Assembly: GCA_014695195.1 (NCBI GenBank)
Contig: JACJNW010000023.1
Coordinates: 248,001-312,000, forward strand
Source of the DNA: Cyanobacteria bacterium FACHB-DQ100
GTDB lineage: Bacteria > Cyanobacteriota > Cyanobacteriia > Leptolyngbyales > Leptolyngbyaceae
DNA length: 64,000 nt
Direction: 5' to 3'
Positions 1 through 64,000 of the stretch are shown here, in pieces. The notes under the pieces are model-generated. The model saw nothing but the letters and a program-made list of their open reading frames with translations. It searched no databases and had not been told where the DNA came from. How positions within the stretch are numbered: position 1 is the stretch's first letter; every line of letters starts with the position of its first letter. A program made the position numbers and the translations under genes.

Positions 1-2
1 TG

Positions 3-89
3 TATTTGATTCTGTTAGGATTCACGTTCTTGTTGTTGCTGATTGATGCTTGGACAGTTTCGACAGCAATCTCGCTTGGAAAAATCTGA
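3..89 (+). CDS. C-terminal end of an ABC transporter permease (partial)
   Basis: Frame 3 is open from the window edge and ends in TGA at 87-89. The 28 visible residues begin with a very hydrophobic stretch (LILLGFTFLLLLIDAW) followed by a short polar tail, as expected for the last transmembrane helix of a membrane permease. The stop overlaps the ATG of the ABC ATPase as TGATG, a translational-coupling arrangement, so this is most likely the membrane partner of that ATPase. The family cannot be fixed from so few residues. A FetB/YbbM-type iron permease is one possibility, given the FetA-like ATPase that follows. Confidence 0.55.
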   Translation, partial: YLILLGFTFLLLLIDAWTVSTAISLGKI

Positions 90-826
90 TGTTGATACGG
101 TTAGATCAAGTCAGCTTCGCTCCAAGCAGAATCACGCAGAAAGGAACTTCAATTGCAGGAAGTGAGATTCTGCGAAATGTTTCGTTTACGGTGAACAAAA
201 GCGATCGGATTGCGATCGTTGGGGCTTCGGGTTCTGGTAAAACCACATTGCTGAGATTGATCAATCGATTAGCAGAACCAAGTGCAGGATTGATTCAGTT
301 TGAAGGCAACCGTTATCAGGACATTCCGGTATTACAGTTACGGCAGCAGATCCTGTTTGTTGCACAAGAGCCGAAGCTACTCGGAATGACAGTGAGAGAA
401 GCATTGAGCTATCCGCTAAAACTGAGAAATGTTAGAGAGATTGATCAGCGAATTGCTCACGCGATCGACCGCATGAGCATTCCGCGTGAATGGCTTGATC
501 GATCTGAGTTAGAGCTTTCAACCGGAGAGCGGCAGTGGATTGCGATCGCTCGCGCTCTCATTTGTCAGCCCAAAGTATTGTTGCTCGATGAACCGATCGC
601 AAATCTAGATGCGAATCGGAATGAAACACTGCTAAGAATTCTGACTCAAATAGAATCTACAGTTTTAGTCGTAACGCATCAGTTGGAATGGGCGGAACAG
701 TTTAGCGATCGAGTTCTACAGTTGCAGCAGGGACAATTAATTCGAGATCAGAAGCGTGTTGATTGGCAAGCGGTTAGAAGGGAGATCGCTCAAGCAGAAG
801 CAGAAGAAGCGGCAGAATGGGATTAA
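89..826 (+). CDS. ABC transporter ATP-binding protein, FetA/YbbL-like
   Basis: A 245-residue nucleotide-binding subunit that would power the permease encoded just upstream. Walker A is GASGSGKTT (about residues 46-54), the Q-loop lies in FVAQEP, the signature region is degenerate (LSTGERQ in place of LSGGQ), Walker B is VLLLDEP and the switch histidine is in VVTH. The block with RQQ, then AQEP and LLGMTV resembles FetA/YbbL and phosphate-type ATPases. I chose the ATG at 89 because it overlaps the permease stop; a TTG at 50 would add 13 residues lying inside the permease frame. The stop overlaps the end of the convergent FTR1 remnant by 2 bp. The FetA assignment is inference, but the neighbouring iron-permease remnant fits iron transport. 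Confidence 0.85.
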   Translation: MLIRLDQVSFAPSRITQKGTSIAGSEILRNVSFTVNKSDRIAIVGASGSGKTTLLRLINRLAEPSAGLIQFEGNRYQDIPVLQLRQQILFVAQEPKLLGMTVREALSYPLKLRNVREIDQRIAHAIDRMSIPREWLDRSELELSTGERQWIAIARALICQPKVLLLDEPIANLDANRNETLLRILTQIESTVLVVTHQLEWAEQFSDRVLQLQQGQLIRDQKRVDWQAVRREIAQAEAEEAAEWD

Positions 827-1430
827 TTCTGCTTTGGAGTTTGCCGCCGTGAAAACCACGATCGACCCAGCAGCGATTGAAAGTACAGGCTTCCCACCGT
901 GAACAGAAAGACCACGTAAGCAACAGCTTGAACCAGATACAAGCGATCGGTGTATCCAAACAAAGTGCTGATACCGAATTAAACATAGAATGCGACAGAT
1001 CATACTCAAAGTCCCCCATTCTGGGGGACTTAGGGGGCGAGAATCTGTCGCATCCACAAATCAATCTGGTATGAGAAATCTTATTGTTTGCGATCGCCGC
1101 TCCATATTCCGAGTTTGCCGTATCTAACAATCCATTGATCACTTGCAGCACAAATCTCGGAGATTGACGTTCAGATTCCGGTAAAGCGTTGATTGCAGCA
1201 TCGATCGACTTTAGTGAAGATTGATATCCGGTGCTGATTTTCTCTGCATTTTTAGCTCCAGCTTTGACTTCATCTTGCAGCGCAATCAATGAACTCTTGA
1301 ATTCAGGTACTTTACGCTCATTCAGTTGATCTTCAACATCGGCATAGATTTCCTCTCCTGTCCCTGAAATCAGTCCTAACTGAATCAATTGCCGACGGCT
1401 AAGGGCATTAAGAAAATTTGGGGTTGACAT
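823..1430 (-). pseudogene. FTR1-family iron permease remnant, internally deleted and split by a MITE
   Basis: Two pieces of one reading frame survive. From 1430 down to about 1075 the frame encodes a helical N-terminal part (SRRQLIQLG, then a run ending in YGAAIANNKI) like the extracytoplasmic domain that precedes some FTR1 permeases. From about 970 down to the stop at 823-825, in another frame, it encodes a typical FTR1 C-terminus (LFGYTDRLYLVQ, then FLFTVGSLYFQSL). A 102-bp inverted-repeat element at 971-1072 sits between them and shifts the frame. Removing it with one TA copy joins the halves in frame. Even then the roughly seven-helix core with the REXXE iron motifs is missing, so the gene was already deleted. 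FTR1 proteins take up ferric iron; this copy cannot. Confidence 0.7.
971..1072. mobile_element. MITE-like inverted-repeat element, 102 bp
   Basis: The ends are imperfect inverted repeats (ATACCGAATT at 971-980, AATCTGGTAT at 1063-1072), with TA at both borders (972-973, 1070-1071), as for IS630/Tc1-type target sites. Inside is a second inverted pair, TGCGACAGAT at 991-1000 and ATCTGTCGCA at 1042-1051. At the centre is a short hairpin with a repeated tail (1010-1038: AGTCCCCC, loop, GGGGGACTTAGGGGGC). No coding capacity is present. It interrupts the FTR1 remnant. A second copy of the central hairpin motif alone lies at 42711-42740. Confidence 0.7.
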
Positions 1431-1537
1431 GAGGCGCTCTAGTGACTGCGATAAGCCGAGATCCAGAATTATCAATTATTTCGCAGTTTAGAGCAAGCAT
1501 ATTAATAATAATTCTCAATAGAACTCTGCATTTGTGC

Positions 1538-1795
1538 TCAAGAGCCTTTTTGATTTTGTGAGCGAAACCGCCCTTCAAGAAAATCACGCTGCTTTAAGTG
1601 TTTTGTCTTACGACCACTGACTCGCTTGCGCCACATTCTGAAGCTCGATTCCTGCATTTCCCGACGCATCAGCGCGATCGTTTGTTTTTCGCTCAGTCCG
1701 AATTGCAGTTCGATCGCCTCAAAAGGAGTGCGATCTTCCCATGCCATTTCGAGAATTCTATCGATCGTCTCACGATCTAATTCTGGTAGTTCCAT
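1538..1795 (-). CDS. TIGR03643 family conserved small protein
   Basis: An 85-residue protein with the hallmark core WEDRTPFEAIELQFGLSE, then MRREM and SSFRMWRKRV, which I recognise as the TIGR03643 family. The middle looks like a small helix-turn-helix fold, and the C-terminus is basic (SGRKTKHLKQRDF). The function is unknown; a nucleic-acid-binding role is only suggested by the charge. It starts 5 nt after the stop of the upstream Uma2 gene and is probably the last gene of the pepP-Uma2-Uma2 run on the minus strand. Confidence 0.8.
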   Translation of the reverse strand: MELPELDRETIDRILEMAWEDRTPFEAIELQFGLSEKQTIALMRREMQESSFRMWRKRVSGRKTKHLKQRDFLEGRFRSQNQKGS

Positions 1796-1800
1796 TGTCC

Positions 1801-2394
1801 TTACTTCTGAATTGCTTGTTGAAACGTTTTGACTGCCTCAACGTGATTGACCATATTGATACAGCGTAAAAACAGTTCAAGATCGATTCCGGGAACTGCC
1901 TCGCTGTTAGTTAGTTTTTCATACCGTAGCTGATCGCCTTCACCCCGTAGATGATAAATCTCTAAAACACCATCTTCCCAAAACCAAACTTCCGCAATCT
2001 TTAAGCGTCTGTAAGCTTCTAGTTTATTGATGCCACCGCTTGTAAAAACAACCTCGATCGCTAAATCAGGATGCGCTCTTCCTGGTGCAAATTTGTACAA
2101 TTCATCAGCTTCTCGCTTGACCAATCCAGATTCACTCTCCAGGGTCATCGAACCTGTAGGAGTAAAGTCGAACCCTCTCAACAATAGGTAAAGCTCCAAG
2201 AGAGCAGCAATGCGTTTTTTAACCATTTCGTGTGGTTCACCAGGCATTTGTCGAATCTCCAACGTTCCATCTAAAAAAGAAAGCCGATAGCCAGGACGAT
2301 CGAGCAATTGCTCAACGGCTTTGAATTCCCGCCAGGTAAGCGCTTCAAACAGAAGTGGAGTTTGTTTCTGAGATGGAACTAAGGTGGTTGTCAT
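1801..2394 (-). CDS. Uma2 family endonuclease (DUF820)
   Basis: A 197-residue member of the Uma2 (formerly DUF820) family, which has a PD-(D/E)XK restriction-endonuclease-like fold and is hugely expanded in cyanobacteria. Visible family features are the N-terminal TWREFKAVEQLLD segment, the FLDGTLEIRQMPGEPHE strand-turn with its acidic residue, and the active-site region GRAHPDLAIEVVFTSGG. The biological substrate of these proteins is not established. It follows a second Uma2 gene by 13 nt and precedes the TIGR03643 gene by 5 nt. Confidence 0.88.
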   Translation of the reverse strand: MTTTLVPSQKQTPLLFEALTWREFKAVEQLLDRPGYRLSFLDGTLEIRQMPGEPHEMVKKRIAALLELYLLLRGFDFTPTGSMTLESESGLVKREADELYKFAPGRAHPDLAIEVVFTSGGINKLEAYRRLKIAEVWFWEDGVLEIYHLRGEGDQLRYEKLTNSEAVPGIDLELFLRCINMVNHVEAVKTFQQAIQK

Positions 2395-2407
2395 AAGGCG
2401 ATTACTC

Positions 2408-3037
2408 CTAATTTAACCATTGTCGTAAACTACGAATTGCAGCGCTAGTCGTTCGCTCCGAGGCAATTTGAACACATTCAGCAACAATCTCGAAGATAGG
2501 AGTTTCTGGAAAAAAGCGACTTCGTTCTTGTGGTATGTAAGCGTCGTTCTCTAATCCATAAATCCAAAGCTGCTTATTCTTGAACATCCACACCTCCGGC
2601 ACTTTGAAAGGGAGATAATCATCCACATTGCTATAGCTAGTGACATCCATTTCAATCACCAAATCAAAGGGCGGATCAACTTGCCAGTCAATCCGATCTT
2701 TGCCGGATGAAACTTGCCAGTTATCAATGTAAAAGCAAACGTCTGGCTCAATTCCAGACGCTTCTGGTATGGTCATCGTGACAGGGGTGTAAGCATTGTA
2801 TTCCTGCTCTAGATGATCCAGAATCGTTTCTACAATATTGCCTAATAAATTTGCGCCTAGTCCATGTATGGGGAGCGGTGACATCAATAGAATCTCTCCA
2901 GCTCGATACTTCATTCGAGGAATTGATTTATCTCCCCGTTGTTCGCTCAAAGTGATGTAGTCCTGCCAAGTTCCCGGAAGCCGCAGGACGGCTCCGGGTG
3001 GAAGTTCGATGCGATCGCAAGACACGAGTGCAAACAT
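2408..3037 (-). CDS. Uma2 family endonuclease (DUF820), second copy
   Basis: A 209-residue Uma2-type protein, only distantly similar to its neighbour at 1801-2394. Motifs include YRAGEILLMSPLPIHG with the GE pair, EPDVCFYIDN and the FDLVIEMDVTS catalytic-core strand, then a VPEVWMFKNKQLWIY segment typical of the family C-terminus. It starts 5 nt after the aminopeptidase P stop, so the two are very likely co-transcribed. The nuclease role is assigned by fold; no substrate can be inferred. Confidence 0.86.
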   Translation of the reverse strand: MFALVSCDRIELPPGAVLRLPGTWQDYITLSEQRGDKSIPRMKYRAGEILLMSPLPIHGLGANLLGNIVETILDHLEQEYNAYTPVTMTIPEASGIEPDVCFYIDNWQVSSGKDRIDWQVDPPFDLVIEMDVTSYSNVDDYLPFKVPEVWMFKNKQLWIYGLENDAYIPQERSRFFPETPIFEIVAECVQIASERTTSAAIRSLRQWLN

Positions 3038-3042
3038 CGCTC

Positions 3043-4353
3043 TTATCGCTCCATTGCTTCAATTGATTTCGGAACGGCTGCCGTAAGAACTTCATTTCCG
3101 GTTTCTGTCACCAACACATCATCCTCAATCCGAATGCCAATGCCGCGCCAGCGATCGCTGACTTCGGGCTGTCCTTCTAAGGGTTGGAAGTCCGATCTGA
3201 TATAAATTCCGGGTTCTACGGTCACGACTTGCCCTGACTGGAAGTTTAGCCAGTTTTCGCCAACCTTCCGCGCTCCGGCATCATGCACATCTAACCCCAA
3301 CCAATGCCCAGTACCGTGCATGAAGAAGGCTTTGTATTTCTCTTCTTTGATAACTTCTTCGATCTCACCTTGCAGCAAGCCCAGGTCTAATAAGCCTTCG
3401 GTGATCACTCGAACGGCAGCATCATGAAATTGATTCCAAGGATTTCCGGGTTTGACTTGCTCGATCGCAGCCAGTTGCGCTTTCAATACCAACTCATACA
3501 AAACGCGCTGTTCTTCGGTGAACTTCTCTCCCACGGGGAAAGTCCGAGTGATATCTGAGTTGTAGTAGTTATACGAACATCCCGCATCAATTAGAAGCAA
3601 TTCACCCTGTTGCATTTGGCGATCGTTCTCGGTGTAGTGCAGAATGCAGGAATTGTGACCTGAAGCGACGATCGATGGGTAAGCAATTCCCTGTCCTCCC
3701 CTAAGCCGGAAGAGATGCTCCATCTGCGCTTGAATTTCATACTCATACAGTCCAGGCTTGCGAAGCTCTAGCGCCAAATTATGAGCTTCCGCTGCAATTT
3801 CTACCGCCCGTCGCATTTCTGAAAGTTCATGTTCGCTCTTGACCAACCGCATCGGATGCAGCGTGAAGCTTGGATCTTCGATCGCAGTCGGGCCAAATCC
3901 ATTCCGTTCATGTAGAGCAATACAGCGCTGCCACAAACGAATGATGCGATCGTTAAAGGCGCGATCGCGTCCAAAGTGATAATAAATTCGCTCTGCTTTA
4001 GTGACATACTGCGCCAACTTCTCATCCAATTCTGTGATCGGATAAGCTTCATCGGCTCCATACTTTTCTTTTGCCGCATCTACTCCAACTCGATAGCCCG
4101 TCCAAGTTTCTTTATCGCGATCCTTGGGTTGCACAAACAGAATAAACTTATGTTCTTCATGCCAAGGTGCAAATACCGCAACCGCATCTGCTTCGTTAAA
4201 TCCGGTGAGGTAGAAAAAATCGCTGTCCTGGCGAAAATTGTATTCCACATCATTGTGCATCACCGCCAGCGGCGCACTGCGGAAAATTGCGGTTCCGTTA
4301 CCGATTTTGGACATAAAGCGATCGCGTCGCTGCTTGAATTCGAGATGGAGCAT
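3043..4353 (-). CDS. pepP: Xaa-Pro aminopeptidase (aminopeptidase P, M24B)
   Basis: A 436-residue cytoplasmic metallopeptidase that removes N-terminal residues next to proline. The N-terminal domain carries the family opening (FRSAPLAVMHNDVEYNFRQDSDFFYLTGF). The C-terminal pita-bread domain shows the dinuclear-metal ligands: two Asp in LLIDAGCSYNYYNSDITRTF, His in MHGTGHWLGLDVHD, Glu in TVEPGIYI and Glu in IRIEDDVLV. The length matches bacterial PepP. The start (MLHLEFKQRRDRF) is the usual one for the family. It heads a tight minus-strand run with two Uma2 genes and a TIGR03643 gene, spaced by 5-13 nt. Confidence 0.95.
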   Translation of the reverse strand: MLHLEFKQRRDRFMSKIGNGTAIFRSAPLAVMHNDVEYNFRQDSDFFYLTGFNEADAVAVFAPWHEEHKFILFVQPKDRDKETWTGYRVGVDAAKEKYGADEAYPITELDEKLAQYVTKAERIYYHFGRDRAFNDRIIRLWQRCIALHERNGFGPTAIEDPSFTLHPMRLVKSEHELSEMRRAVEIAAEAHNLALELRKPGLYEYEIQAQMEHLFRLRGGQGIAYPSIVASGHNSCILHYTENDRQMQQGELLLIDAGCSYNYYNSDITRTFPVGEKFTEEQRVLYELVLKAQLAAIEQVKPGNPWNQFHDAAVRVITEGLLDLGLLQGEIEEVIKEEKYKAFFMHGTGHWLGLDVHDAGARKVGENWLNFQSGQVVTVEPGIYIRSDFQPLEGQPEVSDRWRGIGIRIEDDVLVTETGNEVLTAAVPKSIEAMER

Positions 4354-4441
4354 GAATCTAAACTATGAAGGATACAAAGAAGGAAGGATATCCCCCTTCA
4401 GCCTTCATTCTATGCCGTTACACATCCTCGATTCGGTGCAT

Positions 4442-5212
4442 TTATCCGCTTACGGGATTGCGCTTGGTTAGGCGATACATGACCGATCTCAAAACAAACT
4501 TTGGAAGCGCCATCATTCGCTTCCAGCGCCAGGGTTCCTGATACAGTCGATACGACCACTCTAAATGATTGTCGCAGAGCCATTGAGGAGCGCGATTTTT
4601 TGTGCCTGCCCAAACATCGAAACTGCCGCCGACTCCAACCCAAACGGAATTCGGGCAAAGATGACGATGCTGTGCGATCCATAACTCTTGGCGAGGCACA
4701 CCCAACCCCACGTAGATCAAACGCGGTTGTAGCGTTTTGAGTCTGTGTAGAAACTCCATTTCGTCTTCGGGCTTGAGATAACCGTTTTGCACTCCGACGA
4801 TCGAAATTCCTGGAATCTTTTGTCGCCAATTTTGCGCCGCAGTCTCAGCCACACCCGGCGCACCGCCGAAGAAGAAAATCGACCAAGGCTCTTTAAATTG
4901 GGTCGATCGCTCCAGTAAAGTCTGTGCCAGTTCAATTCCCGGAACTCGCTGGATGCGCTTGCCGTGAAGCCGTCCATACAGCACAATCCCTGATCCATCT
5001 GGAATCACCAGTTCAGCTTGATGAATTGTCCTTGCCAGTGCCGGAGTTTGCTCTGCCTGCATCGTCATCTCGGCGTTTAGCGTGATCACATGACAACCCA
5101 AACGTTGCTCGATCCGCTCACTCAGCCAGCGATCGTAGCTGCTTAATAGGTGCATCGGTAGCCCTAGGACTGGAAAGGACTGCACAGATTCAGAATAGGT
5201 CACTTGAGTCAC
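4442..5212 (-). CDS. WecG/TagA/CpsF family glycosyltransferase (GT26)
   Basis: A 256-residue enzyme of the WecG/TagA/CpsF family, which adds N-acetylmannosaminyl-type residues to lipid-linked glycan precursors at the inner face of the membrane. Diagnostic segments are VITLNAEMTMQAEQ near residue 45, the IPDGSGIVLYGRLHG block, VPGIELAQTLL, the Rossmann-like FFFGGAPGVAE, then YVGLGVPRQELWI and VGVGGSFDVWAGTKNRAP. Complete compared with the family. It is followed in the window by no further polysaccharide gene, so the polymer it serves is unknown. It lies 66 nt downstream of proB in the same direction. Confidence 0.9.
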   Translation of the reverse strand: MTQVTYSESVQSFPVLGLPMHLLSSYDRWLSERIEQRLGCHVITLNAEMTMQAEQTPALARTIHQAELVIPDGSGIVLYGRLHGKRIQRVPGIELAQTLLERSTQFKEPWSIFFFGGAPGVAETAAQNWRQKIPGISIVGVQNGYLKPEDEMEFLHRLKTLQPRLIYVGLGVPRQELWIAQHRHLCPNSVWVGVGGSFDVWAGTKNRAPQWLCDNHLEWSYRLYQEPWRWKRMMALPKFVLRSVMYRLTKRNPVSG

Positions 5213-5230
5213 AGGTCTCCTCGGCAGGGG

Positions 5231-5260
5231 TGATTCGGGATTGAGGGGTTATTCGGGATT
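5231..5260. repeat. Short direct repeat between proB and the WecG gene
   Basis: The 12-mer ATTCGGGATTGA occurs twice, 18 bp apart, in the 66-bp gap between the two minus-strand genes. Nothing else is recognisable there, and it may be simple slippage. Confidence 0.4.
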
Positions 5261-5278
5261 GAATTGTAGCAGGGGCGA

Positions 5279-6382
5279 TCACGAAAGGACAAGATTATCA
5301 CGATGTACAACGGTTTCTTCGCCCACATAGCCGAGAATCTTTGCAACTTCGTCAGATTGACGACCCCGGATCTTTTCGAGTTCGTCACTGTTGTAGTTGA
5401 CGATGCCCCGCGCAATCTCGACACCGGAGCGATCGCAGATTTTGACAGCGTTCTGACTATCGAACTCGCCTTCGACTTGAATAATTCCGGCAGCTAAGAG
5501 CGATCGTCCGGATGTCCGAATCGCCTTCACCGCGCCTTCATCGAGATACAACTGTCCAACGGGAACAAGACCATGAGCAATCCAGCGTTGACGGGCATTA
5601 AACGGACGCGGTTGCGGTTCAAATTGAGTGCCGATTAATTCACCCGAAAGAATCTTCAGTAGGTTTTGCGGCGATCGACCCTGGGTAATCACCGTTCTCA
5701 CGCCTGCTCCCGTGGCAATTCGAGCGGCTTCGATCTTCGTGACCATGCCCCCTGTGCCCCATTGCGTCCCGGAGCTTCCGGTTTGTACCTGTGCAAGTTC
5801 ATCGATATGGTTGACGATCGTAATCGGTTGAGCATCAGGATTGCTGCGGGGATCGGCAGAGTATAAGCGATCGACATCCGTGAGCAAAAACAACCAATCC
5901 GCATCGACCACGCTTGCCACCAGTGCGGAGAGTGTATCGTTATCGCCAAACTTCAATTCATCGGTAGCAACCGTATCGTTTTCATTGACGATCGGAATGA
6001 CCCCCAAATTGAGCAACTCTTGAAACGTGCGGAGGATATTCACGTATCGGCTGCGTTGAATCAAATCTCCACGAGTTAGCAGCACTTGCGCGATCGGTTG
6101 TTGCAGCGCTGTGAAAAAGTCATCATAAATCCGCATCAAGCGCCCCTGACCGACTGCGGCAACCGCTTGCTTAAGAGACATCGATCGCGGACGTTCGACC
6201 AAGCCTAATCGCGCACATCCGACGCCGACCGCACCGGACGACACCAGCACCACGCGATGTCCTTGTCGGCGCAACTGACTTAAAACTTCCACCAAAGCCG
6301 CGATCGTCGCCAATGCAAGCTGTCCCGACTCTGGCTGAGTCAAGCTCGAAGTCCCGATTTTCACAACAATCGTCTGAACCAT
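5279..6382 (-). CDS. proB: Glutamate 5-kinase
   Basis: A 367-residue enzyme that phosphorylates L-glutamate to gamma-glutamyl phosphate, the first step of proline synthesis. The amino-acid-kinase domain begins [11 protein letters not shown] and includes [29 protein letters not shown] (substrate binding) and [16 protein letters not shown]. From about residue 280 follows a C-terminal PUA domain (ALL-type strand pattern, [15 protein letters not shown]), as in full-length bacterial ProB. Proline feedback inhibition is usual for the family. proA is not in the window. Confidence 0.96.
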
Positions 6383-6469
6383 GAATCAAACTGTAAACCG
6401 CTTGATTATCGTATCAACCTGGCCATCCTATTAAGAAATCTGGGCGAATCAATTTGCGACTCTAGAAAC

Positions 6470-6506
6470 AAAACCCTCCAACGCGGACTCACTTTGCGAG
6501 AGAGGG
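6470..6506 (-). terminator. Possible rho-independent terminator after the STAND gene
   Basis: On the minus strand an imperfect stem (CCCTC pairing with GAGGG, with a weak inner CGC/GCG) is followed by TTTTG. It lies about 50 nt beyond the stop of the gene at 6559-7608. The stem is interrupted, so support is moderate at best. Confidence 0.35.
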
Positions 6507-6558
6507 CACTGTCAATCTTGAACTTGCGCTTAGTTCTTGATCTACGAAAGAGGTCTAT

Positions 6559-7608
6559 TTAAGCAGTCTGAATATCGAGTGTTTGTTCGCCCAAATAGTT
6601 TTCAATGCTACCGTTAGACACATCGAGAACTGAGCTTGCAGCAATCTTTAACGCTAGAGGATTGCCTTCGTAGTGCGCTACGATCGCTGCAATTTCCGCA
6701 GGAGTTCCCTGTAAGCCTTTTGCAGCTAGAATCTGTTCTGCTGCTGCTGGCGTTACTCCAGCAACGGGCAGCGATCGAACTGCTAATTTTTCGCCTTCAA
6801 ACGCAACCACTTCGGCGGGCTTTGCTCGACTCGTTAGCACAACACAACTCTGATGAGGAATTTCTGCAACGCGGCGCAAAAGCTCCCCGTAGGCTTCATA
6901 GCTTAATTGATATTGATTTGATTGCGTTCGACCAGTCAGGAGCATATCGAAGTGATCCAGAACGACTAAACACCGTGACTCACGCAAGCAGTGAATCAAT
7001 CGAGAAAGTTGACCACCAACAGTTGCCGGAATATCAGTGTTGGGCGCAAGCAATTGAATTAAGTCTGTTAATAGCTCAGTCAGCGTAGGTGTATCGCGCA
7101 AACTTCGCCAGATTACAAACTTAAATTCGGGTTTTACAAGCTGAGCTAATTTCACCGATAACGCTGTTTTACCGATCCCGCTTTGACCGAGTAGCGTCAC
7201 CAACCGACAGCGATCACACACGATCCACTGTTGCAGTTTGGTTAATTCTTGAGTGCGATCGTAGAAGGTTGATACATCAATGGCATCGCCCCAATCTTGA
7301 TAAGATGTTGTAAAATCTGTTATTTGTTCCGACCTAAATTGTGATTCTTGTAGCGGTTTCTGTCCACCCCTCTGTACAATCGCTTTAACGTTGTGCTTAG
7401 TGACTTTTTCGCTGTAAGCGCCTGAAAGCGATCGCCAAAGTTTGTAGGCTGTATCTTTGATATAACCGTAGTCGTAGCCCGACATCTGGGCAGTTTGAAG
7501 ATACGATCGACCTTCCCAAACTGCACGAAATACAATTTCTTCAACTTGATTGAGATATCCCCGATCTAAAGCGTGTCCGATCGTCTTTAATGCTTCCTCA
7601 GTAGTCAT
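6559..7608 (-). CDS. Short STAND ATPase: vMAP-type N-terminal domain plus NB-ARC
   Basis: A 349-residue signal-transduction ATPase. Residues 1-80 (MTTEEALKTIGHAL, then VFRAVWEGRSY) match the helix-turn-helix N-terminus common in cyanobacterial NB-ARC proteins (vMAP, vWA-MoxR associated). An NB-ARC core follows: Walker A GQSGIGKTALS near residue 139, Walker B CLVVLDHFD near 211, the VVLTSR sensor and the GNPLALKI motif. Relatives normally continue with winged-helix and WD40 or TPR repeats. Here the protein stops soon after GNPLALKI (SIENYL, then a short tail), so the sensor repeats are missing: either a truncated gene or a minimal switch. It is divergent from the cassette at 7913-11096, sharing a 304-bp intergenic region. 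Confidence 0.8.
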   Translation of the reverse strand: MTTEEALKTIGHALDRGYLNQVEEIVFRAVWEGRSYLQTAQMSGYDYGYIKDTAYKLWRSLSGAYSEKVTKHNVKAIVQRGGQKPLQESQFRSEQITDFTTSYQDWGDAIDVSTFYDRTQELTKLQQWIVCDRCRLVTLLGQSGIGKTALSVKLAQLVKPEFKFVIWRSLRDTPTLTELLTDLIQLLAPNTDIPATVGGQLSRLIHCLRESRCLVVLDHFDMLLTGRTQSNQYQLSYEAYGELLRRVAEIPHQSCVVLTSRAKPAEVVAFEGEKLAVRSLPVAGVTPAAAEQILAAKGLQGTPAEIAAIVAHYEGNPLALKIAASSVLDVSNGSIENYLGEQTLDIQTA

Positions 7609-7742
7609 TTCCTTTATCCTTCAACAGCAAAAGTTAGCGAAGATGAAATTTCACCTTGCTAGTTGATTATTTCTGATGCAATTACAGCGGTCTGCGAATC
7701 CCTTGCTCTGACAAACTCAATCTAATGAGTTAAACGAAAACT

Positions 7743-7797
7743 TCGACTTTCTTCGGTATTTCTTCTGACTTTCGTCCGACTATATTCTGACTTCTTC
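7743..7797 (+). promoter_or_regulatory. Five 11-bp phased direct repeats upstream of the C39/endolysin cassette
   Basis: Five consecutive 11-mers can be read: TCGACTTTCTT, CGGTATTTCTT, CTGACTTTCGT, CCGACTATATT and CTGACTTCTTC, consensus CYGACTTTCTT. A spacing of 11 bp (one helical turn) is what PhoB/OmpR-type winged-helix response regulators bind as tandem half-sites. The array ends 16 bp upstream of a TATAAA (7814-7819), where activators of this kind sit. The rest of the 304-bp gap (7609-7912) shows nothing else I can name. Which regulator binds is unknown. Confidence 0.5.
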
Positions 7798-7813
7798 CGC
7801 CCGTCAAATCGTT

Positions 7814-7819
7814 TATAAA
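7814..7819 (+). promoter_or_regulatory. Candidate -10 box for the 7913 cassette
   Basis: TATAAA lies 94 nt upstream of the ATG at 7913. No good TTGACA-like -35 box is present at 16-18 bp. The phased repeats occupy that position, which would fit an activator-dependent promoter. Transcription would leave a roughly 85-nt leader. Confidence 0.35.
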
Positions 7820-7912
7820 AAACTTAAGATTCACGAATAGATGAGTTGGTCAAGCAGATTACGTTACGGTTCATTTGTAACTAAAAACCCCAAATTCATA
7901 GGAGTCGCTTTC

Positions 7913-8449
7913 ATGTCCAAAGTTCTAGAGTTTGTTGCACAACCTGATGTGAATACCTGCCAAAGTGCTTGTATTGCTAAAGTTTTAGGGACTGATGACG
8001 TTTATGGAATTCGCGCAGATTTAGACGCGATCGGTGTTGCTGGCGATCCTAGTGTGATGGGTAAATATCTTCGCCCGCGTGTCAAATCTTACGAGTTCCT
8101 TCTGACGGGATCTTTGAACGATGCTAAGGCTGCCCTTGATGATGGCTGTGTTGTAATCACTCATGGCTGGTTCAGCCATTCGGGTCATGTCATCTGCCTG
8201 GTTGGGTACGAAGCCGACCCAAATACACTCTCTTACCGTTTCATCGTTGATGATCCGTATGCAGAGTTTGATTTTTCGAGCGGTCAGTATGACACCTCCA
8301 AGTCTGGCAATAATGTACGCTACTCCAGCTACGGCATCTATGCTTACTGCGTTGCGGCAAGTGGCTATGGTGACGCGGATGCAATTTACCACCGCAAAAC
8401 ATTGCTCTCAACTGAGCAAAACGCCTGGTTTCACATCATCAAGAACTAA
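7913..8449 (+). CDS. C39-like cysteine peptidase family protein
   Basis: A 178-residue protein with the layout of peptidase family C39-like (papain-fold) proteins: a catalytic-type Cys in QPDVNTCQSACI near residue 15, a His in SHSGHVICLVGYE near residue 90, and an Asp in FIVDDPY. There is no signal peptide or bacteriocin leader-peptidase ABC transporter. I chose the ATG at 7913 because AGGAG precedes it by 8 nt; the frame is open further upstream but lacks a site. It is the first gene of a plus-strand cassette with a holin-like protein and an endolysin, so a cell-wall or phage-like lysis role is plausible but unproven. Confidence 0.7.
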   Translation: MSKVLEFVAQPDVNTCQSACIAKVLGTDDVYGIRADLDAIGVAGDPSVMGKYLRPRVKSYEFLLTGSLNDAKAALDDGCVVITHGWFSHSGHVICLVGYEADPNTLSYRFIVDDPYAEFDFSSGQYDTSKSGNNVRYSSYGIYAYCVAASGYGDADAIYHRKTLLSTEQNAWFHIIKN

Positions 8450-8526
8450 CAAACTGAATCCTCTTTGAAGGAATCTAGGGTCGCATCTCCTCAAGAACCA
8501 CAGCAATTATAAAGGAGCAACAAGTT

Positions 8527-8790
8527 ATGAAATTCTGGAATCCAGAAGTTATTCGATCGGCAACACCCCTCGTTTTAGCAGGAGTCGGAGCTGCGATTGG
8601 AATCTTAGTTGTCGTGAATAAGGATGTCGATAAAGAAAAAGCAACGGCTGCGTTTGGCTTAGCAGGAACCGCGATCGCAGGTGCTGCGGGTCTCGCTCAG
8701 TCCGGTAAAAGCGACTCTGACTTCTCGGTTAAGCAGCGAGGGGAAGATTTGGAAGTTACTACACCGAGCAAGGAATTGGTACAAGAGTGA
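8527..8790 (+). CDS. Small two-TM membrane protein, holin-like
   Basis: An 87-residue protein with two hydrophobic alanine/glycine-rich segments (about residues 12-31, PLVLAGVGAAIGILVVV, and 40-57, AFGLAGTAIAGAAGLA) separated by a charged turn (NKDVDKEK). A hydrophilic acidic tail follows. Size and topology resemble class II holins, but I see no family motif that proves it. A strong Shine-Dalgarno sequence (AAGGAG) sits just before the ATG. It lies between the C39-like gene and the GH19 endolysin, the usual neighbour of a holin. Confidence 0.65.
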   Translation: MKFWNPEVIRSATPLVLAGVGAAIGILVVVNKDVDKEKATAAFGLAGTAIAGAAGLAQSGKSDSDFSVKQRGEDLEVTTPSKELVQE

Positions 8791-8875
8791 GATCGAGGAC
8801 TCGATCGACATCCAGCGGCTCTGAAGCTGCTCACATTTGTCTACTGAAAACTCATTGGAAATTTAAGCAAAAACA

Positions 8876-9643
8876 ATGCACACAATTGTTGCTAAGACTG
8901 AGACTAAGCTAAAGAAAAAGCTGCTGGATTCATCACAGCTTGAATCGCATGAAGTTGTAATCGTTCCTGTTGGTAAATCCTACGGGGTGGTTAGCTTTGA
9001 AACTGCCGAGAATGGGCATTTCAAAGTGACACTTGCAGCTAATAGCGGAACATTCTATATGTTCAACGAACACTGGGAAGGATTAAGCAGCAGCGCAGTG
9101 CAGCCGTTCATTGCTTCTACAGCAGCAGCCCTGATCACCAAAGCGCAAGCAGAAGCAATTTTTGGCAATCCGCTCCATGACCAAGAATTTCGGGATTTGA
9201 ATGCTTGTTTAGCACGGTATGAGATTAACACTCCCGTAAGAATGCGTCACTTTCTCAGCCAGATTGCTCATGAGTCTGGTGGGCTGCGCTGGTTAAAGGA
9301 ACTTGCCGGTGGAACTGCCTATGAATTCCGCGCTGACTTGGGCAATGTGCATCCGGGAGACGGTCCGAAGTACAAAGGAGCAGGCGCAATTCAGCTTACC
9401 GGACGAGCGAACTATGCCGCTTTCGCGCAGGCGATCGGTGATCCTAAGGTGATGGAAGGCTGTGAGTATGTTGCAAAAATCTATCCTTTCTCTAGCGCTG
9501 GATTTTGGTGGCACAACAACAAGATGAATGCGTTATGTGACCGAGGTGGAACCGTTGAGGAAGTCACGTTTCGCGTCAATGGAGGTTACAACGGTTTAGA
9601 CGATCGTGAACAATACTACGAGAAAGCCAGAAAGGTCATTTAG
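8876..9643 (+). CDS. GH19 chitinase-type endolysin
   Basis: A 255-residue glycoside hydrolase. Residues 1-70 form a small SH3-like or wall-binding domain ([20 protein letters not shown]). The catalytic domain begins around residue 90 with the helical [12 protein letters not shown] segment (the Glu is the general acid of GH19) and continues with [18 protein letters not shown], a GH19 substrate-cleft signature, and [13 protein letters not shown] near the end. Phage and cyanobacterial members cleave peptidoglycan or chitin. There is no secretion signal, as for a holin-released endolysin. It follows the holin-like gene by 85 nt. Confidence 0.85.
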
Positions 9644-9761
9644 CTTACGGGGTGACAGACAGGCTAGAAAGTGCGATCGCCAACTCAACATCAACGATCG
9701 CACTGCTTCTGAGCAAAGCATTACGTTAACGAATCTCATTCAAGCTTTTGAGGTACTAGAC

Positions 9762-11096
9762 ATGAACGGAAATACACTGCCCAAATTAGACTTTACACAT
9801 CCTGAGAACTCTGTACATCCTGGTGAGCTTGAGCGCTTGCAGAAGGAAATTAATAAGCTGATTCCCATTTCGGATGCGCTAGTGTCGTTGATTAAGCTAC
9901 GTGCAATCTCGATCGGAACGCCAAGTAAGGTTAATCACAAGCCAATTGGATGGCAGTTACGTTTAGGCCCGGTGCGCGTCTCGATCGGAACGCCAAGTAA
10001 GCCGAATTGCCGATCAAAATCTACATCTGATTCCAATTACCTTAAGTCGGAGAATGAAGCTGATTATGAGCCTCTGTTGAATTTAGCAGCTCCTGTAAAT
10101 TCCGTTTGCTTAAAGCAATACAGCAATCAATTGAATGATCTTTGGTCTACTCCTGATGCTGATGATACTAAGGTAAGAAAGCAATTAGCAGATCTCAAAA
10201 ACAAGGTTGATTTGATTTATCAGAGATTAAATGGTCTTTTTAATAACTCGATCGGGCCAATCTCAATCAGAGAAAAAGTTATTAAAATGTATGTCTCTAA
10301 GATTGGTCATTTAGAGTTTAAAAAAGAAGCAGAAAGTAACTGCGAAATTATTAGTATGTTACTTGAATCTATTAGTCATCTTCTAGAAACTACCGAATAT
10401 CCTCCTAAAGATTCAGCGACGATTTGTACAACAAAACTATTAAAACTGGATGTACTAGACGATAACGATAGAGCTAATGCAGTGATTGGGGACATGATTG
10501 CGATCGAACTTCGTCGATTACACGTTGAGCAATTAGTTAAGAAAGATCGGAGACGCCGTACTAAAACGCTTTCAATGGTCACTGGCTATATTCTTTTCAT
10601 TGCAACTTGCATTATCATTTTGCCACTGCTCACAACAATTTTTCCAAAACTTTCTGATATTTCTTTTCTTGGATTTATCAAGGTTTTTAACGTTATTAAC
10701 TCAAATCAACCTTTGGCTGAACATAACATTCACCTTCTAGGAATTCCGGCAGCGGTTATCATTTGGAGCTTTATTGGTAGTTTTGCTGCAACAATTCATC
10801 GATTTAATCGTAAGTCTGTCTACTTTTTCGATGATGCAACTAAATGGATGATTACTCGTCATGTTCAAGGCATTGTTCTAAGCTCTGCATTTTATTTGAT
10901 TTTGACTTCGGGATTGTTTCTACCTTCTAGCGGCGATAATCAAATTACAGGGAAGGTAATCCTTGTATTATCGTTTTTGATTGGCTTTAGCGATCGCTTT
11001 GTAGATAGTGTTTTTAACACATTAATCGAACGGTATTCGGGAAAATCAAAATCATCGGAGCAGAAATCGAATCTGGACGATCGAGATTCTGAATAA
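9762..11096 (+). CDS. Four-TM membrane protein with long cytoplasmic N-terminus, unknown
   Basis: A 444-residue protein I cannot place in a family. The first roughly 265 residues are polar and helical, ending in a basic stretch (KKDRRRRTK). Four transmembrane segments follow at about 271-293, 323-348, 367-387 and 396-415, the last with GFSDRF. The start at 9762 has GAGG 8 nt upstream; an upstream ATG at 9606 lies within the endolysin frame. Near residues 50-80 a 23-bp sequence is repeated 72 bp apart in frame, giving SIGTPSK twice. It is the last gene of the cassette that starts at 7913. A/T-richer codons and low resemblance to housekeeping neighbours suggest an acquired gene. Confidence 0.6.
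   Translation: MNGNTLPKLDFTHPENSVHPGELERLQKEINKLIPISDALVSLIKLRAISIGTPSKVNHKPIGWQLRLGPVRVSIGTPSKPNCRSKSTSDSNYLKSENEADYEPLLNLAAPVNSVCLKQYSNQLNDLWSTPDADDTKVRKQLADLKNKVDLIYQRLNGLFNNSIGPISIREKVIKMYVSKIGHLEFKKEAESNCEIISMLLESISHLLETTEYPPKDSATICTTKLLKLDVLDDNDRANAVIGDMIAIELRRLHVEQLVKKDRRRRTKTLSMVTGYILFIATCIIILPLLTTIFPKLSDISFLGFIKVFNVINSNQPLAEHNIHLLGIPAAVIIWSFIGSFAATIHRFNRKSVYFFDDATKWMITRHVQGIVLSSAFYLILTSGLFLPSSGDNQITGKVILVLSFLIGFSDRFVDSVFNTLIERYSGKSKSSEQKSNLDDRDSE
9907..10001 (+). repeat. Pair of 23-bp direct repeats inside the four-TM gene
   Basis: Identical 23-mers at 9907-9929 and 9979-10001 begin TCTCGATCGGAACG. The offset is 72 bp, 24 codons, so SIGTPSK is encoded twice. This is probably an in-frame partial duplication with later divergence of the intervening codons. 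Confidence 0.8.
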
Positions 11097-11151
11097 AATG
11101 CAACGCCCGAATTCCATTCGATAGGCATCCGCAACCCGTGCAAAGGTCTAA

Positions 11152-11727
11152 TTAATCCGGCATCGCAAAGCCTGTTATTAGATCGCGGATATACAAGCCC
11201 AACACTAGCGAATTCATCACTTCATCCCAAACAGGCGTGAGCTTTTCTGCTTGATCTGCCCAGTAATCAAACGTGATCAGACATTGAATCCTTGAGCCAA
11301 GCCCGACACAAATCCGGGAATAGGCTTCGCGATTTTCGTTCGGATCGATGAACTTAATTTGTATCCAGGCAATTCGAGCAGTTTGGCGTTTTAGTGTGAT
11401 AACTTCGCTTTGCTCGATCACATCGCGCCGGTCTTCGATCGCAATCTTTTTTACGGTATGCGCGAGTGGAAACAAGCTCCAATCGTTTTCGGGCAGGTGG
11501 TTGTAAGAAACTTCCAGCCGACAGTCGTCGTTTGGCGGTGGCGCGTCATGGAAGCAAAAAGATTTTTCATCGGGTTCAAAATGCCAATCTTGCGGCACAT
11601 CAAATCGCACGGCACCCCGCCCCGCCACAAAAATTTTGTAGCCTGGTTTAGAGTTCCAGCCGTGATTGTCGCTCATTTGCAGCGTTTCTTTGATCCACTC
11701 TGGCTTGCCTTTTTTGCGTTTAGACAT
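11152..11727 (-). CDS. Conserved hypothetical protein
   Basis: A 191-residue soluble protein. The N-terminus is basic (MSKRKKGKPEW). Mixed alpha/beta sequence follows with FDVPQDWHFEP, FCFHDAPPPNDDCRLEVSYN and LITFDYWADQAEKLTPVWDEVM, which resembles proteins that measure a stress-like or lipoprotein domain, but I do not recognise a family with certainty. No signal peptide. Convergent with the four-TM gene (55-nt gap) and 73 nt downstream of the decarboxylase gene on the same strand. Function unknown. Confidence 0.7.
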   Translation of the reverse strand: MSKRKKGKPEWIKETLQMSDNHGWNSKPGYKIFVAGRGAVRFDVPQDWHFEPDEKSFCFHDAPPPNDDCRLEVSYNHLPENDWSLFPLAHTVKKIAIEDRRDVIEQSEVITLKRQTARIAWIQIKFIDPNENREAYSRICVGLGSRIQCLITFDYWADQAEKLTPVWDEVMNSLVLGLYIRDLITGFAMPD

Positions 11728-11800
11728 AAAGAAACCACGATCGCGTCAAATCACATCGTAAAACATGATTTTCACGATCGCGGTTGATCTTCTGCAATCT

Positions 11801-12937
11801 TCACCCAACTCTGGAGCGATAATCCTCGTAGCCAAACTGCCGCCACAGTTCAAACGATCCATCTCGCTTGAGGCAGCCGATCGCGGGGTGAGCTACTCCG
11901 TTGAACATCGTGGTTTTAACCATCGTGTAGTGCATCATGTCTTCAAACACAATGCGATCGCCGATCGAGAGGGGTTGATCGAACTGATAATCTCCGAGGA
12001 AATCCCCAGCTAAACAGCTTGATCCACCCAAACGATACCCGACTTTTCCAGCTTCCAGCACCGAAGCACCGACAATTGCAGGCTGATACGGCATCTCTAA
12101 GCAGTCAGGCATATGAGCGCTAAATGACACATCTAGCATGACGTGAGTGAGATCCTGAACCGGAATCAGATCTAGAACTGTGCTCAATAAGAATCCGGTT
12201 TGCCAGACGATCGCAGACCCCGGCTCTAAGTACAACTGCAAATGCGGATAGCGATCGTGAAATGCAGAAAGCACTGCGATCGCGTGATCCACATCATAAG
12301 TTTCATGCGTCATCAGATGCCCGCCGCCCAGATTCAACCACTGAATCTGAGGCAGCAAGTGACCATAGTGCTGCTCAATCTGAAGCAGAGTCTTTTCTAA
12401 CGCAAAAGAATCGCTTTCACAGAGATTGTGCGATAGAAAGCCACTGATGCCATTGGGTAAGCGATCGCCCAATTGCTCCGGCAAAACTCCTAAACGTGAT
12501 CCAGGCTGACACGGGTTATAGAGCGCAGTTTTGACCGGGGAATACAACGGATTAATCCGCAGTCCGATCGATGTAGACTCTGCCAACGATCGCGATCTTT
12601 CCCACTGGCTTAATGAATTAAACGTCAGATGAGAAGCACGATCGAACAATTCCGGCAAATCCTGATCGCGATAGGCAGGCGAGTAAACGTGCAGCGCACC
12701 GCCAAACTCTTCTGCTGCTAACCGAGCTTCCCAGAGCGAACTTGCCGAAGCACCGGCGAGAGACTTCCGAATCATCGGAAAACTATGAAACAGTGCATAC
12801 CCCTTCAGCGCCAGTAGCACTTTCACGGGAGCCGATCGCTGGACTCGCTCAAACACTTGTAAATTGCGCTCAAGCCGCGCTTCATCCAGCACAAAGCAAG
12901 GCGACGGAATCGTCGCCAAAGTTGTATTGTCAATCAT
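11801..12937 (-). CDS. nspC: Carboxynorspermidine decarboxylase
   Basis: A 378-residue PLP enzyme of the alanine-racemase-like fold (fold type III) that decarboxylates carboxy(nor)spermidine to (nor)spermidine. PLP lysine is in LLALKGYALF near residue 45. Other marks are SASSLWEARLA, FLSHNLCESD, the phosphate-binding LNLGGGHLMT, LYLEPGSAIVWQ and the second-subunit motif GSSCLAGDFLGDY, where the Cys is typical of NspC. The upstream gene makes its substrate and ends 2 nt before this start, so the pair is one transcription unit. Confidence 0.92.
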   Translation of the reverse strand: MIDNTTLATIPSPCFVLDEARLERNLQVFERVQRSAPVKVLLALKGYALFHSFPMIRKSLAGASASSLWEARLAAEEFGGALHVYSPAYRDQDLPELFDRASHLTFNSLSQWERSRSLAESTSIGLRINPLYSPVKTALYNPCQPGSRLGVLPEQLGDRLPNGISGFLSHNLCESDSFALEKTLLQIEQHYGHLLPQIQWLNLGGGHLMTHETYDVDHAIAVLSAFHDRYPHLQLYLEPGSAIVWQTGFLLSTVLDLIPVQDLTHVMLDVSFSAHMPDCLEMPYQPAIVGASVLEAGKVGYRLGGSSCLAGDFLGDYQFDQPLSIGDRIVFEDMMHYTMVKTTMFNGVAHPAIGCLKRDGSFELWRQFGYEDYRSRVG

Positions 12938-12939
12938 CG

Positions 12940-14139
12940 CTAGACCTCCGCAAACGGCGAGGGATGTCCAATCACTTCATGCCACGGTAAACCAAGCGCT
13001 CCGATTCGCTGCATAAAGGGATCAGGATCAAGCTGCTCGACGTTGAACACTCCTGGTTTTTGCCAAGCGCCGTTTACTACCATCAAGGCTCCGAGCGCTG
13101 CTGGAACTCCGGTCGTATAAGAAATCGCTTGCGCTCCGACTTCTTGGTAAGCCTTGGCGTGATCGCAGTTGTTGTAGATGTAATACTGCTGCGGTTTGCC
13201 GTTTTTGATGCCGCGCAGATGACAGCCGATCGAGGTCTGCCCCGTGTAGTTTGCTGCCAGCGAAGATGGATCAGGCAAAAGCTTTTTCAGGAGTTTCAAA
13301 GGAATCACAGGTGTTCCTTCATAATCAACGGGATCAATCCGAGTCAAACCCAGGTTTTGCAGCACATCTAGATAAGTGAGATAGCTCTGGGAAAAGGTCA
13401 TCCAGAATCGCGCTCGCTTTAGGGTTGGAATATGTTTGACCAGCGATTCGAGTTCTTCGTGATAGAGCAAGTAGGACTCACGATCGCCAATCTCCGGATA
13501 CTCGATCGACTGGTGCATCGACAACGGCGGTACCGTGACCCATTCGCCTTTTTCGTAGTAGCGTCCGGGTTGCGTAATCTCGCGAATATTGATTTCTGGG
13601 TTGAAGTTCGTTGCAAAGGCGCGACCATGGCTCCCAGCATTGCAATCCACGATATCGAGTTCGTGAATCTCATCAAAATGATGTTTGAGAGCATGGGCGG
13701 TAAAGATGCCCGTCACACCGGGATCAAAACCGCAGCCGAGAATGGCGGTTAGTCCAGCCTCAAAAAAGCGCTCTTGGTACGCCCACTGCCAGCGATATTC
13801 AAATTTGGGATTGTCGGGAGGCTCGTAATTTGCCGTATCGAGATAGTGTACGCCTGCTTGCAGACACGCATCCATCAGCGCGAGATCTTGATAAGGCAAT
13901 GCTACGTTAATCAGAATATCGGGGCGAAACGTCTCCAGCAGCTTTAGGGTTTCGGGCACGTCATCCGCATCGAGTTGTGCGGTCTGAATGGACTTTGTAG
14001 AAATACTCTGGGCGATCCGATTACATCGCTCTAGAGTCCGGCTGGCGAGTAGGATTTGATCAAACTCTTCCAGTGCAGCAAGTTTGTGAGTAACAACGCG
14101 GCTCACCCCACCCGCTCCAACGACCATCACTCGTGCCAT
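12940..14139 (-). CDS. Carboxynorspermidine synthase (saccharopine dehydrogenase family)
   Basis: A 399-residue NADPH-dependent enzyme that condenses aspartate semialdehyde with a diamine (putrescine or diaminopropane) to carboxy(nor)spermidine. The N-terminal Rossmann motif is VVGAGGVSRVVTHKLA. Then come INVALPYQDLALMDACL, HYLDTANYEP and ILGCGFDPGVTGIFTAHA, which distinguishes this branch from lysine-pathway saccharopine dehydrogenases. It is followed after 2 nt by nspC. Together they give the spermidine route that avoids decarboxylated SAM. An ATG at 14139 is preceded by AAGGAG. Confidence 0.92.
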   Translation of the reverse strand: MARVMVVGAGGVSRVVTHKLAALEEFDQILLASRTLERCNRIAQSISTKSIQTAQLDADDVPETLKLLETFRPDILINVALPYQDLALMDACLQAGVHYLDTANYEPPDNPKFEYRWQWAYQERFFEAGLTAILGCGFDPGVTGIFTAHALKHHFDEIHELDIVDCNAGSHGRAFATNFNPEINIREITQPGRYYEKGEWVTVPPLSMHQSIEYPEIGDRESYLLYHEELESLVKHIPTLKRARFWMTFSQSYLTYLDVLQNLGLTRIDPVDYEGTPVIPLKLLKKLLPDPSSLAANYTGQTSIGCHLRGIKNGKPQQYYIYNNCDHAKAYQEVGAQAISYTTGVPAALGALMVVNGAWQKPGVFNVEQLDPDPFMQRIGALGLPWHEVIGHPSPFAEV

Positions 14140-14451
14140 TTTTTCTCCTTAAATTAAGTCGGTTTTGGGAGTGCTATCAGTTCCCCTAATTAGGTCAGAC
14201 ACATCATTATGCCATGTGATTTTATTTGATGTGGAATTTGTATGAGGCAAAGACGGAAAATACTGCTGTGGATTTAGTTCTCTCGACGATCGCCTCAGCG
14301 ATCGAGCTTAGATTTCGGTTGCTCGACAGATTTGCTCACCTGATTTTTACCCTAGCTGCATCAAGCCGTAGCTTTACGGAGGTCATTCTTGAAGATGCGT
14401 GCATATTGGTAGGAGTTTTCCGTTTAAGCCCTGAATTCGAGAGAAACCACG
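14140..14451. other. Divergent intergenic region, 312 bp
   Basis: Separates the polyamine operon (minus) from the methyltransferase gene (plus), so it must hold both promoters. I see no clear -35/-10 pair, terminator or RNA gene. A plus-strand open frame at 14226-14477 has no site, low complexity and runs into the methyltransferase, and is not counted as a gene. Confidence 0.5.
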
Positions 14452-15777
14452 ATGACAATGACTCCGCTCAAGTCTGACTTTTTAGAGAAGATGCGTCAGC
14501 AGTTCGACAATGCTCCGTATCCCAGAATCCCCTTAGAAGAGTTTCCCAAAAATCCAAGAGCACTCTATATTCACAGCCTGGTCACTGCTTACTATCGTCG
14601 GAATCAAAAAGTAGTGACTCCGGCTGGAAAACTGATTTTAGATGCGGGTTGTGGAACCGGATATAAGTCCTTGGAATTGGCGATCGCGAATCCGGGCGCG
14701 AAAATTGTCGGAATTGATCTGTCTCCGGCATCGGTGGATTTAGCCCGGAAGCGATTGCAGTACCACAACATCGAGAATGTCGAGTTTCACGCGATCGCGC
14801 TTGAAGATCTGCCCAGTCTGGGAATGCAGTTCGACTACATTAATAATGATGAAGTGCTGTATTTGTTGCCTGATCCGATCGCGGGATTGAAGGCGATGAA
14901 AGAAGTGCTGAAGCCGGACGGAATTCTTCGCACAAACTTTCATAGTTCATTGCAACGAATAATTTATCATCGCGCTCAGAAATTCTTTAAGCAGCTTGGC
15001 TTTATGGCTAGACCTGAACCTGAAGCTGAAGTAAAACTTGTGCGAGAAATAGTGAAATGCCTGAAAAATGATGTGTTCGTGAAACAGTATGGTTGGAATT
15101 CAAATTTTGAAACCAGCGATGAGGCAGTTTTAGCGAACTATCTGCTTGACGGGGATAAAGGCTGGACAATCCTAGAGTTGTTTGAAGCGATCGAGAGCGT
15201 GGGACTAGAACTAATCTCAATGGTGAATTGGCGGGAATGGGATTTGCTCTCACTGTTTAATGACATTGGTGAATTGCCATTTAATGTGATGATGGGTTTT
15301 TCAGATCAGTCGATCGCGCAACAGCTTCATCTCTACGAGTTATTGAATCCTCGCCATCGATTGCTAGATGTTTGGTGTGGATTGCCTGGACAATCACAAC
15401 AATATGAGTCGATCTCAGAATGGAGCGATGAAGCTTGGCAAACTGCGATTGTGCATCTACCTTTGCATCTAATTACCGATGAGTTTCGCGCAGCCTTAAA
15501 GAGCTGTGCGACTGAGGCGAAAATTTTTGAGATGAATCGCTTTTGTCCACTGACTGATGAATCGATTGTGATTGATAGTCAAGGGACAGGATGCTTGCTG
15601 CCGCTATTAGAGAAATCACGATCGGTGCGGGAATTAGTTCAATGGTGGCAGAAGTTGAGACCGATTGATCTAGTGACTTTGGAACCGACCTCAGAAGCCG
15701 AAGCATTGGCGCGGGTGAAAGAATTGTTACAGCCTTTAGAAGAAAGCGGCTATGTCATGATCGAGAGTGGTGTTTAG
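14452..15777 (+). CDS. Class I SAM-dependent methyltransferase with C-terminal extension
   Basis: A 441-residue protein. The methyltransferase domain (residues about 55-180) has motif I LDAGCGTGYKSLELA, motif II VGIDLSPASVDLARKR, an NVEFHAIALEDLP segment, YINNDEVLYLLPDP and LKPDGILRTNFHS. The C-terminal half has no match I recognise; helical segments and PL/DE-rich turns suggest a substrate or partner domain. The related arrangement in other cyanobacteria is a methyltransferase near pilin or glycosylation genes. It sits about 125 nt upstream of a prepilin gene. The target (sugar, lipid or protein) cannot be told from sequence. Confidence 0.82.
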   Translation: MTMTPLKSDFLEKMRQQFDNAPYPRIPLEEFPKNPRALYIHSLVTAYYRRNQKVVTPAGKLILDAGCGTGYKSLELAIANPGAKIVGIDLSPASVDLARKRLQYHNIENVEFHAIALEDLPSLGMQFDYINNDEVLYLLPDPIAGLKAMKEVLKPDGILRTNFHSSLQRIIYHRAQKFFKQLGFMARPEPEAEVKLVREIVKCLKNDVFVKQYGWNSNFETSDEAVLANYLLDGDKGWTILELFEAIESVGLELISMVNWREWDLLSLFNDIGELPFNVMMGFSDQSIAQQLHLYELLNPRHRLLDVWCGLPGQSQQYESISEWSDEAWQTAIVHLPLHLITDEFRAALKSCATEAKIFEMNRFCPLTDESIVIDSQGTGCLLPLLEKSRSVRELVQWWQKLRPIDLVTLEPTSEAEALARVKELLQPLEESGYVMIESGV

Positions 15778-15903
15778 TGATTCGCCAAATTCGGATTCAA
15801 GATTTTCTCACTTCAGGTGATATCAAATCTGATCACGCTGGGCAGATTAGATTCAGGCGTTAGAAGTTCAAACAAACCACACCTTAAAGGAGAAGCGTCT
15901 CTC

Positions 15904-16446
15904 ATGAAATCTGAATTGAAGGCAAAGTTCCTCAGCCACTTGGTCTCGAAAAAAAGAGAAGGTGGTTTCACCCTGATTGAATTGCTCGTTGTAATCATCA
16001 TCATCGGTATTCTGTCGGCGATCGCGCTTCCTTCGTTCTTGAACCAGGCAAACAAAGGTAAGCAATCTGAAGCGAAGCAATATGTTGGTACAGTGCTTCG
16101 GACTCAGCAAGCGTTCTACATGGAGAAAAGCCGCTTCGCAAGCAACTTGGCTGATATGTCCCAGCCTGTTGCTGACTCGACTACAAACTACAACTACTCC
16201 ACCACTGGCTCTGCTGCTGGTGCCGCCACCCCCGCAACTCATAGCTTGAGCTTGGGAACCTCTAAAGTGACCGCACTTCGCTCCTATGGTGGAACTGTTG
16301 TCTTGACGACGAACTCCACCACCAGTGAAACAAATACGACTGGAATTCTGTGCGAAAACAACGCTCCTGGAACTACAGCAGTCGCCGTTGGTACTGTTAG
16401 CGGTACTACCCTTGCTTGTGGTAGTGGCTCCACTCAAGCTCAGTAA
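15904..16446 (+). CDS. Type IV prepilin-like protein (PilA family)
   Basis: A 180-residue prepilin. A 21-residue leader ending in KKREGG precedes the cleavage site G|FTLIELLVV; Glu is at mature position 5, and a 20-residue hydrophobic helix follows (VIIIIGILSAIALPSF). The mature part has AKQYVGTVLRTQQAFYMEK, typical of cyanobacterial PilA, and a tail very rich in Ser, Thr, Ala and Gly, with two cysteines near the C-terminus (ILCENN, LACGS) that could form the D-loop disulphide. The ATG at 15904 has AAAGGAG upstream. A strong terminator follows. The neighbouring O-GlcNAc-transferase-like gene suggests the Ser/Thr tail may be glycosylated (inference). The organism's main pilin versus a minor paralogue cannot be decided. 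Confidence 0.9.
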   Translation: MKSELKAKFLSHLVSKKREGGFTLIELLVVIIIIGILSAIALPSFLNQANKGKQSEAKQYVGTVLRTQQAFYMEKSRFASNLADMSQPVADSTTNYNYSTTGSAAGAATPATHSLSLGTSKVTALRSYGGTVVLTTNSTTSETNTTGILCENNAPGTTAVAVGTVSGTTLACGSGSTQAQ

Positions 16447-16475
16447 TTTAGCCTAAAGCTCAAATTGCTTAATCC

Positions 16476-16514
16476 GAAAGTGAGTAGATTCTCTCTGCTC
16501 ACTTTCCTTTTTTT
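16476..16514 (+). terminator. Rho-independent terminator after the prepilin gene
   Basis: A perfect stem GAAAGTGAG / CTCACTTTC (arms 16476-16484 and 16498-16506) with a 13-nt loop is followed by a run of eight T, 29 nt after the stop codon. It makes the prepilin a separate high-expression transcript from the downstream gene. Confidence 0.88.
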
Positions 16515-16548
16515 CGTCTACTATGTCCGAAATTGCATCAGCCTCCGT

Positions 16549-18774
16549 ATGTCTCCTTTCACTTCCCCCTCAAGCCTATCCATCGATTGGCAACATCAAG
16601 CTGCCCTCTACACTCAGCAAGACAGTTTTGCTCAAGCCGCCGCCCTCTACGAGCAAGCAATTGAGATCGAATCGTCTAACCATTCGCACTACTGGCATTT
16701 AGGATTACTGCTGCTGCTTCAGGAACAAGAAGAAGAAGCCCAAACGACTTGGTTATTTGCGCTCTCTGAAATTGATACCGACCAGATGGATGCCGCCGTT
16801 GCTGAACTCAGTCAAATTCTGCATACTGAAGCAGAACGCCGCACCGCAAAACTAGAGCAAACAACTGCTTGGGTAATTCGTCAGCATCTTCGAGAACTAT
16901 GCCCTGAGCATATCGAGAACTTACTACACATTGTCACACTCTCGATCGACCTCAATCTTCTAACTGATTCACTCCTCGAAGACATCGGACTGATTGAGCA
17001 GCTTGCACAACCGAACGCCCAAGTTTCGCTTGAATATCTCTGGCAGGTGTTCGATCGACTCTTAAAAACGGCTCCCGCTTCTGATGCGCTGCTTGCCTTT
17101 GTCGAAGTTGCAATTTTGCATTTACAGTACAGTGATGCGGCAGCAAACTCGGTCATCGCTGCACTCCTGCGCTTTGGATTCACAGCGTTTGAGGAAGAAT
17201 TTGCTATCCGTATTGCCGAATGTGCGCTCAAAATTAATCCCGTTCAGTCTGACATTCTAGGATTACTAGCCGCCCTGCATCATAACCTGGGTAATCACCT
17301 AAAAGCGGTTGAAGTCGCTAAATTTCGCTATCAGCACTCTGAAACGCTGATTGAACAAATTTACTCAAACGGCTTAATGTTGCGGGGATTGCTTGGAGCA
17401 GGCGGACTCTGGCAAGAGGCGGTCGAAGCCGCACAGCATCATCGAACTCTACTAGAACGCCTAGTTCAGCAACCTCCGTCTGATGCTCGACTGTCCCAAC
17501 TCACGCGCCTATTCAATTCAGGCTATTACCTCGCCTACCTCCAAGACCAGCCGCAACAATGGAGAACTCTAGAAAACCAAGTCATCAAGCTTGCCCAAAC
17601 TGGATTTCAAAATCATGCCGCCACGATCGGTAAACTCTACCATCATCAAAAGCGCGATCGTATAGGTCAACGGCTGAAAGTTGGCTACCTGTCCTACTGC
17701 ATGGCAACGCATTCAGTCGGTTGGTTGGCTCGATGGTTATTCCAACATCACGATCGAGAACAAATCGAACTTCACGGATATTTTCTCGGTTATCGAGAAG
17801 CCTTTGATCCGCTGCAAGCTTGGTATGCCGACACCGTTGAATATGCTCACAAGTTCACGACTTACGCCGAAGCAACCTATCTAGAAATCGCGGATCAAAT
17901 TTACCAAGATGAGATTGATATTCTGATTGATCTAGACAGTATCACGCTGGATGTAAGCTGTCAGATTCTCTCGCTCAAACCTGCCCCAATTCAAGCAACT
18001 TGGCTGGGTTGGGATGCGTCAGGTTTACCCACAATCGATTACTTCATCGCTGATCCTTACGTGCTTCCCGACGATGCCCAGAGTTATTACCACGAAAAGA
18101 TCTGGCGTTTACCGCAGTCTTACATTGCAGTGGATGGCTTTGAAATCGATCCCCCAACCTTACGCCGCGAAGATCTCAACATTCCCAAAGATGCGATCGT
18201 GTTCCTTAGCGCTCAACGCGGCTACAAACGCCACCAAGATCACGTCCGTTGCCAACTCAAAATCATCCAGGAAGTTCCAAATAGTTACTTCTTAATCAAA
18301 GGACTCGCAGATGCGAAATCGGTTCAAGAGTTCTTTTTCAAACTGGCTGAAGAAGAAGGTGTATCTCGCGATCGACTCCGATTTCTCAAGGGCGATCCCT
18401 CTTGTCCGATTCATCGCGCCAACTTACAAATCGCCGATGTGGTTCTCGATACTTTCCCCTACAATGGAGCCACCACCACAATGGAAACGCTCTGGATGGA
18501 AGTTCCGATCGTTACTCGTGTCGGTGAACAATTCGCGGCTCGGAACAGTTACACAATGATGATGAATGCGGGTGTAACAGAAGGGATCGCTTTTAACGAT
18601 CGCGAGTATATTGAATGGGGTGTACGGCTCGGAACCGATGCAGCCCTACGGCAAAGTGTCATTTCTAAGCTACATCAATCAAAGCGATCGGCTCCTTTAT
18701 GGAACGGCAGACAGTTTGCCCGTGAAATGGAACGCGCTTATCAGCAAATGTGGGCAATTTACACCCAAAGCTGA
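16549..18774 (+). CDS. TPR-containing O-GlcNAc-transferase-like glycosyltransferase (GT41, SPINDLY type)
   Basis: A 741-residue protein. The N-terminal roughly 350 residues are TPR-like helices (QAAALYEQAIEIES and HYWHLGLLLLLQEQEEEAQTTWLF). The C-terminal half is the GT41 catalytic part: LKVGYLSYCMATHSVGW, EIDILIDLDSITLDVS, APIQATWLGWDASGLPTIDYFIAD (a UDP-sugar-site signature), YHEKIWRLPQSYIA, FPYNGATTTMETLWMEVPIVT and ARNSYTMMMNAGVTEGIA. Family enzymes add GlcNAc or fucose to Ser/Thr; bacterial members modify pilins and surface proteins. The start at 16549 gives this length; an upstream start at 16465 falls in the terminator. It directly follows the Ser/Thr-rich prepilin. Confidence 0.9.
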   Translation: MSPFTSPSSLSIDWQHQAALYTQQDSFAQAAALYEQAIEIESSNHSHYWHLGLLLLLQEQEEEAQTTWLFALSEIDTDQMDAAVAELSQILHTEAERRTAKLEQTTAWVIRQHLRELCPEHIENLLHIVTLSIDLNLLTDSLLEDIGLIEQLAQPNAQVSLEYLWQVFDRLLKTAPASDALLAFVEVAILHLQYSDAAANSVIAALLRFGFTAFEEEFAIRIAECALKINPVQSDILGLLAALHHNLGNHLKAVEVAKFRYQHSETLIEQIYSNGLMLRGLLGAGGLWQEAVEAAQHHRTLLERLVQQPPSDARLSQLTRLFNSGYYLAYLQDQPQQWRTLENQVIKLAQTGFQNHAATIGKLYHHQKRDRIGQRLKVGYLSYCMATHSVGWLARWLFQHHDREQIELHGYFLGYREAFDPLQAWYADTVEYAHKFTTYAEATYLEIADQIYQDEIDILIDLDSITLDVSCQILSLKPAPIQATWLGWDASGLPTIDYFIADPYVLPDDAQSYYHEKIWRLPQSYIAVDGFEIDPPTLRREDLNIPKDAIVFLSAQRGYKRHQDHVRCQLKIIQEVPNSYFLIKGLADAKSVQEFFFKLAEEEGVSRDRLRFLKGDPSCPIHRANLQIADVVLDTFPYNGATTTMETLWMEVPIVTRVGEQFAARNSYTMMMNAGVTEGIAFNDREYIEWGVRLGTDAALRQSVISKLHQSKRSAPLWNGRQFAREMERAYQQMWAIYTQS

Positions 18775-18812
18775 GGATTGTTCTTGAATTGTATTGATAT
18801 CTGGAGGTTGCT

Positions 18813-20012
18813 TTGACTGCTTCAGTTATTTTCGATCGCGCGATTTCCACTCAACGCGCCAAGTCACTCAGAATTCTGATTCTGACGAATCTCTATCCCC
18901 CTCAAGTGTTAGGAGGATATGAACGCTCGATCGCAGATTTCGCCAGATTGCTCCAACATCGAGGGCATCAAGTCCTAGTCCTGACCAGCGATGCTCCAGG
19001 ATTGTTTGGTGTTCATGAAAGCCGCTATCCAGAACCTCCAGTCGATCGCGCCTTTTTGCTATTGGGTGAATGGTCTGCTGAGGGAGCGAGACATTTTGAC
19101 CCAGAAACGGTTCGCGATCGCTTACAGCACAATATCCAAGCCTTAAAACAGCATATTGATGAGTTTCATCCAGATGTTTGCTTTGCTGGAAACTTGGATT
19201 TTTTAGAAGTTGGAACTGAATTGATTGATGCACTGTTAAACCGAAAAATTCCGATCGCTCATTATGTGATGAATGCGAATCCGGGTTATGTTGCCGAACT
19301 TGCGCCAAGACGATCAGCATACCGCTACATCACTTGCAGCAATTGGATTATTCATAGCTTAACGGCGCAAGGTTATCCGATCGCCAATGCTCAAGCCATT
19401 TATCCAGGTGCAGATGTCGAAACATTCTATCGATCGGAGTTACCAAAACGCGATCGGCTTAGAATCGCTTATGCCAGCTTAGTTGCACCCTACAAGGGCG
19501 CGGATGTCCTGATCGAAGCTTTAGCCATTCTGAACGCGAGTGGAATTGAGTTTAGCGCCACGATCGCGGGTGGAACCTTTCAGCCTGACTTTGTGGAAGC
19601 GCTGAAATCGTTTGCGGTTGCTGAGGGATTGAGCGATCGAATTGACTTCCCTGGTGTGTTATCTCGCCAACAGCTTCGAGAGCTTTATCAAACTCACAAT
19701 GTTCTTGTTTTTCCTTCTCGCTTCCAAGAGCCATTCGGAATCAGTCAAATCGAAGCAATGGCAGCCGGACTGACGCTGATTACCAGTGGTACAGGTGGTG
19801 CAGGCGAGATTGTCTATCCCGGAGAAGATGGACTGCTCTTTGAATCTGAAAATCCTTTATCACTGGCTGATGCTCTATCTTCTCTCGCAGCAAATCCTGA
19901 AGCCTGGAAGCAGCTCGCTCAGAACGGACAACGCAAAGCAATGACTGAATTCACGCAAACGAAAGCGCTTGCAAAACTAGAAAGCATTTTGTTTGAACTT
20001 GTCACTGTCTAA
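18813..20012 (+). CDS. Glycosyltransferase family 4
   Basis: A 399-residue GT-B glycosyltransferase. The N-domain opens ILILTNLYPPQVLGGYERSIADFARLL, the typical GT4 glycine-rich acceptor loop. The C-domain has RIAYASLVAPYKGADVLIEAL and the nucleotide-sugar EX7E motif in FPSRFQEPFGISQIEAMAAGL. The frame starts with TTG at 18813, with GGAGG 7 nt upstream and no ATG nearby. It lies 38 nt after the GT41 gene and 13 nt before the next gene, so these three probably form one operon. Donor and acceptor are unknown. Confidence 0.92.
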   Translation: MTASVIFDRAISTQRAKSLRILILTNLYPPQVLGGYERSIADFARLLQHRGHQVLVLTSDAPGLFGVHESRYPEPPVDRAFLLLGEWSAEGARHFDPETVRDRLQHNIQALKQHIDEFHPDVCFAGNLDFLEVGTELIDALLNRKIPIAHYVMNANPGYVAELAPRRSAYRYITCSNWIIHSLTAQGYPIANAQAIYPGADVETFYRSELPKRDRLRIAYASLVAPYKGADVLIEALAILNASGIEFSATIAGGTFQPDFVEALKSFAVAEGLSDRIDFPGVLSRQQLRELYQTHNVLVFPSRFQEPFGISQIEAMAAGLTLITSGTGGAGEIVYPGEDGLLFESENPLSLADALSSLAANPEAWKQLAQNGQRKAMTEFTQTKALAKLESILFELVTV

Positions 20013-20025
20013 ATTCTGAATTGTT

Positions 20026-20769
20026 ATGGTTAAGACTAATTTTCCCTTGCAAATTCCCGGTGTTGATGTTGAAGCTGTGGAGCTTTTTAGCGATCGTGCA
20101 ACTTTATCAGAGCAGTTAGAGCAGTTCGCCAATCTCTACGATCAACGCCCTTTCGATAATACAGGTGGAATTCGATTCGACTCGGCTTTTGCCTACTGCT
20201 ATTTTCTCAAACGCATCACACCTGATGTCGTAATCGAGTCTGGTTTCTGGCGTGGTTTTTCAACTTGGCTGATCGATTCAATCCTGCCGAATGCAGAACT
20301 ATATTGTCTTGATCCAGTTTTGATGATGCCGCTCAATCTTTCAACGTGCTATCGGTCTCCTCGTGCTGGCTACAGTACACAAGACTTTTCCTGCGCCAAT
20401 TTTGAGCTTGATCCATCTGTTCAAACTTGTGCAATCTTCGATGATCATCAAAACGTTGCTCCTCGAATTGAACAGAGTTTGAGATATGGAATTCAGCACG
20501 TCCTACTCGATGACAATCAGTATGAAGACACCTATCACACCAGCATTACTCATCTACTCAAGCGGAACGATCCGATTTTGCCTGAACTCTTTAGTTGGAT
20601 TGATGAGTATTATCTTTTCCCAGCGCTGATTCCGCCTGTAATGGAAGGCTGTCCACTGGAGCCGCTGTGGGATGAAATGCCGACGCGATTAAAACATCTC
20701 GATCGCGAAGAGCATTTCGCTTACAGTTGGGTGACTTATCTCCGACTCAAACCTGAGTTTATTTGCTAA
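20026..20769 (+). CDS. Rossmann-like SAM-binding or hydroxylase-like protein
   Basis: A 247-residue protein with the outline of a class I methyltransferase: VVIESGFWRGFSTWLID (motif I position, but a degenerate ESGFWRG in place of GxGxG), LYCLDP (motif II), CAIFDDHQN and HVLLDDNQYEDTYH with a metal-binding-like D/H pair. This pattern resembles cephalosporin-hydroxylase or macrocin-methyltransferase-type proteins of glycan loci. It follows the GT4 gene by 13 nt and may modify the same glycan. Activity cannot be assigned with confidence. Confidence 0.68.
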   Translation: MVKTNFPLQIPGVDVEAVELFSDRATLSEQLEQFANLYDQRPFDNTGGIRFDSAFAYCYFLKRITPDVVIESGFWRGFSTWLIDSILPNAELYCLDPVLMMPLNLSTCYRSPRAGYSTQDFSCANFELDPSVQTCAIFDDHQNVAPRIEQSLRYGIQHVLLDDNQYEDTYHTSITHLLKRNDPILPELFSWIDEYYLFPALIPPVMEGCPLEPLWDEMPTRLKHLDREEHFAYSWVTYLRLKPEFIC

Positions 20770-20778
20770 GTACGATAA

Positions 20779-23049
20779 CTAACTCGCTGTAACGGTGATA
20801 GGAATGTCTTTTGGTTTCGCGCCTTTTTCGTCGAACCAACCCACACCCTCCTGAAACATAGAGAGTCGCAGGGTATAGTTGCCAGGACGATCGGGCGCTT
20901 TGATCATTGTATTGATACCGGCTTGATCAAAGATGCCAAACGTCCAATCTTTGCGATAAATCAGCGTCCAGGGTAGTGGAGTTTGCTCTCCTTTCGTCAC
21001 CTCGCCGCTTTCATTGATCCAACGGTAAGCAAACCGAACCGGATGGTAGGAGGCATTAAAGGGATGCTTAACTTCAAACTTTTTGGTACGCGGTTCTCGA
21101 TACCAAGGGAAATTGCTGCGAGTCTGAACCACCGTAAACAATTTTGCTGTGTTTCCAGCAGCAATCTGTTTTGGGACTTGCACCTGAATAAATTCTTGCT
21201 CAAAAACCTGGTACTTTGGATCAATCTTAACGCTTAGCTCATACTGTTTCTTTGAGATGCTTTCTGACGTTTGAGTATTCACTAATGACAGCTTCAATTG
21301 ATAGGCCCCATAGTTCACGGGTAGCTCAACAACTCCGATCGCACGAGCATACTGAGTCGGATGAGTCACTCCAGGGATGTAAAGCATACCCTGCTTTGCA
21401 ACCTGATTCTCCTGGTCGTAAAATTGTGCGCTCACTGCGATCGAGCCACGCTTCAGACCTGTATCATATCCTAGCCACTTCGTAGCCCCTGTATTCTGAA
21501 GATCGACTTGCAGCAGAGCAGCATTACTGGGAGCGCCTACCACAGTTCTACCTTCCCAAGCTTGATTCAAAACTTGAACGTTTTCAATTTTTCCATTAAG
21601 TCCAGAAAAAGAAGAAGCTGGATTCTGAGGCAAACCGGTTAGCTCATGAAACAGATTTCTCGCACTCCGCTCGATCGGGCTATCGTGCCAGTCCCACAAT
21701 CGACCTACTCCGGCACTGGTATTAACATCAATCTCAACTGGAATCCCATTCCAATCAAGACTGCCAAATTTTGTAGTAAATGCACCGACACATTGAACGA
21801 ATGTAGAAAATAGCAGGAGAGCCAGGAAGCAAACTAGCGAATAGTTAATTCTTTTACCAAGTGTCGCACTCAATTCAACGATGTCTGCTATCGCATAGCC
21901 TACTAACAGACAAAAGATAGGTAAAGCATCGGCTAGAAATCGATTGCCGTAAGTCCAAGAAGCCCACCAGACCGAAAAAAAGCAGTAATTAATAAACAAC
22001 ACCACTGCGGCACTAGCAAAGCAAAGCAGTAATTGTTCATCTCGCTTGGCTCTAAACCTAAAGACTTGAAATGCTCCAGGAATCATAAACAATAGAACAG
22101 GCGAAAACGTAAATAGACCACGCGCAGGACTGAACAGCAGACCTAGAGAGGCTTGAGTCACCGGCTCGATCGAAAAGTCATATAGTCGCGTTTGGCTGGC
22201 ATAGCCGCCCAAAAACAGCGTTCCAAAATAATACAAATTCCAGCTAATACAGAGAAGTGCCGAAGGTAGCCCGAACAATAAAAAAACGCAGTCTCGGCGG
22301 TAAATAAAGACAGCATAAACAACTGCTGCAACCAAAAAAATAGCATCCGTCGGGCGAATACCAGGAATCAAGCCAGATAAGACTCCTGCTGCAAATAATA
22401 GCCACTTCCGAGCTTTTCCCTGGGTTCGGTTCGCCTTCAGAAAACAAAGCAAAATCCCACAGACTGCTAAATTCGCTCCGGTATGTTGCAACATCGATTG
22501 GGAATTTGTCACCCAGTTCTGAGTTGCAAAAGCATAGGTAAACGTCAAAATTATGCAGACTGTTTGATTAAATTTAAGTCGAGCAGCTAGATAAAACAGA
22601 ACCACTGCAGTTGAAGTGGTCAAAGTTCCTGCTAGCTTCTCAAAATAAAGTCGATCGGGTTCAAAAATAGCTGAATGAATGTTAAATGAGTATAAGCTGG
22701 ACTGTAGAAATACATCGCTCGTTAGATGCTGTATCCAGCGAATGACTGCAAAAACGACATAGAAGGGAAATGTGATGATTGCAGTGCCGATCGGATAGGC
22801 AGCGGTTAAATGTCCGGTGGGAGACTCTGTAAAGTACCACACCACATTATTAGAGAAATAACTGTCCCTAAAATTATCAAAATTGAGTTGGTGATTAAAA
22901 AGCCAATTAAATGCAAGCAGTGTATTCGGAGTCGCGTCGTGAGTTGTAATCGTTCTATCGTTTGCTAGATAGACATAAACGCAGCTTGCAAAAATTAAAC
23001 AACATTCAACCGCAAGCGAATGCTTTTTGATCCAATGGCTAATTTTCAT
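20779..23049 (-). CDS. Large polytopic membrane protein, glycosyltransferase (GT39/PMT-like)
   Basis: A 756-residue protein with about 10-12 transmembrane helices in the first 450 residues (LAVECCLIFASCVYVYLA, then many hydrophobic runs), the architecture of lipid-phosphosugar-using GT-C enzymes. An early acidic motif is TITTHDATPNTLL, and later come FLADALPIFCLLVG and AGVGRLWDWH. The last 270 residues are an extracytoplasmic beta-rich region (VEIDVNTSAG, YRWINESGEVTK, PGNYTLRLSMFQEG). It is convergent with the glycan gene at 20026 (9-bp gap). The start is uncertain: ATG at 23049 is used here; a TTG at 23124 would add 25 residues. The GT-C role is inference from topology and context. Confidence 0.7.
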   Translation of the reverse strand: MKISHWIKKHSLAVECCLIFASCVYVYLANDRTITTHDATPNTLLAFNWLFNHQLNFDNFRDSYFSNNVVWYFTESPTGHLTAAYPIGTAIITFPFYVVFAVIRWIQHLTSDVFLQSSLYSFNIHSAIFEPDRLYFEKLAGTLTTSTAVVLFYLAARLKFNQTVCIILTFTYAFATQNWVTNSQSMLQHTGANLAVCGILLCFLKANRTQGKARKWLLFAAGVLSGLIPGIRPTDAIFLVAAVVYAVFIYRRDCVFLLFGLPSALLCISWNLYYFGTLFLGGYASQTRLYDFSIEPVTQASLGLLFSPARGLFTFSPVLLFMIPGAFQVFRFRAKRDEQLLLCFASAAVVLFINYCFFSVWWASWTYGNRFLADALPIFCLLVGYAIADIVELSATLGKRINYSLVCFLALLLFSTFVQCVGAFTTKFGSLDWNGIPVEIDVNTSAGVGRLWDWHDSPIERSARNLFHELTGLPQNPASSFSGLNGKIENVQVLNQAWEGRTVVGAPSNAALLQVDLQNTGATKWLGYDTGLKRGSIAVSAQFYDQENQVAKQGMLYIPGVTHPTQYARAIGVVELPVNYGAYQLKLSLVNTQTSESISKKQYELSVKIDPKYQVFEQEFIQVQVPKQIAAGNTAKLFTVVQTRSNFPWYREPRTKKFEVKHPFNASYHPVRFAYRWINESGEVTKGEQTPLPWTLIYRKDWTFGIFDQAGINTMIKAPDRPGNYTLRLSMFQEGVGWFDEKGAKPKDIPITVTAS

Positions 23050-23132
23050 GACTTGGGGGCTAAGTTTAACAGGTGGAACACTGAGGGGAGTTAATATGCA
23101 GAGTACCCACTTCTGTTGCAGCAATTGCCCTT

Positions 23133-23154
23133 TACCTACTTCTTACCTACTTCT
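23133..23154. repeat. Two-copy 11-bp tandem repeat
   Basis: TACCTACTTCT is present twice in tandem in the 198-bp gap between the membrane protein (minus) and pgl (plus). Nothing else in this gap is identifiable. Confidence 0.5.
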
Positions 23155-23247
23155 TTAGACATCGGATTTCTTACATCGATCTAAAGACAGCAGAGATCTG
23201 AAAATTCTTCCCTTATCCTGACGAAGAAGAATTGTGAAATTGCTCTG

Positions 23248-23964
23248 ATGAATCCACAGATTGAAATTCTCGCTGATCTAAATGCGCTCGTCGATCGTGC
23301 CCTCGAACTCGTGGTCGAAAACCTCCACGCTGCGATCGCAACTCGCAACATTGCCACGATCGCGCTTTCCGGCGGTAGCACTCCCAAACCGCTCTACGAA
23401 AAACTAGCGCAGCAAAATCTTCCTTGGGATAAGCTCCACATCTTTTGGGGTGACGAACGCTATGTTCCGGCAGATCATCCCGACAGCAATCAACGCATGG
23501 CTCGTTTGGCTTGGTTGGATAAAGTGCCGATTCCCCCTGCAAATATTCATCCGATGCCAACCGATGACGCTGCTCCGGCGATCGCCGCTCAAAAACACGA
23601 AGCCGAACTGCAAACCTTTTTCAACGCCAAGCCGGGAGAATTTCCCGCTTTCGATTTGATTTTGCTTGGTATCGGCGATGATGCTCACACGGCCTCCCTG
23701 TTTCCTCATACCCCTGCTTTACAAGTGCGCGATCGTCTCATCACTGTGGGCGACAAAGATGGCAATCCCCGCATCACCTTCACTGCACCGCTAATCAATG
23801 CAGCACAGACCGTCATCTTCATGGTGGCGGGCGCAAGCAAATACAACGCCCTCACTCAGATTTTTGCCGACCAAGCAGATGAAAATACTTACCCTGCAAG
23901 ACTGATCAAGCCGCAAGGTGAACTCTGGTGGTTACTCGAACGATCGACGAATTTCAGTAAATAA
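23248..23964 (+). CDS. pgl: 6-phosphogluconolactonase
   Basis: A 238-residue enzyme of the oxidative pentose-phosphate pathway that hydrolyses 6-phosphogluconolactone. Family marks are ALSGGSTPKPLYEKLA (phosphate-binding), the WGDERYVPADHPDSNQRM block and LGIGDDAHTASLFPHTP with its catalytic His. The central GxGxDGH motif reads GIGDDAH here, a conservative change. The stand-alone gene (zwf and opcA not adjacent) sits alone on the plus strand before the substrate-binding protein. Confidence 0.95.
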   Translation: MNPQIEILADLNALVDRALELVVENLHAAIATRNIATIALSGGSTPKPLYEKLAQQNLPWDKLHIFWGDERYVPADHPDSNQRMARLAWLDKVPIPPANIHPMPTDDAAPAIAAQKHEAELQTFFNAKPGEFPAFDLILLGIGDDAHTASLFPHTPALQVRDRLITVGDKDGNPRITFTAPLINAAQTVIFMVAGASKYNALTQIFADQADENTYPARLIKPQGELWWLLERSTNFSK

Positions 23965-24054
23965 TGCTGAATTTCGGGAGTCTTGGGTTTAAAATCGGCT
24001 TCACTTAAGATCTACACTCGGATTTCTCGATCGTTCAAAGGAGTTGAACCTGCA

Positions 24055-25377
24055 ATGAGTAACCTGGCTTCTCGCCCTAAACTTGGTCGCGCTCTGTCGC
24101 TGGCTGCCCTCACGCTCTCTGTGGGGTTACTTGCTGCCGCTTGCCAAGAATCCACCCCACCTACCGGACAAGGCGGAACGGCATCACCTGCTGGCTCTGC
24201 CGCACCTGCTGGGGGCTTAAAAATCGGTTCGCTCCTGCCTTCAACGGGAGACCTCGCCTCAGTCGGACAGCAAATGGTCAACGCTGTTCCGATGCTGGTG
24301 GATGCCGTGAATCAGTGCGGTGGTGTCAACGGTCAACCTGTTACCCTTGTTAGCGTAGACGACCAAACCGATCCCGCCGCAGGTGCAGAAGGCATGACGC
24401 GATTGGCAGAACGGGAAAAAGTCGCGGGCGTTGTCGGTTCGTTCGCCAGTAGCGTTTCAACGGCTGCGATCCCGATCGCCGTTCGCAATAAAGTTGTCCT
24501 CATCTCTCCTGGAAGCACCAGTCCTGTATTCACTCAGCAAGCCAAAGAAGGCAAGTATCAAGGCTATTGGGCAAGAACTGCACCGCCCGACATCTATCAA
24601 GCGCAAGCGTTGGCAAAACTTGCCAGTGAGCGCAATCTGAAAACGGCTGGAACGATCGTGATCAACAACGATTACGGGGTTGGCTTTGAGCGCGAGTTTG
24701 TCAAATCGTTTGAAGCGCTGGGTGGCAAGGTGACGAACAAAGACAGACCGACTCGGTATGATCCGAAGGCGACGACCGTTGAAGCCGAAGCCGCCGCAGC
24801 TTTTGCCGGAAATCCACAAGTGGTCATGGCAGTGATGTATGCCGACACGGGCAGCTTGATTGCGAAATCTGCTTACGAACAAGGAAAAAGCCAGAATATG
24901 CAGTTTTTATTCACCGATGGCGTGTACTCGCAGGATTTCGTGGATAAAGTTGGCAAAGGACAGAACAACCGATCGATTGTCGCCGGAGCGCTTGGAACCG
25001 TTCCGGGCGCGAGTGGTGCAGGGTTAGCTGCCTTTACCAAACTGTGGGAAGAAAAGCAAAAACGTCCGCTCGTGGCTTATGCGCCTCATGCGTGGGATGC
25101 CGCTGCGATTTTGGCATTAGCCGCGCAAGCTGCAAAGTCAAATACGGGCGAGGCGATGAAAGATAAGCTACGCGAGGTGACGAATGCACCCGGAGAAGTG
25201 GTAACGGATGTGTGTAAGGGCTTAGAGCTGCTGCGTCAAGGAAAAGACATCAACTATCAAGGTGCGAGTGGGGATGTTGATATTGACGCAGCAGGCGATG
25301 TTGTCGGTAGTTACGATGTCTGGACAGTTGAACCGGATGGAAAGCTGAAGACGATCGGTAAAGTCAATCCGAGATAA
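24055..25377 (+). CDS. ABC transporter substrate-binding lipoprotein, LivK/NatB type
   Basis: A 440-residue periplasmic-binding protein (Peripla_BP_6 family, branched-chain or neutral amino acids, urea or similar). It has a lipoprotein signal with hydrophobic run LSLAALTLSVGLLAA and a lipobox LLAAAC near residue 31, then a Thr/Pro/Gly linker. The mature domain opens KIGSLLPSTGDLASVGQQM and includes VSVDDQTDPAAGAEG, VVGSFASSVSTAAIPIA and NDYGVGFEREF. AAAGGAG precedes the ATG at 24055; the frame extends upstream to 23983 without a better site. No permease or ATPase genes are adjacent. In cyanobacteria NatB plays this part, which is a tentative match. Confidence 0.85.
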   Translation: MSNLASRPKLGRALSLAALTLSVGLLAAACQESTPPTGQGGTASPAGSAAPAGGLKIGSLLPSTGDLASVGQQMVNAVPMLVDAVNQCGGVNGQPVTLVSVDDQTDPAAGAEGMTRLAEREKVAGVVGSFASSVSTAAIPIAVRNKVVLISPGSTSPVFTQQAKEGKYQGYWARTAPPDIYQAQALAKLASERNLKTAGTIVINNDYGVGFEREFVKSFEALGGKVTNKDRPTRYDPKATTVEAEAAAAFAGNPQVVMAVMYADTGSLIAKSAYEQGKSQNMQFLFTDGVYSQDFVDKVGKGQNNRSIVAGALGTVPGASGAGLAAFTKLWEEKQKRPLVAYAPHAWDAAAILALAAQAAKSNTGEAMKDKLREVTNAPGEVVTDVCKGLELLRQGKDINYQGASGDVDIDAAGDVVGSYDVWTVEPDGKLKTIGKVNPR

Positions 25378-25384
25378 AACACAA

Positions 25385-25416
25385 CCCGTCGATCGCAGTT
25401 ATTTGCGATCGACGGG
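25385..25416. terminator. Bidirectional hairpin terminator between convergent genes
   Basis: A perfect 13-bp stem (CCCGTCGATCGCA at 25385-25397, complement at 25404-25416) with a 6-nt loop lies between the ends of the binding-protein gene (plus) and pgk (minus). Both arms contain the HIP1 core GCGATCG. The downstream T-run is weak (GCTTGCTTAATTT), so termination may be partial. Confidence 0.7.
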
Positions 25417-25437
25417 CTTGCTTAATTTCAGAAAACT

Positions 25438-26643
25438 CTACGCTTCATCGAGCGCTGCAATTCCCGGAAGTTCTTTGCCTTCAAGCAGTTCCAGACTTGC
25501 GCCACCGCCCGTCGAAATGTGGCTCATTTGACTTGCCACTCCGACTTTCTCAACGGCTGCAACCGAATCGCCGCCGCCAATAATGGTCGCTGTACCTTTC
25601 GGGGTGAGTTCAGCTAAAGTGTGCGCGATCGCCTCAGTTCCTTTGGCGAATTTATCCATTTCAAACACGCCCATCGGCCCATTCCAGATCACGCTCTTGC
25701 AGTCAGCCAGAGCCGCTTGGAAGGTTTTCACAGAGTCGGGGCCAATATCTAAGCCCATCCAGCCATCGGGGATATTTTCGACGCTCACGGTTTGAGTGTT
25801 GGCATCGGGCGCAAAGTTATCGGCAACCACAACATCAGTTGGCAGCAGCAGTTCAACGCCTTTCTCTTTCGCTTTCGCTTCCAAGGATTTCGCAAGTTCC
25901 AGCTTGTCTTCTTCTACCAAGGATTTGCCGACCGACAAGCCACGCGCTTTATAGAACGTGAACACCATACCGCCGCCGATCAGCAATTTGTCTACCTTAT
26001 CGAGCAGGGTTTCGATTACGCCGATTTTGCTGGAAACTTTCGAGCCACCAACGATCGCTGCCAAGGGACGCTGAGGATTTTCGATCGCGCTTTGCAGATA
26101 TTGCAGCTCTTTCTCGATCAGCAATCCTGCAACAGAAGGCTTAAGGAATTTGGTTACGCCTTCGGTCGAAGCGTGGGCGCGGTGAGCGGTTCCAAATGCA
26201 TCGTTGACGTATAAATCTGCAACTGAGGCTAATTTCTCAGCAAATGCCGGATCGTTCTTTTCTTCTTCCTTGTAGAACCGCACGTTCTCTAGCAGCAGAA
26301 CGTCTCCAGGCTGCATCGCATCGACTTTCGACTTCACTTCATCCCCGATACAGTCATCGGTCTTGACCACGGGCTTACCGAGCAGTTCTGAAAGTCTTTT
26401 TCCGACCGGAGTTAAGCGATATTTATCTTCGGGGCCATTTTTCGGACGACCGAAGTGACTGGATAAAATTACTTTTGCTCCTTTTGAGGTGAGCGCTTCG
26501 ATCGTGGGCAATGCTGCGCGAATTCTCGTGTCATCGGTAATGTTCCCTTGATCATCCACAGGCACGTTGAAATCTGCCCGAACTAAAACACGCTTGCCTT
26601 GTAATTCGGCGGACGATAAATCATTGACAGTCTTTTTCGGCAC
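25438..26643 (-). CDS. pgk: Phosphoglycerate kinase
   Basis: A 401-residue enzyme that interconverts 1,3-bisphosphoglycerate and 3-phosphoglycerate in glycolysis and the Calvin cycle. Family signature [14 protein letters not shown] near residue 22, [60 protein letters not shown] and the nucleotide loop [11 protein letters not shown] are all present in the expected order. Length is standard. It is monocistronic and convergent with the binding-protein gene. Confidence 0.97.
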
Positions 26644-26757
26644 GATCTTGGCTCCTAAATGAGTCTTTCTACCTATTTCTTATTTTTCCATTAATCGCGT
26701 CACCTATGATCGAAGTTTCTGTAATGCTGGAAATAAGTTGAGTCTGGATTTGAAATT

Positions 26758-27156
26758 ATGTTTAAGACTGTATTGTTTCCGATCGATGAAAGCCGCGATT
26801 CCCGTCAAGCGGTTGAAACGGTTGCGGATGTCGTCAAAGTGCATCAAAGCCGCTTGATTCTGCTCTCGGTAGTGGAAACGATGAGCGATCATCCCGATGC
26901 GATGTCGTCTCCGACAGCCGTCGCGACACTGCTGGAAAGTGCCCGTTCGCTCTTTTCGCAGCAGGGGATCGAAGTCGATGCGATCGAGCGCGAGGGCAAG
27001 CCTGCCTTTACCATTTGTGATGTCGCTGATGAGGTAGAAGCCGATTTGATTATCATGGGATGTCGGGGTCTCGGACTCACGACCGAAGGCGCATCCGATA
27101 GCGTCACCAATCGAGTGATCAGCCTTTCTCCCTGTCCTGTCCTAGTCGTTCCTTAA
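26758..27156 (+). CDS. Universal stress protein (UspA family)
   Basis: A 132-residue cytoplasmic protein. It opens VLFPIDESRDSRQAVETV and ends with the ATP-binding-type motif IIMGCRGLGLTTEG, then SVTNRVISLSPCPVLVVP. The G-x2-G-x9-G(S/T) pattern is present in modified form, so nucleotide binding is possible. Divergent from pgk. A Uma2 gene starts 4 nt after the stop, so the two, and probably ylqF, are co-transcribed. Confidence 0.9.
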   Translation: MFKTVLFPIDESRDSRQAVETVADVVKVHQSRLILLSVVETMSDHPDAMSSPTAVATLLESARSLFSQQGIEVDAIEREGKPAFTICDVADEVEADLIIMGCRGLGLTTEGASDSVTNRVISLSPCPVLVVP

Positions 27157-27159
27157 CCG

Positions 27160-27738
27160 ATGACTCAAGCCAAACCCAAATTTGCCACGTTTGAAGAGTA
27201 CCTGGAATTCGATGACGGGACAGATAATCGCTATGAGCTGATCGATGGAGAATTATTCGCCTTGCCACCAGAATCTGAGCCGAATGATTTTATTCCTAAC
27301 CTTCTTCTACTTAAACTTGTAGAGGCAGGAGTTCCACCTCGGTTAATTCGCCCTCATACCTGCGAAGTTCAAGTTCCAGTGCTGCAAAGAGAAGATGCAG
27401 CAAACCGATATCCTGACTTGGTGATTCTAGATCAAGTTCACCTAGCTCTGACTCAGAAACGCCTTACGATCCTAATTGACGCACCGCCTCCTCAGCTTGT
27501 CGTTGAGGTACTCAGTCCTGGAAAAGCCAATCGCGATCGTGATCTCATTCGCAAACGCGCTCAATACGCCAAGCGTGGCATTCCTGAGTATTGGCTAATT
27601 GATCCCGAAAATCGATCCATCACGGTTCTGGCACTTCAAGGTGAGGAATACGCTGAAATCGGAACATTCCAGGACGATCGCTCGATCCGCTCCCTCCGAT
27701 TTCCCCAACTCACGCCCGCCCAACTCTTCGAGAATTAA
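27160..27738 (+). CDS. Uma2 family endonuclease, third copy in the window
   Basis: A 192-residue Uma2 (DUF820) protein. The core reads FEEYLEFDDGTDNRYELIDGE, then RYPDLVILDQV and PQLVVEVLSPGKANRDRD with the PD-(D/E)XK-type acidic residues, then KRAQYAKRGIPEYWLID (the GVPEYWLVDP-type motif). It lies in a tight plus-strand run: 4 nt after the stress protein and 6 nt before ylqF. Confidence 0.9.
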   Translation: MTQAKPKFATFEEYLEFDDGTDNRYELIDGELFALPPESEPNDFIPNLLLLKLVEAGVPPRLIRPHTCEVQVPVLQREDAANRYPDLVILDQVHLALTQKRLTILIDAPPPQLVVEVLSPGKANRDRDLIRKRAQYAKRGIPEYWLIDPENRSITVLALQGEEYAEIGTFQDDRSIRSLRFPQLTPAQLFEN

Positions 27739-27744
27739 CTTAAG

Positions 27745-28584
27745 ATGTCTGCACCTTCCATCCAGTGGTATCCCGGTCACATTGCCAAAGCTGAAAGAGC
27801 GCTTCTAGAGCAACTCAAGCGCGTCGATGTCGTGCTGGAAGTTCGGGATGCGCGAATTCCTTTGTCCACGCATCATCCGCAGGTCGATCAATGGATCGGG
27901 GAGAAAGGGCGAATTCTGGTAATGAATCGAGTGGATATGATCCCGCAAAAAGCAAGAGAGCAGTGGACACAGTGGTTTCAAGAGCGGGGCGAGGAGCCAC
28001 TGTTTACGGATGCACAGCACGGCAAGGGGATCGAAGCGATCGCCAAAGCTACCCAAACGGCAGGAGTCAAAATGAATCAGCGCAGACTCGATCGCGGGAT
28101 GCTGGCTCGTCCCGTTCGAGCCGTTGTTATTGGCTTTCCCAATGTCGGAAAATCGGCGCTGATCAATCGACTCCTCAAACGGCGAGTGGTCGAAAGTGCC
28201 CGTCGTGCCGGCGTAACGCGGCAACTGAGATGGGTGAGAATTTCTGACCAAATCGAATTACTCGACGCGCCCGGAGTTTTGCCCAACAAGCTTACAGATC
28301 AGCAAGCCGCCATTAAACTAGCCATCTGTGACGATATTGGCGAAGCAGCTTATGACAATCAAAGAGTTGCAGCATCTTTGGTGGAATTGTTGCAGTCCTC
28401 CTCTGCGGCATTGGAATCGCGCTACGGACTCGCGATCGCAGACCTAACCGGAGAAAGCTATATCAAAACCTTGGCAGACCTGAATTACAAGGGTGACGCA
28501 GAACGCACCGCACGACAAGTTCTCACTGACTTCCGCAAAGGAAACTTAGGCACGATCGCGCTGGAATTACCTCCAAATGAGTAA
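27745..28584 (+). CDS. ylqF: Ribosome biogenesis GTPase YlqF/RbgA
   Basis: A 279-residue circularly permuted GTPase that helps assemble the large ribosomal subunit. G4 comes first (VMNRVDM near residue 57), then G1 GFPNVGKSALINRLL near 131, G2 in the switch AGVTRQ and G3 DAPGVL near 170, the permuted order characteristic of the family. The opening WYPGHIAKAERAL is a family signature. The C-terminal ANTAR-like helical domain is present (YKGDAERTARQVLTDFRKGNLG). Last gene of the run beginning at 26758. Confidence 0.95.
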   Translation: MSAPSIQWYPGHIAKAERALLEQLKRVDVVLEVRDARIPLSTHHPQVDQWIGEKGRILVMNRVDMIPQKAREQWTQWFQERGEEPLFTDAQHGKGIEAIAKATQTAGVKMNQRRLDRGMLARPVRAVVIGFPNVGKSALINRLLKRRVVESARRAGVTRQLRWVRISDQIELLDAPGVLPNKLTDQQAAIKLAICDDIGEAAYDNQRVAASLVELLQSSSAALESRYGLAIADLTGESYIKTLADLNYKGDAERTARQVLTDFRKGNLGTIALELPPNE

Positions 28585-28979
28585 CCTCTGATACAAAGCG
28601 GCAAACAGTTGGGGACACAGGGAAAACTCGCACAGCCCTCCCTCCTGTTTGTATCATTTCGTTTTTTCCTCCGGATTAGCCGTCTCTTAGCTGAAATCAG
28701 AATCGTAGAGCAAAATTGTTTTCAAAGTCTGGGAACATTCTCGCTTCAAATTCGTCAATCTGCGTCAAGGCTAGTTCTGGTCTGGGTTTGAACAATTTGG
28801 ATAATTCAAAAAATTGTTCACTGCTATACCGCTTTTCTTAGAGAAGCTCCTCTAAGATCTCAACCATCGATTTAGCCTGAAACTTCTGTCAGTCGAAAGC
28901 GTAATTCTACGGAATTGCATAAATCCATTGGGTTGTTCGTACTGAAACTCGTTCACTTGTGGCTGTTGGGGTGTTTGCT
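28585..28979. other. Intergenic region, 395 bp
   Basis: Holds three inverted repeats but no gene I can support. CAAACAG (28606-) pairs with CTGTTTG (about 28645-) over a GC-rich interior and may end the ylqF transcript. GAACAATTT / AAATTGTTC lies at 28790-28798 and 28811-28819. TCTTAGAG / CTCTAAGA at 28836-28857 has no T-run. The ORF at 28609-28791 lacks a site and is not called. Confidence 0.5.
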
Positions 28980-29168
28980 ATGTCACGAATTCGCGAAGTC
29001 GTTCAACAAGCGCTAACGACCGGACTGCTCTCGATCGAAGCCGAAAATCAACTGCGGCTTCTGCTCTCCTCGAAGTACGATCAAGAAGATTTTCGCGCCT
29101 TTATGACGCTGCAAAGTGCAGCAATGGCAGGTTCTGTTAAACAAGAATCTCGCTTATGCCGGGGATAG
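28980..29168 (+). CDS. Small conserved cyanobacterial protein
   Basis: A 62-residue protein, MSRIREVVQQALTTGLLS at the start, then AENQLRLLLSSKYDQEDFRAFMTLQSAAMAGSVKQESR. I recall near-identical short proteins across cyanobacteria. The layout is helical and charged, with no membrane segment. It is followed by a strong terminator, implying a discrete transcript. The start at 28980 fits the family; an in-frame upstream start at 28959 would add seven residues. Function unknown. Confidence 0.8.
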   Translation: MSRIREVVQQALTTGLLSIEAENQLRLLLSSKYDQEDFRAFMTLQSAAMAGSVKQESRLCRG

Positions 29169-29209
29169 GCGGAAAATCCGGTTAAATGGTTCATTTCTAT
29201 GGCAATCTG

Positions 29210-29249
29210 AAAGACAGAAGCTCTCATTGGTGAGATTCTGTCTTTTTTG
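29210..29249 (+). terminator. Rho-independent terminator
   Basis: Stem AAAGACAGAA (29210-29219) pairs with TTCTGTCTTT (29236-29245), with an inner TCTCA/TGAGA pair, and runs into TTTTTT. It ends the small-protein transcript and lies only 25 nt before the ispG start, so ispG needs its own promoter within or upstream of the hairpin. Confidence 0.88.
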
Positions 29250-29273
29250 CTATCGACCCATCATCCCCGCGTT

Positions 29274-30497
29274 ATGCAAACTCTGCCTACCCCGATCGCC
29301 TCGGCTACTCCGGTGGCTCAGTATTCCACTGACACTACGATTCATCGTCGCAAAACTCGCTCTGTTCCTGTGGGTAGCATCTCGATCGGCAGCGATCATC
29401 CCGTCGCCGTTCAATCGATGATCAACGAAGACACGCTCGATATTGAAGGGTCAGTCGCGGCAATTCGTCGTCTGCATGAGATTGGCTGCGAGATCGTCCG
29501 CGTCACTGTTCCTAGCTTGGCACACGCGAAAGCGATGGAAGAAATCCGCGATCGCCTGCACAAAACTTATATGCCCGTTCCGCTCGTTGCAGATGTGCAT
29601 CACAACGGCATGAAGATCGCCCTAGAAGTGGCAAATTACGTCGATAACGTGCGGATTAATCCCGGTCTGTATGTGTTTGAAAAGCCGAAAACCACCGAAT
29701 ACACGCAGGCTGAGTTTGACGCGATCGGCGAAAAGATTCGAGAAACGCTTGCTCCACTGGTGATCTCCCTGCGAGATCAGCACAAATCAATGCGAATCGG
29801 CGTGAACCACGGTTCGCTGGCGGAACGGATGCTGTTTACTTACGGTGATACCCCAGAAGGGATGGTAGAATCCGCGCTCGAATTCATCCGCATCTGCGAG
29901 TCGCTCGACTTCTACAACCTTGAAATCTCGCTTAAAGCCTCAAAAGTTCCGGTCATGCTGGCGGCGAATCGTTTGATGGTCAGACGCATGGACGAACTAG
30001 GGATGGCTTATCCGCTCCATCTCGGCGTGACCGAAGCGGGAGATGGCGAATATGGTCGGATTAAATCCACGGCTGGCATCGGTACCCTTTTAGCTGAGGG
30101 CATTGGTGACACTATTCGCGTTTCTCTAACCGAGGCTCCAGAAAAAGAGATTCCCGTTTGCTATGGCATTCTGCAAGCGTTGGGGCTGCGGCGCACGATG
30201 GTTGAGTATGTGGCTTGCCCGTCTTGTGGTCGCACCTTGTTCAATCTAGAAGAGGTCTTGCAAAAAGTCCGAGAAGCCACAAATCATCTAACCGGATTAA
30301 ACATTGCCGTGATGGGCTGCATCGTCAATGGCCCAGGTGAAATGGCAGATGCCGACTATGGCTACGTCGGGAAGCAGGCGGGCTACATTTCCTTGTACCG
30401 AGGACGCGAAGAGATCAAGAAAGTCCCAGAAGATCAAGGCGTTGCAGAACTGATTAACCTGATCAAAGGGGACGGCAAATGGATCGAGCCGAAATAG
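29274..30497 (+). CDS. ispG: 4-hydroxy-3-methylbut-2-en-1-yl diphosphate synthase
   Basis: A 407-residue [4Fe-4S] enzyme that reduces MEcPP to HMBPP in the MEP isoprenoid pathway. The TIM-barrel domain shows [33 protein letters not shown] and [15 protein letters not shown]. The cluster ligands are the CPSC pair in [15 protein letters not shown] near residue 315 and the Cys of [19 protein letters not shown]. The ATG at 29274 matches cyanobacterial IspG length better than the upstream ATG at 29247, which lies at the edge of the terminator. Confidence 0.96.
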
Positions 30498-30672
30498 CAG
30501 CAAGAGAAAGCGAAACAAATCTTGACGGTTTGAGTTCTTCTTTTCCCGTTTTTTGCGGCGATCGCCAAATCCCCATCCAAAAACTGGGCAATAATTACGG
30601 ATCGCCCTAAATGCCTGTGTTAAATTGAGCATAACCTTTTGTCACTTCTCCAGAACTTCAGCAGGTATAGTC

Positions 30673-31950
30673 ATGACGAAACGAGCGCTTGTCTTAGGAG
30701 CAACGGCTGCCGCCGTTACCGCAGTGACCATCACCGGAGCCGGGATTCATCTTAATAAAGGGCAAGCGTTCTTTCGGGATAGTCCTAAAGAGCTTGTGGA
30801 TGAAGTCTGGCAAGTGATCGATCGCAATTACGTCGATGCGACCTTTAATCAGGTCGATTGGAAATCGGTGCGGAGCCAATATCTCAACCGCAGCTACAAA
30901 GACAAAACCGAAGCCTACAAGTCAATTCGGGAAATGCTCAAGCGATTGGGCGACCCCTACACGCGCTTTATGGACCCGGACGAGTTTCGCAATATGCAGA
31001 TCGATACTTCCGGTGAGTTGACGGGCGTGGGAATCCAGCTTGCAGCCGATGAAAAAACCAAGAAACTCACGGTAATTTCGCCGATCGAGGGGAGTCCTGC
31101 TTCAGCCGCCGGAGTCCAGGCGAAAGACATCATCCAGCAGATCGACGGCAAAAGCACTGAAGGAATGGACGTGAACAAAGCCGTGACGCTGATTCGCGGG
31201 CCTGTGAACACTCAAGTCAAGCTCACGGTTCTACGCGGTACTCAGCAGCTAGAGTTCAACCTCAAACGCGCCAAAATCGAAATTCATCCCGTTCGCGCTA
31301 GCGTTCAGCAATCGCCCACGGGCAAGGTCGGCTACATTCGTCTCGTTCAGTTCAGCGCAAATGCCGCTCCGGAGATGCGTGAAGCCATTCAAAAGCTGGA
31401 AAAAGAGAACGTCACAGGCTATGTGCTTGACCTACGATCGAACCCCGGCGGATTGCTCTACGCCAGCGTGGACATCGCTCGGATGTGGGTTCCCAAAGGC
31501 GGCATCGTCTCAACCGTCGATCGCCAGGGCATTTCAGATAAAGAAGAAGCCAACGGTCGCGCCTTGACCGATAAGCCGCTCGTCGTACTGGTAGATGGCG
31601 GTTCAGCCAGCGCCAGTGAAATTCTCTCTGGCGCCATTCAAGATAACAAGCGCGGCACGATCGTCGGAACGAAAACGTTTGGTAAGGGTTTAGTCCAATC
31701 GGTTCGCAGCCTGGGTGACGGATCGGGAATGGCAGTGACGATCGCGAAATATCTCACGCCCAAGGGTCGCGACATCAACAAGCATGGAATTGACCCAGAT
31801 GTGGTGGTTGAACTGAGCGAACAGCAGCGGCAAGCTTTAGTGAAAGACCGCGAGAAGATTGGCACTGCTAACGACCCGCAGTACGTCAAAGCCATGCAGG
31901 TACTCAACCAAGCCATTACTGCTAAACAAGGCAACCGCGCTAAAAACTAG
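30673..31950 (+). CDS. Carboxyl-terminal processing peptidase (S41 family)
   Basis: A 425-residue periplasmic or lumenal serine protease. An N-terminal signal segment (LVLGATAAAVTAVTITGAG) is followed by the CTP N-domain (ELVDEVWQVIDRNYVDATF), a PDZ domain (SGELTGVGIQL to KSTEGMDVNKAV) and the catalytic core: Ser in GGSASASEILSGA near residue 315 and Lys in GTKTFGKGLVQ near 340. Cyanobacteria have several paralogues (CtpA processes D1; CtpB and CtpC are others). Which this is cannot be decided from sequence alone. Its stop shares CTAG with the stop of the convergent small gene. Confidence 0.94.
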   Translation: MTKRALVLGATAAAVTAVTITGAGIHLNKGQAFFRDSPKELVDEVWQVIDRNYVDATFNQVDWKSVRSQYLNRSYKDKTEAYKSIREMLKRLGDPYTRFMDPDEFRNMQIDTSGELTGVGIQLAADEKTKKLTVISPIEGSPASAAGVQAKDIIQQIDGKSTEGMDVNKAVTLIRGPVNTQVKLTVLRGTQQLEFNLKRAKIEIHPVRASVQQSPTGKVGYIRLVQFSANAAPEMREAIQKLEKENVTGYVLDLRSNPGGLLYASVDIARMWVPKGGIVSTVDRQGISDKEEANGRALTDKPLVVLVDGGSASASEILSGAIQDNKRGTIVGTKTFGKGLVQSVRSLGDGSGMAVTIAKYLTPKGRDINKHGIDPDVVVELSEQQRQALVKDREKIGTANDPQYVKAMQVLNQAITAKQGNRAKN

Positions 31951-32144
31951 CTCGGCTGGCATTTTCCTGATCGAATCAATCCGACGCGACGCGCGATCGC
32001 TTCTCCCTCTGAGGTAAATGGGCCCCAATGCTCCACGATCTCAGAGGGATTTGTCGTTTGGCTTTTTTCTAGCTCATCCTCAGTCAAAATCTGACATTGG
32101 GCAGTGGGTCGCTTCACTACGTACCAACGCTCCGACGCACTCAT
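31947..32144 (-). CDS. Small conserved cyanobacterial protein
   Basis: A 65-residue protein: SASERWYVVKRPTAQCQI, then EHWGPFTSEGEAIARRVG and LIRSGKCQP at the end. Close relatives are familiar across cyanobacteria, with the WGPF and GLIRAGKCQP motifs. It looks like a small SPOR-like or sensor fold, without membrane segments. Convergent with the S41 protease; the two stop codons overlap in the palindrome CTAG. Function unknown. Confidence 0.82.
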   Translation of the reverse strand: MSASERWYVVKRPTAQCQILTEDELEKSQTTNPSEIVEHWGPFTSEGEAIARRVGLIRSGKCQPS

Positions 32145-32332
32145 AGCTCCTCATCCCTCTTGATACTCCCCCGTGACATCTGGGAAAGCTTAATTCATGT
32201 TAGGGGTCTGGCATTCACCGTGCCAAGGTTCAAACCGTAAAGATTTTCCAAATCGAGCATTCATTCGCCCCTCTGCCCCCGCCACCCGATTAATCCAACC
32301 CATGTACTCAGGGATTTTATCAACGTAGGCAT

Positions 32333-33733
32333 ATGACACTAGAATCACAGCGTTCATCCGCGCCGCACACTGAGAGCACTGCCGCCATTCGCGACATTCC
32401 TCCGCCACCTGCTCCAAGAATGCCTCCTGCACCGCCGCCTTCCCTGCGGACGGTGCCCAATCTATCTGCGGAAGTGACTGAGCCAGCAGTAAGAAATGGC
32501 GCGACTCAAACCTTGGCAATGCCTGCAAGTCGTCCGCCCGCTCCGCCTGTCCCAATTCCAGCTAGTTCGCCTTCTGCACCGTTGACAACTCCGACTGGAG
32601 CAACTCCTCCCCCTGCAATGGGACATCGCCCCACAATTCCACCGTCTGTCCCAACTGCGTCTCGTCGCTCTGACTCACCGACCCTAGAACAAATCATCCG
32701 CACCGCATTTGATAAAGGATTTTCGGATGTTCATTTGGGAGTGGGTGAAGTTCCGCGCTATCGCAACCGAGGCGAAATCGAAACGACCGAATGGTCTGAA
32801 ACGGATCATGCAACGTTCATGGGTTGGCTGCGGGAAGTATTGTCTGAGGAGGAGATCAGCCAGTTTGAAGAAAGTATGGACTTCGACGGTGCGACTCAGT
32901 ACGACTTTGCACGGGTTCGGATTAATATCTTCGGTTCGCTACACGGCCCAGCGATGGTGCTGCGTTTGATTCCGCTGAAAATCCTGACGATGGAGCAGCT
33001 AAACCTGCCAACGGTGTTCAAGGATATCTGTCACTATCACAAGGGGTTGATTCTAATTACAGGTCCTACCGGATCAGGGAAATCGACTACGCTGGCAGCG
33101 ATGATCGATTACATCAATAAGGAGATGCCGAAGAATATTATTACGATCGAAGACCCGATCGAATTTATTCACAAAAGCCGCAAAGCCTTGATCAAGCACC
33201 GCGAAGTTGGAATGCACACTCGCAAGTTTGACAACGCTCTGAAAGCCGCGCTCCGGGAAGACCCAGACATCATCCTGGTCGGTGAAATGCGGGATAAGGA
33301 AACGGTCAACACAGCCTTAAAAGCAGCGCAAACGGGTCACTTAGTCATGGGAACCCTGCACACGAATAGCGCGGTGAAAACGATCGAGCGGATTCTCAGC
33401 CTTTATCAACCGAACGAACAGGCAACGATGCGGGTTGCGCTGGCGGAATCGCTGGTGGCGGTCGTCGCACAAGGGCTATGTCGGACGACGGACGGCAAGC
33501 GGGCAGCGTTCCATGACATCTTGATCAATACTGATGCGATTCGAGATTACATCCGCAAAGGGGAACTCGATGAGATTGAAGCAATTATTCCTCGCTGCGG
33601 ATTTGACGGGATGTGTACGATGAATCAATCGTTGTACAAGCTGTACGAGCAAGGTCAAATTACGGAAGAAGTGGCGCTGGAAATGTCGCCGAAGCAAAAC
33701 GAAATGGCGCAAATGCTACGCGGTCGAGTTTAA
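32333..33733 (+). CDS. pilT: Twitching motility ATPase PilT, with proline-rich N-terminal extension
   Basis: A 466-residue hexameric ATPase that retracts type IV pili. After a roughly 115-residue Pro/Ala/Thr-rich low-complexity N-terminus (IPPPPAPRMPPAPPP), the PilT domain starts at LEQIIRTAFDKGFSDVHLGVGE. Walker A is ITGPTGSGKSTTLAAM near residue 245; the Asp box is IITIEDPIEFIH; Walker B is DPDIILVGEMRD; the His box is GHLVMGTLHTNSA. The C-terminus has the AIIPRCGFDGM/LYKLYEQGQI segments. The extension resembles PilT2-type cyanobacterial paralogues. The start ATG lacks a good ribosome-binding site, so the N-terminus could be longer or shorter. Confidence 0.93.
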   Translation: MTLESQRSSAPHTESTAAIRDIPPPPAPRMPPAPPPSLRTVPNLSAEVTEPAVRNGATQTLAMPASRPPAPPVPIPASSPSAPLTTPTGATPPPAMGHRPTIPPSVPTASRRSDSPTLEQIIRTAFDKGFSDVHLGVGEVPRYRNRGEIETTEWSETDHATFMGWLREVLSEEEISQFEESMDFDGATQYDFARVRINIFGSLHGPAMVLRLIPLKILTMEQLNLPTVFKDICHYHKGLILITGPTGSGKSTTLAAMIDYINKEMPKNIITIEDPIEFIHKSRKALIKHREVGMHTRKFDNALKAALREDPDIILVGEMRDKETVNTALKAAQTGHLVMGTLHTNSAVKTIERILSLYQPNEQATMRVALAESLVAVVAQGLCRTTDGKRAAFHDILINTDAIRDYIRKGELDEIEAIIPRCGFDGMCTMNQSLYKLYEQGQITEEVALEMSPKQNEMAQMLRGRV

Positions 33734-33758
33734 GCTTCTGTGTCGTTGTGCTTACAAT

Positions 33759-33793
33759 AAAGCCCCGATTCTTGACGGATCGGGGCTTTTATT
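33759..33793 (+). terminator. Rho-independent terminator after pilT
   Basis: Stem AAAGCCCCGAT (33759-33769) pairs with ATCGGGGCTTT (33779-33789) and is followed by TATTT. It lies 25 nt after the pilT stop and is symmetrical enough to also act on the opposite strand, downstream of tRNA-Pro. Confidence 0.9.
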
Positions 33794-33852
33794 TGCTGTG
33801 AGTCGTTGAGCGATCGCGGCGATCGTTAGTGTTTCATGCGGTCAATTAACCA

Positions 33853-33929
<77 letters not shown>

Positions 33930-34076
33930 CAAAGCATTTTTTGCAATGCGTATTTCATCATAATGCAAGTTTGCGTCTGCGTCGAGGGATTTGCGAAAAA
34001 TTCCAGGGTTGTTAAGAAGAGTCAGGACAAATTAAGATAGAACACGCAAAACGCGATCGCACACATAGGTAAAGCA

Positions 34077-34946
34077 GTGGTTGTTAAACCGGAATGGCTA
34101 CGGGTCAAAGCTCCTCAGTGGGAGCGAGTCGGAACTGTCAAGGAAGTCTTGCGAGATTTAGCGCTGAATACGGTGTGCGAAGAGGCATCTTGCCCGAATA
34201 TCGGTGAGTGCTTTAATGCGGGAACAGCGACATTTTTGATCATGGGGCCTGCTTGTACTCGTGCTTGCCCCTATTGCGACATTGATTTTGAGAAGAAGCC
34301 AAAGCCGCTTGATCCGACGGAGCCGACTCGACTCGCGGAAGCGGTACGACGAATGCGGTTGAATCATGTCGTGGTGACTTCGGTGAATCGGGATGATTTG
34401 CCGGATGGTGGAGCATCGCAGTTTGTTCGCTGTATTCAGGAGATCCGATCGGTTTCGCCTCAAACGACGATCGAAGTTTTGATTCCGGATTTGTGCGGCG
34501 ATTGGGACGCGCTGGAGGTCATTTTAAGTGCGTCTCCTGAAGTGCTGAATCACAATACTGAAACGATTTCACGGCTGTATCGTCGGGTACGTCCGCAAGG
34601 GAATTATGCACGATCGCTCGAATTGCTGAAACAGGTACGCAAGAGTAATCCAAGCGTTTACACCAAGTCGGGGATCATGGTGGGATTGGGTGAAACCGAT
34701 GCTGAAGTGCGCGAGACGATGCAGGACTTGAGAGCGGTGAACTGCGATATTTTGACGATCGGGCAGTATCTCCAACCGAGCCAGAAGCATTTAGGGGTGC
34801 AGAATTTTGTTAAACCAGAGCAGTTTGATGCTTGGCGGGACTATGGCGAATCGATCGGCTTTTTGCAGGTGGTTTCGACTCCATTAACTCGGAGTTCCTA
34901 TCATGCCGAGCAGGTTCAGGCGCTGATGAAGCAGTATCCGCGATGA
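34077..34946 (+). CDS. lipA: Lipoyl synthase
   Basis: A 289-residue radical-SAM enzyme that inserts two sulfurs into octanoyl groups on lipoate-dependent enzymes. Both clusters are visible: the auxiliary CX4CX5C in [12 protein letters not shown] near residue 36 and the radical-SAM CX3CX2C in [11 protein letters not shown] near residue 60. The family marks [31 protein letters not shown] and the C-terminal RSSYHA (Ser ligand) are present. Translation starts with GTG at 34077, with AGGTAAA upstream. The stop TGA overlaps the gpsA start as ATGA. Confidence 0.96.
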
Positions 34947-35863
34947 GGATTACGGTAATTGGGGCGGGGGCTTGGGGGTCAACGCTGGCAGGATTGGTAC
35001 GAGACAATGGGCATGAGGTCGCAGGGTGGTCGCGGCAAAGCGATCGATCCCTGGATGAAACGATTGCCCAATCCGATCTTGTCATTTCAGCCGTATCGAT
35101 GAAAGGCGTGCGATCGGTGATTCAGCAAATTTCGATTGCGATGCCGCCGATCGTTACGGCAACGAAGGGATTAGATTCTGAATCGGGGAGTGAAACGGCG
35201 TTGCCGTTGCTGCCCTCGCAGGTTTGGCAGGCTGCATTTCCAGAGAGTACGATCGCAGTTCTATCCGGGCCAAATTTATCTAAGGAAATCCAGCAAGGGC
35301 TACCTGCTGCCAGTGTGGTTGCGAGTCGGGATCAAGCCGTTGCCGATCGCGTTCAGCAAGCCTTTTCTTCCGCGCGATTTCGGGTATATACCAATGCTGA
35401 TCCGCTTGGGGTTGAACTGGGTGGAACCTTAAAAAATGTGATTGCGATCGCCGTTGGAGCCTGTGACGGGTTGCAGTTGGGTGCGAATGCGAAATCAGCA
35501 TTAGTGACACGGGGACTGGCTGAGATGATTCGGCTCGGTACGTATTGGGGCGCGAAGCCGGAGACGTTTTACGGCTTGTCGGGCTTGGGTGATCTATTGG
35601 CAACTTGTAGCAGTTCCTTGAGCCGGAATTATCAAGTTGGGTATGGACTCGCACAAGGGAAAACGCTTTCCGAAGTTCTAGCAACACTGGAAGGAACCGC
35701 AGAAGGAATTAATACGACTCAGGTTTTAGTCAAATTAGCGCAAGCTCAAGGAATTTCGATGCCGATTTCCACTCAGGTCGATCGCTTACTGCGGGGAGAA
35801 ATTACGCCCCAGTCAGCCGTTGGCGAACTGATGCAGCGCGATAGTAAGCCGGAAAGTGTCTAA
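34943..35863 (+). CDS. gpsA: NAD(P)H-dependent glycerol-3-phosphate dehydrogenase
   Basis: A 306-residue enzyme that makes sn-glycerol-3-phosphate for phospholipids. The Rossmann motif [14 protein letters not shown] is at the N-terminus. Then come [31 protein letters not shown], the catalytic Lys in [18 protein letters not shown] and [20 protein letters not shown]. The correct start is the ATG at 34943 (overlap ATGA with lipA, translational coupling); an earlier start at 34832 would add 37 residues from another frame. Confidence 0.95.
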
Positions 35864-35999
35864 TGAGCGCGATCGTAGAGAAGCTGACGTTCTAAGTCGA
35901 TCTGCTTCGTCGAGTTGATTCGCGGCGACGATGAGCTTGTCAAGACTATGGGGCATTGGGAAAGTGATTGTTTTTATTATTTCGGATGAAGAATACAGC

Positions 36000-36338
36000 T
36001 TACTCCTCAAGCGGAAGTAAAGGTTCAATGTATTCCAAAAGCAGAGGTAAGTTCTCGTGGATGACTGTCCAAACTTCATCGAGATCCACCTCATTGTAGT
36101 CATGCGTGATCACATCTCGCATTCCAGCCATTGCTTTCCAAGGAATACTGGGATGTTGATTTCTAAACTCCTGAGAGAGCCGTTTGGTAGCTTCGCCAAT
36201 GATCGTAATGCGACGCAAAATCGCGTCTTGTTTTTCGAGGTTGGCAGCTAGAGCTTCTGGGCTGATATCTGCACTGTACTGAAAAATGAGTTTGATGGCT
36301 TCGGTGATGTCGATCAGGGCTTCTTGGTCACGCGACAT
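36000..36338 (-). CDS. HepT-like toxin (HEPN ribonuclease)
   Basis: A 112-residue HEPN-domain protein (DUF86/HepT). The diagnostic RX4HXY motif is visible as RDVITHDY near residue 86, the catalytic site of HepT RNases, whose activity is blocked by AMPylation from the MntA partner. The surrounding helices (IIGEATKRLSQEF, IPWKAMAGM) fit the family. Its start overlaps the end of the MntA-like gene by 11 nt, the usual antitoxin-toxin order. Adjacent to the NACHT island. Confidence 0.9.
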   Translation of the reverse strand: MSRDQEALIDITEAIKLIFQYSADISPEALAANLEKQDAILRRITIIGEATKRLSQEFRNQHPSIPWKAMAGMRDVITHDYNEVDLDEVWTVIHENLPLLLEYIEPLLPLEE

Positions 36339-36660
36339 AAATGACCTCGGCAGTGCTGAGAATGTTTTTGCGACGCAACCAGTTGGAGCTTTGTTCGATC
36401 GCTTTTTTACTCACCAAATCGACTTTGCGCTGAAACAAGGATTCAAGCTCGTCCTGCATTTGGAGTTTTTCAAATAAGCCTCGCTTGGCAGTGGGTTGGT
36501 AGGAAATGAGCAGATCAATGTCGCTTTCAGGATTGAAATCGTCTCGTAGGACTGAACCAAAGAGGGAAAGTTCAGCAACCTGCCAACGCTGACAAAACTC
36601 GGTGAGTTGGGCGGGGAGGATGCGGAGACGATCGTAAATTCTCGTGTCTACTGTTTGCAT
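36328..36660 (-). CDS. MntA-like nucleotidyltransferase antitoxin
   Basis: A 110-residue minimal nucleotidyltransferase. The GSX10DXD motif is present as LFGSVLRDDFNPESDIDLLI near residues 33-52, the core of MntA antitoxins that AMPylate HepT. The gene precedes and overlaps hepT by 11 nt. Together they form a type VII toxin-antitoxin pair. Downstream of the NACHT gene by 80 nt on the same strand, so it may be part of that transcription unit. Confidence 0.9.
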   Translation of the reverse strand: MQTVDTRIYDRLRILPAQLTEFCQRWQVAELSLFGSVLRDDFNPESDIDLLISYQPTAKRGLFEKLQMQDELESLFQRKVDLVSKKAIEQSSNWLRRKNILSTAEVIYVA

Positions 36661-36740
36661 ATTTGCTGTTCCTTTCTGCCTTTTTGCTCAGGTCTGCTCA
36701 ATATGATACGCAACCTAGCTTTACTATTCGTGAGATACGT

Positions 36741-39143
36741 TTACTCGGTGCGGGAACTGCTTTGCAATGGCAGGAGCAGGGTGGCTTCAATTTCTTCGCG
36801 GACTTCGCGGCTGACGTAGCAATCGCTGTTGAGGCAGTCGATTAGCAATCTATTCGCATGGTAATACTTTTGCAAAAGGTCTTTTTGCTCCTCATGAAAT
36901 TGCCAATCGTGACCCACATTTCGGTACTGAATCGCGGCTGCTCTGAGTTGTTTTATCCACGTTTTTCTATTTACTGCCCACCATTCGTCCCACTTCTCCC
37001 AGTCCACCGCTCCCTGATAGAGAATTTGTTCAGCAAGAATTTCAAACTCACGCTTTAAGATAGGCTCTTCTTCATAGAGAGTGATTCTATGAAGATGGCA
37101 ATACAATACTTCACCTTGATAATACTCATCGCAATTAAAAAGAAGCATTTGAAGATCAAAATCAAGGGCAATGTTCCAATCTAGTGAATCACCAGAAGGT
37201 AAGCAACTTTCAGAAGAGATATTACTGCTTTTAGAAAGATTGAGATCTGGATACGTTTCCTGGTCTTGATAAGCTGCCATAGCAGTATCAATTTCGCGCT
37301 CGACCTCCGGATCAATGGCTGGTTCATAGTACCAGGCAAGGTCACGGCTTAGAGAACGATCAAGAAGAGGAAGAAAATCATAATGTCCCGCATAGAAGGC
37401 TCGAATTGCCGTAAGCTTGTAAGGCGCTTCTACTGAACGAGATTTTTTCTCAATCCAACTTAGGTACTGTTGCAATCCTTTGTCTTGAGCAAGAATACGA
37501 TCGATCCCCTGCTTCATCGTTTGCAGTAGCGCATCTGCGTTTTCTAACATTCCAACCGTCAGTAGAAAAACTTCCCGCCATCGTTTGTCGGTGATCTGGG
37601 TCGCAAGCTCTAGCAGAAGTGAATCGGCATCAGCACTCGTGACGATCTTTCGGGCGGTAAAGTACTCATGGAACGTGAGATGCGAGAAGGAATAAATGCC
37701 TCGTGCCCGTTCTACAAAGAGTCCATGTTGTGCCTCAATGGATTTGAGAACGGCTTCACTGTCAAGTTGCAGTGCCTCTTCGTCTTGACTGGCATTGGGT
37801 AAGTTTCGGATATAGCGTGTGATGTAGCGTTCCGCGTCTTTTTGCTTAAAGAAGTAGTTTCCCTGCTTAAACGTATCTAGAGCAATTTGGCTCAGGAGAT
37901 CTTCCTTGCGTTTCAAAGAAAGCTTGTGATAGACCTGATCCCGTTCGATGTTGCGTTTCACATCCCATTTCTTCAGTAAGACATCTAAGCCCTCTTTGTA
38001 GAGTTCCGATCGATTCGCTGGAAAACTGCCCGCTTCTTCAAATACTAGACAGAGCAATGTCAGTAAAAGCGGGCTAGTTGCCAGTTCTCGAATACTGTCT
38101 TCTTCTTTCAGCTTTTTAATAAAGTTCTCTGCCTTAACCGAATCATTTTTAGCTTGAAACCATTGATTTGTAAAAGTCGCAATTTGTTGATCATCAAAGT
38201 CGGCAACTTCAACTTCAGTGAATTGATCGAAAGTGTATTCACGTGCTGCAATTCGACAGGTAATCACAAACGGATTTTTAGAAAACTGGTTAGCAAAGTC
38301 CCGAATCTGATTTAAGACTCGACTGCTATCCGTTTCTCTCACTTCATCTAATCCATCTAACAGCACCAAGATCCTGCCTTGTCTCAGCAGCAGTTCTACA
38401 GGCGTTGCATTTCCGCCCAGATTCACTTTGGTTTCGACTGCAATTCCATAGCGCTCGAAAAGCTGAATCAGATGCTCTAGTAAACTGGGTTGATTCGGCG
38501 CTTCGGCAAAATCCTTGAGCGTAATGAACAAAGGAACGAGATCCTTTTTGAACGCTCCATCAACGCACTGAATCGCTAAATACTTGAGGAACGTTGTTTT
38601 TCCTGCTCCTGGTTTGCCCAAAATCATGAGCTTGGAATACTTTCTCACCGCTTCTAGCCCCGGAACTCGTTCCTCTTGCACTCCACCGAGGCTAAAGCGA
38701 TCGAAGTTCTCCAGCGAGCAAGTCTGGAGCAGTTCTGCCATTTCTAATCGTCTGCGTCCGGTAATTTTCTCCAAAATATTGACAGCCGTATAGATGGCAT
38801 TCAACGTGAGCGGCTGCGACATATCCAAGACTCGCATAGAGCCGCACTGATTCTGAATCGTGTCGTAGAGATTGATGCGCACCGCCTCGACCAGTTCATC
38901 TAAACTCGGTGGCTGATTGCTTTCTGGCTCAATTTCCGCGATCGTGTCCCATTGCAGTTCGAGTTCGGTGCAGATCGCTCGAAAGATTCGCTTCTCGATC
39001 GCGTTCCCCTTAAAAAACTTGTTCAAAGTCTGCCGAGAACAATCAGACGCACCAGCCAGATACTCCTGAGTCCAGCCCTTCAGTTTGAGTGCCTGCTTTG
39101 CTGTTTCGATTCCAGCGATCGATGCTCGAATGCCCCTACCCAT
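36741..39143 (-). CDS. HTH-NACHT NTPase, candidate anti-phage STAND protein
   Basis: An 800-residue protein. The N-terminal roughly 60 residues are a helix-turn-helix (GWTQEYLAGASDCSRQTLNKFF). The NACHT NTPase has Walker A MILGKPGAGKTTFLKYLA near residue 174, Walker B ILVLLDGLDEV near 260 and the C-terminal helical STAND modules (SPLLLTLLCLVFE, FSHLTFHEYFTARKIV). The last 150 residues (YYHANRLLIDCLNSDCYVS, REEIEATLLLP) resemble the NCH2-type tail of cyanobacterial NACHT proteins. Bacterial NACHT proteins sense phage and trigger cell death or dormancy. I use the ATG at 39143, matching relatives that begin M-x-RSLRAS; a GTG at 39176 would add 11 residues. Downstream lies HepT/MntA. Confidence 0.85.
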   Translation of the reverse strand: MGRGIRASIAGIETAKQALKLKGWTQEYLAGASDCSRQTLNKFFKGNAIEKRIFRAICTELELQWDTIAEIEPESNQPPSLDELVEAVRINLYDTIQNQCGSMRVLDMSQPLTLNAIYTAVNILEKITGRRRLEMAELLQTCSLENFDRFSLGGVQEERVPGLEAVRKYSKLMILGKPGAGKTTFLKYLAIQCVDGAFKKDLVPLFITLKDFAEAPNQPSLLEHLIQLFERYGIAVETKVNLGGNATPVELLLRQGRILVLLDGLDEVRETDSSRVLNQIRDFANQFSKNPFVITCRIAAREYTFDQFTEVEVADFDDQQIATFTNQWFQAKNDSVKAENFIKKLKEEDSIRELATSPLLLTLLCLVFEEAGSFPANRSELYKEGLDVLLKKWDVKRNIERDQVYHKLSLKRKEDLLSQIALDTFKQGNYFFKQKDAERYITRYIRNLPNASQDEEALQLDSEAVLKSIEAQHGLFVERARGIYSFSHLTFHEYFTARKIVTSADADSLLLELATQITDKRWREVFLLTVGMLENADALLQTMKQGIDRILAQDKGLQQYLSWIEKKSRSVEAPYKLTAIRAFYAGHYDFLPLLDRSLSRDLAWYYEPAIDPEVEREIDTAMAAYQDQETYPDLNLSKSSNISSESCLPSGDSLDWNIALDFDLQMLLFNCDEYYQGEVLYCHLHRITLYEEEPILKREFEILAEQILYQGAVDWEKWDEWWAVNRKTWIKQLRAAAIQYRNVGHDWQFHEEQKDLLQKYYHANRLLIDCLNSDCYVSREVREEIEATLLLPLQSSSRTE

Positions 39144-39278
39144 ACGCTCACCGCAACACTGACATAAGTCTGACACAACTAAATTCCTTACTCAAACCAT
39201 GACTCAAGGATTTTCGAGTTTGATGAGTTTAAGGCAAAGACGCGCCTCGCCCCACGTCCACTCATTTCTCTTAAACCT

Positions 39279-39530
39279 ATGAACCATCTCCTTGAAGAAA
39301 TCATGCAGGAACGCTTACGCCAAGCTCGTATCAGTTTTAACCTTGCCATGACTGCAACGGCTCTCTCCTTTGGCGTGAGTCTTGCTGGAGCAGGCTTGCT
39401 GTTCACGAACCAATTTCCAGAAGGCACAGTGACCACAATCGGCGGACTTGCATCAAGTGCACACTTTATCCGCCTCGCAAAAGATGCCAACGATCGATTA
39501 GACGGTCTCCTCAAAGAGTTGACCGATTAG
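39279..39530 (+). CDS. CyanoTRADD-associated two-TM protein
   Basis: An 83-residue protein whose body, RLRQARISFNLAMTATAL, then PEGTVTTIGGLASSAHFIRLAKDANDRLD, matches the CyanoTRADDas_TM family: a two-helix membrane module found beside TRADD-N domains and NTPases in cyanobacterial conflict systems. Transmembrane segments are at about residues 24-42 and 50-65, the second broken by a GGLASS turn. It is divergent from the NACHT gene (135-bp gap). The start is either 39279 or the internal ATG at 39303. Possibly a membrane effector or anchor for the NACHT system (inference). Confidence 0.75.
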   Translation: MNHLLEEIMQERLRQARISFNLAMTATALSFGVSLAGAGLLFTNQFPEGTVTTIGGLASSAHFIRLAKDANDRLDGLLKELTD

Positions 39531-39595
39531 GAGCAAAGCGCGATCGCACTTCCACAGCCTAGAACCGCGATCGCGCACCTCGATTCCCAAAACCC

Positions 39596-39732
39596 GCAGC
39601 TTTATTCCAAAGCGGGGAGCAAATCGCTAGCGATTTGCTCCCCGCTTTTCTACCTCTGGAAAAAGCATCCGACTTGTTGGATCTTTATTCCAACGACGAG
39701 AATCAAGCTCCGGTCATTTGCAGCTTTATTCC
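39596..39732 (+). repeat. Three copies of a CTTTATTCC motif
   Basis: GCAGCTTTATTCC occurs at 39596-39608 and 39720-39732, with a variant GGATCTTTATTCC at 39679-39691 that is itself inside the small inverted repeat GTTGG/CCAAC. All three lie in the 286-bp gap between the two-TM gene and the 128-aa gene. No role can be named. Confidence 0.5.
39609..39648. terminator. 40-bp perfect palindrome, probable bidirectional terminator
   Basis: AAAGCGGGGAGCAAATCGCT (39609-39628) is followed without a loop by its exact complement (39629-39648), ending in CTTTTC. The arms are 20 bp, GC-rich toward the base. It lies 78 nt after the two-TM gene and can terminate it. A perfect loopless 40-bp palindrome is unusually strong for a terminator and could also be a mobile or recombination site. 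Confidence 0.6.
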
Positions 39733-39816
39733 CGCGCTCGTAAAAAAGCTTTCTTGTCATTGATCCCAGCCAAACGGGAATGTTAGGAAGAATGTCATTT
39801 AACCTATTAGCAAACT

Positions 39817-40203
39817 ATGACACTTCCAGACACAAGCCAACGATTACGGAGTGGAATCATTGATCAAGACATCAACGCCCTGCGAGGTGCAAAAGGAATC
39901 CTTGACTACATTCCTAGCCGTTCAGAAGCCGATCTCATCAAGCTCAGCGAGATCGAACGAAAACTGCATCACTTGTACGAACTAGAAATTCAGGCAAAAG
40001 CAAAACATCGCGCTCTTCTAGACGAAGTGCGTGAAATCGAATGGGAATTTCATCAAGGCGTACAAGCGATGAAAAACTCAGTCCTAGCACAGTATGGGAA
40101 AAACAGTCACCAAGCAGAATCCATTGGCTACAAAAAGCTAGAAAACCACAAACGCCCCAAACGTAGAAATAGCAAATCCGACGAGTTGAATAAAATCGCT
40201 TGA
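39817..40203 (+). CDS. Hypothetical coiled-coil-like protein with duplicated 3' end
   Basis: A 128-residue charged helical protein: LIKLSEIERKLHHLYELEIQAKAKHRALLDE and LAQYGKNSHQAESIGYKKLE, then a lysine/arginine-rich tail (NHKRPKRRNSKS). The QYG-x-SH-x-ESIGYKK segment resembles a recurring motif in short cyanobacterial proteins. No membrane segment. The 3' part of the gene is duplicated exactly as a 102-bp tandem repeat that contains the stop codon, so the protein itself is intact. Function unknown; I infer only helical, nucleic-acid-compatible charge. Confidence 0.7.
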   Translation: MTLPDTSQRLRSGIIDQDINALRGAKGILDYIPSRSEADLIKLSEIERKLHHLYELEIQAKAKHRALLDEVREIEWEFHQGVQAMKNSVLAQYGKNSHQAESIGYKKLENHKRPKRRNSKSDELNKIA

Positions 40204-40321
40204 TGGAAACCGCGATCGTAATCCATTGGCTACAAAAAGCTAGAAAACCACAAACGCCCCAAACGTAGAAATAGCAAATCCGACGAGTTGAATAAAATCG
40301 CTTGATGGAAACCGCGATCGT
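40118..40321 (+). repeat. Perfect 102-bp tandem duplication
   Basis: Copy one 40118-40219, copy two 40220-40321, identical. The unit contains the last 28 codons plus the stop TGA and 16 bp of the 128-aa gene. 102 bp equals 34 codons, so copy two is in frame after the stop (GATGGAAACCG) but not translated. Zero differences indicates a recent event. Confidence 0.95.
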
Positions 40322-40488
40322 AGCTCCCCGATCGATTTCCATCCCGAATAACGTTTTGCCCACTGCCGATAAGCGTCTGTATGTAGACCCATCGCGCCAC
40401 GATCATTAAGATAATTTCTGCTATTTTCCTGATCGGCTTGGTAAATTGGACAATAGTACAACTTCCATCGATCGAGCGGAAATTCTTT

Positions 40489-42555
40489 ATGCTGAAAAAG
40501 AATCAATCAGTTTTTGCCTTTCTACTGGGCGGATTTCTTGTCTGTTCGGCTCCGCTCAGTTCGATTGAAGTTGTCCGAGCGCAGCAATCCCCGCAGCAGG
40601 AACTGACCCAACTGCGACAAGAGCAGCAAGTGCGATCGCAAGTGGAATCAGAAATCGATCGTGCCTTAACTCGCTCCAGTATGCTGCTGAATGTGGCGCT
40701 GATTACCTTAACCGTGTTTCCGATCGCGCTGCTTGTGGCGTTGTGGCGATTCCGACGGATTATTATTCGTGAAATTGTCGAACGGGGATTAGAGCAGCTT
40801 CAGCATCTCTCCGAGGTTGAGCATCAGCTCCAAGATGTTCAACAGGAAGCAGAACGCCGAATTCAGCAGTCCCGCGATGTGATCGCTCAACTCGAAGTCG
40901 AAGTCCAGGAATTGCAGCGCCGAATTTCAGAAGATGCAGAAAGCTTAACGGGCTTAACGGCTCAGTTGTCACGATCGCAGTCCGAACTCTTAGCCGGACT
41001 CGAAACGCAAGTTAATTTATCAAAACGAGAGCTAGAAAAGCTTGCTTCAGGCTTCGTCGCCCATCTCACAACGTTAAAGACCGATACCGACCAGCAAAGC
41101 GCGCTTGTCGTCGATCGATTCACGGAATTACAAAATCAATTAATCGCACAACTCGATGAAATTGGCGCATTTGCCACAGAGCAGCAACAACTCACGCAGG
41201 AACATTTAACGAAATCGCAAACCGCATTTACAACGCAGCTCGATCAGCTACAATCTGACGCGCAACACCAGCGCGATCAAATGTTGCAACGCTTAACGCA
41301 ATTCGAGCAAGATTACATTACACAACTTAGCGATGTACAAACTGACACAGAAGATCGACGTAATCAACTCCTCGAAGATCTGCGTCATCTCAAAGCAGAA
41401 TTTGCAGCCCAGCTAATCGCATTTCAGGTTGATACCCAACAGCAGCGCGATCAAGTCAGCGAACGGATTGAACAGTTAGAAACGGAACTTTCAGGAACAG
41501 CGACGGAAGTTCGATCGAACCTAGAGGAACATCAAAAACAGGTACAGCGCAACCTCGACCAGAAAGAAACGGAAGTATTATCGCAGCTAGAACAGCGTCA
41601 AAAACAACTGCAAGCCGATCTCGACCAGCGAGGGGCAGAAGTTTCATCTCAGTTCTCAGAGTTAGAATCGACTGCGCTTCAAGGAAGAACCAACTTCCTC
41701 GACAAGTTGCGGCTCCTCGAATCCGATGCAGTGCAGCAAAAACAAGCGATTTTCAACAAGCTTCAGCATTTAGAACTTGAGTTCGTTTCTCAACTTTCGG
41801 GACTGCGTGAACAAGCCCAAAATCGCCGTCCTGAGCCTGCTGAAACCTCCACGGCTGAGTCAGTAGAATCGACCGATTTCGACCAGGCTGAGGAGTTATT
41901 TAGATCCGGTCAATTTGAGGCGGCGATCGCACACTACGATCGCGCCATCAAGCAGCAATCCAACAATCCGGAACTCTGGCTGAGACGCGGTTTGGCGCTG
42001 GGACGACTGAAACAATACAAAGAGGCGATCGCGTCTTACGATCGCGCAATTCAACTCGATCCCGATTACTCAGAGGCGTGGTGTGATCGGGGCGTCGCCC
42101 TGGGCAAATTGCAGCGTCACGAAGAAGCATTTCGCTCGTTCAATCAAGCGGTGCAAATTCGTCCCAAAGACTCGATCGCGTGGCTGAATCGTGGATTAGC
42201 GCTGCAAATGTTGGGACGCTATTCCGAAGCATTAGCTTCATTTGATGAAGCCCTCAAACTCAATTCTGAAGCCTACAAAGTTTGGAACTATCGCGGCTAT
42301 CTGCTGATTCAGCTAGAGCGCGATCGTGATGCGCTTGAAAGCTTTGACTTTGCGATCGATATTCAGCCAAGCTATGCGCCTGCGTACTACAACAAAGCCA
42401 TTTGTTACGCACTTCAGGGACATACCCAGGCGGCGATCGAAAACCTCGAAGAAGCCATTCGGCTCAATCCTCGCTACCGGGAAGATGCCAAAGGCGATCC
42501 TGAATTTGAGCAAATCATGAACGATCGCCGCTTCCGGCAACTGGTCGAGCGCTAA
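40489..42555 (+). CDS. Signal-anchored coiled-coil protein with C-terminal TPR domain
   Basis: A 688-residue protein. An N-terminal signal or first TM (MLKKNQSVFAFLLGGFLV) and a second helix (MLLNVALITLTVFPIALLVALW) frame a short segment ending in QQSPQQEL. A long Gln/Glu-rich coiled coil follows (about residues 95-450, heptads such as QLEVEVQELQRRISEDAESL). From about residue 463 there are five to six TPR repeats (FRSGQFEAAIAHYDRAIKQ; LGRLKQYKEAIASYDRAIQLDPDYSEAWCDRG). The TPR region suggests a protein-protein scaffold in the cytoplasm or periplasm. The ATG at 40489 is used; 40438 would add 17 residues before the signal. Function unknown. Confidence 0.8.
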   Translation: MLKKNQSVFAFLLGGFLVCSAPLSSIEVVRAQQSPQQELTQLRQEQQVRSQVESEIDRALTRSSMLLNVALITLTVFPIALLVALWRFRRIIIREIVERGLEQLQHLSEVEHQLQDVQQEAERRIQQSRDVIAQLEVEVQELQRRISEDAESLTGLTAQLSRSQSELLAGLETQVNLSKRELEKLASGFVAHLTTLKTDTDQQSALVVDRFTELQNQLIAQLDEIGAFATEQQQLTQEHLTKSQTAFTTQLDQLQSDAQHQRDQMLQRLTQFEQDYITQLSDVQTDTEDRRNQLLEDLRHLKAEFAAQLIAFQVDTQQQRDQVSERIEQLETELSGTATEVRSNLEEHQKQVQRNLDQKETEVLSQLEQRQKQLQADLDQRGAEVSSQFSELESTALQGRTNFLDKLRLLESDAVQQKQAIFNKLQHLELEFVSQLSGLREQAQNRRPEPAETSTAESVESTDFDQAEELFRSGQFEAAIAHYDRAIKQQSNNPELWLRRGLALGRLKQYKEAIASYDRAIQLDPDYSEAWCDRGVALGKLQRHEEAFRSFNQAVQIRPKDSIAWLNRGLALQMLGRYSEALASFDEALKLNSEAYKVWNYRGYLLIQLERDRDALESFDFAIDIQPSYAPAYYNKAICYALQGHTQAAIENLEEAIRLNPRYREDAKGDPEFEQIMNDRRFRQLVER

Positions 42556-42710
42556 GCCAGTCTCGCTCTTGTGGTAGATCCCATTGGGGCAGTGACGATC
42601 GCAAACTGGAGATAGCTTCAATAATGCTCCGGGTAGCCCTCTAAATCCCGCATATTTAGGAACTGTGAGCGTTAAGAATCTCTCTAAGTTCGGGGAACCT
42701 CTTCGCTCAA

Positions 42711-42740
42711 AGTCCCCCGCTCGTGGGGGATTTAGGGGGC
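42711..42740. repeat. Copy of the AGTCCCCC...TTAGGGGGC hairpin motif
   Basis: AGTCCCCC, a 6-nt loop GCTCGT, then GGGGGATTTAGGGGGC. The same motif, differing in the loop and one base, is the core of the MITE at 971-1072 (1010-1038). It lies in the gap between the TPR gene and a 25-aa open frame, without the outer inverted repeats of the MITE. Confidence 0.7.
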
Positions 42741-42801
42741 ATCCAGCCGCTCAAACCGAAGCGGAAAATTTATCACTCACGTAACATAAAACCCTTATAT
42801 T

Positions 42802-42879
42802 ATGAACCAAGCAAAATTATGGATTGGAATTATTGGAACGCTAGTGATCTATTGGATCTTGGTGAATGTTCTGCTTTAG
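42802..42879 (+). CDS. Putative 25-residue single-TM protein
   Basis: ATG at 42802, stop at 42877-42879. The peptide is one hydrophobic helix, KLWIGIIGTLVIYWILVNVLL, with a polar N-terminus (MNQA). Cyanobacteria encode many such single-helix subunits of photosynthetic complexes, but this sequence does not match PetL, PetN, PsbT, PsbX, PsaM or NdhP as I know them. There is no Shine-Dalgarno sequence. Coding is uncertain, and the family is not recognised. Confidence 0.35.
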   Translation: MNQAKLWIGIIGTLVIYWILVNVLL

Positions 42880-42909
42880 AATCATCAAGGCAATCAAAGC
42901 TTAGAATCG

Positions 42910-43260
42910 ATGACTCTGCAAGTTTATGGCATTCCCACCTGTGGAACCTGTAAAAAAGCGTTCAAATGGCTAGACGATCGCGCGATCGCCTACGACTTTA
43001 TCAACACAAAAGATCAACCGCCCACCCAGGCTGCGATCGCAGCCTGGGTCTCAGCCTTGGGAGCAAAACCGATGCGAAATACGTCAGGGCAGTCTTACCG
43101 GGCTTTAGGAGAAGAAAAACAAGCTTGGACAGACAATCAATGGGTGGACGCTTTTGCAAAAGATGCCATGCTGCTGAAGCGTCCACTATTTGTGAAGGAT
43201 GGAAAGGCGGTATTTGTTGGATTCAAACAAGAGGCACTCCAGCAAGCCCTGGAAAACTAG
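42910..43260 (+). CDS. Spx/MgsR/ArsC-like thioredoxin-fold protein
   Basis: A 116-residue member of the ArsC/Spx family. The opening VYGIPTCGTCKKAFKWLDD has the CXXC motif (Cys at positions 12 and 15), and the end carries RPLFVKDGKAVFVGFKQEA. Spx-type proteins bind RNA polymerase as redox regulators; others are arsenate reductases. The CXXC and the lack of extra arsenate-binding loops suggest the Spx/MgsR type. It is followed by a DUF2237 gene after 22 nt. Confidence 0.9.
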   Translation: MTLQVYGIPTCGTCKKAFKWLDDRAIAYDFINTKDQPPTQAAIAAWVSALGAKPMRNTSGQSYRALGEEKQAWTDNQWVDAFAKDAMLLKRPLFVKDGKAVFVGFKQEALQQALEN

Positions 43261-43282
43261 ACATCAATAGGGAGAACTGATC

Positions 43283-43654
43283 ATGGTTTCACGCGCTAGA
43301 AATGTTTTAGGAGAGGAACTTCAAAGCTGCTGCACCTCGCCGATGACGGGATATTATCGCGACGGATTTTGTAGCACCGGAGCCGGAGATACGGGTGTTC
43401 ATGTCGTCTGCGCTCAGCTAACCGCCGAGTTTCTCGAATTCACCAAATCTCGCGGAAACGATCTCAGCACTCCGATGCCCCTTTATGATTTTCCCGGATT
43501 AAAACCGGGCGATCGCTGGTGTCTGTGTGCTGCTCGTTGGAAAGAAGCGCTTGATGCAGGGGTCGCGCCTCCGGTTGTGTTGGCTTCAACTCATGCCGCA
43601 GCACTCGAATATGCCAGCCTGACTGAGTTAAAGCAACACGCAGTCAGCGAGTAA
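43283..43654 (+). CDS. DUF2237 family protein
   Basis: A 123-residue protein of family DUF2237. Signature segments: NVLGEELQSCCTSPMTGYYRDGFC, DTGVHVVCAQLTAEFL, STPMPLYDFPGLKPGDRWCLCAARWKEALDAGVAPPVVLASTHA. Several conserved cysteines and a histidine (CCTSP, GVHVVC, WCLCAARW, THA) suggest metal or cofactor binding. The function of the family is not known to me. Co-directional with the Spx-like gene. Confidence 0.88.
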   Translation: MVSRARNVLGEELQSCCTSPMTGYYRDGFCSTGAGDTGVHVVCAQLTAEFLEFTKSRGNDLSTPMPLYDFPGLKPGDRWCLCAARWKEALDAGVAPPVVLASTHAAALEYASLTELKQHAVSE

Positions 43655-43755
43655 TATTTGTTTTTTGAGTTATGTTAAAAAAATAATCTAGGGCAGTATC
43701 CTTAATTACCTTGTGACCCAATTGTTGTGACCAAGATTTAAGGAGATGCTCGGTT

Positions 43756-45027
43756 ATGGTTCTACCCGGAGTTTGCCAAGCCGCTGCCGCTGGAATGGCT
43801 GCGCTTCAACTGTTTTACAGCAGTTCTACAGGACTTTGGAAATCGACGGGCTGGTGGAATGCAGCAAACGCGCTCGAAACGACGATCGATTATTCGCGCA
43901 CGACGAATCAGTCCACCTACCGCCACATCATCTCCAACACCTACAACAAGCAAAAATCAACAGGATTCACCGAAGCCGATGTGTATGATGACCAAGGCTG
44001 GTGGGCGTTGACGTGGATTAAGGCATACGATCTAACCGGTGAAAAGCGCTATCTCAACACCGCAAAAGCCATCTTCAGAGACATGACTAAAGGATGGGAT
44101 TCAAAATGCGGCGGCGGCATGTGGTGGCGCAAAGATCGTCAGTATAAAAACGCAATCACGAATGAGTTATTCTTTACTATTGCTATCCGGTTGCATCAAC
44201 GCACCGTGAATGACTACGGTAAAGGAAGTTACCTCGACTGGTCAAAGCGCGGCTGGAACTGGATCAAACGATCGGGTATGATCAACCGCCAAAATTTAAT
44301 TAATGATGGACTCGACGATCGTTGCCGCAACAACGGGCAAACGACCTGGACTTATAACCAGGGCGTAGTGATCGGGGGACTGGTTGGTTTGTATAAGAGT
44401 ACAAAAGACCGTTCTTACCTGAATCAAGCTCACACGATCGCCAATGCAACAATTCAGCATCTTTCTAGAAATGGAGTTTTGCGCGAACCTTGTGAGCCAA
44501 ACTGTGGAGAGGACGGGCCGCAGTTTAAGGGCATTTTCATTCGCAATTTAGCTTACCTGCATCAAACTTCACCGAACTCGCGTTACAGAGACTTCATGGT
44601 GAAGAATGCGAGTTCAGTTTGGGCAAAGAGCCGCAACGATCGGCATCAGTTCGGTTTAAGTTGGGCAAAGGGGTTCGATCGTGCTGATGCTGCGCGGCAA
44701 AGCGCGGCGCTCGATGTGCTGAATGCTTCGATTCCGTTTGATTCGACTTGTATTGCAAAGGTGAGCGATAGCTCTGCTACAGGGGCACGTGACCGTCCAG
44801 CGACGATCCCATTATTCTTTTCATCAGTCCCTCTACAGCAGAATCAGGTGAAGCAGTTTGATCTATCGTTTAACACCCAGGACAATCAAGTTGCACCATC
44901 AACACACTTGCTGTCTCTGATTCCGAGTCACCAGAATCAAGTACCTCATTTTGAGCCATCCTTTCAGATTGAACCCTTGATGCAAGGCTTGATTTCTTTT
45001 CTTGCGCTGGAACGATCGCTGCAATAG
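43756..45027 (+). CDS. Glycoside hydrolase family 76 (alpha-1,6-mannanase type)
   Basis: A 423-residue protein. The GH76 core carries the catalytic Asp pair in VYDDQGWWALTWIKAYDLTG near residue 75, then GGGMWWRKDRQYKNAITNELFF and TTWTYNQGVVIGGLVGLYK. There is no signal peptide, although these enzymes normally cleave alpha-1,6-mannan outside the cell. The last 80 residues are an Asn/Gln-rich tail with three NQV-centred segments (LQQNQVKQFD, TQDNQVAPST, SHQNQVPHFE), absent from usual GH76. AAGGAG precedes the ATG. A glycosyltransferase starts 29 nt downstream, suggesting one glycan-handling pair. Confidence 0.88.
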   Translation: MVLPGVCQAAAAGMAALQLFYSSSTGLWKSTGWWNAANALETTIDYSRTTNQSTYRHIISNTYNKQKSTGFTEADVYDDQGWWALTWIKAYDLTGEKRYLNTAKAIFRDMTKGWDSKCGGGMWWRKDRQYKNAITNELFFTIAIRLHQRTVNDYGKGSYLDWSKRGWNWIKRSGMINRQNLINDGLDDRCRNNGQTTWTYNQGVVIGGLVGLYKSTKDRSYLNQAHTIANATIQHLSRNGVLREPCEPNCGEDGPQFKGIFIRNLAYLHQTSPNSRYRDFMVKNASSVWAKSRNDRHQFGLSWAKGFDRADAARQSAALDVLNASIPFDSTCIAKVSDSSATGARDRPATIPLFFSSVPLQQNQVKQFDLSFNTQDNQVAPSTHLLSLIPSHQNQVPHFEPSFQIEPLMQGLISFLALERSLQ

Positions 45028-45056
45028 AATACCCACACCGAATGATGTGACTTGAG

Positions 45057-46052
45057 ATGCGATCGCTTTATTTCTTGCTGCCTGGAACTGGAAAACGCTT
45101 TGCCTGCGGAGGCTTATGGGCAGAACTCAAAGCCTTTGAACTGGCAAAGCAGCTTTGTCCAGCAGAGATTGTCACTTATCGACAACGCGAGAAAGGCACT
45201 TTGTTTCTCGATGATGTGCTGGAGCAGAAAGACTTGAGCAACATTATCTTTGTGATGAGCTGGGGGTTTGATGTCGCAAAGTTAGCCAAGCGATTGAAAA
45301 ACTATCACGCGATTTATCACGCTCATAGTGCAGGCTATGGTTTTACATTGCCTTCGAGTGTTCCGATCGTCACGGTTAGCCGCAATACACTAGGATATTG
45401 GGGGCAGCTTTCACCAAATTCGCTAATCTATTATTTGCCAAATCAAATCTCTGATGAATATCGCGTTTTAGATCTGAATCGCGATATTGATGTTTTGATC
45501 CACACACGAAAATCCTCGGAGTATTTGATTAATCAGTTAATTCCTGCACTTCAGCAGCGTTGTAAAGTTGAGATTATCAATACTTTCGTTGATAGTCTCT
45601 CAACTGTTTTCAATCGGACTAAAATTTATTTATACGATTCTGCCGAGTATTGGGCGCAACAGCGTGTGAGCGAGGGTTTTGGCCTGCAACCGATGGAAGC
45701 AATGGCGTGTGGATGTCAAGTGTTTTCAAGCGTGAACGGTGGATTGTCAGATTACTTAGATCCAGGATTTAACTGTCAGAAAATTGCGGGTTATTCGACC
45801 GAGTATGATGTCCAGCGAATTTTGAGAGCGATCGCTAACCCTACCCCCCCTTTACCTGCTAGTTTCTTTGATGAATATCGATCGCCCAATATTCTGCACC
45901 GATTGAACGTAATTTTACGGGAAGTGAATGAATTTTTTGACCATAAACAAGCTCATCCCGCCACAATTGCGCCCTTGACGCGATCGCGTTTAACTCAGCT
46001 TGCCTTCAAACGTTTGATCGCGAAAGTGCAGAAAAAGCTCAACGCTCGTTAA
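45057..46052 (+). CDS. Glycosyltransferase (GT1/GT4 family)
   Basis: A 331-residue GT-B-type protein. The N-terminal half (LYFLLPGTGKRFACGGLWAE, IIFVMSWGFDVAKLAKRL) is unusual for GT4. The C-terminal half has a clear nucleotide-sugar EX7E-type motif EGFGLQPMEAMACGCQVFSS, followed by GGLSDYLDPGFNC. This resembles proteins that process a nucleotide-sugar on a glycan. It lies 29 nt after the GH76 gene. Substrates unknown. Confidence 0.85.
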   Translation: MRSLYFLLPGTGKRFACGGLWAELKAFELAKQLCPAEIVTYRQREKGTLFLDDVLEQKDLSNIIFVMSWGFDVAKLAKRLKNYHAIYHAHSAGYGFTLPSSVPIVTVSRNTLGYWGQLSPNSLIYYLPNQISDEYRVLDLNRDIDVLIHTRKSSEYLINQLIPALQQRCKVEIINTFVDSLSTVFNRTKIYLYDSAEYWAQQRVSEGFGLQPMEAMACGCQVFSSVNGGLSDYLDPGFNCQKIAGYSTEYDVQRILRAIANPTPPLPASFFDEYRSPNILHRLNVILREVNEFFDHKQAHPATIAPLTRSRLTQLAFKRLIAKVQKKLNAR

Positions 46053-46058
46053 CGTCAA

Positions 46059-47576
46059 TCAAATTCCAAATATGATTTGAATCCGTTTGCGGATCTGAAC
46101 GAGCGGCGGTTCTTCCTGAGCACCAATCTTGATTCCTAAGCGCTCCAAGCTATCCTGCCGTTTGACTAACTCTTCTGAAATACGATCGGCAAGCTCCTGC
46201 TGTTTTCGCAATAACCGTTGCAGATTGCCGCGATCGACCACAAATAAAATCGTCTCCTCTAAAGTTCGTAGCGTTGCAGTTCGAGGCGTTCCCATCAGCA
46301 AAGACATTTCTCCGATAAACTCGCCCGCCATGCGGACTGCAACCTGCTTGTCGATCGACTCCACAAACACATCTACCGAACCCGACAAGATGATATAGAA
46401 CGAATCTCCGGGATCATTTTCGCGGCAGATAGTCTCACCTGCTGCAAACTTTTTCTGATATCCCTCCTCGATAATGTGTCTCAGTTCAAAATCGCTCAGA
46501 GTTGAAAAGTAGCTCACCTTGCGAAGCATCTCTTTGAGCGTGATAGCGGTCGATCGTTTCAACTTTTGATTCGTTGCTAACTCTTCGAATGGTGTAGCAG
46601 CTTGTTCGATGAACACAGGCATCTGATTCGGACAGAGCATCCGAATCAGAACACTCTTGCTTGGATAAGTAATGCCATATTCCTGAAACTTGGCTTGGAT
46701 GCGGAAGAGTAAAGCGCTTTTAATCGAACTCCTTCGCATCGGTTGAGTAATCGAGATTTCAATCTCAAACAGAAACGCGTTATTTTCGATGCCCTTGAAA
46801 AAGACGATCGGACGCGGCGATGACAAAATATCCGGTTCTTCATACGCTGCGGCTAACATTGCCTCTGTGACTAACATCGAATCATTCGTATCTGCAACCG
46901 CAATCTGAAGCGCCACACAGCAAGTCGGATCAAGATGCGTCCAATTGATCAAACTATTGTTTGCCAGCACACTATTGGGCACAAACACCGATAAGCCCAT
47001 TCCCGTCCGAATCTGGGTCGATCGCAGTGAGATGCGCTCAACCGTTCCGAGTACGGTTCCAACTTCGACAAAATCGCCCACACGAATCGGCTGTTCGAGC
47101 AATAAAATGATGCCACTAATGAAATTGTTCGCTAAATTTTGCAAGCCAATACCAACTGCCAACCCGATCGCCCCCGCAAAAACGGTGAGAGAACTTAGGT
47201 TAATTCCGGCAGAATCGAGAACAAAGAAAAAGCCTGCGATCGCAACGACATAGCTTGCCAGCGAAGAAAGGGATTCGCGTGTCCCAAGCTCTAGTCCAAA
47301 GCTGGCTAAAATTCGCTTTTTAATGAGCTGCTTAATAATGCGCGAGGCGATCGCGACACAGCCGATTTGAAGAACAAGAGCCGATAACGTCGCAAACGAA
47401 AGCCGAACATCTCCAATCTGAATTAGGGTGAAGTTGAACAAGCTAAGGAGCGTTCTAATCAGGTCATTCAGGCTTGCTTCTCCGCTGACTACAGCAAAAC
47501 GAACAGCGTTAATCATGACACTCAGGGAAACTACGTTTTTCTGCCAGAATGCCCAATCTCGCGTAAAGCGAATCAA
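46059..47576 (-). CDS. MscS-family mechanosensitive channel with C-terminal cyclic-nucleotide-binding domain
   Basis: A 505-residue membrane protein. About four transmembrane helices precede the MscS pore region: VFAGAIGLAVGIGLQNLANNFISGIILLLEQPIRVGDFVEVG (residues about 130-175), then the beta domain RSTQIRTGMGLSVFVPNSVLANN. From about residue 345 comes a cNMP-binding fold (FAAGETICRENDPGDSFYIILSGSVDVFV and AGEFIGEMSLLMGTPRTATLRT, with the phosphate cassette FIGEMSLL-x-GTPRTA). MscS channels with a cNMP domain are known in cyanobacteria. Convergent with the upstream GT gene by 6 nt. Confidence 0.92.
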   Translation of the reverse strand: MIRFTRDWAFWQKNVVSLSVMINAVRFAVVSGEASLNDLIRTLLSLFNFTLIQIGDVRLSFATLSALVLQIGCVAIASRIIKQLIKKRILASFGLELGTRESLSSLASYVVAIAGFFFVLDSAGINLSSLTVFAGAIGLAVGIGLQNLANNFISGIILLLEQPIRVGDFVEVGTVLGTVERISLRSTQIRTGMGLSVFVPNSVLANNSLINWTHLDPTCCVALQIAVADTNDSMLVTEAMLAAAYEEPDILSSPRPIVFFKGIENNAFLFEIEISITQPMRRSSIKSALLFRIQAKFQEYGITYPSKSVLIRMLCPNQMPVFIEQAATPFEELATNQKLKRSTAITLKEMLRKVSYFSTLSDFELRHIIEEGYQKKFAAGETICRENDPGDSFYIILSGSVDVFVESIDKQVAVRMAGEFIGEMSLLMGTPRTATLRTLEETILFVVDRGNLQRLLRKQQELADRISEELVKRQDSLERLGIKIGAQEEPPLVQIRKRIQIIFGI

Positions 47577-47593
47577 TACAACGCCAATGTCAA

Positions 47594-47599
47594 TATAAT
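47594..47599 (+). promoter_or_regulatory. Candidate -10 box for secG
   Basis: TATAAT lies 28 nt upstream of the secG ATG, inside a 7-bp inverted repeat (GTCAATA 47589-47595, TATTGAC 47617-47623). The -35 region is unremarkable, so this is tentative. Confidence 0.3.
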
Positions 47600-47626
47600 G
47601 AAGGGTATGTCGATCGTATTGACCTT

Positions 47627-47860
47627 ATGACGCTACTTACAGTTTTGAGATCAGTTTGGATGTTTTCTGCGGTCGGAATCGTGATTCTGGTGCTGCTGCA
47701 TAGTCCCAAAGGCGATGGGTTAGGCGGTCTAGGCGGTCAAGCTCAACTGTTTACTAGCACCAAGAGCGCAGAAACAACCCTGAATCGCGCCACTTGGCTG
47801 TTAACGATCCTCTTTATGGGAATCACAGTGATTCTGAGTGCGGGATGGCTGGGTCGCTAA
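47627..47860 (+). CDS. secG: Preprotein translocase subunit SecG
   Basis: A 77-residue two-helix protein of the SecYEG translocon. The first helix is SVWMFSAVGIVILVLLHS, then the characteristic PKGDGLGGLGGQAQLFTSTKSAETTLNRATW loop and a second helix (LLTILFMGITVILSAG). The sequence is typical of cyanobacterial SecG. The stop overlaps the next gene's start by 16 bp. A TATAAT lies 28 nt upstream. Confidence 0.95.
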   Translation: MTLLTVLRSVWMFSAVGIVILVLLHSPKGDGLGGLGGQAQLFTSTKSAETTLNRATWLLTILFMGITVILSAGWLGR

Positions 47861-48513
47861 GATTTCGCTGGTTCAGGACGCATTCGATTGCTCTTTTTGC
47901 AGTCGGATGCGTTTTGTTTTGGGCGATTTCTGGGGTGGCGTTGTCTGTTCCGAAGGTTCATCCGCTTCCGCCAATCTTGGCACAGTGGACGGATCGATCG
48001 GGCGATTACTTCGATCGAGTGCAAAAAACAGAACCTGAATATCTCGTTTGGTCGCGCTTTCCGGTGAAGGTCTACGTTCAGCCTGCGGATCAGTGGAGTC
48101 AGATTTGGGTAACTCTGATGACGCAAGCGGTAAACGAATGGAAAGCTTATTTTCCATTGGAACTCGTCGATCGTAGGGACAGCGCAGATATTCGGATCGA
48201 TCGGGCTTCGATTCCGCTCCGATTTCCTCCCGTTGAGCGCGTTCGATTTGCGGACGTTCGCTTTGAACTGTATGAACAAGATGCAATCTTGCAGCATCGC
48301 ATGATTATTCGAGTTCAGCCGAACCGCCCAGATTTGTCAATGCTTGCGGCGGCGCGTCATGAACTCGGTCACGCTTTAGGCATTTGGGGACATAGCTCGC
48401 TTGAAACCGATGTGATGTACTTCTCGCAGGTTCGCACTCCTCCTCCAATTTCAGCAAGGGATGTCAACACCTTGAAACGAGTGTATGAACAACCGACCCG
48501 CTTAGGCTGGTAA
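47845..48513 (+). CDS. Zinc metalloprotease, M10/matrixin-like
   Basis: A 222-residue protein with one N-terminal membrane anchor or signal (IALFAVGCVLFWAISGVALS) and a zinc-site motif HELGHALGIWGHS near residue 180, the HEXXHXXGXXH of metzincins; DVMYFSQV downstream resembles a Met-turn. The strand FPVKVYVQPADQW and the predicted beta-rich body fit a reprolysin or matrixin-like fold. The ATG at 47845 overlaps secG by 16 bp. Conserved in cyanobacteria as a small metallopeptidase. Substrate unknown. Confidence 0.85.
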   Translation: MAGSLRFRWFRTHSIALFAVGCVLFWAISGVALSVPKVHPLPPILAQWTDRSGDYFDRVQKTEPEYLVWSRFPVKVYVQPADQWSQIWVTLMTQAVNEWKAYFPLELVDRRDSADIRIDRASIPLRFPPVERVRFADVRFELYEQDAILQHRMIIRVQPNRPDLSMLAAARHELGHALGIWGHSSLETDVMYFSQVRTPPPISARDVNTLKRVYEQPTRLGW

Positions 48514-48616
48514 ACAATGCAGGTGGTTGCATAAATTCATGACGGCATCCTTTGCTCTAGCGGGTCTGGAATAAGCCGAAGTTGTGAGGGGCAGCGAAAA
48601 TTGCATCGAACTGACG

Positions 48617-49579
48617 TTAACGCGGCAAAGGCTGACCAAACTCAATTACTCTCGATCGCGCTGGAACTGGAGCATCTTCTGAGGGGCGCTGTGTTGATCG
48701 TGGCGGATCTGAGCGTTGCTCAAGCTGCGGAACAGTCACTTCTGGTGGAGTAGCCGGAGCAATCACGGGTGGAAACGATCGAGGAATCTCCAAGCTAGAG
48801 TTGACTTCGGGCAATTGGAGCGGATTCGATTGCGGTATCGATCGTGCAGGTGCAGTCGGAAACAATAGGCTACTTCCTGGCTTATTGCTCGATCCAGCAG
48901 TGGGTGCAGTGGGTGCGGTTGGCAACGGGCGAGCCTGAGCAGGCGGCAAGGGGGGTGCAGTTACCGAAGGCGGCGCTTCTGGTGCAACGTTGATTGCAGG
49001 TGGAGCAGGCGGTAAACCAAAATCGTTGGCAGAGGCTTGGGCGATCGCAGCCGCTGGCGCTGAAGTTTGAGGAGTCGCAGTCTGAGCCTCTGGCGTTTGA
49101 ACAGGTGCGGCTTGAACTGGACGCGCCGCATTAAACACAGCTTTTGAATTTGCAGAAGCGGCAAGCATGGGGCGGAGCGTCCAGCGGACACTTGCTGAAG
49201 CAGAGCGATTTTGCCCTTGCTCGGTGCTTTTGACGGGTTGAAGTTGAGCTTGCGGATTGCTTAATTCGGTATCGGGGGCAAGTTCCAAAACGATTCTGGC
49301 AATATTCGGCTGAAATTGCGACACTCGAACTTCGCGAACGGCTCCTGAAAACGTCCCTCTTGGATTGACAGCGGCAATCTGAGTGTCAGGAAGATCAAGC
49401 ACAATCCGAGCCGGCTGTGCCATGAGAGAATAGCGCGGTGTAATTCCAGCAGGCACAGTGACTTCAAGCTGGTTGGTGTTTGGATCGAAGCGCCAAGTTT
49501 CTAGGGGAGCCGCGATCGCAGGAGTGCTGATGAGAAGAGCGATCGCGGAAATGAGTTCGAGTTTGAAGAATTTCAGCAT
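48617..49579 (-). CDS. AMIN-domain-containing secreted protein
   Basis: A 320-residue protein with a signal peptide (LELISAIALLISTPAIAA) and an AMIN domain (about residues 25-110: LETWRFDPNTNQLEVTVPAGITPRYSLMAQPARIVLDLP, then VREVRVSQFQPNIARIVLELAP), a module that localises periplasmic wall or secretin proteins. The rest is a proline/alanine-rich low-complexity linker of Gln/Ala/Pro repeats and ends in short Pro-rich blocks (PPVIAPATPPEV). No amidase or secretin domain follows, so it is an AMIN-only protein. Confidence 0.9.
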   Translation of the reverse strand: MLKFFKLELISAIALLISTPAIAAPLETWRFDPNTNQLEVTVPAGITPRYSLMAQPARIVLDLPDTQIAAVNPRGTFSGAVREVRVSQFQPNIARIVLELAPDTELSNPQAQLQPVKSTEQGQNRSASASVRWTLRPMLAASANSKAVFNAARPVQAAPVQTPEAQTATPQTSAPAAAIAQASANDFGLPPAPPAINVAPEAPPSVTAPPLPPAQARPLPTAPTAPTAGSSNKPGSSLLFPTAPARSIPQSNPLQLPEVNSSLEIPRSFPPVIAPATPPEVTVPQLEQRSDPPRSTQRPSEDAPVPARSRVIEFGQPLPR

Positions 49580-49817
49580 GGCGATAGAAGCAAAGAGTGC
49601 TGTCGAGCGCGGCTCGAAGAGTTGGCTGGATTATAAGCGAGTTTTGGGCGACTGCAACGATTTTTGCTAATTTTGCTCTGTTCTACTGAAAATTCCCTGT
49701 AGCGATCGCTGCTTAAGCTGGGTTGCCAGATGCAGCCGGAGTAATTTCTCTCTTTAGAACAATGACAGCAGCCTGCTGCACCTGGTAGCTAATCAGGGAG
49801 GGTTCGTAATCGTTCAG

Positions 49818-50822
49818 ATGCAGCAAATTCTATTTATTGAGCTATTGGGTGGGATTGGAGATGTTTTAATTGCGCTGTCTGCAATTCAAGCATTGGGGCG
49901 CAGTCATAATCAAGCCAAGATGACCGTGCTAACGTTTGCACCAGGCGGATCATTGTTGGAGCATGATCCATTCATTGAGCGAGTTGTCTATGCAGATAAA
50001 CACAATGTCAGACAGGCGATCGAGCAGCTTTTATCTGAGCAGACATTTGACTTAATTGTTTCGGATACAAATTACGATCGCATTGATCAATTAATTTCTA
50101 GTCGTGCTGATCGTGTGGTATCGAATCTTTGGCGATCGCCACCTCCGAATCAGTTTGTCAGCGATCGATTTACTCAGATTCTATTGTCGGAAGGTCTGAT
50201 CTTAGAATCTGCAATCCTGCCGCCTAAGCTGTATCTCACGCCTGAAGAGTACCAGGCTGCCAGAGAAAAACTTGCAGGTTTAGCGCGTCCTCTGGTTGTG
50301 CTTTGTCCTGATGCAGGAATGAAAATTAAACGCTGGGATGAACGGAATTTTATTCAACTGGGACAGAGATTAGAGGCCGCGATCGTGGTTTTAGTTGGCT
50401 CCGATCGCGAACAAGCAGCACTCATTTCAGACCAGATTAACAACGCAAAATTATGGGAATTAGGAACATTACGAGAACTGGCTGCGATGCTTTCTCAGGT
50501 TGATTTGATGATTGCTAGTGATACTGGAGCCGCGAGAGTTGCGGCAGCAGTGGGAACGCCAACAATCACATTATTTGGCCCATCCTGGTATGAACGGTAC
50601 GGACAACCGCAACCGCACGTTAATTTACAAGGCTATTTGAACTGTCCAGAGCGCAGAATTGAAAACTTTACCGTTCAATCCTGTTGGTACAGTGGCGAAT
50701 GTTCGGTTCCGACGGAATTGCGCGGAGCGCAAAGCGCAGATTGGGCAACTTGTGTCGATGAAATTTCTGTCGATCGAGTGATGGCAGTTGCAACTCAATT
50801 GCTGGAAGCTCAAAGCATTTGA
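49818..50822 (+). CDS. Glycosyltransferase family 9 (heptosyltransferase-like)
   Basis: A 334-residue GT9 enzyme. The N-terminus has ILFIELLGGIGDVLIALSAIQALGRSH, the GDxL family start, then WRSPPPNQFVSDRF and the C-domain block ASDTGAARVAAAVGTPTITLFGPSWYERYGQP, which is the GT9 nucleotide-sugar motif. The C-terminal Cys pair (NCPERR, QSCWYSGECS) may be structural. GT9 enzymes add heptose or similar sugars to surface glycan. A second GT9 gene follows after 15 nt. Confidence 0.92.
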   Translation: MQQILFIELLGGIGDVLIALSAIQALGRSHNQAKMTVLTFAPGGSLLEHDPFIERVVYADKHNVRQAIEQLLSEQTFDLIVSDTNYDRIDQLISSRADRVVSNLWRSPPPNQFVSDRFTQILLSEGLILESAILPPKLYLTPEEYQAAREKLAGLARPLVVLCPDAGMKIKRWDERNFIQLGQRLEAAIVVLVGSDREQAALISDQINNAKLWELGTLRELAAMLSQVDLMIASDTGAARVAAAVGTPTITLFGPSWYERYGQPQPHVNLQGYLNCPERRIENFTVQSCWYSGECSVPTELRGAQSADWATCVDEISVDRVMAVATQLLEAQSI

Positions 50823-50837
50823 TTAAGTGAAAATTCT

Positions 50838-51920
50838 GTGTTAGCTCATCCTTGGACATCGGTTAGAAATTTGCTAGTGATGCGGTTGGACAATATTGGT
50901 GATGTGATCATGACCAGTCCAGCCTTGCGATCGATTAAAGAAAACTTGCCCGAAGCAAAGTTGACCTTAATGGCAAGTCCCGGAGGTTCGGCTTCCGCTG
51001 CGGTGTTGCCGTGGGTCGATGAGGTATTGACATGGCGCGTATTGTGGCAGGATTTAGGGCGATTGCCGTTTGAGCCAGCGCGGGAGTGGCAGTTAGTTGA
51101 AAAGCTACGCGGATTTGATGCTGTGATCATCTTCACAAGCTTTAGTCAGTCTCCGCATCCAGCCGCGTTTGCTTCATGTTTGGCAGGAATTCCGCTCCGG
51201 TTAGGAGAATCAAAAGAAACAGGCGGCGCAATGCTCACGCATGAAATTCCTGCTGCACCGGATGATCTGCATCAAGTGGAACGAAATCTACGTTTGATCG
51301 AGTCAGTCGGATTTGAGGTGCGCGATCGTTCCCTAGAAATTCAATTCCCGAATCTCAAACTGATTGATCGGCCTTACATTGTTCTGAATGCTTGGACAAG
51401 CTGCCAATCGCGCAACTATGATGCGAAGCGATTTGCGATCGCAGCGAAACAACTTGCAAATCTATCAGGCTGGAAAGTCGCTGTCACCGGAGTCGAGAAA
51501 GATCGCGATCGGGCTGGAATTGTGCTGGAAGTATTGGGCGACTGCGCGATCGACTTGATTGGCAAAACTAGCTTGTCAGAGCTTGCCGCTTTGATTGCCC
51601 ATGCAGAACTGATGTTGAGTAACAATACTTCAACGATGCACATTGCCGATGCAACTAAAACACCGAGCATTATCCTGTTTGCGGGGACTGAACTGGAATG
51701 CCAGTGGGAGCCGCGCAGCGGATTTGCGCGACTGTTGCGACAACCTACCGATTGCCATCCTTGCTATGCGTTCGAGTGCCCTTACAATCTAGAGTGCTTG
51801 GATATCGAACCGGATGAAATTGTGCGATCGGCTTTAGACCTCTTGCAGCAATCCCCTAAACATCGTGGAATGCTAATCGAGATGCAGCACCGCTTTGCCG
51901 ACAAATTGGCGATCGGTTAG
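50838..51920 (+). CDS. Glycosyltransferase family 9, second copy
   Basis: A 360-residue GT9 enzyme starting at GTG. The opening LLVMRLDNIGDVIMTSPALRSIKENLPEA is the classic GT9 N-terminus, then PYIVLNAWTSCQSRNYDAKRF and the C-domain LMLSNNTSTMHIADATKTPSIILFAGTELECQW. A C-terminal cluster of cysteines (DCHPCYAFECPYNLECLD) is a further family feature. Related to, but clearly distinct from, the adjacent 49818 copy. Its last 48 bp overlap the convergent alcohol-dehydrogenase-like gene. Confidence 0.92.
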   Translation: MLAHPWTSVRNLLVMRLDNIGDVIMTSPALRSIKENLPEAKLTLMASPGGSASAAVLPWVDEVLTWRVLWQDLGRLPFEPAREWQLVEKLRGFDAVIIFTSFSQSPHPAAFASCLAGIPLRLGESKETGGAMLTHEIPAAPDDLHQVERNLRLIESVGFEVRDRSLEIQFPNLKLIDRPYIVLNAWTSCQSRNYDAKRFAIAAKQLANLSGWKVAVTGVEKDRDRAGIVLEVLGDCAIDLIGKTSLSELAALIAHAELMLSNNTSTMHIADATKTPSIILFAGTELECQWEPRSGFARLLRQPTDCHPCYAFECPYNLECLDIEPDEIVRSALDLLQQSPKHRGMLIEMQHRFADKLAIG

Positions 51921-52799
51921 CTGCTGCGCGAGAGTTGCGATTTCCTTCCAAGAAGCCGTGCGAGCGATATGCGGTTTCAGGGTTCCATCGGCAGCGAATT
52001 GCACTAATTTTGTGAGTCCAGCGGCAGCAGGTTGGCGCTTCAGTTCGTGGAACAGAATGAAGCCGTATAAGCTTGCGCCACCTACACCGTAAAAGGATTT
52101 CGCGTCGATCGTCACCGTTTCATCTGCCGTCGTTCCATACGTGACACAGATTCCATCCGGCGCGATCGCGCTTAATGCGTTTGAAAGCAAACTGCCGCCT
52201 GTCGAATCCAGAATCAAATCATACGGGCTAAATTCTTGCAGCGATTCTCCGACGATCGTTCGATGGGCACCTGCTTCTTTCGCAAAATTAATCCAGTCCG
52301 ATCGCCGCAGTTGTGCCGTAACGATCGCACCTGCTTGCCGCGCTAACTGAACGGCAAAATATCCTACACCACCCGACGCGCCAGTAATCAGAACCGATTT
52401 TCCTAAGAGTGATCCGCCCTTTGAAAGCCCCATCAACGCCGTTAATCCAGCAACCGGAAGCGTTGCAGCATCGGCAAACGCAACCTGATCCGGTAAGGCT
52501 GCGATCGCATCAGTCGGCACTGCCACATATTCTGCCCAAGCCCCCGACAACACAAATCCAACCACCCGTGTTCCAACCGCAAAGCCTGACCCATCAGCGG
52601 CAGCAGTGACGATCGTTCCTGCCAAATCCCATCCCGGTCGTGATCCTGCGGCGGCGGTTTGAGCGCGTCTTACTTCTCCCCGATTCAGCGAGATGGCTGC
52701 AACTTTGACCAAAGCTTGCGATGGCAAAAGCGAGGGTCGATCGACTTCTTTGAGTGCCAATCGCCCCGGAACCGATGGATCAACTACCACACACTGCAT
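51873..52799 (-). CDS. Zinc-independent quinone-oxidoreductase-like MDR dehydrogenase
   Basis: A 308-residue MDR family oxidoreductase. N-terminal marks LVKVAAISLNRGEVRR and GWDLAGTIV; the Rossmann motif is LITGASGGVGYFAVQLARQAGA. The zinc-binding cysteines of alcohol dehydrogenases are absent, so it is more like quinone oxidoreductase (NADPH-dependent). The ATG at 52799 removes ten odd upstream residues. Overlaps the end of the GT9 gene by 48 bp on the opposite strand. Substrate not predictable. Confidence 0.88.
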   Translation of the reverse strand: MQCVVVDPSVPGRLALKEVDRPSLLPSQALVKVAAISLNRGEVRRAQTAAAGSRPGWDLAGTIVTAAADGSGFAVGTRVVGFVLSGAWAEYVAVPTDAIAALPDQVAFADAATLPVAGLTALMGLSKGGSLLGKSVLITGASGGVGYFAVQLARQAGAIVTAQLRRSDWINFAKEAGAHRTIVGESLQEFSPYDLILDSTGGSLLSNALSAIAPDGICVTYGTTADETVTIDAKSFYGVGGASLYGFILFHELKRQPAAAGLTKLVQFAADGTLKPHIARTASWKEIATLAQQLTDRQFVGKAVLHLD

Positions 52800-52904
52800 A
52801 TCAAGGCCTCCACTCCACTTCAAAATCATAAATCGATTTGTCAGCGCGGCTCAATCGAGATGTAGCATTTGCTTAATGCTCATACAGTCTAATTTTTGTA
52901 GATG

Positions 52905-53252
52905 TTACTGTACTTTGTCGCGATCGTTGGATATTGCCTCAATCGATGCACAAAGCTGAGCAACGGTGTTCTTGATCTCATAAATTTCATCACTTAACTT
53001 ATCTAATCGGGATTCGATCGTTTTAAGATTCGAGGGCAATTGCCACATTGAAAATTTCAACGCTGATAGTATCTTCTCAACGGTTGCAAAACTCGGTTCA
53101 TACGCTGGATCATTCAGGATACGGTTGATCTGCTGTGTGTATCCTAATGCGCTTCCCCCATGCTCTTCAGCGATTCTGGCAGAGATCTGTCGAATGCTCA
53201 CACCTTGAAGTTTCATTAAATCCCGAATCACCACCACCACTCTTTCTTGCAT
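52905..53252 (-). CDS. Small helix-turn-helix protein with coiled tail
   Basis: A 115-residue protein. Residues 1-70 read like an XRE-type helix-turn-helix (MKLQGVSIRQISARIAEE, SALGYTQQINRILND, FATVEKILSAL). The last 45 residues form a short coiled coil (LKTIESRLDKLSDEIYEIKNTVAQL). Likely a DNA-binding regulator, possibly dimeric. It is upstream-adjacent to the MDR gene (106-bp gap) and downstream of the group at 53443-54613 by direction. The start at 53252 is preferred over 53261. Confidence 0.72.
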   Translation of the reverse strand: MQERVVVVIRDLMKLQGVSIRQISARIAEEHGGSALGYTQQINRILNDPAYEPSFATVEKILSALKFSMWQLPSNLKTIESRLDKLSDEIYEIKNTVAQLCASIEAISNDRDKVQ

Positions 53253-53403
53253 TCGATCCACCTTTCGATTACGCTATGCTCTGAGAACTTGAATCAACTG
53301 AACGACCTTGCCGCGAGTGGTGGAGGTCTTTTTTTATGAAAAAGCAGTAGAACTCAAAAAGGCTCTACTGCTACAGATTCACCGGGAGTCTTTCAACCCC
53401 TTC

Positions 53404-53431
53404 GTAGAGACGCGATTGATCGCGTCTCTAC
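53404..53431. repeat. Cyanobacterial GTAGAGACG hairpin repeat
   Basis: GTAGAGACGCGA (53404-53415), loop TTGA, TCGCGTCTCTAC (53420-53431): a perfect 12-bp hairpin. A second, imperfect member (GGTAGAG...CTCTACC, 62805-62835) is downstream of murE. Such GTAGAGACG hairpins are common dispersed repeats in cyanobacteria and may end transcripts. Next to it CAACCAATT occurs twice (53437-53459). Confidence 0.65.
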
Positions 53432-53442
53432 AGTTCAACCAA

Positions 53443-53817
53443 TTACAGTCCAACCAATTCACGCGATTCTAACCCGCTCAATTGCTGTGCGATCGCCAAC
53501 CGCGCTTCTAGCTTGGCTACGCTGAACTCATTCCGCAACCGCTCTAAATGAGCAAACGCATTTGCCTTCTCAGTCGTTGCGCGATTGAGGGCATCGATCC
53601 CCCGCTGATACTCGGAATTCACTTGCAGCACTTCAAACCGCCGCGCCTTGCGCTGGTTATCGTTCTTCAGCGCTGTCTCAAACGCCACCACCATATCGGC
53701 ATTGCCTTCTAACCGAGCGATATGATAGCGGATCTCAGCGATCTTCTGCTCTAGCTCATTCACATGCTGGGCAGCTTGGGCGATCGCGGTGGGATATTGA
53801 TCTAAACGAAGTTTCAT
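53443..53817 (-). CDS. Hypothetical coiled-coil protein
   Basis: A 124-residue helical, charged protein with heptad-like spacing (VNELEQKIAEIRYHIARLE, RRFEVLQVNSEYQRGIDAL, AHLERLRNEFSVAKLEARLAIAQQL). No membrane or catalytic motif. The ATG at 53817 is chosen because AGGA lies nine nt upstream; an ATG six nt earlier abuts the site. It lies 88 nt after the next upstream gene on the same strand and probably shares a transcript with it. Function unknown; the shape suggests oligomerisation or scaffolding. Confidence 0.6.
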   Translation of the reverse strand: MKLRLDQYPTAIAQAAQHVNELEQKIAEIRYHIARLEGNADMVVAFETALKNDNQRKARRFEVLQVNSEYQRGIDALNRATTEKANAFAHLERLRNEFSVAKLEARLAIAQQLSGLESRELVGL

Positions 53818-53905
53818 GACTGACATTCCTGAAAATAATAAGTGGTCAGTAGCCATCGGGTCAAAACTGACAGCCGACTACGAACAGCAGCAAACCTTTC
53901 AGCCA

Positions 53906-54178
53906 TTAAGCGACCATTCCTTGCAGAACAGGCACATGAGTGGGCAACTCAGAAATCGGTGGAAGCTGTGTCTCGTGCTGAGACTGCGGTGCAGCTTGCT
54001 CTAAGACTTGCACTTCAATCTTGACGGACACAAGGTAGGAACCGGGTTGCTCACCCACGGCTTGCGCGATTAGCTCCGCAAAACCAGGGCGATCGGCAGT
54101 AATCGGATCACGAAGCGAACACCGATCCCATTCGTACTTGGCGCTCGGATCAAGCTGAAGAATATAATGCTTCGTCAT
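53906..54178 (-). CDS. Hypothetical small protein
   Basis: A 90-residue soluble protein: MTKHYILQLDPSAKYEWDRC, then PGFAELIAQAVGEQPGSYLVSVKIEVQVLEQ and a Pro/Gln-rich end. No family recognised. The ATG at 54178 follows a well-formed promoter (TTGAAA-N17-TACAAT). Its promoter module is shared with the 54245 gene. It is likely transcribed with the 53443 gene. Confidence 0.6.
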   Translation of the reverse strand: MTKHYILQLDPSAKYEWDRCSLRDPITADRPGFAELIAQAVGEQPGSYLVSVKIEVQVLEQAAPQSQHETQLPPISELPTHVPVLQGMVA

Positions 54179-54196
54179 GGAACAAGAACCTGAATC

Positions 54197-54234
54197 ACTT
54201 GTACTATTGTAGTGCATAATCGCTACGATTTCAA
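54197..54234 (-). promoter_or_regulatory. Promoter of the 53906 gene with shared operator-like module
   Basis: On the minus strand TTGAAA (54229-54234), 17 bp, TACAAT (54206-54211) is a near-consensus sigma-70-type promoter. The GTAG at 54223-54226 and CTAC around the -10 form an inverted pair (GTAGCGATTATGCACTAC). The block GTAG-GA-TA...CTACAATAG...AAGT is repeated upstream of the 54245 gene. Confidence 0.6.
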
Positions 54235-54244
54235 GGAGATCGAT

Positions 54245-54613
54245 CTATGCCGCGATCGCAGATTTATGCGATGCAACAATGGCGCGATCGTGGTCTTTGC
54301 GATCCCAATACGCGAGTCGTCGAGCCGTCTCCGTATCGCCAGACAACTTGATCTCGTACGGAAACTGAGTCAGCACTTGACTCTTCTGCACCGAGAAGCG
54401 CATTCCTGAACTCGCAAGAGATTGAGCAAATTTCTGGGCTTGGCTAAACTTCTCAAAACCGAGATAACACACCTCAGACGATCGCGCATATCGTCGAAAC
54501 GGAGTCCTCACACTTAAAACTCTAGTCGAGAGATACTGCCCAACCCGTCCACCGCCCATCGAGAAAAACCGACCTACTGGAACGACATCTTGCATGGAGA
54601 AGGGAGAATTCAT
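54245..54613 (-). CDS. Hypothetical protein, repeat-related by promoter to 53906
   Basis: A 122-residue soluble protein with no motif I recognise: FSMQDVVPVGRFFSMGGGRVGQYL, VRTPFRRYARSSEVCYLG, ETARRLAYWDRKDHDRAI. It is basic and mostly beta/coil. I use the ATG at 54613; ORF extension to 54679 is not supported by the promoter. Upstream of this start is a second copy of the promoter module. It may be regulated together with the 53906 gene, which suggests a common regulator and perhaps a common process. Confidence 0.55.
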   Translation of the reverse strand: MNSPFSMQDVVPVGRFFSMGGGRVGQYLSTRVLSVRTPFRRYARSSEVCYLGFEKFSQAQKFAQSLASSGMRFSVQKSQVLTQFPYEIKLSGDTETARRLAYWDRKDHDRAIVASHKSAIAA

Positions 54614-56292
<1,679 letters not shown>

Positions 56293-56320
56293 TTGCTCCA
56301 AATTATTTGATCTACATTTC

Positions 56321-56350
56321 AGGTAGGTAGCCTCATGCTACCTACCTTTT
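56321..56350 (+). terminator. Rho-independent terminator after ahcY
   Basis: AGGTAGGTAGC (56321-56331), loop CTCAT, GCTACCTACCT (56337-56347), then TTTC. An 11-bp stem, 29 nt after the ahcY stop. Confidence 0.9.
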
Positions 56351-56372
56351 CTGTGTGAGCTTCACTGCTACG

Positions 56373-56455
56373 TAGCGCTTTAGAAGCGCTAGCAAAATAA
56401 AAGAGCGCTCTACTTCTTCAACCGTTATGTCACCGTTAAAGGAGTAGAGTGCCCT
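56373..56455. repeat. Two small inverted repeats between ahcY and tRNA-Lys
   Basis: TAGCGCTT/AAGCGCTA (56373-56380, 56384-56391) and, adjacent, AGAGCGCTCTACT (56402-) against AGTAGAGTGC (56443-), enclosing ACCGTTA twice. The second could be a terminator for the tRNA-Lys transcript read on the minus strand; no T-run is obvious. Origin unclear. Confidence 0.45.
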
Positions 56456-56500
56456 TATTAAATCAATTGGAGCTTAAGAAATAGCAGCCCCAGAAAATTA

Positions 56501-56572
56501 TGGGTCGCCCGGGATTCGAACCCGAGACCAGTCGGTTAAAAGCCGAATGCTCTACCGCTGAGCTAGCGACCC
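56501..56572 (-). tRNA. tRNA-Lys (TTT)
   Basis: A 72-nt cloverleaf on the minus strand. Acceptor GGGTCGC pairs with GCGACCC, the D-arm contains AGCTCAGCGGTAGAGC, the anticodon loop CTTTTAA between TTCGG and CCGAC reads TTT, and the T-arm contains GGTTCGAATCC. Discriminator A, CCA not encoded. Confidence 0.96.
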
Positions 56573-56665
56573 GCGGATTTCGTAACCTTGCTTAATCTAA
56601 CACACAAACTGGGTAAATTCCAAGCAAAACTGAATTTTTTTAGAGGACGATCGCGAAAGGACATC

Positions 56666-56717
56666 GGGGAGTACGGCTGTTCGATTCTGTTTAAATCCGA
56701 AACACAGCTTACTCCCC
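56666..56717 (-). terminator. Inverted repeat after the PRC-barrel gene
   Basis: GGGGAGTA (56666-56673) pairs with TACTCCCC (56710-56717), with an inner GCTGT/ACAGC pair. It follows the stop of the PRC gene (56732) on the minus strand and may stop its transcript. No T-run, so its role is uncertain. Confidence 0.4.
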
Positions 56718-56731
56718 AATTCTCAACCCCG

Positions 56732-58399
56732 TTAGTTGTGAATCGCGTGTTCTTGCTCTAGCGATGCCATCCCAGGTTCAGGGGCACGTAGCTCTTCTTC
56801 GCGAATCGTCGGTTCTTTGCTGTAAACAGAATTAAGCAGAATGTTGATCACACCACTGGCTTCCGCTTGCTCGATCGCTTTGTGAGTAATGATTTCACCC
56901 ACGTTCAGGATCACGTTGTCTTGACGATCAAGAATGACTCGATTCACCGGACGACCCAAAGCGTGTTCGACGCGATTGCGGTGGATTGCACTAGCGCTAC
57001 GACCTTGGTATTCAGCGATGCGCTCCTTGAGGTCGTGCCACAGCGTTTTGGCATTTTCGCGGGCGATCGCAGCTTCCTCCTGGAAGATTGCAGCTTCTTG
57101 ATGCAGTCGGCTCGATGCGATCGAGGAGTGATTTCGTAAGCGGGTACGGACGATCGCTAAAGAATCGTTTGTCGTACCACGAACCGCTTCGGTTGGATGC
57201 AATCCGACTGCATCTAGGAGCGCAGTTTCTCGGTTGGTGGCTTTGGCACGTTGGATCACGATATCGGTAACGATCTGACCGGGTGCAGCGATGATCGCAC
57301 CACTGTCAGCGCGAATCATGCGATCGGCGCGTCGTCCTTTAGCTTGTTCGACTCCGAATCGAGCCGTCACCGTCGAGAAGGTTTCATTTGCTCTTTGAGT
57401 TAAGGTTTGAAATCCAGTCCGGGCGCGATCGCTGACTTCTTGAAATCCGGTTTGAACGCGCTCTCCCAATTCATGAAGCTGGCGGTTAGCGGGTGCAGTC
57501 AAGCTTCCCCCTGCGGCGCGGTAGAGGCTTTCTAGTTCGCCTGCGTAGCGAGCTGCTTCGGCAACGGTTAGGGTGATGACTTGATCTTTACCAATCAGCA
57601 GTTGTCCGTCATCGGTGTAGATATCGCGATCGACCGTCTTTCCAATCACATAGGCAAACTGCTCATCGGGATCGACAAGTTGATTTGTCATCGTTGTGGT
57701 GGCGCTGTGCGTTCCGTTTTCAAATCCATTCGAGACGGTGGTGGTCGCGGCTTGGAGTCTTGTATTTGCGGCTTCTGCGCTGCGTTGGAGCTGCTCCTGT
57801 GTCGATTGAGCTGCGGTTTGAATGCTTTGACCTGCCGCTTCTGAGCCTTCTTGAATGCGAGCCGATGCGCTTTGCATTGCACCCCGGATGCCGCCGACTT
57901 GTTCTTCCATCAGTTCCGCCGTTTCGGGGGGAACAAAAGTGACATCGCGACCGATGCGGATCGTCTGAGGTGCAGGAATAAACGATCGACCCGAATAAGC
58001 ATCTGCAAAGATACCGCCCGACGTTTCGTAGCCTTCGATCGCGCCCGTTTGCTCGTCAAAGAACAGATCGACGACAGAGCCGAGATAGCGTCCGTCGGTG
58101 GTAACAATGCGGGTGCCTTTGAGAATAATATTGCGACGAAATACCCGATGAATTCGCTCATCGTGGTGTGTAGAAATGATCGCTTCTTTAGTTGGAATGA
58201 TTAGAGTGTCGCTTCCAAATGCGGAAATTGCTTCAAGCGGAACGACTTTTGCTGAATGAAATAAACCTGATTCTTGAACTAGAATCCCTAATAATTGATT
58301 GGTGTCTTGATCAAAGATGAGGTCTTGAACTCGTGCCACGCGCTTGCCAGTATCAAAGGCAAGAATTGTTCTGCCGATGATGTCACTTCCTTTTCTCAT
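56732..58399 (-). CDS. PRC-barrel domain protein with long helical middle
   Basis: A 555-residue protein. Residues 1-80 and about 85-170 form two PRC-barrel domains (GRTILAFDTGKRVARVQDLIFDQDTNQLLG; GTRIVTTDGRYLGSVVDLFFDEQTGAIEGYE). The middle is a Thr/Ala/Arg-rich helical region (SASARIQEGSEAAGQSIQ, TGFQEVSDRARTGFQTLTQR). C-terminal segments again look like PRC-type strands (GRPVNRVILDRQDNVILNVGE). PRC domains occur in ribosome-maturation and photosynthetic assembly proteins. This architecture recurs in cyanobacteria; the specific role is unknown. Upstream of a 58-aa gene on the same strand. Confidence 0.88.
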   Translation of the reverse strand: MRKGSDIIGRTILAFDTGKRVARVQDLIFDQDTNQLLGILVQESGLFHSAKVVPLEAISAFGSDTLIIPTKEAIISTHHDERIHRVFRRNIILKGTRIVTTDGRYLGSVVDLFFDEQTGAIEGYETSGGIFADAYSGRSFIPAPQTIRIGRDVTFVPPETAELMEEQVGGIRGAMQSASARIQEGSEAAGQSIQTAAQSTQEQLQRSAEAANTRLQAATTTVSNGFENGTHSATTTMTNQLVDPDEQFAYVIGKTVDRDIYTDDGQLLIGKDQVITLTVAEAARYAGELESLYRAAGGSLTAPANRQLHELGERVQTGFQEVSDRARTGFQTLTQRANETFSTVTARFGVEQAKGRRADRMIRADSGAIIAAPGQIVTDIVIQRAKATNRETALLDAVGLHPTEAVRGTTNDSLAIVRTRLRNHSSIASSRLHQEAAIFQEEAAIARENAKTLWHDLKERIAEYQGRSASAIHRNRVEHALGRPVNRVILDRQDNVILNVGEIITHKAIEQAEASGVINILLNSVYSKEPTIREEELRAPEPGMASLEQEHAIHN

Positions 58400-58447
58400 G
58401 ATGCCCTCTTATTAAAGCTTGGATGTAATTGATAAAAATTCAGCAAG

Positions 58448-58624
58448 TTATCTTGCGTCAAAGTCGTTATTTTGATCGATCGGATAAGGCACAGTACGAC
58501 CAAATCCGGGAACAACATTCATATATCCGTAGTATTCAAGTGAGACTCCAAGGGCAGCGGCAGCGAGAATAATCAGCGCGATCGCGGGAGTCGGATTTGA
58601 GCGTTTCCCAACTAGGCGTGGCAT
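58448..58624 (-). CDS. Small single-TM protein
   Basis: A 58-residue open frame from an ATG at 58624 to TAA at 58448, too short for ordinary ORF lists. It has a basic N-terminus (MPRLVGKRSNPTP), one hydrophobic helix (AIALIILAAAALGVSL) and a polar tail with EYYGYMNVVPGFGRTVPYPID. The codon usage and HIP1 octamer inside fit a real cyanobacterial gene. It is 48 nt upstream of the PRC-barrel gene, same strand. Function unknown. Confidence 0.65.
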   Translation of the reverse strand: MPRLVGKRSNPTPAIALIILAAAALGVSLEYYGYMNVVPGFGRTVPYPIDQNNDFDAR

Positions 58625-58884
58625 ATTAATTTCCAGTAAATGAATTACAAAAATAGAACAGCAGATTTGAGGCGATTAGCGATTCCTGAACTTATCGTTC
58701 CGCTAATAATCAAACTGTAGATTTTTGTGAATTTATTGCCATCAATCTACCGATGTAATTCAGGTGAAGGATTAATCCTTATTTGATTTCTGAAGATGGT
58801 TTGTTTGGCGATCGTTCTTACAACAACACCCCACTCCCCACTTCACAACTGATTCAGGATCGCTACAGATAAAACGACTGGCTT

Positions 58885-60162
58885 CTACAACAGCTTCAAT
58901 TGCGTCTGCCCGACTTCCATTTCTCCAGCATCCGATTCAATATAAAACTCTTCCTCTGCTAGTAACGCTTTTGCCGCTTCTAAAATCGGTTCAGCTAACA
59001 GTTTCAAGTCTTCGCGATTGGCTAAATAGGCTCTGAGGGCATCTAAAGGCTCGATCGCACTTCCGACCCCTAATTCCGGTAAGCGCGATCGTGACATCTG
59101 ACTGAGCAATCCTGCCTGAATCGTGTAGGTGTGCGCGATCGATAAAACAGTGTGCAAGTCGGAATCATCGATCAAATCAATCTGCTCAGGACGAACTTGG
59201 TAAATGACGCGAACGACGGCATCTTCAATCGGCTTATTCTCGATCGCCGCCAGTAACTCTGAATGGGGATCGTCCGACTCGGTTAAATCGAGTTCGATCG
59301 TGCAGAATGAGCGCACAGGCAGCGGGCAGAATTCGAGCGTGGTCGAACCGCGCTCGACTTTCACCAGAGCATAGCCTTTCTCCTCATGTTCCTCGCTAAA
59401 ATCAACGCGCTCGATACTGCCGGGATAAACCACAAGCGGATCTTCTGACAAAATTTGATGTCGATGCACATGACCTAAAGCCACATAATCGAACGCATCG
59501 CGAGTTAAAAATTCTAATGGAATTGTGAACCCTTTACCAACGGCTAGAAATCGCTCTGCGCCATAGCTTGCGGCATCCACCATCAAATGCGCCAGCAATA
59601 CGGTTGGAATTGTGGGATCGAGCCGACGGATTTCACCTTCCATTGCCGCTCGTAATCGATCGAGCAGTAAATGCCCTACTTCCGACATTGATAACCCTTC
59701 GGTTTCAGGGCGAGTTAACAACGTCGATCGCGTCAACCAAGGTAAGGTAATCACTTGAATGTCACCGTTCCGGGTTTGGATGCGATGCGTTTCTAATCGA
59801 TCGCCCACAACCACGTGAGGGACACCCAGCGTTCGATAAATACACAAACTTGCACCGCCCGCGCCTTGAGAATGCTGATCGTGATTTCCAACTAAGAGAA
59901 CAACAGGAATTCCTAAATCGGCAAGGCGGCGAAACTGTCCCGCAAAGGCTTGCTGAATGTAGGGGGGCGGAGTTGCATCCGGGAACGCATCGCCGCCAAA
60001 TAGCACTAAATCCACGGGTTCAGAAATGGCGCGATCGATACATTTTCCTAAAGTAGCGACAAAATCTTCCAGTCGCGTATTCAATCCAGTTTCGGGATTA
60101 ATCTTGCCGTGAGCAAACCCGCTACCGAGATGAATATCCGACAAATGAAGAATCTTGATCAT
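58885..60162 (-). CDS. sbcD: SbcD-like metallophosphoesterase (nuclease)
   Basis: A 425-residue calcineurin-like phosphoesterase. Motifs in order: LHLSDIHLGSG (I), FGGDAFPDATPP (II), LLVGNHDQHSQG (III), LLAHLMVDAASYG and LGHVHRHQI (IV-V), and YPGSIERVDF, the SbcD/Mre11 pattern. SbcD with SbcC is a double-strand DNA nuclease. No sbcC gene is in the window, so its partner is elsewhere or absent. The SDR gene lies 4 nt upstream, an unexpected operon partner. Length agrees with cyanobacterial SbcD. Confidence 0.85.
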   Translation of the reverse strand: MIKILHLSDIHLGSGFAHGKINPETGLNTRLEDFVATLGKCIDRAISEPVDLVLFGGDAFPDATPPPYIQQAFAGQFRRLADLGIPVVLLVGNHDQHSQGAGGASLCIYRTLGVPHVVVGDRLETHRIQTRNGDIQVITLPWLTRSTLLTRPETEGLSMSEVGHLLLDRLRAAMEGEIRRLDPTIPTVLLAHLMVDAASYGAERFLAVGKGFTIPLEFLTRDAFDYVALGHVHRHQILSEDPLVVYPGSIERVDFSEEHEEKGYALVKVERGSTTLEFCPLPVRSFCTIELDLTESDDPHSELLAAIENKPIEDAVVRVIYQVRPEQIDLIDDSDLHTVLSIAHTYTIQAGLLSQMSRSRLPELGVGSAIEPLDALRAYLANREDLKLLAEPILEAAKALLAEEEFYIESDAGEMEVGQTQLKLL

Positions 60163-60166
60163 AAAT

Positions 60167-60973
60167 TTAGCGAGTCATACCACTGCGAATAATTGTACTA
60201 AACACGCGGTCAGGCAGCACCTTTCTCAATGTGAGGAAAAGGCGACCGACACGATCGCTCCCATACCGCAATCGTCGCGAATCATCGGTTGCTGCTCGGT
60301 AGATCGTTTCTGCCACAACTTCTGCGGGTTCCCCTTGTTCACCTGCCCGTTTCAGATTTGCCAAAACTCGATTGACAAACTCGTCATAAGCAGTGATTTC
60401 GGATCGGGCAATGTCGGGAGAGCGATCGAAGAAATCGGTTTTGATCGGACCGGGTTCAACTAACTTGACGCGGATGTTAAACGGCTCTAATTCGTATTGC
60501 AGCCCTTCAGAAAAGCCCTCAACCGCCCATTTGCTGGAGTTGTACATTGTGTAGGTCGGAAACGATATTCGACCCGCGATCGACGTGATGTTTACAATGA
60601 TTCCCGATCGCCGTTCTCGAAAATGCGGTAGTACGGCTCTGGTAACTTCCATCAGTCCAAACACATTCGTATCGAACTGTTTGCGAATCTGCTCCGGTGA
60701 ACAATTCTCGAATGCTCCGATCAATCCATAACCTGCATTGTTGACCAAAACATCGATCGCGCCAAATTGGGACAAGGATTGAGCGATCGCGCTTTGAATT
60801 GAATCTCGATCGGTGACATCAAGCCGGAGTGGATGAATGTTTTCGGTGAGCCAATCGGCTTTTTCGGGAGTTCGCATCGTTGCAATCACTGTCCAGCCTT
60901 TTTGCGCGAACAGTAAAGCGGTCGATCGACCAATTCCCGTTGATGCGCCTGTAATTAAAACCGTTTTCGTCAT
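60167..60973 (-). CDS. Short-chain dehydrogenase/reductase
   Basis: A 268-residue classical SDR. NAD(P) motif VLITGASTGIGRSTALLFA, the NNAG motif in LVNNAGYGLIGAFEN, the catalytic SYK triad as VNITSIAGRISFPTYTMYNSSKWAVEGF (Ser, Tyr, Lys). Substrate unknown. It starts 29 nt from glutaredoxin in the opposite direction and is followed after 4 nt by the sbcD-like gene. Confidence 0.92.
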   Translation of the reverse strand: MTKTVLITGASTGIGRSTALLFAQKGWTVIATMRTPEKADWLTENIHPLRLDVTDRDSIQSAIAQSLSQFGAIDVLVNNAGYGLIGAFENCSPEQIRKQFDTNVFGLMEVTRAVLPHFRERRSGIIVNITSIAGRISFPTYTMYNSSKWAVEGFSEGLQYELEPFNIRVKLVEPGPIKTDFFDRSPDIARSEITAYDEFVNRVLANLKRAGEQGEPAEVVAETIYRAATDDSRRLRYGSDRVGRLFLTLRKVLPDRVFSTIIRSGMTR

Positions 60974-61002
60974 AATATCGGGGGATGATTTGGCACGCAG
61001 TC

Positions 61003-61257
61003 ATGAAACTTATTCTGTACAGTAAGCCCGGATGCCATCTGTGTGAAGGGTTGCAGGAGAAATTAGAGCAAATCCACAGCTTTTCGTTTGAACTCGAAAT
61101 TCGGGATATCACGACCCGCGACGATTGGTTTCAGGCGTATCAATACGAAATCCCGGTTTTGTATTTTGAGGATAAAATGCTGCCACGTCTTTCTCCACGA
61201 TCGACCGTTCAACAAGTGGAATCTATGTTACAGAAATATATGTCATCAAACGCTTAA
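61003..61257 (+). CDS. Glutaredoxin-family protein
   Basis: An 84-residue thioredoxin-fold protein: MKLILYSKPGCHLCEGLQE, with the active-site CHLC at residues 11-14, and the cis-Pro segment YEIPVLYFEDKMLPR. A DUF836-like glutaredoxin variety. The ATG at 61003 is preferred over 60985, which overlaps the divergent SDR promoter. murE follows after 36 nt on the same strand. Confidence 0.88.
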   Translation: MKLILYSKPGCHLCEGLQEKLEQIHSFSFELEIRDITTRDDWFQAYQYEIPVLYFEDKMLPRLSPRSTVQQVESMLQKYMSSNA

Positions 61258-61293
61258 AACGTAGGCGAAGCTCGATTGGGCAAGGAGTTATCG

Positions 61294-62799
61294 ATGCAGC
61301 TTAAAGAATTATTAGCCAAGCTTCCGAACATGGGCGAGATTCCGAATCATCCCGCGCTCAATGCTGAAGTCAAACGGTTAACCACGAATTCGCTTTCCTG
61401 TCAGATGGGCGATTTGTTTATCGGAATGCCGGGGACTCGTGTGGACGGAGGAGATTTTTGGCAAAGCGCGATCGCGGCAGGTGCGATCGCGGCGATCGTG
61501 TCTCCGCAAGCTGCGAGTCGGGCGATGGGCGATCCGGCGTTTCAGTCCGAACCGCCGCCGCTCGTGATTCCGGCGATCGACATGGCTCAAGCTTGCGCCG
61601 ATTTAGCGACTGCGTTTTATGATTTTCCGGCTCAAAAGCTGAAGTTGGTTGGGGTCACGGGCACGAATGGCAAAACCACGACCACGCATTTGATTGAATA
61701 TTTGCTGGAGCGCTCAAATAAATCCACCGCCCTACTGGGAACGCTCTACACGCGCTGGAAAGGCTTTCAGCAAACGGCGCTGCATACGACTCCGTTTCCG
61801 GTGGAATTGCAGCATCAGTTAGATTCAGCGATCAAGGCTGGCTGTGAATTTGGCGTGATGGAGGTGAGTTCTCACGCGCTGGCTCAAGGTCGGGTGTTGG
61901 GCTGCGAATTTGAAGTGGCGGTGTTTACGAATTTGACCCAAGATCACCTCGACTTTCACCGCGATATGGATGACTACTTCGCAGCCAAAGCGCTCTTATT
62001 TGATGGCGATTATTTGCGAGGGAAAGCGATCGTCAATCTCGACGATCCGTATGGGCAGAAGTTGGTCAATCAGTTGAATTGCGACTCTGTTTGGACATAC
62101 AGCACTCAGCAACAAGCGGATCTGTGGACAAGCAATCTGAATTATGAATCAGACGGTGTGAGTGGTGCACTGCATACTCCAAAGGGCGAAGCTGCGTTTA
62201 AGTCGCCGTTAGTCGGACAGTTTAACTTAGCGAATTTGCTGGCAGCAGTAGGAGCAGGATTACAGTTAGGGTTAGAATTGAGCGCGATCGTGGAAGCGCT
62301 ACCCGGCTTTACGGGAGTTCCCGGACGCATGGAACAAGTTCAAATTAAACCCGATCAAGATATCAGCGTGATTGTAGACTATGCTCACACGCCGGATAGT
62401 TTGGAAAATATGCTGAAAGCATCTCGTCCGTTTATTGGGGGACAGATGATTTGTGTGTTCGGCTGTGGGGGAGACCGCGATCGTACCAAGCGCCCGAAAA
62501 TGGGGAGCATTGCCGCAGCGTTAGCCGATCAAGTGATCGTCACTTCGGATAATCCCAGAACTGAAAATCCAGAGCAGATTCTAGAAGATGTGGTGGCTGG
62601 AATTCCAAAATCAGTGAACCCAACTGTGATTAGCGATCGTGCGACTGCGATTAGAACCGCAATCTTGCAGGCAAAACCCGGCGATGGCGTGTTGATCGCG
62701 GGTAAAGGGCACGAAGATTATCAGATTCTGGGTACGGAGAAGATTCATTTTGACGATCGAGAACAGGCGCGAGCGGCGCTGGTCGATCGGTTCCAATAA
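61294..62799 (+). CDS. murE: UDP-MurNAc-L-Ala-D-Glu:meso-diaminopimelate ligase
   Basis: A 501-residue Mur ligase that adds meso-diaminopimelate to the peptidoglycan stem peptide. Domain 1 has KRLTTNSLSCQMGDLFIGMPGTRVDGG; the ATP P-loop is VGVTGTNGKTTTTHLIEYLL near residue 120; then EVSSHALAQGR, FTNLTQDHLDFH and VIVDYAHTPDSLENML. The DAP-recognition DNPRTENPE motif (DNPR) is present near residue 420, indicating meso-DAP rather than lysine specificity. AAGGAG lies just upstream of the ATG at 61294. Confidence 0.97.
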   Translation: MQLKELLAKLPNMGEIPNHPALNAEVKRLTTNSLSCQMGDLFIGMPGTRVDGGDFWQSAIAAGAIAAIVSPQAASRAMGDPAFQSEPPPLVIPAIDMAQACADLATAFYDFPAQKLKLVGVTGTNGKTTTTHLIEYLLERSNKSTALLGTLYTRWKGFQQTALHTTPFPVELQHQLDSAIKAGCEFGVMEVSSHALAQGRVLGCEFEVAVFTNLTQDHLDFHRDMDDYFAAKALLFDGDYLRGKAIVNLDDPYGQKLVNQLNCDSVWTYSTQQQADLWTSNLNYESDGVSGALHTPKGEAAFKSPLVGQFNLANLLAAVGAGLQLGLELSAIVEALPGFTGVPGRMEQVQIKPDQDISVIVDYAHTPDSLENMLKASRPFIGGQMICVFGCGGDRDRTKRPKMGSIAAALADQVIVTSDNPRTENPEQILEDVVAGIPKSVNPTVISDRATAIRTAILQAKPGDGVLIAGKGHEDYQILGTEKIHFDDREQARAALVDRFQ

Positions 62800-62804
62800 A
62801 TCCG

Positions 62805-62835
62805 GGTAGAGACGTTTCGCCGAAGCGCCTCTACC
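62805..62835. repeat. Second GTAGAGACG hairpin repeat
   Basis: GGTAGAGACGTTTCG CC-centred against CGAAGCGCCTCTACC; same family as the perfect copy at 53404-53431, here imperfect. It begins 6 nt after the murE stop and may act as its terminator or processing site. Confidence 0.6.
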
Positions 62836-62875
62836 GTGTCGGGTACACGCACCAATTTTCACTAGGCAACAAATC

Positions 62876-63901
62876 ATGTCTCGATCGAGCGCGTTACGCT
62901 ACTACGTTTTATCCCGATTGTTGATGGCTCCATTGATGATTTGGTTGATCACCACGATCGTATTTCTTCTACTCAGAGCAACTCCCGGCGATCCAGTCGA
63001 TGCGCTTTTAGGGCCAAGAGCACCCCAAGCCGCAAAAGATGAACTCCGCAATCAGTTAGGACTCGGTAAGCCTTTATTTTTTCAATACCTAGACTACATG
63101 GGGTCGCTGCTGCGACTCGATTTAGGTAAATCCTTAACCACTCAAGGACAAGCCGTTTGGGAAATTATTGGTAAGTTCTTCCCGGCAACTGTCGAACTGG
63201 CGATCGTGTCGTTGGCGATCGCGCTCGCTGTTGGGATTACTGTGGGTGCAATTTCCGCCTCGCGTCCGAACACTGCCTTAGATGCGGGTGGACGGCTGTT
63301 TGGCATCATCACCTATTCCATTCCAATGTTTTGGTTCGGCATGGTGTTGCAACTTGTATTTGCTGTTGGATTGAAGTGGTTTCCGCTGGGAACGAGATTT
63401 CCGCTCACGATCGCACCTCCCCAAGCGGTCACAGGACTGTATACGATCGATAGTCTGCTCAGTGGTCATCTGGATCAATTTCTAGTTGCGCTCTATTATC
63501 TTGCGCTGCCTGCGATTACGCTTGGGGTGTTAATCAGCGGCATTTTTGAGCGAATCGTGCGTGTTAATCTGAGGCAAACTCTGCAAGCGGAATATGTCGA
63601 AGCTGCCCGCGCACGAGGAATCCCAGAATTGAAGCTCCTGATCAATCATGCGTTGAAAAATGCAATGATTCCAGTGATCACAATTCTGGGGCTGACATTC
63701 GCTGCGTTGTTAGGGGGAGCAATTCTTACAGAGGTGACATTCTCATGGCCCGGACTTGCAAATCGCTTATACCGAGCCATTTCTCAACGAGATTATCCAA
63801 CCGTGCAAGGAATCGTTGTTTTCTTTGCGGCTATTGTTGCGATCGCTAGTATTGTGATCGACATCATTAACGCTTACATCGATCCTCGAATTCGCTATTA
63901 A
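62876..63901 (+). CDS. ABC transporter permease, oligopeptide/dipeptide type (DppB/OppB)
   Basis: A 341-residue membrane permease with about six helices: LMAPLMIWLITTIVFLLL, ELAIVSLAIALAVGITVGA, GIITYSIPMFWFGMVLQLVFA, VALYYLALPAITLGVLI, AMIPVITILGLTFAALLGGAIL and VVFFAAIVAIASIVIDIINA. N-terminal GDPVDALLGPRAPQAAKDELRNQLGL is the DppB signature. The coupling EAA loop is EYVEAARARGIPELKLLINHALKNAMIP. The dppC, ATPase and binding-protein genes are not nearby. Its TAA overlaps a convergent frame. Confidence 0.92.
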   Translation: MSRSSALRYYVLSRLLMAPLMIWLITTIVFLLLRATPGDPVDALLGPRAPQAAKDELRNQLGLGKPLFFQYLDYMGSLLRLDLGKSLTTQGQAVWEIIGKFFPATVELAIVSLAIALAVGITVGAISASRPNTALDAGGRLFGIITYSIPMFWFGMVLQLVFAVGLKWFPLGTRFPLTIAPPQAVTGLYTIDSLLSGHLDQFLVALYYLALPAITLGVLISGIFERIVRVNLRQTLQAEYVEAARARGIPELKLLINHALKNAMIPVITILGLTFAALLGGAILTEVTFSWPGLANRLYRAISQRDYPTVQGIVVFFAAIVAIASIVIDIINAYIDPRIRY

Positions 63902-64000
63902 CGAGGCGCACAAGCAACAGACACCGACGAAGCGACTTGATTTGATCCAGCGTTAGCACTGAACGATCGTTGACCGTATTGGAGCGCATTCAAATTCGAT
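63898..64000 (-). CDS. Possible 3' end of a convergent gene (partial)
   Basis: A minus-strand frame is open from the window edge for 33 codons and ends in TAA at 63898-63900, overlapping the permease stop. The visible tail (LQYGQRSFSANAGSNQVASS, then VSVACAPR) is polar, Ser/Ala/Asn-rich and ends with a cysteine, like the C-terminus of an exported or prepilin-like protein. Too short to classify; it could be chance. Confidence 0.3.
   Translation of the reverse strand, partial: SNLNALQYGQRSFSANAGSNQVASSVSVACAPR

Follow-up and report, generated by a model that had tools for sequence, protein, structure and literature searches.

The locus described here raises the question of why genes of the kind that phages use for lysis should stand in a cellular neighborhood of a cyanobacterial genome, divergent to a STAND ATPase. 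The window, by which we mean the whole stretch of 64,000 nucleotides of Cyanobacteria bacterium FACHB-DQ100 that was analyzed, does contain the STAND gene and, divergent to it, the four consecutive genes of the plus strand that the first-pass annotation had singled out as a candidate lysis or self-killing cassette, and together they fill a block of ~4.7 kb with the following features:

5279-6382, minus strand: proB, one flank of the block
6451-11100, no strand: exchanged block with approximate ends, between proB and the gene at 11152-11727 (steps of identity to G023, dS, empty site in G018)
6559-7608, minus strand: short HTH-STAND (NB-ARC/NACHT) ATPase without sensor repeats (Pfam, AlphaFold model, PDB folds)
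7742-7797, plus strand: direct-repeat array with a period of 11 bp and a YCYGAC core, candidate operator (count of shift matches against shuffles, genome pattern search)
7913-8449, plus strand: C39-like cysteine peptidase (Pfam, conserved residues, comparison with G023)
8527-8790, plus strand: small hydrophobic protein of 87 aa, holin candidate (hydropathy, relative in L261)
8876-9643, plus strand: GH19 endolysin without leader (PHROG, PDB, cyanophage relatives, hydropathy)
9762-11096, plus strand: membrane protein whose long helical N-terminal part is followed by four hydrophobic segments (hydropathy, G023 frame, model)
11152-11727, minus strand: conserved gene, the other flank of the block

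No phage structural genes were seen among the open reading frames at 1-20000, as read from the list of these frames without a profile scan of the flanks, and beyond the block lie genes of cellular type, among them proB and wecG. Given these cellular flanks and the empty site in G018, a genome of the same genus in which proB directly adjoins the gene at 11152, the block does not qualify as part of a phage or prophage, and comparison with G018 found no prophage remains at the boundaries of the empty site. Genome G023, on the other hand, carries all five genes in identical order and with the same neighbors on both sides, an agreement beyond chance, and dS between it and the window is 0.11-0.27 for the five block genes versus 0.81-1.22 for five flanking genes, from which it follows that the block moved as one and recently. 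Identity to G023 rises near 6451 and falls near 11100, part of the membrane protein gene in between being mixed; as for a target-site duplication, the block ends offer matches of 7-8 bases only. The STAND gene and the lysis-type genes divergent to it thus behave as a single transferred unit, and dN/dS values of 0.07-0.43 (against G023) indicate that purifying selection acts on all five of its genes. The payload is exchangeable: G020, the nearest genome as judged by the flanks, keeps the STAND gene (84%) and the promoter and carries in place of the window's payload a 90-aa gene and the start of a phage-lysozyme gene, whose frame is broken after 63 codons. Strict co-occurrence of the four genes in relatives was not supported: the complete set was found only in G023, and other genomes have a different hydrolase and membrane protein in its place.

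The genes for both wall enzymes proposed for the payload lie where the first-pass annotation placed them. The C39-like peptidase scores 23.8 against a cut-off of 24 with Pfam Peptidase_C39_2, and its Cys16, His92 and Asp114, which we take to be the C39 triad, are invariant in six relatives; its start was corrected to the conserved one at 7913. It is 96% identical in G023 and, with a dN/dS of 0.07, is the most constrained gene of the block; a search of the PDB returned no relative (best E 0.3). The GH19 protein is an endolysin-type wall enzyme by its matches to a PHROG endolysin (1.7e-46) and to the PWe2 endolysin in the PDB (1.6e-34), its Pfam GH19 score being below the cut-off (16.6 versus 25.5). 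Cyanophage endolysins are 50-59% identical to it over 66-83% of the query, and its N-terminus has no strongly hydrophobic stretch in the hydropathy scan, in agreement with its description as leaderless. Kinship with phage lysis genes extends to the arrangement, because C39-type and GH19 genes overlap in the cyanophage contigs L262 and L263, and in L080 a transmembrane protein, a C39 protein and a phage lysozyme are encoded in a row.

The small protein, previously called two-helix, has one clear transmembrane segment by hydropathy, the second helix being only plausible. Its relative with 54% identity lies in the phage-like contig L261, so that by sequence similarity the C39-like, GH19 and small proteins are all kin of phage proteins; none of the block proteins matched a holin family in Pfam, NCBIfam or PHROGs. 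The large membrane protein has the four hydrophobic segments claimed for it, and its start most likely lies at ~9753-9762 rather than at the GTG at 9606, since the open frame of G023 lacks the first 49 residues counted from that GTG. Its fold is modeled weakly (pLDDT 65.7) with no PDB match at E 0.001, one viral scan revealed no viral relatives, and it is present in 6 of 386 genomes of the phylum and 4 of 42 of the family, its own included. We also considered that it might be dedicated to the system and rejected this, since its relatives in L100-L103 stand without adjoining hydrolases in the sequences examined and it is therefore better regarded as belonging to a broader family. Likewise rejected was a role as a SLATT pore. 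SLATT/DUF4231 effectors are like the present case in that some related loci bring C39 and GH19 together with a DUF4231 protein, separately in L053 and fused in L061 and L062 (one DUF4231/SLATT_3-C39-GH19 fusion gene adjoins a gene for a protein with a TIR-like beginning), but unlike it in that neither a SLATT nor a DUF4231 profile matches the window's membrane protein.

The divergent gene encodes a STAND NTPase core, as judged by Pfam NACHT (E 2.5e-9) and NB-ARC (E 1.2e-7), and its closest folds in the PDB include APAF-1, CED-4 and Orc1. In its AlphaFold model (pLDDT 85) helices at 20-30, 35-42 and 46-64 precede the NB-ARC core and by their order look like an HTH; no Pfam HTH family matched the window's protein, and a relative in L067 has a sigma70_r4_2 match below the cut-off. 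At 349 aa it ends after the NB-ARC region and lacks C-terminal sensor repeats; 39 of 63 HTH-STAND matches sit in frames of 1100-1300 aa, and the relative in L056 has WD40 repeats.

The promoter region that this gene was said to share with the operon turned out to hold a repeat array of the kind that a regulator would read. It shows 28 of 45 matches at shift 11, a value reached at any shift from 8 to 59 by none of 200 shuffles in two-base blocks, a rough null, and an exact three-unit match to its pattern lies at 7764-7791, the only one in its own genome. By the same shuffling the array of L056 taken alone is not significant. A promoter and terminator scan returned 8 and 4 candidates against 8.1 and 4.6 expected and is therefore of no evidential use, and no PADLOC model matched better than E 0.003.

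Across one family the array is statistically linked to wall hydrolases. Among HTH-STAND loci, 7 of the 11 with a strong period-11 signal face a hydrolase operon versus 0 of the 34 others (Fisher p 7e-6, at a threshold of 24 that was set after the values were seen); a threshold of 28 instead gives 6/9 versus 1/36 (p 7e-5), and collapsing the window lineage gives 5/9 versus 0/34 (p 1.3e-4). Shuffling in this comparison likewise used two-base blocks and so the same rough null. The survey comprised 45 of the 63 HTH-STAND matches beginning at query residue 18 or earlier (40 retrieved for the purpose and five known before), with one of the 18 unsurveyed matches scoring above the lowest surveyed and 17 below it. 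The hydrolase queries came from loci found earlier, so that other wall-enzyme families could be missed, and one query derived from L183 itself, which an independent query also matches at 5e-21. We did not count a hydrolase-like gene 3.9 kb off on the minus strand in L193, and scored as negative L187, in which a transposase is followed by a second array with GH19-like and CHAP genes (L249). The layout of a divergent HTH-STAND gene, a C39 gene and a wall hydrolase also recurs with unrelated hydrolases and membrane proteins, namely with GH19 and an unrelated membrane protein in L066, with an N-acetylmuramidase and a 2TM-like protein in L067 and with an N-acetylmuramidase in L068, the latter two being devoid of the array and excluded from the test for having been found through C39. 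Six of 15 C39 gene rows have no nearby hydrolase. Of the 21 different places at which the array occurs in 42 genomes of the family, 12 have no adjoining hydrolase in the sequences examined, and by reading, the arrays of L179, L185 and L254 precede genes for other, partly secreted-looking proteins; a stricter pattern, which the window itself fails, matched in 0 of 386 phylum genomes.

We propose, with confidence a little above even, that this mobile five-gene unit consists of a switch and a payload, i.e. an HTH-STAND protein controlling a domesticated, swappable phage lysis cassette. The HTH-STAND protein would bind the 11-bp repeats between the divergent genes and, once a trigger had shifted it into its active nucleotide state, would turn the plus-strand operon on. 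The payload would then supply phage-type wall cutters, the C39-like peptidase and the GH19 endolysin, and the small (putatively holin-like) and large membrane proteins would give these enzymes, which lack a leader, access to the wall. The most likely outcome would be that the cell lyses itself in a programmed way, either in abortive defence of the population against phage or as a regulated death of cells within a filament.

In most cases that have been demonstrated or predicted, NLR-type proteins of bacteria act on their effectors by contact. Conceivably, the STAND protein could sense a signal, oligomerize and activate the C39 or the membrane protein, with the wall enzymes following as in NLR-type immunity and the array serving another regulator. 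The constraint on the C39 gene (dN/dS 0.07), the resemblance of APAF-1 and CED-4 to the STAND core and the DUF4231/SLATT_3-C39-GH19 fusions, which suggest that C39 and a 2TM domain can form one machine without a repressor or activator, would all fit; however, phages without any STAND gene have C39-type genes adjoining endolysins, and the array is associated with those HTH-STAND loci that face hydrolase operons, and we regard action by contact as unlikely. That the operon is a captured phage cassette without a function of its own, or superinfection exclusion left by a prophage, with the STAND gene as a chance neighbor, is very improbable despite the phage relatives of the C39, GH19 and small proteins, for all five genes are under purifying selection, the STAND gene moved with the others, the empty-site boundaries lack prophage remains and other lineages show the same layout with other hydrolases.

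Under the same STAND control, the enzymes might also be put to a non-lethal use, such as wall remodeling or protein release in a subset of the population or when filaments break, in which death is not the purpose. The arrays preceding partly secreted-looking genes imply that this class of regulators is not only for killing, and holin-mediated non-lytic release, as far as it is covered in the accessible part of a review (PMC9527704), counts in the same direction. Nevertheless, two phage-type wall enzymes and two membrane proteins that move horizontally and are subject to payload exchange better fit a weapon or a defence, making such a use rather doubtful. For contact-dependent release, also raised by the first-pass annotation, nothing in our analysis speaks.

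The proposed switch and payload resemble several known systems in part. Cyanophage lysis cassettes (holin, endolysin) likewise place a GH19 endolysin and a C39-type peptidase side by side, and the small transmembrane protein has a phage relative, but the window's set lies by itself in a cellular locus, next to a divergent STAND gene, and includes a large membrane protein. LypABC similarly ties an NLR-like ATPase to lysis of the own cell; it has peptidases and a lytic effector yet to be identified, whereas the window's unit encodes wall enzymes and a predicted DNA site, and no CARD or trypsin-like peptidase partner of the LypABC type was found by Pfam and NCBIfam among the six window proteins scanned. 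MalT-type proteins are STAND transcription regulators. Together with the sigma70-r4-like/NB-ARC/WD40 proteins that cyanobacteria have, according to the accessible part of PMC11119718, they share with our case a STAND ATPase and a predicted DNA-binding helical domain; in the window, however, this putative domain is N-terminal and the facing genes are lysis genes. STAND-rich conflict systems, as described in the accessible part of PMC7159879, have predicted lysozyme and papain-like peptidoglycan peptidase effectors and can include STAND NTPases, thus likewise joining wall-targeting effectors to STAND proteins. Their effectors, however, are presented as EAD1-associated, the terms C39 and chitinase have 0 occurrences in the text, and a phage cassette and an operator are not among the features described in that part of it.

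What sets the locus apart is that a predicted DNA-binding NLR relative lies divergent to a wall-lysis operon, and that the candidate operator between them can readily be tested. More tentatively, and with somewhat less than even confidence, we suggest that among the HTH-NB-ARC proteins of cyanobacteria there are NLR-like transcription factors which recognize an operator of 11-bp repeats and switch on interchangeable lysis cassettes of phage origin, forming a suicide-lysis module with the switch staying in place while endolysins and membrane proteins captured from phages replace the old ones. If our reading is true, it would make the long-standing question of programmed lysis in filamentous cyanobacteria directly accessible to genetics, and phage weapons would have been reused as an exchangeable payload behind a fixed switch.

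The genes that the first-pass annotation had read as a candidate lysis or self-killing cassette with a divergent STAND gene are all present in the window, which lies on contig 23 of the 5.5 Mb genome of what is, judged by its relatives, a filamentous cyanobacterium: a STAND ATPase and, divergently from it, a C39-like peptidase and a GH19 endolysin, the latter flanked by a hydrophobic protein and a membrane protein.

6559-7608, minus strand: STAND ATPase
7742-7797, between the divergent genes: repeat array
7913-8449, plus strand: C39-like peptidase (start corrected to 7913)
8527-8790, plus strand: small hydrophobic protein, 87 aa
8876-9643, plus strand: GH19 endolysin-like protein
about 9762-11096, plus strand: membrane protein with four hydrophobic segments (start corrected to about 9753-9762)

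The GH19 protein is endolysin-like by its PHROG match (endolysin, 1.7e-46), by PDB sequences (PWe2 endolysin, 1.6e-34) and by its best phage relatives, which are cyanophage endolysins at 50-59% identity; its Pfam GH19 score on its own is below cut-off. The STAND model (pLDDT 85) comprises an N-terminal helical domain, whose helix order we read as HTH-like, followed by an NB-ARC core, with APAF-1, CED-4 and Orc1 among its best folds. The protein ends before any sensor repeats, as do its counterparts in the related genomes G023 and G020 (357 aa); 39 of 63 related matches sit in frames of 1100-1300 aa, and the window genome itself holds two matches to the protein.

G023, which belongs to the same genus, carries the five genes in identical order between identical neighbours. 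Synonymous divergence between it and the window is 0.24 for STAND, 0.11 for the small protein and 0.27 for each of C39, GH19 and the membrane protein, as against 0.96 for proB, 1.19 for wecG and 1.21 for gene 11152 in the flanks, and 1.22 and 0.81 for two further flank genes that we read as nspC-like and saccharopine-dehydrogenase-like. The identity profile rises near 6451 and drops near 11100, and is mixed within the membrane gene and part of STAND. From the low divergence of the block relative to its flanks and the identity steps at its ends it follows that STAND and the four other genes were exchanged as one set, later than the separation of the two lineages; dN/dS is below 0.5 for all five. 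proB is found in seven of eight genomes of the genus. In G018 gene 11152 directly adjoins it, which is an empty site, and in G017 and G022 different genes do. At the same site G019 holds a different set (L145:1065-9045), in which a STAND protein of 1306 aa is accompanied by small TM proteins and a sigma-factor-like protein, and the site beside proB may therefore be a hotspot.

Co-occurrence of the genes in relatives, as implied by the cassette reading, extends to all five in G023, but in G020 only STAND is kept and the payload, that is, the plus-strand genes, differs. G020 is the nearest genome by flanks (proB and wecG both 97%) and retains STAND (84%) and the promoter region, followed by a 90-aa protein with no Pfam match and by the beginning of a gene for phage lysozyme (E 6e-4, slightly below cut-off); after 63 codons, 110 bases short of the contig end, the frame of this gene is interrupted. 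Similarity to the window stops between the array, with the sequence after it, and the first payload gene. In G022 a relative of the 90-aa protein is followed by a small TM protein, a glucosaminidase/amidase and C39.

Few phylum genomes carry the C39 subfamily: at E 1e-20 it is in 2 of 386, counting that of the window. In a survey of 15 rows (13 cyanobacterial loci, the window and L105), a wall hydrolase lay within about 3 kb in 9 and a divergent STAND in 5, or 7 and 3 of 10 lineages by our own grouping; no hydrolase was near C39 in four Okeania loci, L074 and L105. In L056/L066 a full-length HTH-NB-ARC-WD40 protein stands opposite two C39 genes, the second of them split, along with GH19 and an unrelated membrane protein, and in L067 and L068 a short STAND faces C39 and an N-acetylmuramidase. 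L067 additionally encodes a 155-aa 2TM-like protein (DUF4231 match sub-threshold), of which no intact counterpart was found in L068. At L061:7619-9934 and L062:7888-10284 (both minus strand) one polypeptide of about 770-800 aa unites C39 peptidase and GH19 domains with a DUF4231/SLATT_3 membrane domain, all exceeding Pfam cut-offs; at E 1e-40, relatives of parts of this fusion occur in 42 of the 386 phylum genomes. Elsewhere, a window-type GH19 gene lies near genes for sigma-factor-like, DUF4231-like and TIR + CHASE2 proteins (L054:9344-16311), and a lone C39 relative adjoins genes that we read as CRISPR type I-G (L059:2708-11949).

C39, GH19 and the 87-aa protein look phage-related and the membrane protein does not, as judged from the viral relatives found or missing. 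The C39 subfamily is present in 15 viral contigs, one of which (L080) encodes a TM protein, C39 and phage lysozyme consecutively; most of the other viral C39 loci listed have no queried hydrolase alongside. In L262 and L263 a C39-family gene overlaps the start of a GH19-type gene that has no Pfam match at 0.01 and is 63-64% identical to that of the window. A 54% relative of the 87-aa protein is encoded in L261, immediately behind what we read as tail genes, and one scan found no viral relative of the membrane protein.

The region between the divergent genes holds direct repeats of 11-bp period, the best 45-bp stretch giving 28 matches at shift 11, a value reached in 0 of 200 shuffles at any shift of 8-59. 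In G023 this region is longer by 11 bases, and the distant L056 shares the motif, with a score not significant by itself (shuffling, 0.085). A pattern of three YCYGAC units spaced by 11 bp has a single match in the window genome (7764-7791); across 42 family genomes it has 30 matches, in 15 of them, and reading it backwards yields 2. These matches merge into 21 places, with a wall hydrolase directly adjoining in 8 and a transposase in between in 1. Against an exclusive pairing stand the 12 others without any queried hydrolase (one a minisatellite in G009), the fact that L067 and L068 have no array, and a stricter pattern's having no match in 386 phylum genomes. Among 45 HTH-STAND loci, out of 63 whose match includes the HTH part, a hydrolase operon was faced by 7 of the 11 whose period-11 score was at least 24, a threshold chosen after the values were known, versus 0 of 34 below it (Fisher p 7e-6; 1.3e-4 with the window lineage collapsed). 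By Pfam, payloads include glucosaminidase + amidase (L258), phage lysozyme + C39 (L259) and VanY-like + amidase with GH19 sub-threshold (L189).

Control in trans would fit L252:1391-6050, where an array with no adjoining STAND is followed by genes encoding a TM protein, phage lysozyme, a VanY-like and a caspase-domain protein. At L249:5985-8761 STAND and its array are parted from GH19-like and CHAP genes, which have a second array, by a toxin-antitoxin-like pair and a transposase; this gives the impression of an insertion into a STAND/array/hydrolase unit. In two genomes (L251:6004, L257:3166) the three-unit pattern adjoins similar genes, in our reading a ParM-like plasmid-type operon.

No title found in open-licence PubMed Central describes this HTH-STAND/lysis-gene arrangement. 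Among the described NLR-like systems that we found to control lysis of their own cell, LypABC comes nearest (PMC13236601); wall-targeting effectors are predicted in conflict systems (PMC7159879), and metacaspases fused to amidases have been described (PMC3501461). Taken together, the evidence fits a unit of switch plus payload. We infer lysis, the direction of control and the trigger alike; in such a unit, the HTH-STAND protein would regulate the divergent lytic operon via the array.
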